Source of the DNA: a virus
Length of the DNA: 30,794 bases
Strand: one strand, 5' to 3'
IMG/VR virus record: IMGVR_UViG_3300032222_000252
Coordinates: 1 to 30,794 of that record
Shown: in pieces, positions 1-30,794 of the stretch
Layout: each line of letters begins with the position of its first letter
Position numbering within the stretch: the stretch's first letter is position 1
The notes under the pieces: model-generated
The model's input: the letters and a program-made list of their open reading frames with translations, nothing else
What the model was told of the DNA's origin: nothing
The model's database searches: none
Translations under genes and position numbers: made by a program

Positions 1-110
1 CAAATATTTTGAGAAAAGTAATCGGAAATGAGTGGATTCGCCCTGATTCGATATTGAGTGCCTTGATAGCACCTGTCCGAAAGCTAACTTTTGAACAAAA
101 AGTAGCATAA
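1..110 (+). CDS. C-terminal end of a truncated gene, function unknown
   Basis: One frame is open from position 3 to a TAA at 108-110, giving about 35 residues that end in LTFEQKVA. The stretch is richer in G and C than the following intergenic DNA, and no stop occurs over 35 codons in AT-rich sequence, which favours real coding. The start lies outside the window and no family could be recognised. It runs in the same direction as the regulator-like gene that follows after about 50 bases. Confidence 0.45.
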   Translation, partial: NILRKVIGNEWIRPDSILSALIAPVRKLTFEQKVA

Positions 111-161
111 AAACAAATGTTTTTAATATTATAAATGAAAAACAATATCACGATTTAGCGT

Positions 162-466
162 ATGAATAATGATTCTATTCACATAGGTAACATTGTTCAA
201 TCACAAGTCAAAAAAAGCGGTATAAAAATTGCTGAATTGGCAAGAAGAATAAATAAAAGCAGGAGGTTTCTTTATATTCTGTTTGAAAAAAAAATGCCCC
301 TTTGCATTATGTACAAGAAATAGGAAATGTTTTACATTATGATTTCTCAAATGAAATTGCAGGTATTAATAAAACAAAGGAAATTGAGGTGTGTTGGAAA
401 GATAAGTACATAAGTCTTTTAGAAGAACATAACAAACTTTTAAAACAAATATATATAAAAGTATAA
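162..466 (+). pseudogene. Helix-turn-helix regulator split by a one-base frameshift
   Basis: The ATG at 162 opens a frame reading SGIKIAELARRINKSRRFLY, a typical Cro/CI-like helix-turn-helix, which stops early at 321-323 after 53 codons. Moving by one base at the run of nine A (286-294) restores an open frame. It continues NAPLHYVQEIGNVLHYDFSN, the kind of sequence expected right after the helix-turn-helix in this family, and ends in a short charged helix at TAA 464-466. One missing A in the tract explains the break. It could be a real mutation, slippage-based expression or a sequencing error. The full product would be about 101 residues, a likely DNA-binding regulator. A hairpin follows the stop immediately. 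Confidence 0.7.
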
Positions 467-491
467 AGGGAGGTAACAACTCCTCCCTTTA
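464..491 (+). terminator. Hairpin terminator after the regulator gene
   Basis: The arms AAAGGGAGG (465-473) and CCTCCCTTT (482-490) pair perfectly around an 8-base loop, with one more T-A pair outside. The stem overlaps the stop codon of the regulator frame. No T-run follows on the + strand, so it may work as a weak terminator or an mRNA-stabilising hairpin. Confidence 0.5.
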
Positions 492-629
492 AAAAAAACC
501 AAGAAACTTTATACAACAACACACTATGGATAATGATGTTATTGACACAAAAATACTCCTTTTAATATCATAAAGATAATTTAAACACCACAATAACCTT
601 AAATAATTTTTACAGAATGATTTTATTTT
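492..629. other. Short intergenic region with a leader-like sequence
   Basis: No convincing gene lies here. A 15-codon frame starts at 526 and stops after a Leu/Ile-rich stretch. The bases before its ATG (501-523) resemble the leader before the gene at 4077: both have AAGAAACTT, then ACAACAA, then ATG within a few bases. A duplicated 5' leader, or a decayed copy of one, is possible. Confidence 0.3.
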
Positions 630-929
630 ATGGAGAAAACCAAATTTTACAAATATTATTTTAGAGGTTTAGATAAACCGCTGATAATGGAAGCAGAAGA
701 CAAAAATACTGCTGACCAAATGTTAGTTCAGTTGTCTATAAAATCAAAGGTAAGAATGAAAACGGCTGACCTGTATGATATAAGGATTGAAACGCCGTTG
801 TTTGGTATAACCACAAAGACAAGAAATAATATTGAATGGGTTTGGGTAGGAAAAGATAAAACCTCTGACGGTTGGCTTGAATTAGAAGAATACGAAAGAA
901 TCGAAAAAATAAAACAACAACAAAAATGA
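630..929 (+). CDS. Small hypothetical protein, first gene of the early operon
   Basis: This 99-residue protein begins MEKTKFYKYYFRG and contains ADQMLVQLS, then a Trp-rich segment NIEWVWVGKDKT and a Lys/Gln-rich end. No membrane segment or signal peptide is seen and no family was recognised. Its TGA overlaps the ATG of the next methyltransferase gene as ATGA, so the two are probably translationally coupled and co-transcribed. The position suggests an accessory early protein. No function is assigned. Confidence 0.75.
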   Translation: MEKTKFYKYYFRGLDKPLIMEAEDKNTADQMLVQLSIKSKVRMKTADLYDIRIETPLFGITTKTRNNIEWVWVGKDKTSDGWLELEEYERIEKIKQQQK

Positions 930-2464
930 TAGTACAAAAAGATAGTTTAAAATTTTTACAAGAGCAAAAAGACTTTGCTTTTGATATTAATTACTCTGAC
1001 CCGCCTTACGCTCTTGGTAGTGAAATTTACATTCGTCCTGATGGGAAGTTTGATTACAAAAAAGCAACTGACTTTATGAACAAGTGGGAAATGCCAACAG
1101 GCGAGTATTGGGAAAAATGGTTTGAGGAAAGTTTTAGAACATTGAAGCACGGTGGATATTGTGTTATGTTTGGTATGGACAGACAATTACCAATGTTTCA
1201 ATATTATGCAATTAAATCAGGATTTCAAGTTAGGCAGTCGATGTACTGGTATTTTATTCAAAATTTTCCGAAAAGTGCAGATTTATCTCTAAACATAGAC
1301 AAGAACGCAAAGGCTGAAAGAACAGAAGTCATAGGTAAAGGAAAGGCAGGAAAAGGAATGAATAAAGTAAAAGGCTTTGGTAACAATACTGCTAAAAGCG
1401 ATGACTTTAATGAAGAATGGGATTTAACTGCTCCTAAAACAGACCTCGCTAAAAAATACGAGGGCTATAAATATTCTATTGCGCCTTTGAAGCAAACCGT
1501 AGAAAATATTATGATTTTTCAAAAACCTTACAAGATGGGTTCTTGTATGCGAGATACTTTGGCTTATGAGAACGGAGATGAAACCTGTGCTTGTTTTGCT
1601 TGGAATATTGACGGAGGCAGAGTTCCTATGAGTGAAAACGATAAGGATATGTTAGATGCCAAGTCAAGTAAAAACCCAACTGATAACTATAACGGTAAAG
1701 ACCATCAGAAATACGGAGATTTTGCTTTAAATATTGCTACACCGCCAAACGAACAAGGAAGATACCCAAGTCAAACGTTTTGTGATAGCGGTACTGCCGA
1801 AAGACTTGATGAGCAAAGTGGTGTAAGCAAGTCAAATGGTCATTTTAATTCTAAAGTAAATATGGTTGGTAAAACTCTTTACGAGGGAGGTTTTAAAGAT
1901 TTTGAGCAAGAAGATAGAGTTTTTAGTGACGTTGGTGGTTGCTCTAAAATACTTCATAAATGCGACTATGAAAACGGCGAAATGGATTTATATGTTTATG
2001 CGCCAAAGGTTTCTAAAAACGAAAGAAACGCAGGTTGTGATGAATTAGATGAAAAAGAAATGGGTAAAAACCAAAGTTCTTTAGACGGGGGAAAAATGCT
2101 TACGGGTAGTGGTAACGAAAGAAACAATATTCAAAGAAACAACCATCCAACCTTAAAGCCAATTTCTCTTTCGTTCAGAGTCTTGAAATTATTCAAAACA
2201 CCTAATCCGCAGAAAATAGTTTATCCGTTCGCAGGAGTTCAGTCAGAAGTAATCGGTGGCTACAAAGCAGGGTTTACAGATTTTTCAGGGTGTGAGTTAA
2301 ATGCCGAGTTTGTTGGTATTGGAAAAGTTAGATTCGACCATTGGAAAGATAAACCTTTTGACGAGAAAGGAAAGGTAGTTGAGCCAAAAAAGGAAACTAA
2401 AGCCAAAGCCAAAAAAGAAGAAAAACCAAAAAAGAAACTAAACGTACAACTTAAACTTTTGTAA
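926..2464 (+). CDS. DNA methyltransferase, beta-class N4-cytosine/N6-adenine type
   Basis: This 512-residue protein has the catalytic DPPY motif at residues 25-28 near the N-terminus. A C-terminal HPTLKP block lies near 407-412, followed by YPFAGVQSEVIGG near 433-445, which takes the place of the SAM-binding DPFxGSGT loop. That order (motif IV first, SAM motif last) is the beta-class arrangement. A long middle region of about 250 residues, rich in polar residues, separates the two halves and may carry target recognition. The SAM loop is degenerate (FAGVQSE rather than FxGxG), so activity or cofactor binding may be altered. The tail is Lys-rich (about 480-512). It probably modifies viral DNA against host restriction or marks DNA for regulation. 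Confidence 0.85.
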   Translation: MIVQKDSLKFLQEQKDFAFDINYSDPPYALGSEIYIRPDGKFDYKKATDFMNKWEMPTGEYWEKWFEESFRTLKHGGYCVMFGMDRQLPMFQYYAIKSGFQVRQSMYWYFIQNFPKSADLSLNIDKNAKAERTEVIGKGKAGKGMNKVKGFGNNTAKSDDFNEEWDLTAPKTDLAKKYEGYKYSIAPLKQTVENIMIFQKPYKMGSCMRDTLAYENGDETCACFAWNIDGGRVPMSENDKDMLDAKSSKNPTDNYNGKDHQKYGDFALNIATPPNEQGRYPSQTFCDSGTAERLDEQSGVSKSNGHFNSKVNMVGKTLYEGGFKDFEQEDRVFSDVGGCSKILHKCDYENGEMDLYVYAPKVSKNERNAGCDELDEKEMGKNQSSLDGGKMLTGSGNERNNIQRNNHPTLKPISLSFRVLKLFKTPNPQKIVYPFAGVQSEVIGGYKAGFTDFSGCELNAEFVGIGKVRFDHWKDKPFDEKGKVVEPKKETKAKAKKEEKPKKKLNVQLKLL

Positions 2465-2465
2465 T

Positions 2466-3023
2466 ATGAATAACGCATTGAGTATAGTAGGAAGCAGTAG
2501 AAATAACGGAGAAAGAGAAAAAGACGACTTTTATCCGACACCTGCCTATGCAGTAGAAGAACTTTTAAAAAGAGAGTTATTTATAGGTAATATTTGGGAG
2601 TGTGCCTGTGGCGAGGGAGATATAAGCGAGGTATTTATTAAAAAAGGATTTCAAGTTCATAGCACCGACCTTATTGATAGGGATTATGGAAACCAAGAAG
2701 ATTTTTTTGTTAGTGATTATGTTGCAGACAACATTGTTACAAATCCCCCTTATAAATTAGCCCTTGAGTTTCTTTTGAAATCAAAAAAACAATCAAGACG
2801 TAAAATTGCTATGTTTTTAAAAACCGTTTGGTTAGAGAGCGATAGCAGATATGAAATGTTTCAGGATAAAGAATTTCCTTTGAAAACAGTTTATCAATTT
2901 AGCAAAAGAGTTACTTTGTATAAGAATGGAGTAAAAATGAAAAATAGCGGTATGATTGCTTACGCTTGGTTTGTTTGGGATAAAGACTATGTTGGTAAGC
3001 CAACTATTGAATGGATTAATTAA
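2466..3023 (+). CDS. Phage-type DNA adenine methyltransferase
   Basis: This 185-residue protein starts one base after the previous stop. It carries DDFYPTP (20-26), a motif I-like WECACGEGD (44-52) for SAM binding, a second-strand acidic residue in HSTDLID, and the catalytic NPPY at 93-96. This small single-domain form, with DFYPTP ahead of the SAM loop, is common in phage genomes as an N6-adenine methyltransferase. No separate target-recognition domain is evident. Together with the upstream enzyme it forms a two-methyltransferase cassette without a visible restriction nuclease, which fits self-protection of viral DNA better than a restriction-modification system. Confidence 0.82.
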   Translation: MNNALSIVGSSRNNGEREKDDFYPTPAYAVEELLKRELFIGNIWECACGEGDISEVFIKKGFQVHSTDLIDRDYGNQEDFFVSDYVADNIVTNPPYKLALEFLLKSKKQSRRKIAMFLKTVWLESDSRYEMFQDKEFPLKTVYQFSKRVTLYKNGVKMKNSGMIAYAWFVWDKDYVGKPTIEWIN

Positions 3024-3030
3024 ATAAAAT

Positions 3031-3204
3031 ATGGAAATAAAATACGACACACCAATAGAAGTAAACCAAAAGCAATACAATGTTTGTATGAGCAGACATC
3101 ACGGTATATGTGCGGGTAGAAAAGACGGCGACAAATATTACATCAAAGTACTATTTATGAAATATGTCAAAGATGTAGAAAAAGATTTGAAAAACAACGA
3201 ATAA
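3031..3204 (+). CDS. Small hypothetical protein (57 aa)
   Basis: An ATG at 3031 opens a 57-codon frame reading MEIKYDTPIEVNQKQYNV, then HHGICAGRKDGDKYYIK, and ending KNNE at TAA 3202-3204. It fills the gap between the adenine methyltransferase and the nuclease, with 7 bases before it and 1 base after, as expected of a real operon member. It has two Cys and two adjacent His but no clear zinc motif. Not recognised. Confidence 0.65.
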   Translation: MEIKYDTPIEVNQKQYNVCMSRHHGICAGRKDGDKYYIKVLFMKYVKDVEKDLKNNE

Positions 3205-3205
3205 T

Positions 3206-3994
3206 ATGATAAACATATCACAATCTTTCCTAAAGGAGTTCAATAAGTATAAGTTAGGAGAAACTTGCGGTCTTCAGGTAAAGGCAAAATACATTGACAA
3301 TAACTACCCAAGAACCTCATCAGAGGCAATGGATTTAGGCAATTTTTTTGAATTTATGGCAACAGGAAGTCTTCCTCGTGATGGTCAAATACCTGTGGCA
3401 AAAGTTGTTTACAAAGATACGCCAAAACAAAGATTAGACGACAAGTTTCAACGTGCTATGGATAGTGCCTTGTTTTTCAAAAGAATAATTAAACATTACG
3501 ATATTGAAATTAAAGAAACAGGAAAGGTAGTTACCCAAGATGGTATGACGGGTATATTAGATATTTATGCTGAATGGAATGGCAGACATTGTATAATAGA
3601 TACCAAATATAGCGGACTTTTATATGATAGATGGAATGAAATGGGCTGGGAGTTGGACTCGCTTCCTGAAAAACATAATCTAATGTTACAACCTGTTCAA
3701 TATAAGATTTTGATGTCTTTAGAACTTGGTATTCCTTTGGAAGATATTGACTTCTACTTCTTTGTTTTTTCTTCTACAAATCCAAACGATGCAAAGATTA
3801 TAAAGGTTGTTAATGACGAAGCCACTATTGAGCAACACCATTTGGCTATTAGCTATGTTAAAAGAGAGTTGTCAAAGCCCGTAGATTTAATATTTAAAGC
3901 CAAACCCGAACTATTAAGATGTTTAGATTGCGGAATAAAAGAAAATTGCTCTTTTAGAATTGAAATACCACCAATACAGGAAGTATATTATTAA
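3206..3994 (+). CDS. PD-(D/E)XK exonuclease with Cas4/AddB-like Fe-S cysteines
   Basis: This 262-residue protein carries the nuclease core GILDIYAE (D119) followed by IIDTKYSG (D132, K134), the D...DxK pattern of the RecB/Cas4/lambda-exonuclease group. One cysteine near the N-terminus (C21) and a C-terminal C-x2-C-x5-C (C239, C242, C248) match the four-cysteine iron-sulfur arrangement of Cas4 and AddB nucleases. No helicase or Cas1/Cas2 gene lies nearby and no CRISPR array is present, so adaptation is not suggested. With recT downstream in the same operon, the likely role is resecting DNA ends to make single strands for annealing recombination. A gap of about 80 bases with a promoter-like sequence follows. 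Confidence 0.8.
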   Translation: MINISQSFLKEFNKYKLGETCGLQVKAKYIDNNYPRTSSEAMDLGNFFEFMATGSLPRDGQIPVAKVVYKDTPKQRLDDKFQRAMDSALFFKRIIKHYDIEIKETGKVVTQDGMTGILDIYAEWNGRHCIIDTKYSGLLYDRWNEMGWELDSLPEKHNLMLQPVQYKILMSLELGIPLEDIDFYFFVFSSTNPNDAKIIKVVNDEATIEQHHLAISYVKRELSKPVDLIFKAKPELLRCLDCGIKENCSFRIEIPPIQEVYY

Positions 3995-4019
3995 TTTTAA
4001 AAAAAAAACTTTGATTTTA

Positions 4020-4050
4020 TTTTTTTAGTACCAAAATACTTTTATATTTG
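4020..4050 (+). promoter_or_regulatory. Bacteroidota-type promoter candidate
   Basis: TATATTTG at 4043-4050 matches the -7 box TAnnTTTG of Bacteroidota. Nineteen bases upstream is TTTT (4020-4023), a weak version of the -33 TTTG. It sits 27 bases before the ATG at 4077 in a rare non-coding gap of the operon. The short leader AAGAAACTTAACAACA follows. Confidence 0.45.
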
Positions 4051-4076
4051 TATCAAGAAACTTAACAACAAACATT

Positions 4077-5018
4077 ATGAAACAAAAAACTCCACAGTCC
4101 ATATTGGAAATGCTTCAAGAAATTAAAAGTTTATCTGACCAAGACAAATTTCACTCTTCAAAATTTTTAATTAAATACCCATCTTTTTATCAATATAGGG
4201 GGATTTTAATTAGAAAAGGATTATTTGAGAAAAAATTAGGTAGAGAAAAATGGGTTGGTATTGAGCCTAATCTTGTTATGGCTAAAGCAATCATTAAACT
4301 TCAATTAGAACATTCAAGACAATTAAAAGAAAAACGTTCTATGAAAAAAGATGAGTTATTTGATGATTATCCATTTAATAACAATTCAATCGATGCTACA
4401 TTCCCAATTAAAATTGATGATAATAAAGATATTCTAATTTCAGATAAAACTGAAGATACTGCTTTTTTAGTAACTTCAGAAGAAATGAAAGTATTAACTG
4501 ATTCAAATTCATCTTTGAAACAACAACTTGAGGACTTAAATAAAAAGTACTCATCTGAAGAATTAAAATGGTCAAAATTTGATAAAAAAGAAAAGGACTA
4601 TGAAAATAGATTAAATGTTAAAGAGCAAGAAATTAAAATTTTGAATCAAAAAATAAAAGAACTTAATTCTGTTGTTTTTGAGAAAAACGATAGTGTTAAG
4701 CACTATGTAAAGGCTAACGCTATTCTTGAAAATAAAATTATTGAAAACGATGAGCTTATAAGTAATTATAGAACAAAAGCCGAAGTCAAAACTAAACATT
4801 TAAAGGAAAAGGAAAAATTAATTGTTGACATTAATGAATTGGTTAATAGTAAGAATGAAAAGATTTTAGAACTTAATCAACTTATTGCAAATCAGTTAGA
4901 AGAGAACAAAGCACTTAAAGAAACTGAAAGTGTTATTAACACAATTACATCAACTGGTTCTGTAAAAAAAATAGTTAAGATTTTTGGTATTCCAATTTTC
5001 TCTTCAGAAACAAAGTAA
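4077..5018 (+). CDS. Winged-helix-like protein with long coiled coil
   Basis: The first 90 or so residues of this 313-residue protein look like a small winged-helix or phage replication/regulator fold, with YPSFYQYRGILIRKGLF resembling a recognition segment. An acidic linker (about 105-140) leads into a strongly predicted coiled coil from about residue 145 to 285, full of KEQEIKILNQKIKEL-type heptads. The C-terminus ends in KIVKIFGIPIFSS. It has no membrane segment. A DNA-binding head with a coiled-coil tail recalls KfrA-like plasmid proteins, but homology was not established. It follows its own promoter candidate, so it may be expressed apart from the methyltransferase genes. Confidence 0.75.
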   Translation: MKQKTPQSILEMLQEIKSLSDQDKFHSSKFLIKYPSFYQYRGILIRKGLFEKKLGREKWVGIEPNLVMAKAIIKLQLEHSRQLKEKRSMKKDELFDDYPFNNNSIDATFPIKIDDNKDILISDKTEDTAFLVTSEEMKVLTDSNSSLKQQLEDLNKKYSSEELKWSKFDKKEKDYENRLNVKEQEIKILNQKIKELNSVVFEKNDSVKHYVKANAILENKIIENDELISNYRTKAEVKTKHLKEKEKLIVDINELVNSKNEKILELNQLIANQLEENKALKETESVINTITSTGSVKKIVKIFGIPIFSSETK

Positions 5019-5021
5019 ATA

Positions 5022-5147
5022 ATGTGTAGTCACGAAAAATTTAAGGTTGCTGAAAGGCTTTTTAATAAGTTTGGAAAACCCATAGCAACTCTTATATGTT
5101 GTCTTAAATGTGGGGCGAGTAATAAAATAATTGAAACTAAAAAATAA
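5022..5147 (+). CDS. Tiny zinc-ribbon-like protein (41 aa)
   Basis: The ATG at 5022 lies 3 bases after the previous stop and opens a 41-codon frame: MCSHEKFKVAERLFNKFG, then LICCLKCGASNK and a TAA at 5145-5147. Cys-x-His near the start and Cys-x2-Cys near the end form a possible zinc site. The gene at 6392 encodes the same layout (CNH then CIICG). This kind of very small zinc protein is common in phage early regions. Its role is unknown. Confidence 0.6.
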   Translation: MCSHEKFKVAERLFNKFGKPIATLICCLKCGASNKIIETKK

Positions 5148-5151
5148 TTAT

Positions 5152-5460
5152 ATGAGAAGTGAAGAAATAGATGAAGCAATTCAAGATTTAAAAAATTTAA
5201 GTTTTTCAAAAAATAATTTTACTCGACTAAAAAAAATTCTTTTAGAAATAGAAAGTGATAACGGGGCGATTCTTTTTTTAATATCGAGAAAACTTTTCGA
5301 TATAATAAAAAGAAAGGCATACTACAATAAATTGGAAAATGAAATACGCTCTCTTGAAAAAGAAAAAGAGGCGTATCAAAAAGAAGAAAATTACTTCTTA
5401 AGAGAAGAAAATAAAAACCTGTATTTACAAATACAAAATTTAAGACAAGAAAAAAAATAA
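5152..5460 (+). CDS. Small coiled-coil hypothetical protein
   Basis: The ATG at 5152 is preferred over a TTG at 5131, because the longer form would overlap the preceding tiny gene. The 102-residue product begins MRSEEIDEAIQDLKNLSF and is almost wholly helical, with Lys/Glu-rich heptads in the last 40 residues (LEKEKEAYQKEENYF). It has no cysteine or membrane segment. The family is not recognised. The leader GAAACTAAAAAATAAT before its start recurs before the next gene at 5483. Confidence 0.65.
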   Translation: MRSEEIDEAIQDLKNLSFSKNNFTRLKKILLEIESDNGAILFLISRKLFDIIKRKAYYNKLENEIRSLEKEKEAYQKEENYFLREENKNLYLQIQNLRQEKK

Positions 5461-5482
5461 AGGAAACTAAAAAATAATAATT

Positions 5483-5740
5483 ATGAAATACATTTTAATA
5501 TTAATTGCGCTTCCTTTCGCTCTTATGGTTTGGATAATATTTTCTGTTTACACTTCTTGCAAAGGTATTGTTTTGTTATCTTACAATTTTATCGTTTACG
5601 GGGGAGAACAAATAACATATAACAAAGAAACCAATAGAAACACAATATTTGAAGTTTACGAAAAAATTGAGCAAATTGAACTTAACGGTTTGCGTGTTTA
5701 TTTTAGTTGTGGTAAAACACAAAACCAAGTTTCGGATTAA
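5483..5740 (+). CDS. Small membrane protein
   Basis: This 85-residue protein opens with one strong hydrophobic segment (about residues 2-26, ILILIALPFALMVWIIF) and a second moderately hydrophobic stretch up to about residue 40. A polar segment of about 45 residues ends in FSCGKTQNQVSD. It may be anchored in the inner membrane. No family was recognised. It is the only clear membrane protein in the left block. About 86 bases without a convincing gene follow. Confidence 0.6.
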   Translation: MKYILILIALPFALMVWIIFSVYTSCKGIVLLSYNFIVYGGEQITYNKETNRNTIFEVYEKIEQIELNGLRVYFSCGKTQNQVSD

Positions 5741-5826
5741 GACCAAAAAATACAAGTACAAACTAAACGTTGAATTAAACCCAAAGCCACAATTGAATAA
5801 ACACGCTGTTAGCAAATCGTTTTATT

Positions 5827-6402
5827 ATGAATGATATTTTTTTTAAATTAGTTTCAAAATCAAAAAGTTTTTTTAATTATCAGAAAAACTTACTTTTTGA
5901 TGAAAATGATGTTATTTCTGAATATGTAATTAATGAAGGAAGTTTAGAAATAATAGACGAAAAATTATTGAAAAAATGTTTTTGGATTTGTCACGAACAA
6001 TTTCAAACTAATGATGTAAGAATTGAAAATTTAACAGATTTTTCACTTGAAAACATTAAAGAATATAATGCAGATAGTCATAAACAATGTAAAATTTGTC
6101 AAAATGTTTTATATGAAAATGAATTTACAATTTATTTCTCTACAAAATTAAAAAGAAAAATAGAATACCCTTATTGTAAAAATTGTGTAAGATGTAAAAA
6201 TAAAAAAAGATATGAAAATCCTAAATATGCTTTAAAAATAAAGACTAAATCATCTGAATACAGAAAAAAAGAAAATTATCAATCTAATTACCGTACATAC
6301 AAAAAGAATTGGTATAATGAAGTTAAAAACAATAGTGATTTTAAAGAGAAAAGAAATAATTATCAAAGAATGTACAGATTACAAAATAAAAATGTTTGCT
6401 AA
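5827..6402 (+). CDS. Zinc-finger protein resembling endonuclease VII-type fingers
   Basis: In this 191-residue protein, Cys-x2-Cys in KQCKICQNVL is followed about 30 residues later by PYCKNCVRCKNKKRYENP, giving paired cysteine motifs like the zinc-binding part of phage recombination endonuclease VII/HNH proteins. The rest is Lys/Tyr/Asn-rich and ends in a basic helix (NNYQRMYRLQNKN). The catalytic HNH or DHxH motif was not found, so it may be a DNA-binding protein rather than a nuclease. It overlaps the next small zinc gene by 11 bases. Confidence 0.65.
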   Translation: MNDIFFKLVSKSKSFFNYQKNLLFDENDVISEYVINEGSLEIIDEKLLKKCFWICHEQFQTNDVRIENLTDFSLENIKEYNADSHKQCKICQNVLYENEFTIYFSTKLKRKIEYPYCKNCVRCKNKKRYENPKYALKIKTKSSEYRKKENYQSNYRTYKKNWYNEVKNNSDFKEKRNNYQRMYRLQNKNVC

Positions 6403-6535
6403 CTCAAAAATTGACCCAAGAAGCCAATGCAATCACGTTTGGGAACAGGAAGTCGCTTATGGTACAACAAGCCTGCCAAGAAAAAAATGTATTATATGTG
6501 GGGTACAAGTAAATAATAATCATTTTACACAATAA
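6392..6535 (+). CDS. Tiny zinc-ribbon-like protein (47 aa)
   Basis: The ATG at 6392 inside the end of the upstream gene gives a 47-residue protein with SQCNHVWEQEV and RKKCIICGVQVNN, that is Cys-x-His...Cys-x2-Cys. A longer frame opens at 6317 but would run 86 bases through the upstream gene. The layout matches the protein at 5022, so the two are possible paralogues. The role is unknown. Confidence 0.6.
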   Translation: MFANSKIDPRSQCNHVWEQEVAYGTTSLPRKKCIICGVQVNNNHFTQ

Positions 6536-6537
6536 TT

Positions 6538-6831
6538 ATGAATTTTACAACCCCTTACAGAATGTCGAGAAATTATACTGAACTTTTTGAGTTAATTTGT
6601 ATCGGTCACGAAATACCTTGTATCGTTGATTATTCCTTTAGAGATGATGATGTAAGGAAATATAGAGATATTTGTAGAGTAAGAAGATTTAGAGAGTTTG
6701 AAATATCTTTTGGCGCAAGAGGAATTGAATACGGAAGCATTTCCTATTGGCACAAAGAAAATGGGGAGCGTGAGATTGATTATTTTGTTGAATTGTGCAA
6801 AAGTTTGAATGTTGAATATATAGAAATTTAA
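6538..6831 (+). CDS. Hypothetical protein (97 aa)
   Basis: A compact, mixed charged protein reading YTELFELICIGHEIPCIVDY, then ISFGARGIEYGSISYWHK and ending LNVEYIEI. It looks globular and has no membrane segment or coiled coil. An in-frame ATG at 6562 is an alternative start, but the ATG at 6538 sits 2 bases after the previous stop and fits operon spacing. The family is not recognised. It lies between small zinc proteins and recT. Confidence 0.65.
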   Translation: MNFTTPYRMSRNYTELFELICIGHEIPCIVDYSFRDDDVRKYRDICRVRRFREFEISFGARGIEYGSISYWHKENGEREIDYFVELCKSLNVEYIEI

Positions 6832-6838
6832 AAAAAAT

Positions 6839-7108
6839 ATGACTGAATTTGAGTACACAAACGACCTCTACGATAAAGAAGTTGATTTAATTATCAAATT
6901 CATAAATAAAGAACTTGCGTTTGTAAGAAAGAATAAGAAGAATATTACAAGGTATCTGTATTTAGAAAATATAAAAGGTAGAATCCTTTTTCTTGATTTT
7001 CAGAGAATAATAGAAGAAATTCAAAGAATGGGAGTTGAGATACAATTTTTAGAAGAAAAGAGATTAGAATATTTTAAAATCCAAGAAAAACAACAACAAA
7101 ACTTATAA
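6839..7108 (+). CDS. Small helical hypothetical protein before recT
   Basis: This 89-residue, highly charged and helical protein begins MTEFEYTNDLYDKEVDLI and ends with Gln-rich EKQQQNL. It has no cysteine and no membrane segment. Its TAA is one base before the recT ATG, so the two are probably translated together. Not recognised. A role as a partner of the recombination protein is possible but only from position. Confidence 0.65.
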   Translation: MTEFEYTNDLYDKEVDLIIKFINKELAFVRKNKKNITRYLYLENIKGRILFLDFQRIIEEIQRMGVEIQFLEEKRLEYFKIQEKQQQNL

Positions 7109-7109
7109 A

Positions 7110-8006
7110 ATGACTACACTATCAACAAGAGTAATATCAAGTTTCAATTCTTCAATAGAAAAGTACGAGAAAGCAAATCTTACAGATTTACTTGCAGGAA
7201 GTAATACAAGTCCTCAAAAGTTTAAGCAAATGCTTATTAACGAGTTGGAACGCAACACAAGATTACAGGAAGTTTTTTTAAAGAACCCTGCTTCTTTTTT
7301 TGCCTCTGCTTTATATTGTGCTGAACTAAATCTTTCGCCATCAAGTTTAGTAGGAGAATTCTTCTTTACAATAAGCGGAGAGAAGATAAAACCTATTTTG
7401 GGATATAAAGGACTTGTTGCTCTTTTGCTTCGCTCTGACAAGGTTAAAAAGATTTGGGCTGAAGTTGTTTACAACGAGGACGACTTTGAATACGAACTTG
7501 GTTTAGAACCTAAAATGGTTCACGTCCCAAACTTTAATTCAATTAAGACCTGTGATAATATAAAATGCATCTATGCTTGTGCTAAAATTGAAGACGAAGT
7601 AGTTTTTAAAGTTATGACACTTGAGGAAATAAAAACGATAGTTGAGGTACTTGAAACGCCGAGTGAGTATTATTTTAACGACAAAAAAGACCCTGAAAAA
7701 TGGTTGCTTAAAAAGGTTGTTTTAAAACAAATGTCAAAACTTATGCCTAAAGAAGACGATAGGCTACTAAAAGCCGTTTCTTATGACGATAATGTTGAGG
7801 GTGGGGGTTATTTAGTATTAGATGAAAACGATAGCGTTAGAGTAGTTCAGGGAACTATTATAGGAAGACAAAAAACCAATAAAAAAAATAGCATCTATCA
7901 AACTATTTCAAAATTAACAGAAAATTCATTGCCAAATGAAAATAATGATTTACATTTGAATCCTGATACCGATGTTACTTCTGTAAGCGACAACGATAAC
8001 ACTTAA
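7110..8006 (+). CDS. recT: RecT-family single-strand annealing protein
   Basis: This 298-residue protein shows the RecT core: an N-terminal segment with FKQMLINELERN, the block NPASFFASALYCAELNLSPS, then GEFFFTISGEKIKPILGYKG followed by a segment ending KKIWAEVVYNEDDFEYE. Order and spacing match RecT/Bet-like annealases that coat single strands and pair homologous DNA. The last 60 or so residues are polar and disordered (NENNDLHLNPDTDVTS), as is common in RecT tails. It is the last gene of the + operon and is followed by a terminator. Its natural partner is the Cas4-like nuclease at 3206, together giving a two-part viral recombination or replication-repair module. Confidence 0.9.
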   Translation: MTTLSTRVISSFNSSIEKYEKANLTDLLAGSNTSPQKFKQMLINELERNTRLQEVFLKNPASFFASALYCAELNLSPSSLVGEFFFTISGEKIKPILGYKGLVALLLRSDKVKKIWAEVVYNEDDFEYELGLEPKMVHVPNFNSIKTCDNIKCIYACAKIEDEVVFKVMTLEEIKTIVEVLETPSEYYFNDKKDPEKWLLKKVVLKQMSKLMPKEDDRLLKAVSYDDNVEGGGYLVLDENDSVRVVQGTIIGRQKTNKKNSIYQTISKLTENSLPNENNDLHLNPDTDVTSVSDNDNT

Positions 8007-8056
8007 AGGACAAAAGGCTTATTTTTTTTAATACAATTTTAAGTTTAAAAGTTAAT

Positions 8057-8087
8057 ACCCCATTCTTGTAAAAGTTTGGGGTTTTTT
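8057..8087 (+). terminator. Terminator between the converging recT and GIY-YIG genes
   Basis: ACCCCA (8057-8062) pairs with TGGGGT (8077-8082), with an inner CTT/AAG stem, followed by a T-run to 8087. It lies between the recT stop and the end of the opposing endonuclease gene and should end the early operon. Confidence 0.7.
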
Positions 8088-8088
8088 C

Positions 8089-8715
8089 TTATAAAAATAT
8101 AAAAGTTGTTTTGTTTTTATACCTACCTAAAAGTTGGTCATTTAATGTTTTTCTATTCATTTTTAAATATTCAGCACATTCTTTTATACATCCAAAAATA
8201 ATTCCCGTTTCTTTACATATAACTTTTTTTGCCCTTGAGTTTCCTCCATTTTTTCGTTTATCTCCAATAGATATTTTGCGTTTTAATTTCGATTCCTTTG
8301 TGAAAACTCTATATTTAAGAGATTCTAATAGTTTATCTTTTAATTCTTGGCTTAATTTTTTTCCAAATCTATGGTTTTTAGAACCCATTCTACCCTCTGA
8401 CATCTTTTTTTTAGATTCTTCAGTAAAAATATATTTTTTTGTCTTTATGTCAGTAATCTTGCAATTCAGTCCATTTTCTCCTAAAACATTATAATATACT
8501 TGATAATAATTCTCTCTTTTATTTAAGTCTTCTGAACAACATTCTTCTAATATTTCAAAAGTATGGGATTCTATACTATATTTTTCAAAAGACCTATTTA
8601 ACCTTATTTGGTTCTTACTATGTTTGTAATCTCTCCATCTTTTTTTTATGTCTTTAGATTGACCTATGTAAACTTTATTTGACGGAGAGGTTATTTTATA
8701 AATTCCACAAATCAT
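8089..8715 (-). CDS. GIY-YIG homing endonuclease with NUMOD modules
   Basis: This 208-residue protein begins with the nuclease signature GIYKITSPSNKVYIGQSKDI, then KKRWRDY and the conserved Glu region SHTFEILEECC. The middle has NUMOD3-like repeats (EESKKKMSEGRMGSKNH, then a second copy near LKRKISIG). The end is a NUMOD1/helix-turn-helix-like module (GIIFGCIKECAEYLKMNRKT). This is the typical architecture of free-standing phage homing endonucleases. Its start codon overlaps the stop of the upstream fibre-like gene as ATGA, so it is likely translated by coupling and was probably inserted at the end of that gene. A second, divergent member sits at 18937. Confidence 0.9.
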   Translation of the reverse strand: MICGIYKITSPSNKVYIGQSKDIKKRWRDYKHSKNQIRLNRSFEKYSIESHTFEILEECCSEDLNKRENYYQVYYNVLGENGLNCKITDIKTKKYIFTEESKKKMSEGRMGSKNHRFGKKLSQELKDKLLESLKYRVFTKESKLKRKISIGDKRKNGGNSRAKKVICKETGIIFGCIKECAEYLKMNRKTLNDQLLGRYKNKTTFIFL

Positions 8716-10406
8716 ATTCCCCCATCAAAAATTATCCAATTTTTTGGTGCGCTTGTCAGTACATTTTTACCTGCCTGTCCTGCTAAAGTATATTTAATAG
8801 TTCCGAAATTAATTGTTTCGTTTGGCTGAACAGTTAGTAAACTCCAACCATTATATATTGCATCTAAATTAGCTGAAGAATAATCTAAATTTGTCTTACC
8901 TAACATAAAATTAATAAAGTTATTTACAATACTAATATTCCAAGAACCTATGTTTTGATTGAAAGCAGTTGCGTTAGCAAACATTCCATTCATATTAGTA
9001 ACACTACTTACGTCCCACCCACCAATGTTTTGGTTAAATGTAGTTGCTCCTGCAAACATATTATTCATTGTAGTTACATTACTTACAATCCAAGTACTAA
9101 TGTTTTGATTGAACGCCGTTACACCTGCGAACATAAAAGTCATATCTGTTACGTTAGTAACATTCCAAGAACCAATATTTTGATTAAATAAAAGTGCGCC
9201 ATTAAACATTGCATTCATAGTGGTAACGTTGCTTACATTCCAAGAACCAATATTTTGATTAAAAACAAGACATTGTTCAAACATACTACTCATATTTGTT
9301 ACGTTACTTACGTTCCAAGAACTAATATTTCCATTAAAATCAGAAGCAAACCTAAACATATTTGTCATATCAGTAACATTGCTTACGTCCCAAGAATTTA
9401 GTGATTGATTAAAAACACTTGCGCTACCAAACATATTGTTTAAAGTAGTGACATTACTTACATTCCAAGTGTTTAAAGGGCTATTAAAAGAGGAAGCCCC
9501 AAGAAACATTCTAGCTAATGAATTAGCACCTGTTAAATTCCAAGAACTAATGTCTTGATTAAAGTTAACGCAGTTTCTAAACATTGATTCAAATTCAACT
9601 ATTGTAGAAACGTCCCAATTTTGTAAATTATTAATTGAAGAAAAAGTACAATCCTCAAACATATTATCTACTCTTGTCATTGTACTCAAATCGGGAGTAT
9701 CTGTAACAGAACTTAAACTTAAATTTGTACAACCTGAAAATATACCAAGTAAACTATCACCGAAAATTATATTACCAAAATTACTTATACTTAATATTTT
9801 TAATATGTCGCCAGATGCCCCAAAAACAAAACCCTCAATAGTTCCTGTTAATGAAATACTGTATGTGCCTGAAGTAGTATATGTATGTAAAGTTTCTGCC
9901 TGATTCCAAGTTGTAATTGTATCTTGAGAACCATCTCCCCAATCAACTATAAAATTATAATTACCACCACTTATTAAAGGTAATTGTATTTGATTTGAAG
10001 CACTTGAGCCACCCGAAGTATTTGTTGTGTTCCAACTCGAAATAAAAGAAGTTGATATAATTGTTAAAGCCCCATATATATAAAAATCATTTGCGACATA
10101 AACTATATCTCCGCTATATTGAAAAATCCCTAAATTAAGAGTATTTAAAGCAAAAACTACTGATTCTATGTTGTAACCATCAACTTGAACCGTATAAGTT
10201 GTAGGCGTTGGATTCGCAGTACTTGAAATTACTATTGAGGCAGTAACGCTACCAAAATAATTTTCAGCAGACAAGTCCCATTGATATAAAAGAGATGGTG
10301 GAACTCCTAAAGGGTCAGAAGTACCACCTAAAATATTTACGTTTTGAGGAAGAGCAGTATTGTTTCTAACTCTTACATTTATAGTATCTTTAATCGAATT
10401 AACCAT
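8712..10406 (-). CDS. BspA-like DUF285 repeat protein, probable surface or fibre protein
   Basis: In this 564-residue protein, the N-terminal region (about 1-140) is beta-rich with no signal peptide. A PKD-like stretch follows with VDWGDGSQDTI (154-164) and HTYTTSGTYSISLTG (174-188). From about 240 to 500 it has around ten 25-residue repeats built on FNQNIGSWNVSNVT and a following M.FMFAGA-like segment, the BspA/DUF285 leucine-rich-like repeat seen in Bacteroidota and mycoplasma surface proteins. It ends in a short beta tail. Without a secretion signal it is more likely a virion surface or adsorption protein than a bacterial cell-surface protein. The repeats are rich in Asn/Ser/Thr and could be glycosylation targets. 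Confidence 0.82.
   Translation of the reverse strand: MVNSIKDTINVRVRNNTALPQNVNILGGTSDPLGVPPSLLYQWDLSAENYFGSVTASIVISSTANPTPTTYTVQVDGYNIESVVFALNTLNLGIFQYSGDIVYVANDFYIYGALTIISTSFISSWNTTNTSGGSSASNQIQLPLISGGNYNFIVDWGDGSQDTITTWNQAETLHTYTTSGTYSISLTGTIEGFVFGASGDILKILSISNFGNIIFGDSLLGIFSGCTNLSLSSVTDTPDLSTMTRVDNMFEDCTFSSINNLQNWDVSTIVEFESMFRNCVNFNQDISSWNLTGANSLARMFLGASSFNSPLNTWNVSNVTTLNNMFGSASVFNQSLNSWDVSNVTDMTNMFRFASDFNGNISSWNVSNVTNMSSMFEQCLVFNQNIGSWNVSNVTTMNAMFNGALLFNQNIGSWNVTNVTDMTFMFAGVTAFNQNISTWIVSNVTTMNNMFAGATTFNQNIGGWDVSSVTNMNGMFANATAFNQNIGSWNISIVNNFINFMLGKTNLDYSSANLDAIYNGWSLLTVQPNETINFGTIKYTLAGQAGKNVLTSAPKNWIIFDGGI
8907..9689 (-). repeat. Tandem 75-bp repeats encoding DUF285 units
   Basis: About ten imperfect copies of a 75-bp unit encode 25-residue DUF285 repeats; on the + strand the phrase CATTCCAAGAACCAATATTTTG and its variants recurs at this spacing. 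The copies have diverged, with the central ones most alike. Such arrays can gain or lose units by recombination, changing fibre length. Confidence 0.8.
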
Positions 10407-10407
10407 A

Positions 10408-10887
10408 TTAAATTTTTTTATTTCTTATTAAATAATACACCAATGCACCAACTAATAGAATTCCTGTGTATTTAACTACCTGTCTGCTTACAAAATGGTC
10501 GCCTTTAGCAAAGTTTACAAAGTGTTCGCAATTATAATTTAAAGAATCATATTTTTCTGATTTAAGGTCTTTATAAAGTTGGTCAAGAGTTTTAGAGTCC
10601 AAATCAGTTGATTCCACAGAAACTATTTCCCTACCCTCTTTAAGCCATTTCTCTAAAGGCTCTTTTACTAAATTACCCCCGCTTGAATTAACTTTATTAG
10701 GGTGTAGATGAACTATAAAAACCTCATCTTCTTTTCTCTCAATAATTCCGTGATGAACGTAAAGATGAAGTAGTTTTGATTTAGTTGTTATTGTATCTCC
10801 TGTTTTTAGTTTAGAAACTATATGGTTTCTATTTTGTATTTTTAATTTGTTTAATCCTATGTTGTTATATTTCCTCGACAAAGCCAT
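10408..10887 (-). CDS. LRAT/NlpC-P60-like protein with C-terminal anchor
   Basis: This 159-residue protein has YVHHGIIE (H45/H46) followed by a His-containing strand (VFIVHLH) and NYNCEHFVNFAKG (C120), the His...Cys layout and NCEHF motif of the LRAT group (circularly permuted NlpC/P60 fold). Known members are acyltransferases, lipases or peptidase-like thiol enzymes. The last 20 residues form a hydrophobic segment (YTGILLVGALVYYLI) ending RNKKI, so the enzyme is probably membrane-tethered. The start overlaps the upstream gene by 23 bases. A lipid- or peptidoglycan-modifying role during entry or assembly is possible; the substrate is unknown. Confidence 0.72.
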   Translation of the reverse strand: MALSRKYNNIGLNKLKIQNRNHIVSKLKTGDTITTKSKLLHLYVHHGIIERKEDEVFIVHLHPNKVNSSGGNLVKEPLEKWLKEGREIVSVESTDLDSKTLDQLYKDLKSEKYDSLNYNCEHFVNFAKGDHFVSRQVVKYTGILLVGALVYYLIRNKKI

Positions 10888-11329
10888 TCAAATAATCATA
10901 TTGTTGTTTAAAAAAATAATCGTCAAATAAACTCGGTTCTTTTAATAAATAAGAATTTGCTAATTGGTTAACATAAAAAACAAAGTTTACCGTTTCACTT
11001 GATAATAAATTAAAATTAATGCTTGTACGTCCATTAAGGACTATTTTGTCGCTTATTGGCTTGACGAACAATGAGTTTTGATATTGATAGGGGTCTATAA
11101 CTGTTGTGTTTATAAAACTTTTTATATCTCCGTTAACATCATAAGTTCTAAAATTTAGTCCTTGCAGTAATTGTTCAGGGCTATTGCTTTGAAGATACAT
11201 ATAATATATTCCATACAAATAACTACCCATAGAGTTTTGTATAACAAAATAAGGTGTAGAATCATTACTCGAAATGGTAAAAACTCCATTAGGGTAAAAA
11301 GTTGTAGTTGGTGTATATATTCCTGCCAT
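10865..11329 (-). CDS. Beta-rich hypothetical protein, possibly structural
   Basis: This 154-residue protein has alternating hydrophobic and polar strands and begins MAGIYTPTTTFYPNGVF. It has few charges and several Tyr/Phe-rich strands (SYLYGIYYMYLQS; VNFVFYVNQLANSY). No signal, membrane segment or known motif is seen. The small beta-sandwich look and its place among virion-type genes suggest a minor structural protein, but this is inference only. Confidence 0.65.
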   Translation of the reverse strand: MAGIYTPTTTFYPNGVFTISSNDSTPYFVIQNSMGSYLYGIYYMYLQSNSPEQLLQGLNFRTYDVNGDIKSFINTTVIDPYQYQNSLFVKPISDKIVLNGRTSINFNLLSSETVNFVFYVNQLANSYLLKEPSLFDDYFFKQQYDYLNGFVEEI

Positions 11330-11335
11330 AATATT

Positions 11336-11680
11336 TTATTCTTCTTCAGCAATAACGCTTCCGTCTTTTTTCATTGCTCTTAACTTTTTAGTCTTCTTGC
11401 TAATCATAATCTTAATGCCATTCTCCTGCAAAATCATATTTTTTAACTTATCCAATTCCCTTACGTTTTCTCCATTATTAATAGCATCACGCATAGCCTG
11501 TAATCCAATAACGGCATCGTCTTTTATTTTTTTATCGTCCTCTGCAACAACTTTAGGCTCTGCATATTTTTCTACTAAAACCTCTTCAGAAACAGAAGTT
11601 CCTTTTTTTGGTTTAAAAATCCAAAGAATACCCAATGCTATTCCTATTGATGCTAAAAAATTTTTAGTTTCTCTATTCAT
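11336..11680 (-). CDS. Small N-terminally anchored protein
   Basis: In this 114-residue protein, one hydrophobic segment (about 9-22, FLASIGIALGILWIF) is followed by KPKKG, then a soluble acidic and helical domain with IGLQAMRDAINNGENVRELD and a Lys-rich end. The basic residues after the anchor suggest that the soluble part is cytoplasmic or inside a virion membrane. Its start overlaps the stop of the next upstream gene. The family is not recognised; it shares a one-anchor layout with many neighbours. Confidence 0.7.
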   Translation of the reverse strand: MNRETKNFLASIGIALGILWIFKPKKGTSVSEEVLVEKYAEPKVVAEDDKKIKDDAVIGLQAMRDAINNGENVRELDKLKNMILQENGIKIMISKKTKKLRAMKKDGSVIAEEE

Positions 11681-12107
11681 TTTGTTTATTTAATTTATAA
11701 AATACAATTCCAAGTAAAACTACCGCTACTCCTAATCCTATTAATGGTAATATTCTATCTTTTTTTGTTTTTGAACTTAATCCTGCAATTTCTTCATTAT
11801 TTAAAAAATCAATTAAAGCTTTTGCTTTAGACATTTCATTCGAGTTTTCAAGTAAGACTTTTTGTAATCTTTCTTCTTGTTCTGCATTAAGATTTTGTAC
11901 TTTTTCTATAAACTCTGCGTTTTTTTTCTCAATACTTTTTTTTGTAGCATTACCAACTACAAGACCAACTCCAATTTGTATTAAAGCACCATAAGCATCT
12001 AAATTAGCCCCCGAACTCGCAGTTGCACCAGCAGTTGCACCCGCAGTAACACCCGAAGTAGCACCCGCACCTGCGCCAACCCCCGCAACGTTTAAATAAT
12101 TACGCAT
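11673..12107 (-). CDS. Gly/Ala-rich protein with C-terminal membrane anchor
   Basis: The first 50 residues of this 144-residue protein are low-complexity Gly/Ala/Thr (GAGAGATSGVTAGATAGAT) and lead into a hydrophobic patch (ALIQIGVGLVVG). A coiled-coil middle follows (EKVQNLNAEQEERLQKVLLE), then a C-terminal membrane segment (ILPLIGLGVAVVLLGIVF) ending YKLNKQNE. The Gly/Ala-rich head resembles membrane-active or membrane-packing segments of small virion proteins. No homologue was recognised. Confidence 0.7.
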   Translation of the reverse strand: MRNYLNVAGVGAGAGATSGVTAGATAGATASSGANLDAYGALIQIGVGLVVGNATKKSIEKKNAEFIEKVQNLNAEQEERLQKVLLENSNEMSKAKALIDFLNNEEIAGLSSKTKKDRILPLIGLGVAVVLLGIVFYKLNKQNE

Positions 12108-12447
12108 TTGGTTTACCTTTAGAAGCCATTAAATAAACGCCATAAATAACACCTGTTCCTGCACCAAGACCTGCCACATAAATCCAAGTATCACGAAGCC
12201 TAATTGTGCTTTCTTTTTGAAGTGCTTCTCTATATTTACGAGAATTATCTGCGAAAATTCCTAATCTTTGTGTTTCGTTTGATGTACGAATTTGTTCATA
12301 CATAAGTTTTTCATTAGAAGCAATTTTAGCCTGTTCAATACTCAACATTTGGTCACGTTGTCTTTGTGCTTCCTTTTTAGCATTACTTGCGCCTAAAAAA
12401 GTACTTCCAATGGAAACCGCTATACCTGCTACTGCGACATAAGCCAT
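12100..12447 (-). CDS. Small membrane protein with two hydrophobic ends
   Basis: This 115-residue protein has an N-terminal hydrophobic segment (YVAVAGIAVSIGSTFLGAS), a polar helical middle (EAQRQRDQMLSIEQAKIASN) and a C-terminal hydrophobic segment (WIYVAGLGAGTGVIYGVYLM) ending SKGKPNA. The helical Gln/Arg/Glu-rich middle between two glycine-containing segments recalls small phage internal or injection-related proteins, but no family is assigned. It overlaps both neighbours by a few bases, indicating one operon. Confidence 0.7.
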   Translation of the reverse strand: MAYVAVAGIAVSIGSTFLGASNAKKEAQRQRDQMLSIEQAKIASNEKLMYEQIRTSNETQRLGIFADNSRKYREALQKESTIRLRDTWIYVAGLGAGTGVIYGVYLMASKGKPNA

Positions 12448-12932
12448 AATTTATCATTTAAAAGATTAAACTCTTCATATTCTTTTTTAGAAGAAGCAAC
12501 ATAGATTTCTTCTAATTTTTCTATTTCTTGAATGTTGTTTGGATTGGGGTGTACGTTTACGAAAACTGAATCTTCTAACGCAATAGCAAATCTTTTTGTA
12601 CCAGCACTTGCGTTTCCATAATAAGGGGCTTCAATTTCTTTAACACCATCTTCGCTATAAATTAATAATTTACCTTTCATTAAAAAAAAGGTATGTTCAA
12701 ACTTATGTATTTTACCAATAACAAACATTCCCTTTTTTATAAAAATTTCCCTAACATAAATTCCCTCTGAAAAGGAATGAGTTAAAGGAAGTGCGTCTGA
12801 ATTACCAACAAAAATATCAGGAGAATTGCTATTAATAAGCATATTCTCAATCTTTTCAACTTGTTCAATAAAGTTAGAGCCATCAGGCTCAAACATTATT
12901 TCTTGTCTTTCTGCTAATTCAATATCCGCCAT
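12429..12932 (-). CDS. Cupin-like protein
   Basis: The segment VREIFIKKGMFVIGKIHKFEH of this 167-residue protein, followed by TFFLMKGKLLIYSEDGVKEI and a second half with FVNVHPNPNN, fits a small cupin beta-barrel. One or two His and a Glu occupy the metal-binding places. Such cupin-like proteins occur in phage genomes, often with unknown function. It has no signal or membrane segment. It is the first gene of its sub-operon, after about 98 bases of non-coding DNA. Confidence 0.6.
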   Translation of the reverse strand: MADIELAERQEIMFEPDGSNFIEQVEKIENMLINSNSPDIFVGNSDALPLTHSFSEGIYVREIFIKKGMFVIGKIHKFEHTFFLMKGKLLIYSEDGVKEIEAPYYGNASAGTKRFAIALEDSVFVNVHPNPNNIQEIEKLEEIYVASSKKEYEEFNLLNDKLWLMSQ

Positions 12933-13030
12933 TTATAAAAAAAAATAAAAATAAATATAGCAATATTACGAATTTTTTCTTATTGAAAAGTCGTTTTCAG
13001 GAATTAATTATTAAATTTTTATTAAGAAAC

Positions 13031-13903
13031 TTATTTCAAAGCCTGAATGATTTGATTAATATCAAAAACCTCATTCAAATCATTATAAGGAAATGTGCTT
13101 AAATCTTCAAATAATAAATGCTTTTGATAATAAGGGTGTTCAATATTTGTTGGATTAGTTGGTTCGTTTGCCACTATATTTGTGTGCATATCATAACCAA
13201 AAACTTTAGGGTTTGTTCCTACCCAAGTTACTACTGATGGCAAGTTAAGTGCGGTTGCAATGTGTAGAGAACTACTATCAATCAATAGTCTTTTTTCAGA
13301 TAACGTAAGTAATACTGCTATGCTTCTAAATGAATCTAAAGCCTGTAAAGTATTTTCATATATTAATTGGTCTTCACGCTTGATATGTAAAACGTGATAA
13401 TCGTTTGCGAAATGATTAATTACTTCCTGAACTATTGGTTGTGGAATATCTCTTGTCCAACTATATTTTAAAGGCTGATTCATTCCGCCCCCGTTTGGTT
13501 GAATAGCAAAAATAGGCTTGTCCAATTTATAAAAAGGCGCAAAATATTCTTTTTCTGCTTTTGACAAGAATAGTTCAGGCATTTCGCCATTATATTCTAC
13601 TCCGTACATATCACACCAAATTTTAATCAAGTGTTCGCTTTCTGTAAGAAAATCTGAAGTCAAGTAAGGGTCTGAAACAAAGACTTTCGCCTCTTTATTT
13701 AAGATATAATTTTTATGAATTCCTACCGTGTTTCCACCCGCCAATACTTTGTTGACATTTGGGTTGTTTGCAAAGACATCAGGAAAACCCGTAACTACAA
13801 TTATGTTTGCTTTTCTATATTGGTTTTTTATTGCTTTAAGGACTGCGGTAGCCATAATGTTCTTACCCAATCCACCGTCTATGCTAAAAATTATATTTGC
13901 CAT
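13031..13903 (-). CDS. GT9-like glycosyltransferase (heptosyltransferase family)
   Basis: This 290-residue protein starts ANIIFSIDGGLGKNIMATA, the glycine-rich loop of GT-B enzymes related to ADP-heptose:LPS heptosyltransferases. Later come FAIQPNGGGMNQPLKYSW and a donor-site-like LIDSSSLHIATALNLPSVV with VTWVGTNPKVFGY. The fold and motif order fit GT9. It probably moves a sugar from a nucleotide donor to a glycan or protein in the infected cell cytoplasm. It is downstream of the DUF2061, nucleotidyltransferase and APS kinase genes in one operon, and a second, larger GT9-related enzyme lies nearby. The acceptor is unknown. Confidence 0.82.
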   Translation of the reverse strand: MANIIFSIDGGLGKNIMATAVLKAIKNQYRKANIIVVTGFPDVFANNPNVNKVLAGGNTVGIHKNYILNKEAKVFVSDPYLTSDFLTESEHLIKIWCDMYGVEYNGEMPELFLSKAEKEYFAPFYKLDKPIFAIQPNGGGMNQPLKYSWTRDIPQPIVQEVINHFANDYHVLHIKREDQLIYENTLQALDSFRSIAVLLTLSEKRLLIDSSSLHIATALNLPSVVTWVGTNPKVFGYDMHTNIVANEPTNPTNIEHPYYQKHLLFEDLSTFPYNDLNEVFDINQIIQALK

Positions 13904-13913
13904 TTTATTTTTT

Positions 13914-14219
13914 TTATTTGTTTTTAATTCCGTAATCTGAAAAAGTGTACCAAGCCCTTTCGTGTAAAAAATACATAATAGGTTTTATACAAATTTCGGT
14001 TAATCCTATGCTTCCTGCAACCCAAAAGTTTCCTGTAAAAAAATACGAAATCAAACAAGTCTGCAAAGAGCCTAACGCTCTATAACTTACTGCTTTTAGG
14101 ACGTGTCTTTTGTAACTTACTGACTTTTTGCTTTTAATAATCTGCAACTCTAAACTATCGTCTTTTAGTTTTTCATATTCGTCAATATGTAACGTCTTAA
14201 AATATCGTGTATCTTCCAT
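13914..14219 (-). CDS. DUF2061 membrane protein
   Basis: This 101-residue protein has SYKRHVLKAVSYRALGSLQT, then hydrophobic TCLISYFFTGNFWVAGSIGL and TEICIKPIMYFLHERAWYTF. The Arg-Ala-Leu-Gly and Lys-Pro...Tyr-Phe-x-His-Glu-Arg-x-Trp pattern is that of DUF2061, a small two-helix membrane domain. DUF2061 is known fused to or beside APS kinase in some bacteria and phages, and here it sits in an operon with APS kinase. That supports a sulfur-assimilation or sulfation link, although its biochemical role is not established. Confidence 0.82.
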   Translation of the reverse strand: MEDTRYFKTLHIDEYEKLKDDSLELQIIKSKKSVSYKRHVLKAVSYRALGSLQTCLISYFFTGNFWVAGSIGLTEICIKPIMYFLHERAWYTFSDYGIKNK

Positions 14220-14223
14220 AGTT

Positions 14224-14634
14224 TTACAATTTACCGTCTTTACGCATTTGTTCTCTAATTTTGGTAGCCGATATTTCTGCTACTTCAGTAGGCGGTATAT
14301 GTTCTATTATGTCATATCCAACACCTCTTCCAAATTCAACGGAGCAAATATCAGGGATTACCATTACCTTAACAACCCCCTCTTTAAAAAAGGAAGCGTA
14401 ACTTGATTCTATATTTTCTTTTACCTGTTCAGCAGTAAAAGGATTTTTTTCGTTTACTTCTCCATCACGAATACAAATAAGTACGTTTTTACCATCGTTT
14501 ATAGCCTGTTGAAACATTTCTTTGTGACCAAGATGAAGTGGTTGCCATCTTCCGCAAAACATAGCGAATTGACCATTTTTTCTTTCTAAAGAAGATTCAA
14601 CGTGAACTTCTTTTTTCCATTCGTTATTTTCCAT
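14224..14634 (-). CDS. HxGH nucleotidyltransferase (cytidylyltransferase/ATP-sulfurylase-like fold)
   Basis: This 136-residue protein has FCGRWQPLHLGHKEMF, with the HxGH at residues 34-37, and a C-terminal ISATKIREQM (121-130) matching the ISxTxxR motif. Both are hallmarks of the nucleotidyltransferase superfamily that includes NMN adenylyltransferase, cytidylyltransferases and ATP sulfurylase. Length and motifs alone do not fix the substrate. The context of APS kinase, DUF2061 and a nearby sulfotransferase makes formation of adenylylsulfate an attractive guess. NMN or sugar-nucleotide activation for the flanking glycosyltransferases remains an equal alternative. Confidence 0.8.
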   Translation of the reverse strand: MENNEWKKEVHVESSLERKNGQFAMFCGRWQPLHLGHKEMFQQAINDGKNVLICIRDGEVNEKNPFTAEQVKENIESSYASFFKEGVVKVMVIPDICSVEFGRGVGYDIIEHIPPTEVAEISATKIREQMRKDGKL

Positions 14635-14635
14635 A

Positions 14636-14944
14636 CTAATAAATTGTTGCTACGTTGTTTTCAAAAACTACTCCTGTTGTATCACAAACTATATGATGTT
14701 TCTCTCCTACGTCTTCAAACTCTTCAGTTAATGTTCTTGTAGGACAATTAATTTGTATTTCAGAAGTATGATATTCTTCATTATCAATTATAACACGCCA
14801 TTTTTGAGTTCCGTCCGTGTCTGTATTGTTGTATCTAATTCTAACTAAAAAATGTGCTTCTTTGTCTTTTTTTGCTAATAAAACAACCTTACGACCCTCA
14901 AGTATTTGTCTTTGTATGGTTTGTGTTTTTGTTTCTTTTCCCAT
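14636..14944 (-). CDS. Hypothetical protein in the sulfur cluster
   Basis: This 102-residue protein reads TIQRQILEGRKVVLLAKKDK, then FLVRIRYNNTDTDGTQKWRV and IDNEEYHTSEIQINCPTRT. It looks beta-rich and globular, without membrane segments or catalytic signatures. Its start codon overlaps the stop of the APS kinase gene by 1 base and it is followed by the nucleotidyltransferase after 1 base, so it is firmly part of that operon. No family was recognised. A partner or small subunit of one of these enzymes is possible by position only. Confidence 0.7.
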   Translation of the reverse strand: MGKETKTQTIQRQILEGRKVVLLAKKDKEAHFLVRIRYNNTDTDGTQKWRVIIDNEEYHTSEIQINCPTRTLTEEFEDVGEKHHIVCDTTGVVFENNVATIY

Positions 14945-15396
14945 TATACTAAATTTTCAATTTTACCTAATAATTCGTTAAGAGATATTAATTCATCTAC
15001 TCCTGTCGTGTCTATATCTATGAAGTTTTCAGTAGGCGGTTGATAGTCAGCAACGTGAAACGCTTCCCTACCTCTTATATCTGTTGTGTGAACGTAAATC
15101 TCGATTACGTCTGCACTTGCTTTAAGTTCATCTCTTAAATCCTTGTAAGGAGAAACCAAAGAAACAATCACATCTGCACCCGAATCATCTAAATATTTTG
15201 CAATCGCAATTGCTTGAGAAATATTTGTTCTACGACCTTGTTCAGAATAGTCTTTGTTGTTAATAATTCTTCTTAAATCATCTCCGTCAACTAAATGCAC
15301 CGCTTTTAATGGATTGTTCAACATTAAAGCAGTTTTTAAATATTTAGCCAATGTGGTCTTACCTGCGTGTGGCTGACCTGTAAAAAAGTAAATCAT
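14944..15396 (-). CDS. cysC: Adenylylsulfate (APS) kinase-like protein
   Basis: The P-loop GQPHAGKT is at residues 7-14 of this 150-residue protein. It is followed by HLVDGDDLRRII, then YSEQGRRTNISQAIAIAKYL, then VSLVSPYKDLRDELK, the ordered motifs of APS kinase (CysC), including the RR-N substrate region. The enzyme makes PAPS from APS and ATP, supplying the sulfate donor for sulfotransferases. It is shorter than the usual 190-200 residues, with a trimmed C-terminus. Operon partners are a DUF2061 protein and an HxGH nucleotidyltransferase, and a sulfotransferase lies 2.7 kb away. A related kinase with another substrate cannot be excluded. Confidence 0.82.
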   Translation of the reverse strand: MIYFFTGQPHAGKTTLAKYLKTALMLNNPLKAVHLVDGDDLRRIINNKDYSEQGRRTNISQAIAIAKYLDDSGADVIVSLVSPYKDLRDELKASADVIEIYVHTTDIRGREAFHVADYQPPTENFIDIDTTGVDELISLNELLGKIENLV

Positions 15397-15399
15397 AAT

Positions 15400-15876
15400 T
15401 TAAAGTATAAAGTAGTGAATTGTAATTATTGTTCCAACAACAACCATTTCTAAAAAGTAAACAATTTTAGTCAGTGGTATGTATTTTTTTTCGCTTTTTT
15501 CTTTTTCAACAAATTCAAGGTTGTTTTCAATAGTCCTATATGTTTTAAATGCCAAAGAAAAGCCCATAACAATTAAAATTAAAGTATATGTTATTAAAAC
15601 GATTAGGTTGTAAATAAAAAATGTTTTTTCAGGGAAGTTTCCGAAAGAACCTATATATGTCCAAATAAAAAACATAAGCCCAAGCAAGTATCTCGGATAG
15701 TATTTTTTTATTGTTTCTGCTTGAGTTTCTTGTTGTATTTCTTCTGTTTCATCTACTAAATCAGATATATTAGTATCAACATCGACACTAACATCCCTAT
15801 TATGGTTGTAAGTAAAAAAATTGTAAGTAGAAACTACGAAATATAGTATTCCAAAGAGGTAAAATAGATTGTCCAT
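15400..15876 (-). CDS. Multi-pass membrane protein
   Basis: In this 158-residue protein, a first membrane segment (FYLFGILYFVVSTYNFF) is followed by an acidic polar loop (residues about 25-60, rich in Asp/Glu/Thr). Two segments come next (LLGLMFFIWTYIGSFG and YNLIVLITYTLILIVMGFSL), then a charged loop and a final segment (YFLEMVVVGTIITIHYFI). Four spans are likely. Not recognised. It heads the sulfur/glycosyl operon and starts just inside a divergent promoter region. Transport or anchoring of the modification enzymes is possible, without direct evidence. Confidence 0.7.
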   Translation of the reverse strand: MDNLFYLFGILYFVVSTYNFFTYNHNRDVSVDVDTNISDLVDETEEIQQETQAETIKKYYPRYLLGLMFFIWTYIGSFGNFPEKTFFIYNLIVLITYTLILIVMGFSLAFKTYRTIENNLEFVEKEKSEKKYIPLTKIVYFLEMVVVGTIITIHYFIL

Positions 15877-15924
15877 AAAATTGTTGTTTTCTTGGTAAAT
15901 TATAAGTTAATATAATAATTGAAC

Positions 15925-15932
15925 CAAAAGTA
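15925..15932 (-). promoter_or_regulatory. Candidate -7 box for the sulfur/glycosyl operon
   Basis: The + strand CAAAAGTA is TACTTTTG on the - strand, matching TAnnTTTG. It lies about 49 bases upstream of the ATG at 15876. A possible TTTG element occurs further upstream (15958-15961 on +), but the spacing of about 25 is longer than the usual 19, so support is partial. Confidence 0.35.
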
Positions 15933-15944
15933 CAAAAAAAAATA

Positions 15945-15952
15945 TATCTTTG
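15945..15952 (+). promoter_or_regulatory. Candidate -7 box for the large glycosyltransferase
   Basis: TATCTTTG matches the Bacteroidota TAnnTTTG box and lies 23 bases before the ATG at 15976. The -33 element is not clear. If used, transcription would begin downstream of the TTG at 15919, supporting the ATG as the start. It lies next to the opposite-strand box, making this a compact divergent control region. Confidence 0.4.
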
Positions 15953-15975
15953 TGAAACAAACCAAGAATTTTTTT

Positions 15976-18057
15976 ATGAAAACTAAACTATTATTTTTAA
16001 TGCCTCACGCAAGTACGGGCGGAATGCCAAGTTTCGTACTAAAAAGAATCCAATTACTTAACAAATTATTTGATATTTATGTAGTAGAATATGAATGTTT
16101 GTCTGATATTTATGTATTACATAGAAATCAAATAAAAGAACTTGTAGGAAATAAATTCTATACTTTAGATAATAACAAGTTAGAATTAATAAACATCATT
16201 AATAGACACAAAATAGAAATTGTACACCTTGAACACGAAGCGGAGGGCTTTGATATGAATATGATTTCAATGCTATACAATAACGACAGAAAATACAGAA
16301 TTGTAGAAACTTGTCATAATATTATTTTTAAAGCCAAAGACAAAATTTATACCCCTGATGCTTTTGCTTTTTGCACACCTCATCATATTGAAACCTTTCA
16401 AGATATTGACACTTATAAACAGGTAATACAATACCCAATAGAAAATAATATTTGTAGCCCAAATAAAAAGGCTAGTTCAAAAAGAATATTAAGGCTTAAT
16501 GAAAACAAAACTAATGTTTTGAACGTTGGGCTTTGGACTAAAGGTAAAAATCAAGGAGAGGCAATAGAAATAGCGAGAAAGCACCCCGAAGTTGATTTTC
16601 ATTTCGTAGGTAATCAAGCAATGAATTTTGCAGACTATTGGCAACCATTGATGCAGGACTTACCTGAAAATGTAAAAGTTTGGGGAGAACGTGATGATGT
16701 TGGATTGTTTATGGAAGCCTGTGATGTTTTTATGTTCAATAGCACCTTTGAGTGCAACCCTTTAGTGTTAAAAGAAGCAATAGGGTATCAAATGCCTATA
16801 TTTGCACATAACCTGCCTCAATATTGCGGTATGTATGATAATTACATTTTTCCCGTTGAGGATTTCGGAAAAGAAATAGAAGAACATTATTTCGTATCAG
16901 ACGAAAAAGAAAAGTTTACAAAAGAATCAAAACAATTTTATAATTTAATATTAAAATCAAAAATGAAAAAACAAGAAACAAAATCGAGTTACAATTTTAT
17001 TACACATTTCGTAAACGGAGTTTACTTTGAAATCGCAGGTAATAGCCACTCTAATTTTAGAGTTCAATTCTCGGATATGAGCGGTAATCTCTTATACGAA
17101 GAAACAATCAAGTGTAATTCTTGGATTAAGTTAGACAGGCAATATTATTTCGATTGGAATATTAAAGTTTGGGAAAACGACAAACTTGTACATAATGAAG
17201 ACGTTTCTTTAAAAGGGAAAAGAGTTATGATTGGTTTTGAATCGTCTTCTCTTGGAGATACTTTGGCTTGGTTGCCTTATTGTGATGTTTTCCAAAAGAA
17301 ACACGATTGCCAATTGATTGTTTCTACTTTTAAAAACTTTTTATTCAAAGACCAATACCCTAATATTGAATTTGTTGAGCCAAGCACGGTAGTTCCGAAC
17401 TTGTTCGCTAAATATGATTTAGGTTGGTTCTATGATAAAAACAGAGAGCCTGTTTTACCTAATACAATACCATTACAACAAACGGCTACAAATATTTTAG
17501 GATTAGAGTATTCTGAAATTAAACCTAAATTGAATTTTACACCAAAAGGAAGATTAGGTTATGAAAAAATTTATGTGTGTATTGCCCCTAATTCTACGGC
17601 AGGTTGTAAAGAATGGGTTAAAGAAAGTTGGCAAGAAGTTGTAGATTATTTAGTTTCGCAGGGAATTATTGTTTACAACATATCTAAAGAACAAAATTAC
17701 GATTTGAATGGTATTACACCTATTGAAGATTATAGTATTGAAAACACTATGAATTTAATTCATAAGGCTGAATATGTAATATCATTATCTTCAGGTTTAA
17801 GTTGGTTGGCTTGGGCTTTAAATAAAAAGGTAATTATGATTGCTAATTTTACAGAGGCGAATCACGAATTTTCAACTGACTGTATTAGACTTGTAAATGA
17901 AAGTGTTTGTCACGGGTGTTGGAATAATAAGAATTTCAAGTTTGATAAAAGTTTGTGGGGATGGTGTCCAATTTATAATGGTTATGAGAAGCAATTTGAA
18001 TGTCAAAAATCAATTACTGCTGAAATGGTAATTGAAGAAATTAAGAAACTTAATTAA
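15976..18057 (+). CDS. Two-domain glycosyltransferase: GT4-like plus BAHT/TibC-like O-heptosyltransferase
   Basis: The ATG at 15976 (MKTKLLFLMPHASTGGMPSF) is preferred over a TTG at 15919 that lies upstream of the promoter-like box; the product is 693 residues. Residues about 1-310 form a GT-B domain with STFECNPLVLKEAIG (257-270), the E-x7-E-like donor site of GT4 enzymes. Residues about 340-410 are a beta-rich linker. Residues about 415-693 match the bacterial autotransporter heptosyltransferase group (TibC/AAH type). This part has FESSSLGDTLAWLPY, CIAPNSTAGCKEWV, VISLSSGLSWLAWAL, and a terminal four-cysteine cluster C645, C648, C664 and C676, which in TibC binds iron. That family O-glycosylates Ser on repeat-rich surface proteins, so the viral fibres are plausible acceptors. 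It is the only + strand gene in this stretch. Confidence 0.85.
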   Translation: MKTKLLFLMPHASTGGMPSFVLKRIQLLNKLFDIYVVEYECLSDIYVLHRNQIKELVGNKFYTLDNNKLELINIINRHKIEIVHLEHEAEGFDMNMISMLYNNDRKYRIVETCHNIIFKAKDKIYTPDAFAFCTPHHIETFQDIDTYKQVIQYPIENNICSPNKKASSKRILRLNENKTNVLNVGLWTKGKNQGEAIEIARKHPEVDFHFVGNQAMNFADYWQPLMQDLPENVKVWGERDDVGLFMEACDVFMFNSTFECNPLVLKEAIGYQMPIFAHNLPQYCGMYDNYIFPVEDFGKEIEEHYFVSDEKEKFTKESKQFYNLILKSKMKKQETKSSYNFITHFVNGVYFEIAGNSHSNFRVQFSDMSGNLLYEETIKCNSWIKLDRQYYFDWNIKVWENDKLVHNEDVSLKGKRVMIGFESSSLGDTLAWLPYCDVFQKKHDCQLIVSTFKNFLFKDQYPNIEFVEPSTVVPNLFAKYDLGWFYDKNREPVLPNTIPLQQTATNILGLEYSEIKPKLNFTPKGRLGYEKIYVCIAPNSTAGCKEWVKESWQEVVDYLVSQGIIVYNISKEQNYDLNGITPIEDYSIENTMNLIHKAEYVISLSSGLSWLAWALNKKVIMIANFTEANHEFSTDCIRLVNESVCHGCWNNKNFKFDKSLWGWCPIYNGYEKQFECQKSITAEMVIEEIKKLN

Positions 18058-18063
18058 AATAAC

Positions 18064-18087
18064 AAAGCCCCTTAATTGGGGCTTTTT
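18064..18087. terminator. Bidirectional terminator between glycosyltransferase and sulfotransferase
   Basis: AAAGCCCC (18064-18071) pairs with GGGGCTTT (18078-18085) around a 6-base loop and is followed by T residues to 18087; A-rich bases precede it. It sits in the 32-base gap between the two converging genes and can end transcription from both. Confidence 0.88.
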
Positions 18088-18089
18088 AA

Positions 18090-18908
18090 TTATACATATC
18101 CAAAATAGTCATAAAACCATTTATAGTGATTTCTAATATTCATTGAAAGTTCGTAACCTAAAACTTCCATAAAATCATCAGGTTTTTTCTCGAATTTTTC
18201 TCTTAAAGTATGGTCGCCGTATATTCCGTGAACCACATCGTTTTCGTGAGTAATTTGGGTAACGTTTTCAAAATCGTGTCCCTCGTAGTAAGGTTTGTCT
18301 ATGTATTCATAAAACCTTTTCATTTCGTTTTCAGGATTAGACATCAAGTCTTCATATCTAATGAATAAGACCTTTTTGTCGATACCTTGTTGTATCATAT
18401 CTCTTAATCTATCCATAGAAGTACCAACAGGAACTCCACCCGCCCAAATGTCAATTCTTTTATCAAGGGTTGTACCTATAAGTTGAGGTGCGTTTTGTAT
18501 ATGGTTTTCTCTATGTGGATTTTTACGGAAGTTTTTTTCCATAGAAGCAAAAACTGCTCTTACATCTCTTACCATACAAATAACTTTAGGGCTTTCTTGA
18601 AACATTTCAAGAAGTCCGTAGTTTATTCCCCACTCTCTGCTTTTATCCAAAACCATTTGCTTATCAGTAAGACCATTGAAGTAACCCTGCATACCTGCAC
18701 GAGAAAATTCAATAAATGATTTCTCCATTTGTTTTGCATCTTGGGCTTGAAATGCTTGAGAATGATTGTAAGTGTTTTTAGCGTTTAAAATCAAATCCGA
18801 CAAGCCCGAAGTAGGCGTTACATAAATGTCTGTGTTTTGCCCAATAACATTTGAAATCAAAGTTGAACCCGAACGAGGTAAAGATGAGTTAAAAAATATT
18901 TTTTTCAT
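18090..18908 (-). CDS. Sulfotransferase (PAPS-dependent)
   Basis: The N-terminus of this 272-residue protein, FFNSSLPRSGSTLISNVIG, carries the 5'-phosphosulfate-binding loop LPRSGSTL (10-17). PKVICMVRDVRAVFASMEKN is the 3'-phosphate-binding strand and helix, and VLFIRYEDLMSNPENEM is the conserved YEDL block. These identify a sulfotransferase that moves sulfate from PAPS to a hydroxyl or amine. It has no membrane segment, so it acts in the cytoplasm. It is separated from the APS kinase operon by the glycosyltransferase gene, and the three together suggest a glycosylation-sulfation set. The acceptor cannot be read from sequence. Confidence 0.9.
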   Translation of the reverse strand: MKKIFFNSSLPRSGSTLISNVIGQNTDIYVTPTSGLSDLILNAKNTYNHSQAFQAQDAKQMEKSFIEFSRAGMQGYFNGLTDKQMVLDKSREWGINYGLLEMFQESPKVICMVRDVRAVFASMEKNFRKNPHRENHIQNAPQLIGTTLDKRIDIWAGGVPVGTSMDRLRDMIQQGIDKKVLFIRYEDLMSNPENEMKRFYEYIDKPYYEGHDFENVTQITHENDVVHGIYGDHTLREKFEKKPDDFMEVLGYELSMNIRNHYKWFYDYFGYV

Positions 18909-18936
18909 AGTGTTTATTATTTTTAGTTTCTTGTTT

Positions 18937-19626
18937 TTAATTATTTTGGTTATCTAAAATAAAATTATGCCCTCTGCATTTTCCATTTTTTATTATAGAT
19001 TGTCTAATAGCAGTATAGCTTATATTAAATTTATTTCCAGCATCAATTAAAGAATTAAAACGCTCTCCAGTTTGAACACAAATTACTTTAACTCCAATTG
19101 ATTTTTTCTTTGATTCTGAAAGGTTTTTTTTATGTTGTTCAGATTTAGGGAGTTTTGCAATTGCTCTTAATTTTTCAATATTTTCTTGCGTTGGTTTTCT
19201 GCCTATTTCTTTTTGTCTTTGAGATATTTTTTCTCTTACCCAATCGGGTGCTTTTTTATTTTTATTATGTGGTATAATCCCTTTTAATGCTAAACTCATT
19301 TTTTTCTTTCTTTCTTCTGAAAGCGGAACTCCTCTTGTTGGATTTTCAATAAATTCTCCACAATTAAATAAAATATAACCTTTATTTTTATAAAAATCAG
19401 CCCAATAAATTTCTCTTTTTATTAAATCTAAAACATTACATTCTTCTAAAATTTCAAATATAAAAGAATCCATACCATATTTATTGTAACTATTTAATAA
19501 ATTTTGATTATGCTTACCTCTTTTTAATTTACTTTTATGAGCAAGCCATCTTTGTTGTATATTGCTACTACTACCAATATAAACTTTATTATTATCCACA
19601 CAAGTTATTTTGTAAATCCCAATCAT
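18937..19626 (-). CDS. GIY-YIG homing endonuclease, second copy type
   Basis: This 229-residue protein begins MIGIYKITCVDNNKVYIGSS, followed by IQQRWLAHK and the catalytic Glu region DSFIFEILEECN. NUMOD3-like units (SEERKKKMSLALKG; KSEQHKKNLSESKKK) and a final NUMOD1-like module (FNSLIDAGNKFNISYTAIRQ) follow. Its architecture matches the protein at 8089, but the sequences differ enough to suggest separate acquisition or old divergence. It lies between the sulfotransferase and a small fibre-associated gene, probably as a selfish insertion in virion-region DNA. Confidence 0.9.
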   Translation of the reverse strand: MIGIYKITCVDNNKVYIGSSSNIQQRWLAHKSKLKRGKHNQNLLNSYNKYGMDSFIFEILEECNVLDLIKREIYWADFYKNKGYILFNCGEFIENPTRGVPLSEERKKKMSLALKGIIPHNKNKKAPDWVREKISQRQKEIGRKPTQENIEKLRAIAKLPKSEQHKKNLSESKKKSIGVKVICVQTGERFNSLIDAGNKFNISYTAIRQSIIKNGKCRGHNFILDNQNN

Positions 19627-19722
19627 TTTAGAATTATATTAATTTTTGTTTCTTGGTTTATTTCTATTACGCAGTTTCATTTGGGTTACAAAGAGGAGGT
19701 ACTGCGCTCATATTGTTATTTT

Positions 19723-20064
19723 TTATTTTACAACAGGGTTTGTTGTTTTTTCAACAGGGTTTGTTGTTTTTTCAACAGATTTTTCTTTAAGTTCTAAAAT
19801 CAAATCATTAATCAAAGGTTTTAAATCATCTTGGTCTTTTAAATCAAACCCATCTTTACTTGTAAATCTAATATCATTGTAACCAAAAATATGTATAACG
19901 TGATATTTTTCTTCTGTTTCTAAATCTAAAGGTTTTTTATTCCATATTGCATCAACTAAAGGTTTTACTTTTGTAAGTTCAGTTGTTGCTATTTTGTTTG
20001 AAAATTCATTAGAATTAATTTGTGTTTCTCCATATCCAAAAATATGTATTGTAAAATTTTCCAT
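19723..20064 (-). CDS. Small protein with duplicated IHIFGY domain
   Basis: This 113-residue protein contains two copies of a roughly 40-residue unit. The first has FTIHIFGYGETQINS...KVKPLVDAIW (about 4-41) and the second VIHIFGYNDIRFTSK...LKPLINDLIL (about 56-90). The C-terminus is a short tandem VEKTTNP repeat. It starts 2 bases after the end of the giant fibre gene, so the two are co-transcribed and it may be a fibre accessory or assembly protein. No known family was recognised. The spacer of about 96 bases between it and the endonuclease is non-coding. Confidence 0.7.
   Translation of the reverse strand: MENFTIHIFGYGETQINSNEFSNKIATTELTKVKPLVDAIWNKKPLDLETEEKYHVIHIFGYNDIRFTSKDGFDLKDQDDLKPLINDLILELKEKSVEKTTNPVEKTTNPVVK
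19731..19772. repeat. Two direct 21-bp repeats at the gene end
   Basis: The 21-base unit CAACAGGGTTTGTTGTTTTT (plus one T) occurs twice in a row, with a partial third copy from 19773. In the - strand frame it encodes VEKTTNP repeats at the C-terminus of the IHIFGY protein. The copies are identical, suggesting a recent duplication. Confidence 0.9.
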
Positions 20065-20066
20065 AA

Positions 20067-23000
20067 TTATTTATCTTCATTTAATTTATTTTCTTCTGAT
20101 TTTAATTTATTCTTGTCCGCTTCTAATTCTCCTTTTGATTTTACTCTTTCAACGCCTTTCCAATGTTTAACTGCTATTTCATCTTTTCTTGTTCCGACAA
20201 TAAGTACGTTATAGCGCATATCTAAATTAGCGTAGATGGTAATTTGTGTAATATCATCATTAATTTCTCCATACCCTATTCCAAAACCATTTTTAGCATT
20301 TACCCAAACTTGAGTATTATCGTTTAAGTATTTAAAGTATTCAGGCAAATCTATAATTGCAACACCATCTTTAACTTCTACTTCGTATCTGTAAATGTTA
20401 TCTCCCGCAGTTGGACTTTCTACAAATGAATGACTTAAAGTATGTGTTTTATTTTTACTTGGGTCAGGGTGTGAAATTTTAAATGTTCCAACTGATTTTA
20501 CCAAACCATTAACACAAAGATTATTCATAAATGAATAATTACTTGCAGTTGCATTTAGATTAGAACCAATTATGTGAGCGTTATAAAAAGAATCAATAAC
20601 ATTTCCATAACCACCAATTATAGTATTAAAACTATCATCCCTACCAGAAGTGTGGCATATATAGTTATATTGACCACCTCCAATAAAATTAAAGGAGTTT
20701 TTATTTCCAGAACACCCAACTATCTTATTTCTATAACCACCTACAATACCATTGTTTTCTAAATTTCCAGTATCAACGCTATAAATCCTATTCGTAGTAC
20801 CACCACCTATAAAATTTCTTTGTATAAAATTATTTGGATTAGTACTATTACCTTTAATTATATTTTCAATTCCACCTACAATAGTATTGTTTCTAAATCT
20901 ATTACAACAACACGAATAACCTCTTATAATATTATCATTACCACCACCAATAAATGAATATGAATTTTGTATTATTGTATTTATTGTACCCCCTACAATA
21001 GTATTAAAATTAAAAGGATATGCAGAAGAAACAAGAGTTTGTATTAGATTACTAGCACCACCCCCAATAAAAGAATTATTCAAACCATCTCCGTAAATAT
21101 TATTTCCATTACCACCTCCAATAACAGAAAAGTTAGAACATATTTTATTACAATAACCACCACCAATTGTTGAACGACTACCACTTGCAGTATTTTTATA
21201 ACCACCACTAATTGTAGAGCAACCACCAGAAGCAGTATTTGTACTACCACCACCAATAGTTGAACGACAACCACTTGCAGTGTTGTTGTTTCCGCCACCT
21301 ACACCAGAATAAATAGCAGTTGCACTATTATATCGACCACCTAAAACAGATGAACGAATACCAGATGCAATGTTTTGTAAACCTCCACCAACAACTGATT
21401 CATAGTTACTTGAAGTATTAAACCTACCTGCACCTATAAAAGAAGCATAAAAACTTGCAGTATTATTAGTACCACCTACTATTGTTGCACGATTAGCAGA
21501 AGCAGAATTATTCGCACCACCACCAACAAACGTATAAAAATTTGACGCACAGTTATTTAACCCACCACTAATTATAGAACGAATACCTGATGCATTATTA
21601 CCTTGTCCACCACCAACTGTTGAAGTAATATTAGAAGCGATATTACATATACCACCTCCAATTGTTGAGTAATTTCCAGATGCATTATTTGTTTTACCAC
21701 CACCTATTGAAGAATAACAAGCACTAACACAATTATATCCACCACCACCAATTGTTGAAGCAGTACGAGTTATAACATTATTACGACCACCAGAAATAAC
21801 AGCATTTGAACAAGTTATATAATTTTCTTGACCACCACCAATAAATGAGTTAGCACTTGTTGTATTAATAGTATTTGAATGTCCTCCAGTAATTATTGAA
21901 CAAGCACTATACGTTTTATTAAATCTACCACTTAATGAACCACTATATACTCCGTTAGATAAATTTCCAACACATTCTCTAACCGAAGAAAGAGTACCTA
22001 CTCCTAATATTATAACGGCACTTGAACCTACATTTATACCTGATGTTCCTGACGTTCCGTTAGCACCATTCGTTCCTGATGTTCCATTTATACCTGATGT
22101 TCCATTTATACCTGATGTACCATTTATACCTGATGTACCGTCTATACCCGATGTACCATTTACACCATTAATTCCCGAAGTCCCATTAATACCACTTGAA
22201 CCTGATGTTCCATTTACACCTGATGTTCCTGATGTTCCGTCAGTTCCTGAAGTTCCGTTTACACCGCTTGTTCCCGAAGTTCCATTAACCCCACTTGTGC
22301 CGTCAGTTCCCGAAGTACCGTTTACTCCTGATGTTCCATTTGTACCATTGATACCCGAAGTACCATTAGTTCCATTTACGCCTGATGTACCATTAACTCC
22401 TGATGTTCCGTCAATTCCTGACGAACCCGAACTACCTGATGTTCCATTAACTCCTGATGTTCCTGATGTTCCGTCAATTCCTGTCGTTCCTGATGTTCCG
22501 TTTACACCGCTTGTTCCTGATGTTCCGTTTACTCCACTTGTGCCGTCAGTTCCCGAAGTTCCATTTATACCTGAAGTACCAGAAGTTCCATTAACGCCAC
22601 TTGTTCCGTTTACGCCTGATGTTCCTGAAGTTCCATTAACGCCACTTGTTCCGTCAGTACCCGAAGTACCATTTGAACCCGCAGTTCCCGAAGAACCACT
22701 TGTTCCGTCAATACCCGAAGAACCCGAAGAACCCGAAGTACCTGTTGTACCACTTGTTCCGTCAGTTCCCGAAGAACCACTTGTTCCGTTTATACCACTT
22801 GTTCCACCTGTTCCCGAAGTTCCGTCAGTTCCCGATGTTCCATTAATACCCGAAGTACCGCTTGAACCATCTCCACCCGAAGCCCCATCTAAATTTACAG
22901 TCCAAGATGTATATGTTCCTGAACCAACTGTTCTTGTAGGTGCGCCAAATACTAAAGCACCTGTACCTGAATTATATGATATAACTTCACACTCTTGAAA

Positions 23001-24752
23001 ATTTGAAACGTCAAAAACAATAATAATAGATTGCGCAGGTGTATAAGCAAGACCTGTACCTACTGTTAAAGTTCCCGCATTTCCTAAAGTGAATGAAGTT
23101 GTTGATGTTGTTTTATAGAAATCTCCGTCTAAACCGCTTGTACCACTTGTACCACCTGAACCCGAAGTTCCTGTTGTACCCGATGTTCCGTTTATTCCTG
23201 AAGTTCCGCTTGTGCCATTTATTCCTGATGTACCTGTTGTACCTGATGTTCCGTCAGTTCCCGAAGTTCCGCTTGTTCCGTTAACACCTGAACTACCTGA
23301 TGTACCGTCAGCACCACTTGTGCCACTTGAACCCGCAGTTCCCGAAGAACCACTCGTTCCGTTTACACCTGATGTTCCGTCAGTTCCCGAAGTTCCGTCA
23401 GTTCCCGAAGTACCGTCAGTCCCCGAAGTTCCTGTTGTTCCTGATGTACCATTAGAACCATTTGTTCCTGATGTACCTGTCGTTCCCGAAGTACCGTCAG
23501 TCCCTGAAGTACCATTGATACCTGATGTTCCGTTTAATCCACTTGAACCCGAAGAACCCGAAGAACCCGAAGAACCATTTGTTCCTGATGTTCCGTCAAT
23601 CCCTGATGTTCCGTCAATACCCGATGTTCCGTTAGCCCCATTTATTCCCGAAGTACCGTCAATACCTGATGTTCCTGCTGAACCTGTTGTTCCCGAACTT
23701 CCTGATGTACCTGATGTACTACCTACTGCAACGCCTACTTGTTTTACAACAACTATTATTGATGGTGCTAAAGGACTTGCATACGGAGATGTTTTGGCAG
23801 GTACTGCGGTAATTTGTACGTTAGCAGAAACAGAAGCAAATACTACTTCTAAATAATCATTTGCGTTTAAATCTAAAATGATAGAAACGAAAGGTAATGA
23901 TTTTGAACTATTTGATTGTTCTGTTATGATTGAGTCTGTTCTAACTACATCAGAACCATTTTTTCTTAAAAATATATCTATGTCGGTAGCCGTACCGCCA
24001 CTTGTTTTTTCAACTTGTAAAGAATAACCAATTTCATAAACTCCTGCGTATGGAAAAGTAATTTGAGAACCACTCGCAAGAGTAATCCCATTACTAATTT
24101 CTGTTGTATTGTATGAGATTACAGTAGGCGTATTTGCCCCTGTAACTTGTTGAGTAGTAGTATCTGAAAAACTTGCATACCAATTGGCAATACTTGCGCC
24201 CGAAGAACCGTTTATACCTGATGTTCCATTACTTCCCGCAGTTCCCGAAGTTCCTGTCGTTCCGCTTGTTCCACCTGTACCTGATGAACCCGATGTACCA
24301 TTTATACCTGATGTACCATTAATACCCGATGTACCCGAAGTTCCACTAATTCCCGAAGTACCATTTATTCCTGAAGTTCCGTTTATTCCTGAAGTTCCGT
24401 TAATCCCCGAAGTACCGTCAATTCCCGAAGTTCCTGAAGTACCGTTAGTTCCGTTAGTTCCGTCAACACCCGAAGTTCCTGATGTACCATTTAATCCTGA
24501 TGTACCATCAGCACCCGAAGTCCCCGAAGTACCATTAAGACCCGAAGTACCGTTTACACCTGATGTACCACTTGTTCCTGATGTTCCGCTAACTCCTGAT
24601 GTTCCGCCGTCAATATACTCTTGCAATAACTCTATGTTTCCATAGATGTCTTTTATCATTGCCTGATTACTAACGCCGTCAATAAATACCGCTAAACTAT
24701 TCCCGTCAGGGGATTGTATATTTGACCTACCTGATTTACTTACTCCGCTCAT
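20067..24752 (-). CDS. Giant collagen-like/C1q-like/YadA-head fibre protein
   Basis: This is a modular 1561-residue protein. Residues 1-49 form a base module (FIDGVSNQAMIKDIYGNIEL) shared with the next upstream gene. Gly-X-Y collagen-like blocks cover about 50-186, 344-543 and 627-906, nearly all GTS, GIN, GVN, GTD or GSS with no proline. A C1q/TNF-like globular domain lies at about 187-343 (SQITFPYAGVYEIGYSLQVE) and a second beta insert at about 544-626. YadA-head-like repeats (NTASGCRSTIGGG) span about 955-1405 and include many cysteines. A conserved C-terminal domain occupies about 1423-1535 (HTLSHSFVESP), then a charged tail. It is probably a trimeric fibre or spike for host attachment, with no signal peptide. 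The Thr/Ser-rich triplets are candidate glycosylation sites. Confidence 0.88.
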   Translation of the reverse strand: MSGVSKSGRSNIQSPDGNSLAVFIDGVSNQAMIKDIYGNIELLQEYIDGGTSGVSGTSGTSGTSGVNGTSGLNGTSGTSGADGTSGLNGTSGTSGVDGTNGTNGTSGTSGIDGTSGINGTSGINGTSGINGTSGISGTSGTSGINGTSGINGTSGSSGTGGTSGTTGTSGTAGSNGTSGINGSSGASIANWYASFSDTTTQQVTGANTPTVISYNTTEISNGITLASGSQITFPYAGVYEIGYSLQVEKTSGGTATDIDIFLRKNGSDVVRTDSIITEQSNSSKSLPFVSIILDLNANDYLEVVFASVSANVQITAVPAKTSPYASPLAPSIIVVVKQVGVAVGSTSGTSGSSGTTGSAGTSGIDGTSGINGANGTSGIDGTSGIDGTSGTNGSSGSSGSSGSSGLNGTSGINGTSGTDGTSGTTGTSGTNGSNGTSGTTGTSGTDGTSGTDGTSGTDGTSGVNGTSGSSGTAGSSGTSGADGTSGSSGVNGTSGTSGTDGTSGTTGTSGINGTSGTSGINGTSGTTGTSGSGGTSGTSGLDGDFYKTTSTTSFTLGNAGTLTVGTGLAYTPAQSIIIVFDVSNFQECEVISYNSGTGALVFGAPTRTVGSGTYTSWTVNLDGASGGDGSSGTSGINGTSGTDGTSGTGGTSGINGTSGSSGTDGTSGTTGTSGSSGSSGIDGTSGSSGTAGSNGTSGTDGTSGVNGTSGTSGVNGTSGVNGTSGTSGINGTSGTDGTSGVNGTSGTSGVNGTSGTTGIDGTSGTSGVNGTSGSSGSSGIDGTSGVNGTSGVNGTNGTSGINGTNGTSGVNGTSGTDGTSGVNGTSGTSGVNGTSGTDGTSGTSGVNGTSGSSGINGTSGINGVNGTSGIDGTSGINGTSGINGTSGINGTSGTNGANGTSGTSGINVGSSAVIILGVGTLSSVRECVGNLSNGVYSGSLSGRFNKTYSACSIITGGHSNTINTTSANSFIGGGQENYITCSNAVISGGRNNVITRTASTIGGGGYNCVSACYSSIGGGKTNNASGNYSTIGGGICNIASNITSTVGGGQGNNASGIRSIISGGLNNCASNFYTFVGGGANNSASANRATIVGGTNNTASFYASFIGAGRFNTSSNYESVVGGGLQNIASGIRSSVLGGRYNSATAIYSGVGGGNNNTASGCRSTIGGGSTNTASGGCSTISGGYKNTASGSRSTIGGGYCNKICSNFSVIGGGNGNNIYGDGLNNSFIGGGASNLIQTLVSSAYPFNFNTIVGGTINTIIQNSYSFIGGGNDNIIRGYSCCCNRFRNNTIVGGIENIIKGNSTNPNNFIQRNFIGGGTTNRIYSVDTGNLENNGIVGGYRNKIVGCSGNKNSFNFIGGGQYNYICHTSGRDDSFNTIIGGYGNVIDSFYNAHIIGSNLNATASNYSFMNNLCVNGLVKSVGTFKISHPDPSKNKTHTLSHSFVESPTAGDNIYRYEVEVKDGVAIIDLPEYFKYLNDNTQVWVNAKNGFGIGYGEINDDITQITIYANLDMRYNVLIVGTRKDEIAVKHWKGVERVKSKGELEADKNKLKSEENKLNEDK
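20538..21890 (-). repeat. YadA-head-like repeat array
   Basis: About thirty imperfect repeats, most of about 14-15 residues (42-45 bp), each built on a GGG turn and an N-N/T-AS segment, encode a beta-solenoid-like head. The later part (from about residue 1210) has longer, less regular units. Cysteines recur at equivalent turns in the first part and as CCC near residue 1281. Confidence 0.75.
22035..22874 (-). repeat. Collagen-like repeat block 3 (largest)
   Basis: About 93 Gly-X-Y triplets without proline. The 9-bp GTSGTSGVN-type phrases are shuffled, and synonymous codons vary, which may limit slippage. It codes for residues about 627-906 of the giant fibre. Confidence 0.88.
23124..23723 (-). 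repeat. Collagen-like repeat block 2
   Basis: About 66 Gly-X-Y triplets (GTS, GTD, GSS, GTT, GIN) between the C1q-like insert and the second beta insert of the giant fibre. Proline is absent, which is unusual for a collagen-like stalk. Confidence 0.86.
24195..24605 (-). repeat. Collagen-like repeat block 1
   Basis: About 45 Gly-X-Y triplets directly after the 49-residue base module. The composition is the same as in the other two blocks, dominated by GTS and GIN. Confidence 0.86.
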
Positions 24753-24768
24753 AATTAGTTTTTTTTTA

Positions 24769-25377
24769 TTACTCTACAACATTAAGAACACCTTTGTTGT
24801 TCCATATAGAACCTTTAGGTAATCCTTTATTTGATGTAGGTAATTTTATTATCGAAAGATTTTCGACAAATGTTGCATCGTCCCTGTCTGCAACCACATT
24901 AGAGCCGATTATATGAGTGTTGATATGTTTTTGAATTTTATTATTTTGTCCTGCCAAAACAGAAGAAAGTCTTCCGTTTACTGTATTTCCGCTACCGCCT
25001 ACTATTATTCCAAAATCAGCATCAACCGTATTTCCTTTACCGCCACCCACAACAGAGTATCTGTTAGAAGTCGTGTTTGATTCTCCACCATTAATTACAG
25101 AGAACTCGCCTCTATTGACATTATATTCTCCACTTAAAATAACACTATTTTTACCATCTAAAGTATTGCTTTCACTAATAGCCATTAAATAAAAACCACT
25201 CTCGTTATTTTCATTTTCTTTATAATTATTTTTAATGAAGTTCGACAAAGATTCAACATTTCCGTAAATATCTTTAAGCATTGCTTCTCCTGTTGAATTA
25301 TCAATATAAATTGCTAATCCACCACCACTTGTAGGTGCTTGTACTGTTCCTGCGCTTGATTTTATTAAATTTCCCAT
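24769..25377 (-). CDS. Short fibre paralogue with YadA-like repeats
   Basis: The first 50 or so residues of this 202-residue protein (AIYIDNSTGEAMLKDIYGNV) match the base module of the giant fibre, residue for residue at many places. From about 70 to 160 it has head-like repeats (SVVGGGKGNTVDADFGIIVGG). A short C-terminal beta segment ends GVLNVVE. It has no collagen-like block and no C1q domain. It reads as a short form of the fibre, built on the same attachment module, or as an assembly adaptor that co-trimerises with it. It lies 16 bases upstream of the giant gene in the same operon. Confidence 0.82.
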   Translation of the reverse strand: MGNLIKSSAGTVQAPTSGGGLAIYIDNSTGEAMLKDIYGNVESLSNFIKNNYKENENNESGFYLMAISESNTLDGKNSVILSGEYNVNRGEFSVINGGESNTTSNRYSVVGGGKGNTVDADFGIIVGGSGNTVNGRLSSVLAGQNNKIQKHINTHIIGSNVVADRDDATFVENLSIIKLPTSNKGLPKGSIWNNKGVLNVVE

Positions 25378-25381
25378 AATA

Positions 25382-25693
25382 TTAAAATACTTTTTCCCAA
25401 AATTTAATTAATAAAGTCCAAACACCACCTAAAACAAGACTACCGCCTATAAGTTTTGACTTAAATCCTTTGTCTTGTTCTATGTAATCAGTATGCTCTT
25501 TTACTTGAGTTACTAAACCAATCTGTCCGTAAGCAGAATCCCCAACAATTGTAGTGTTAAGTTTATTCGTAGTTTTTTCAATCGAATCAACTTTTTCCGT
25601 TAATTTACCTAAAGTGTCTTTTATCCAAGTAATGTCTTTAGCATTTACCGTAATAGTGTCTTTTGGTTTTCTCGTTGTAGTAACTCCTGCCAT
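25382..25693 (-). CDS. Holin/XhlA-like coiled-coil membrane protein
   Basis: This 103-residue protein has a polar start (MAGVTTTRKPKDTITV), a heptad region (IKDTLGKLTEKVDSIEKTTN), a linker and one C-terminal membrane segment (LIGGSLVLGGVWTLLIKFW) ending EKVF. That layout of coiled coil then single C-terminal span resembles XhlA-type hemolysin or holin-associated proteins and some virion anchors. No direct family match could be made. It lies between the short fibre gene and the 131-residue hypothetical gene, so a lysis or a fibre-anchoring role are both possible. Confidence 0.6.
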   Translation of the reverse strand: MAGVTTTRKPKDTITVNAKDITWIKDTLGKLTEKVDSIEKTTNKLNTTIVGDSAYGQIGLVTQVKEHTDYIEQDKGFKSKLIGGSLVLGGVWTLLIKFWEKVF

Positions 25694-25705
25694 AATATAT
25701 TTTTT

Positions 25706-26101
25706 TTATAATCCTAACACCTCTAATTGTTTTGCAAGAAGTATGTTTTTTATATTTTTTCTCTCGTTATAAAAAGCCAAGCCAATTGTTTCTTTATGTT
25801 TTACAATATAACAATTTACTTTTGATATTTCACAATCCGCTTCGGTTGCAAATATATCTAATGCTTTCTTTAGGAAAGGCGATGCTAAACCCTCGTACCC
25901 GAACAAGTCCATTCGCTTATCCATTATATTTAAAAAAGAAACTTCCTCAATATCTTTAAAGTCTTTACACATTGTGTAAAAAACATTTCCGTCAATATCG
26001 TCAGTTACTTTTATTTGAACATCATCATTTGTTGTTTCGTATTTTTTGGCATACTTATTTATGCCCGTCATCATAATTTTTTTAACGATTCCCTCTACCA
26101 T
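25706..26101 (-). CDS. Hypothetical soluble protein (131 aa)
   Basis: A compact alpha/beta-looking protein reading MVEGIVKKIMMTGINKYAKK, then DDIDGNVFYTMCKDFKDIEE and GYEGLASPFLKKALDIFAT, and ending NILLAKQLEVLGL. It has three scattered cysteines and no membrane segment. It is the only plainly soluble, non-fibre gene in this right-hand run. The family was not recognised. A promoter-like box lies 31-38 bases upstream, so it may start a transcript covering the fibre genes. Confidence 0.65.
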   Translation of the reverse strand: MVEGIVKKIMMTGINKYAKKYETTNDDVQIKVTDDIDGNVFYTMCKDFKDIEEVSFLNIMDKRMDLFGYEGLASPFLKKALDIFATEADCEISKVNCYIVKHKETIGLAFYNERKNIKNILLAKQLEVLGL

Positions 26102-26131
26102 AGCGTTTTTAGTTTAAATAGTTTCTTGTGT

Positions 26132-26139
26132 CAAAAATA
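26132..26139 (-). promoter_or_regulatory. Candidate -7 box before the fibre-side operon
   Basis: The + strand CAAAAATA is TATTTTTG on the - strand, a TAnnTTTG match 31-38 bases upstream of the ATG at 26101. It lies in a rare 76-base gap in this densely packed strand. A clear -33 box was not found at the normal spacing. Confidence 0.38.
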
Positions 26140-26177
26140 GTAAAATATTATGTTTTTTACGACAATTTATTTAAAAA

Positions 26178-26747
26178 TTATTTTTTTTGTTTAATTCCAA
26201 AAAACGAAAACACTTTAGGGTATTTTAGTTTTAATCTTTCGTAAGCATCTCCTAACTTATATTCTTCAATCAAGTCAATAGAATAATTAAATTTTTGCTT
26301 ATCGAATCTTAAACTTGTAGGTACTCCTAAAAACTTAATATTTACTACGCCAGTTACGGAAATGTCAATTGGTTTTCTATCGAAAATATCTTTTATTAAA
26401 GGCAATATAAGCACTTTTGATTTTACAACATTAATTTCTCCAACACCAACTATTTCAAAAGAACTATTTGGTTGTATTGTTATTTTATCTGTATTGGTTG
26501 TACGAGCAAAAGGAGTGTCTTTGAAAAATATTTGTAAATCATAACCTGTTACATCTACCTTGAATGAGGATTTATTTGTGATTTCAAAAGTCGCAGAAAC
26601 TTTCATAACATCTCCGCTCTGACCTAATATTTTGAAGTCTTTCAATTTATAGTCATAATTTAATGCCATATCTATTTGATATTTAAAATATCTATATAAA
26701 CCAAAACCTGCAATGGCAATTCCGCCAAATAATAATGCTTTTTTCAT
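26178..26747 (-). CDS. N-anchored LEA type 2-like protein
   Basis: An N-terminal anchor (LLFGGIAIAGFGLYRYF) of this 189-residue protein is followed by KDFKILGQSGDVMKVSATF, NKSSFKVDVTGYDLQIFFKD and TIQPNSSFEIVGVGEI. The alternating strands with an Asn-x-Ser-turn and 'ITIQPNSS' block are those of LEA14/WHy (LEA type 2) beta-sandwich domains. Such domains are known in bacterial lipoproteins and stress proteins, binding or bordering membranes. A Lys-rich tail follows. In this virus it may be an internal membrane-associated structural protein. Confidence 0.68.
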   Translation of the reverse strand: MKKALLFGGIAIAGFGLYRYFKYQIDMALNYDYKLKDFKILGQSGDVMKVSATFEITNKSSFKVDVTGYDLQIFFKDTPFARTTNTDKITIQPNSSFEIVGVGEINVVKSKVLILPLIKDIFDRKPIDISVTGVVNIKFLGVPTSLRFDKQKFNYSIDLIEEYKLGDAYERLKLKYPKVFSFFGIKQKK

Positions 26748-26752
26748 TTGTC

Positions 26753-26968
26753 TTATTTTTTTCTTGTTGCTAATATAAGTAAACCTAAAACAACAAGAGA
26801 ACCTATACCAATTACAATATATCTTTTTACGTCTTTTTGCTTTGCCTCTTCTCTGTCAGCAGTTTCCATAGCGTTATTTAAACTATTTGCTAAATCATTT
26901 AGTCTTGCGGTTTCATTAACGTCGTATATTCTTCCTGCGGTATCGTAACCTGTATCAGTGAAAGTCAT
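26753..26968 (-). CDS. Small C-terminally anchored protein
   Basis: The first 48 residues of this 71-residue protein are polar and helical (NETARLNDLANSLNNAMETA), then KDVKRYIVIGIGSLVVLGLL leads into the anchor, ending ATRKK. It is C-terminally anchored, with basic residues on both sides of the span. No family was recognised. It lies in the run of one-anchor proteins. Confidence 0.68.
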   Translation of the reverse strand: MTFTDTGYDTAGRIYDVNETARLNDLANSLNNAMETADREEAKQKDVKRYIVIGIGSLVVLGLLILATRKK

Positions 26969-26974
26969 AATTAT

Positions 26975-27361
26975 TTAATTTACCTTTATTGTGTCTATTT
27001 TTTCTACATCAACTGAATCTGTTTTTGCGCCAACTAATTTCTGAAAAAAACTTTTTTTCTTTGGGACTTTTGTGCTTGTTTTTAAAACCTCAAGTCTTTG
27101 TTGTGTTAAAACCAAAGAGTCTTTAGTAGATTTTAATTCTACTTTTAACTCTTTATTTTCATTTTTTAAAATCTTTACTTCAGTAATTTTATGCTTAATT
27201 TCAACGTCAATGTCTTTTGTTTTTACAAGAGCAACTTCAACGCTATCAGCGTAATTAACAAATACAGAATCTTCAATAACTACTAAATCATTTTTTTTGT
27301 CTTCAACTTTCTTTGAACAAGAAAACAAAACAACTGCGAATATTAATAAATACTTTTTCAT
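26975..27361 (-). CDS. Lipoprotein with coiled coil, spanin-like candidate
   Basis: The start MKKYLLIFAVVLFSCSKKVE of this 128-residue protein is a short signal peptide with a lipobox-like LFSC, the Cys at residue 15 being the lipidation site. A helical heptad region (ITEVKILKNENKELKVELKS) follows and then a Lys/Ser-rich end. An outer-membrane lipoprotein with a long coiled coil, encoded immediately after a small inner-membrane coiled-coil protein (27361-27621; the genes share 1 base), resembles an outer/inner spanin pair used to disrupt the outer membrane at lysis. A virion lipoprotein is an alternative. Confidence 0.68.
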   Translation of the reverse strand: MKKYLLIFAVVLFSCSKKVEDKKNDLVVIEDSVFVNYADSVEVALVKTKDIDVEIKHKITEVKILKNENKELKVELKSTKDSLVLTQQRLEVLKTSTKVPKKKSFFQKLVGAKTDSVDVEKIDTIKVN

Positions 27362-27621
27362 TATTTAAGTCCTTTAATTTCTGACAACATTTCTAATTTA
27401 GCACCCGCTCTCGCTAAAGTACTATCACTTTTTCTTAATCTTTCTTCGAGAACATCTACTTTTTTATAAACTTGTTCAACGTTTTTATCACATTTTTCAA
27501 TTTGTGAAGTCAAATTCATTTTGTTATCTACATAAAGATAACCTACTGCACAAACCACTAAAAACATAATAGCCTTTAATGGGTCTTTTGCAAATTGTTC
27601 AAAGCTAACAGGTAAAGCCAT
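27361..27621 (-). CDS. Inner-membrane coiled-coil protein, possible spanin partner
   Basis: The N-terminal segment of this 86-residue protein (KAIMFLVVCAVGYLYV, about 15-31) is followed by a coiled coil (IEKCDKNVEQVYKKVDVLEE, then a Leu-rich heptad end). This is the typical shape of an Rz-like inner spanin: one N-terminal span and a periplasmic coiled coil. Its stop overlaps the start of the lipoprotein gene. Weak points are the lack of a defined family and the short coiled coil. Confidence 0.6.
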   Translation of the reverse strand: MALPVSFEQFAKDPLKAIMFLVVCAVGYLYVDNKMNLTSQIEKCDKNVEQVYKKVDVLEERLRKSDSTLARAGAKLEMLSEIKGLK

Positions 27622-27651
27622 AATTTATTTTTAATTATTTATTTATAATTT

Positions 27652-27975
27652 TTATGTGTCTAAATACTCTACTACTAAACCTTTTCTTAATAGTTGTATA
27701 TTTTCGTATGTTGTTTTTCCATCTGTAATTTTAGTGCCGAATTTTACTCCCCAATCTCCTAAAACTAAAAATTCAGAACTGCCGTTTATTTCTAATTTTT
27801 TTCCAAAAGGCAATTCTAATGTTGCAAATCCATTTTCAAAATCCGCTTCCAAAACAATTACATTTGGTTTCCAAACATTATTCACTAAAAAAAAATATGC
27901 TCCAGCTAATGCGGTTATTACCGTAGCAAAAGCGACAACTTTTAATATAAGTTTATTTTCTCTTTCTAATGACAT
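27652..27975 (-). CDS. Small N-anchored beta-rich protein
   Basis: In this 107-residue protein an N-terminal charged stretch (SLERENKLIL) precedes the anchor (VVAFATVITALAGAYFFLV). A beta-rich soluble part follows, with NVIVLEADFENGFATLELPF and FLVLGDWGVKFGTKITDGKT, ending VVEYLDT. No family was recognised. It shares the one-anchor layout of its neighbours, with a likely soluble domain on one membrane face. It overlaps no neighbour and lies 3 bases after the next upstream gene. Confidence 0.68.
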   Translation of the reverse strand: MSLERENKLILKVVAFATVITALAGAYFFLVNNVWKPNVIVLEADFENGFATLELPFGKKLEINGSSEFLVLGDWGVKFGTKITDGKTTYENIQLLRKGLVVEYLDT

Positions 27976-27978
27976 AAA

Positions 27979-28419
27979 TTAAGATGGTTTTTTATTGTAA
28001 AATAATTTATAAGCAACAATAGCCCCTAAAACACCAAGTAAACCATAAATATAATATTTACTCGTTGGTTTTTTTACAACAATATTTGAATCAGGCGTAG
28101 TACCACCACCAACGTATGTTTTTGTATCATCTGTTGTAGCACTTGGTTCAGATATATTGTTTGATGTTGTCCCCGATGTTGAACCTGTTGAAGTAGTTCC
28201 TGTATTTACAGGATTTGAAACTTCAATTGGTATAGAAAGTGGAGAACCAGTTGTGGTATAAGTGTAATTACTTGGATTAGACAAATCATTCACATTACTA
28301 GTTGGTAATATAATATCAGGTTCAGTTATTTGAGAATTACCCAATTCAGGAAAAATTTTTTCTTTTATTTTTGGGTTTATTACATCGTAAACGCCTATGT
28401 CATTACTTATCGTCATCAT
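27979..28419 (-). CDS. C-anchored protein with Ser/Thr-rich linker
   Basis: In this 146-residue protein the N-terminal part is polar (DVINPKIKEKIFPELG). The middle is a disordered Thr/Ser/Gly stretch (VNTGTTSTGSTSGTTSNN), compositionally similar to the giant fibre's triplets, and then a Tyr/Gly-containing anchor (YYIYGLLGVLGAIVAYKLF) ends YNKKPS. The linker is another potential O-glycosylation target for the TibC-like enzyme. Not recognised. Confidence 0.68.
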   Translation of the reverse strand: MMTISNDIGVYDVINPKIKEKIFPELGNSQITEPDIILPTSNVNDLSNPSNYTYTTTGSPLSIPIEVSNPVNTGTTSTGSTSGTTSNNISEPSATTDDTKTYVGGGTTPDSNIVVKKPTSKYYIYGLLGVLGAIVAYKLFYNKKPS

Positions 28420-28425
28420 ATTAAT

Positions 28426-28983
28426 TTATTTTAATGTTATTACATCTTCTCTTAACCAAAAAGTTTTGAATTTTTGAGCAGTAAATATATTTGAATCTTC
28501 TTCTATTTGTTTTCTTGCAGTTGCTGATGGATTTATTTTAAACCAAATAAATACTCTTCCATCTGTGTTTTGAAGCAAACCTGTGTCATTTGCTACATCT
28601 ACAACAGTTCCTGCCAAAGTTCCTTTAATTTTAATCTTACCTCCTATTAAATTGTTCTTAAACCAACCGTTATTTACATAAGCACTCGTTCTTGGATTAA
28701 CATCATCAACTTTTGTATATAGTTTTTTATTAAGCAAGTGTAATTTTACTTTAGCAAGTGGTAATTTTAATATTTCTTTTAAAGTTGGCTCAATTATGTT
28801 TTGTTCCTCTGAAATTTCATCTCCCGTTGTTGTAACGACTACATTTTCTTGTTCTTCAACATCTGTTTGATTTTCTTTAGCAGGTGTTGGTAATGGTTTT
28901 TTCTTTGTAATCACTACATAAGCAACTACTGCTAAAGCAATAGCCAAACCTGAATATAAATATAATTTTTTATCTCCGTTCAT
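28426..28983 (-). CDS. N-anchored protein with soluble C-terminal domain
   Basis: The anchor YLYSGLAIALAVVAYVVI of this 185-residue protein is followed by TKKKPLPTPAKENQ, an acidic disordered linker (about 40-70) and a folded domain of about 110 residues. That domain has YTKVDDVNPRTSAYVNNGWF and IKGTLAGTVVDVANDTGLL, which reads as small beta-barrel or SH3-like strands. A C-terminal WLREDVITLK closes it. An SH3-like anchored domain could bind peptidoglycan or another virion protein. No family was assigned. Confidence 0.68.
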   Translation of the reverse strand: MNGDKKLYLYSGLAIALAVVAYVVITKKKPLPTPAKENQTDVEEQENVVVTTTGDEISEEQNIIEPTLKEILKLPLAKVKLHLLNKKLYTKVDDVNPRTSAYVNNGWFKNNLIGGKIKIKGTLAGTVVDVANDTGLLQNTDGRVFIWFKINPSATARKQIEEDSNIFTAQKFKTFWLREDVITLK

Positions 28984-28988
28984 TTTTT

Positions 28989-29153
28989 CTATTTTTTAGC
29001 GTTTTCAATATTTTTCATTACAGTTTCAAAATCCGCTTTAAGTTGAGGGTCATTTGAAATGTCTTTTCTATTTGCTTTTGTGAAAGCAAAATAAAGTATC
29101 CCAATAACAACTATTGAAGTACCACCTATGATAATTATTTTTTTGTTATCCAT
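28989..29153 (-). CDS. Small N-anchored protein (54 aa)
   Basis: The start at 29153 (MDNKKIIIIGGTSIVVIGIL) is preferred over a longer frame that would overlap the upstream gene's end by 59 bases. One hydrophobic span is followed by a charged helical tail ending NIENAKK. It repeats the layout of the larger anchored neighbours in minimal form. Function is not recognised. Confidence 0.68.
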   Translation of the reverse strand: MDNKKIIIIGGTSIVVIGILYFAFTKANRKDISNDPQLKADFETVMKNIENAKK

Positions 29154-29157
29154 AACT

Positions 29158-29619
29158 TTATTTTTTAAATGCTTTATAAACATAAGCAATACCAATAACA
29201 CCTCCAACAATAGCAACTACGCTAACTGTTCTTTTAAAAGCATCGCCACCTAAAACGGAACTTATACCACCAAACACACCTGTACTAACATTAGAAACTG
29301 TATCAAGACCTCCTGATACAACATCACCCGCAGTCCCATATCCTTGTAAAATAGGAGTAAAAATTCCCGCTCCCTCATAAGGCGACAAACCATTTGCCCT
29401 TACATATTTTCTAAAATCAGTATTGAATGTACGACAATCAAGATTTCCACTAAAACTACCTGATTTAGCATAAGCATAATTCCAAATATCTTTAGCGGTT
29501 GGTTTATTAAAGTGTTCAACTAACCTTTTGTGCCACATTATCCAATCCTGACAATCCCACCAACTATCACTACCCCATTCATCATAATCGGGAACTGTAT
29601 TCCAATTAATTACTGCCAT
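29158..29619 (-). CDS. C-anchored protein with Trp-rich N-terminus
   Basis: The N-terminal 90 residues or so of this 153-residue protein are rich in Trp, Asp and Cys (DEWGSDSWWDCQDWIMWHK; LDCRTFNTDFRKYVRANG) and may be a small folded domain. A Gly/Ser/Val-rich linker (AGDVVSGGLDTVSNVSTGVF) follows, then a C-terminal span (VSVVAIVGGVIGIAYVY) ending KAFKK. No family was recognised. The Trp-rich head could bind carbohydrate or peptidoglycan, but this is a guess. Confidence 0.68.
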   Translation of the reverse strand: MAVINWNTVPDYDEWGSDSWWDCQDWIMWHKRLVEHFNKPTAKDIWNYAYAKSGSFSGNLDCRTFNTDFRKYVRANGLSPYEGAGIFTPILQGYGTAGDVVSGGLDTVSNVSTGVFGGISSVLGGDAFKRTVSVVAIVGGVIGIAYVYKAFKK

Positions 29620-29660
29620 ATTAATTTTATTTTTATTTAATACTTTAAAAGTTTAATTAC

Positions 29661-30095
29661 TTAAACTATTTGAACTGCGTTTCCATTAACTTCTTTGAAA
29701 CCTAAATTTTTAATTAAACTTTCAAATGAATTAATTTTTGAGTCAAAATCAACAACTCTTCTTTGTATTTTTGGGGCTAAATATTCTTTGCTATTTAGAA
29801 ATATACTTGGCACTTTTCCTCTAAAAAACTGTTTTGGGTTGGAAAGCATACTTTCTTTTTCTAATTTTAAAGCATTAATACTTCTTGCTAACCCTTTCGC
29901 ATCTGTTATTTTTTTAGCCAATTCAATAACTTCTTCAGGATTTGATAAAGCAGTACCTTTTGGCGGAACATTTAATGAATTATCACTTGTCTGACCTTCT
30001 AATATTTTATTTGTTTTTAATTTTTCCTTAAAGTAAAAGTAAGCACCCACTCCAACTAAACCTAAAACCGCTACTATTATAACTTTTTTATTCAT
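29661..30095 (-). CDS. N-anchored hypothetical protein (144 aa)
   Basis: The anchor VIIVAVLGLVGVGAYFYFKE is followed by a polar linker (EGQTSDNSLNVPPKGT) and a helical charged domain (IELAKKITDAKGLARSINAL, then LAPKIQRRVVDFDSKINSFE) ending NAVQIV. The linker and anchor resemble those of the next protein (30120), so they may be related modules. No known domain is visible. Confidence 0.68.
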   Translation of the reverse strand: MNKKVIIVAVLGLVGVGAYFYFKEKLKTNKILEGQTSDNSLNVPPKGTALSNPEEVIELAKKITDAKGLARSINALKLEKESMLSNPKQFFRGKVPSIFLNSKEYLAPKIQRRVVDFDSKINSFESLIKNLGFKEVNGNAVQIV

Positions 30096-30119
30096 AATGT
30101 TTTTTTTAAAAAATTAATT

Positions 30120-30752
30120 TTAAATTAGACCCGTAGTAAATGATGTTGTATTGCCTTGTTGAGCAACTACTGCATTCATTTCTTTTGCTTTATTTGCATT
30201 TTTTCTTATAAGTTCATTATAGATTGTTAATGAAACTTGATTTAATCCTACAACCTTTTTTAATCTTTCTTCTGTTTTTGTATCGAAATTACCGTTAACA
30301 GTTACTTGTTTAATTGATTTTTGAAGTAATTCAACCTCAATACCTTTTGAACCTTTTTTTAAAAGCTTATCAAAATTTGCTTTTTTTGAAGAGGCAAGAT
30401 TTTCCGCTATTTTAGTTCTAATCAAATTATTATATTGATTAATTGAAATTTGATTTAACCCTGTTACTGCAATTAATCTTTTTTCTGTTCCACTACCAAA
30501 ATCCCCATCTACATCTAATTGCCTTAATGCTTTTTGTAGTACTTTAACTTCGTTACCTTGTGAACCTTTTTTTAAAACCTTATCCCAATTTGGTTTTTGA
30601 ATTTGTCCTGCTGAATTAGTATTTCCTTGCTCTTCATTTTCATCTGATTGTATTTCAGCTAAACCTGCTTCATCTTTTTTCTTTTTTGTCAAAAAGTAAA
30701 TACCAATTCCCGCTAACGCAATAAGACCTATAATTACAACTTTCTTATTCAT
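30120..30752 (-). CDS. N-anchored protein with two peptidoglycan-binding-like repeats
   Basis: In this 210-residue protein the anchor VVIIGLIALAGIGIYFL leads to a charged linker. Two copies of a roughly 60-residue unit follow: LKKGSQGNEVKVLQKALRQL with VDGDFGSGTEKRL (about 59-93), and KLLKKGSKGIEVELLQKSIK with VNGNFDTKTEERL (about 129-164). The 'LKxGSxGxEVxxLQxxL...vdGxFGxxTexxL' layout is that of peptidoglycan_binding_1 domains. It is probably held in a membrane and contacts the cell wall, for example during entry or lysis. It is the last complete gene of the window; the 42 bases beyond hold no start signal clear enough to assign. Confidence 0.8.
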   Translation of the reverse strand: MNKKVVIIGLIALAGIGIYFLTKKKKDEAGLAEIQSDENEEQGNTNSAGQIQKPNWDKVLKKGSQGNEVKVLQKALRQLDVDGDFGSGTEKRLIAVTGLNQISINQYNNLIRTKIAENLASSKKANFDKLLKKGSKGIEVELLQKSIKQVTVNGNFDTKTEERLKKVVGLNQVSLTIYNELIRKNANKAKEMNAVVAQQGNTTSFTTGLI

Positions 30753-30794
30753 AATTTATATTATTTAAACTTTAAATACAGATTTTGTAGCCTG

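What the first reader, a model, noticed from the sequence alone, without database searches (positions are those of the whole stretch)
15976..18057. Viral glycosyltransferase with a TibC-like iron-finger domain next to Ser/Thr-rich fibres
The C-terminal 280 residues match the bacterial autotransporter heptosyltransferase group, including the four-cysteine cluster (C645, C648, C664, C676) that binds iron in TibC. That family glycosylates Ser in repeat-rich surface proteins. Here the enzyme is fused to a GT4-like domain and encoded beside a 1561-residue Gly-Thr-Ser fibre and a DUF285 repeat protein. A virus that glycosylates its own fibre by a dodecameric-type protein O-glycosyltransferase would be notable. 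The sequence supports the domain calls; the acceptor is inferred.
Basis: partly seen in the sequence, partly recalled or inferred. Interest (0 to 1): 0.72.

Follow-up and report, generated by a model that had tools for sequence, protein, structure and literature searches.

The report
Viral fibre-linked TibC-type sugar transferase
Many aquatic bacterial viruses, this one included, carry a fused sugar-transferring enzyme related to bacterial TibC beside a serine/threonine-rich collagen-like fibre gene (here with sulfation genes too), which suggests that they coat their own fibres with, in some cases sulfated, sugars; no chemistry has yet been shown.

Summary
ORF 15976-18057 (+, 693 aa) is a GT4 domain (1-330) fused to a TibC domain (338-693). 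The C-terminal part scores 263.8 bits on NCBIfam TIGR04414 (cut-off 200) and its AlphaFold model matches TibC at Z 37.7, 2.1 A over 349 residues. The catalytic Asp and all four iron-finger Cys are invariant in 59 viral homologs. TibC's adenine-contacting Arg286 is Thr here, and its beta-hairpin thumb is missing, so neither ADP-heptose nor the dodecamer can be assumed. The DUF285 protein is not linked. The family is widespread in viruses (over 500 contigs), essentially absent from cellular genomes, and often extended with further GT and methyltransferase domains. A Gly-Thr-Ser collagen-like or 'GGGxxN' beta-roll fibre lies nearby in 60 of 66 loci, across unrelated viruses including crAss-like phages. 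Best reading: a virus-encoded assembly line that O-glycosylates, and here perhaps sulfates, its own fibre. Acceptor and sugar are inferred; some viruses have Ser-Gly fibres without a TibC gene.

The parts
15976..18057 (+). GT4-TibC fusion glycosyltransferase, 693 aa: GT4 domain residues 1-330, TibC beta-barrel about 338-410, GT-B catalytic domain with four-Cys finger about 411-693
18090..18908 (-). sulfotransferase (Pfam PF00685/PF13469)
   Evidence: conserved with the module in 19 other loci
18937..19626 (-). GIY-YIG homing endonuclease, probably a selfish insert between sulfotransferase and fibre
   Evidence: absent at this spot in the closest relatives L002-L004
19723..20064 (-). small conserved protein next to the fibre, unknown
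   Evidence: family 8; present in 9 other loci
20067..24752 (-). candidate acceptor: 1561-aa fibre; 207 Gly-X-Y triplets in three blocks (Thr at X 125, Ser at Y 116, no Pro), then a beta-roll-like 'FIGGGxxN' repeat region
24769..25377 (-). second, short fibre-like protein with a similar N-terminus and GGxxN repeats but no collagen
14944..15396 (-). APS kinase-like (PAPS supply)
   Evidence: Pfam PF01583 64.1 bits; below the curated TIGR00455 cut-off
14224..14634 (-). nucleotidyltransferase-like (PF01467; weak ATP-sulfurylase similarity)
13914..14219 (-). DUF2061 membrane protein
   Evidence: PF09834 70.3 bits
13031..13903 (-). conserved cassette protein, possibly GT9-like (not secure)
   Evidence: no Pfam hit, TIGR02201 E 0.039 only; present in 17 other loci

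Best explanation
The gene encodes a bifunctional, soluble protein O-glycosyltransferase. The TibC domain adds the first sugar to Ser (perhaps Thr) in the Gly-Thr-Ser collagen-like stalk and/or the beta-roll of the neighbouring fibre while the fibre is made in the infected cell; the fused GT4 domain adds a second sugar; in relatives fused GT8/GT2-like and FkbM or other methyltransferase domains lengthen or cap the glycan; in this virus APS kinase and sulfotransferase would sulfate it. A hydrated glycan sheath would stabilise a Pro-free triple helix and protect or tune the fibre. Shown here: domain identity, intact catalytic and cysteine residues, conserved fusion, and genomic association with such fibres and, for beta-roll fibres, with the sulfation cassette. 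Inferred: enzymatic activity, acceptor, donor sugar, order of additions, sulfation target, benefit.
For: TIGR04414 over cut-off; TibC fold Z 37.7; D428, T541, K545, W610 and four Cys equivalent to TibC D110, T226, K230, W305 and C339/342/358/370, invariant in 59 homologs and nearly universal in a wider viral set. TibA Ser313 lies in N-S-G-G; the fibre has 137 Ser-Gly, and 94 of its collagen triplets are Gly-Thr-Ser. 60 of 66 loci with at least 5 kb downstream carry a collagen-like or beta-roll fibre. TIGR04414 in 19/50 TSG-selected viral records versus 3/50 random records; all three of those are TSG-positive, and none of 45 TSG-negative random records has it (Fisher P 5e-4 for the random sample and 7e-7 for 19/50 against 0/45). 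The TSG fibre lies within about 6 kb of the TibC gene in 10 of 16 records over 60 kb (3.6 expected, P 3e-4), in varied strand orders. Within the window's lineage TibC occurs in 2/31 records, both with TSG fibres, and not in one with Thr-only repeats. Same pairing in Microcystis phage Mel-JY01, a 735-kb phage and crAss-like phages. Sulfation cassette with beta-roll fibres 13/16 versus 0/50, P 3e-11.
Against: No biochemical or mass-spectrometric data. R286 to Thr and loss of the thumb leave donor and oligomer open. 31 of 50 TSG-selected records lack TIGR04414, some of 113-219 kb, and eight inspected regions around such fibres showed no evident glycosyltransferase by eye (not scanned with profiles), so TSG fibres do not require this enzyme. 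Six of 66 TibC loci show no such fibre nearby. Loci within a clade are not independent, so the Fisher values overstate the evidence. Fibre islands in phages often carry glycosyltransferases that others assign to host LPS (PMC7029224).
Confidence: 0.6

Rival explanations
1. The glycosyltransferases, methyltransferases and sulfotransferase remodel the host's surface polysaccharide during infection (superinfection exclusion); the fibre is nearby only because both sit in the host-recognition island.
For: Such a role is the usual reading for glycosyltransferases in fibre islands of pelagimyophages (PMC7029224); GT4, GT8 and FkbM domains are common in surface-glycan pathways.
Against: The characterised TibC-fold relatives modify protein Ser; the same unit pairs with TSG fibres in unrelated viruses and in different gene orders; the sulfation cassette tracks fibre type.
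Confidence: 0.2
2. The enzyme glycosylates another virion protein or the virion in general; the fibre association reflects late-gene clustering.
For: The acceptor has not been shown, and TSG fibres exist without the gene.
Against: Presence/absence and distance tests point to the fibre specifically.
Confidence: 0.15
3. It sugar-decorates hypermodified viral DNA.
For: Phage glycosyltransferases are often assigned to DNA (cited in PMC12619734).
Against: The TibC fold with its beta-barrel and cysteine finger is known for protein substrates; no base-hypermodification genes were recognised among the window genes scanned.
Confidence: 0.03

Closest known systems
TibC / AAH, bacterial autotransporter heptosyltransferases (NCBIfam TIGR04414; PDB 4RAP, 4RB4)
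   Same: Fold including N-terminal beta-barrel, catalytic Asp, phosphate-binding Thr and Lys, sugar-binding Trp, four-Cys finger
   Different: Viral; fused to GT4; R286 is Thr; thumb shortened by about nine residues; no autotransporter, the neighbour is a collagen-like fibre
Mycobacteriophage virion glycosylation (Freeman et al. 2023, known here only as cited in PMC12619734)
   Same: Phage structural proteins bear glycans
   Different: Capsid and tail tube subunits; relation of its enzymes to TibC not checked here
Mimivirus L230 and collagen-like L71 (PMC9614988)
   Same: Virus-encoded enzyme glycosylates a viral collagen-like protein
   Different: Hydroxylates Lys and adds Glc to hydroxylysine; a different enzyme
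BclA collagen-like exosporium glycoprotein of Bacillus (PMC8968730)
   Same: Glycosylated bacterial collagen-like region, proposed to aid hydration network
   Different: Spore protein; different enzymes
GtfA and SdgB, GT4 transferases of Ser-rich repeat proteins (PDB 4PQG, 7VFL)
   Same: GT4 fold, Ser-rich protein acceptors
   Different: Match only the GT4 half (Z about 24); here GT4 most resembles HepE (Z 29)

Membership tests
TIGR04414 / BAHT | Profile score over curated cut-off | tested here: met
   263.8 vs 200 bits
TIGR04414 / BAHT | Catalytic Asp110 and Thr226, Lys230, Trp305 | tested here: met
   D428, T541, K545, W610
TIGR04414 / BAHT | Four-Cys iron finger (sequence) | tested here: met
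   C645, C648, C664, C676; metal itself not testable
TIGR04414 / BAHT | N-terminal beta-barrel | tested here: met
   model 338-693 aligns with TibC 21-387, Z 37.7
TIGR04414 / BAHT | Arg286 adenine contact (ADP-sugar specificity) | tested here: not met
   T591; more than 90% conserved Thr in this clade, Arg in some other viral members
TIGR04414 / BAHT | Beta-hairpin thumb for dodecamer (F265, V266) | tested here: not met
   region shortened, no long hairpin predicted between 569 and 587
TIGR04414 / BAHT | Autotransporter with strand-loop-strand repeats as neighbour | tested here: not met
   fibre matches collagen-like models only
TIGR04414 / BAHT | Heptose transfer to Ser | not testable with these tools
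   needs enzyme assay
GT4 (Pfam PF00534) | Profile over gathering score and GT-B fold | tested here: met
   37.2 vs 26.4 bits; HepE Z 29.2
LPS heptosyltransferase (GT9, WaaC/WaaF) | Profile over curated cut-off | tested here: not met
   29.3 vs 185.3 and 12.1 vs 134.6 bits
APS kinase (TIGR00455) | Profile over curated cut-off | tested here: not met
   58.7 vs 138.7 bits, though Pfam PF01583 is met

The most novel reading that the evidence does not exclude
A mobile viral protein-glycosylation and sulfation system: modular polyenzymes (TibC + GT4, with or without GT8/GT2 and methyltransferase) plus a PAPS/sulfotransferase cassette, exchanged between tailed crAss-like phages and an apparently terminase-less lineage, that builds sulfated O-glycans on collagen-like fibres.
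Probability: 0.35. Interest if true: 0.85.

Novelty: new variant of a known kind. Interest (0 to 1): 0.66.

Why it matters
It would show that a large, mostly uncultured set of aquatic phages encodes its own protein glycosylation, and probably sulfation, for host-contacting fibres, a chemistry that phage annotation now credits to DNA or LPS modification. It names an enzyme, a candidate acceptor motif (Thr-Ser-Gly) and an isolate (Mel-JY01) in which the idea can be tested. It also bears on how Pro-free phage collagens could stay stable.

Tried and rejected
DUF285 protein as partner: rejected, few loci share it. ADP-heptose donor and dodecamer: not supported by R286 and thumb. Host-derived gene: no hit over cut-off in 395 genomes of the phylum of a Bacteroidetes MAG, and one fragment only in genome contigs (its strict motif patterns limit this). 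Strict dependence of TSG fibres on TibC: rejected, 31 of 50 records lack it. A published phage TibC was looked for in the paper library and not found. The conserved 232-aa candidate capsid protein of the window's lineage gave a poor model (pLDDT 55) and no significant fold match.

Full report
OBSERVATION. The ORF at 15976-18057 on the + strand is real and uninterrupted, 693 aa. NCBIfam gives TIGR04414 (autotransporter strand-loop-strand O-heptosyltransferase) 263.8 bits against a cut-off of 200 over residues 358-692, while LPS heptosyltransferase models stay at 29 bits or less. Pfam gives GT4 and GT9 domains. By sequence the best solved structure is TibC, E 4e-46. An AlphaFold model from a 59-sequence viral alignment has mean pLDDT 90.6; its residues 338-693 match TibC at Z 37.7, 2.1 A over 349 residues, and residues 2-325 match the GT4 enzyme HepE at Z 29.

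ACTIVE SITE. The TibC paper (PMC4358343) names Asp110 as catalytic base, Thr226, Lys230, Trp305 and Arg286 as ligand contacts, Cys339/342/358/370 as the iron finger, and Phe265/Val266 as the tip of the thumb that joins dimers into a dodecamer. Aligned to the window protein these are D428, T541, K545, W610, T591, C645/648/664/676 and a shortened loop. All but R286 and the thumb are invariant among 59 viral homologs. In a wider viral sample R286 is Arg in some members and Thr, Val, Leu, Ile, Met or Ser in others; one member (L393) has Arg286, Pro300 and a TibC-like thumb region; another (L385) has lost the cysteines in this alignment. The protein can therefore be called a TibC-type glycosyltransferase; calling it a dodecameric heptosyltransferase is not warranted.

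DISTRIBUTION AND ARCHITECTURE. Among about 50,700 GenBank phages four records match, two of them of equal length and score. Many homologs carry extra N-terminal domains: FkbM or other methyltransferase, GT8-like or DXD-sugar transferase, GT2.

FIBRE ASSOCIATION. The window fibre (20067-24752, -) has 207 Gly-X-Y triplets, Thr at X in 125, Ser at Y in 116, and no Pro, followed by a FIGGGxxN repeat region. Of 66 TibC loci with at least 5 kb downstream, 60 carry a collagen-like or beta-roll fibre, in this clade always on the same side. Controls: of 50 viral records chosen for a TSG-collagen DNA pattern 19 carry TIGR04414, of 50 chosen by arbitrary patterns 3 do, and those 3 are all among the 5 with TSG collagen (a sixth pattern hit, G076, reads Gly-Arg-Arg). 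The samples are not length-matched and two of the three (G081, G086) look like the same virus. In 16 longer records the fibre lies within about 6 kb of the gene in 10 (3.6 expected, P 3e-4, assuming a 22-kb target). Strand order varies there, which argues against one inherited block. Unrelated viruses share the pairing: crAss-like (capsid, portal and terminase by PHROGs), Mel-JY01 (the collagen ORF there runs across the record start and is annotated on the other strand) and a 735-kb phage. In 31 records sharing the window lineage's conserved 232-aa protein, TibC occurs in two, both with TSG fibres; a third TSG fibre lies at a contig end, and a Thr-only (TTG) collagen has no TibC. The limit: 31 of 50 TSG-selected records lack TibC, including T4-like-looking records over 100 kb with long TSG fibres and no evident transferase beside them. 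The enzyme is thus an accessory to such fibres, not a requirement.

SULFATION CASSETTE. The window also carries APS kinase-like, nucleotidyltransferase-like, DUF2061, sulfotransferase and a conserved protein of uncertain type around the enzyme. At least two of these occur in 16 of the 66 loci; 13 of the 16 have beta-roll fibres against 0 of 50 others (P 3e-11 before allowing for relatedness). The cassette is shared by the window clade and crAss-like phages at roughly 36-51% identity, in different gene orders. The simplest account is that the product glycan is sulfated in these viruses.

MECHANISM. Most likely the TibC domain starts an O-glycan on Ser of Thr-Ser-Gly (TibA Ser313, modified by TibC, sits in N-S-G-G), the GT4 domain extends it, and accessory domains or enzymes extend, methylate or sulfate it. 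Glycans are proposed to support hydration networks in the bacterial collagen-like protein BclA (PMC8968730), so stabilising the stalk is a plausible benefit; shielding or receptor tuning are others. The main rival is host-surface remodelling, as assumed for pelagimyophage fibre islands (PMC7029224).

NOVELTY. No paper in the searched library describes phage TibC homologs; subscription papers and preprints are mostly outside that library. Virion glycosylation and viral collagen glycosylation are both known in other forms, so this is a new variant of a known kind.

Noticed in passing
L101:12357-13178, L101:15465-16163 (record G001, close relative of the window): The window's lineage has a HerA/FtsK-like ATPase (weak PHROG 'terminase' match, E 5e-6), many single-TM proteins, no Pfam Terminase_6N match, and a very conserved 232-aa beta-rich protein in 38 contigs of about 8-102 kb: possibly a large tailless membrane-containing phage group.
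   Followed up: partly
window 8089-8715 and 18937-19626: Two GIY-YIG homing endonuclease genes, one after the DUF285 gene and one between sulfotransferase and fibre.
   Followed up: no
window 8712-10406: DUF285/PARCEL-repeat protein with a PKD-like part, shared by only a few relatives and not part of the module.
   Followed up: partly
window 10408-10887: LRAT/NlpC-like small protein conserved next to the DUF285 gene in relatives (just under the Pfam cut-off).
   Followed up: no
G122 2355-2446: A Thr-only collagen (GTTG repeats) in the same virus lineage, without TibC.
   Followed up: partly
L099 (PP395634.1) 2-3052: Collagen-like TSG ORF in Mel-JY01 is annotated as hypothetical genes on the opposite strand; likely a misannotation.
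   Followed up: partly
L385 9517-11820: A viral TibC homolog whose four finger cysteines are replaced (P, Y, Y, K) while Asp, Lys and Trp of the active site remain.
   Followed up: no
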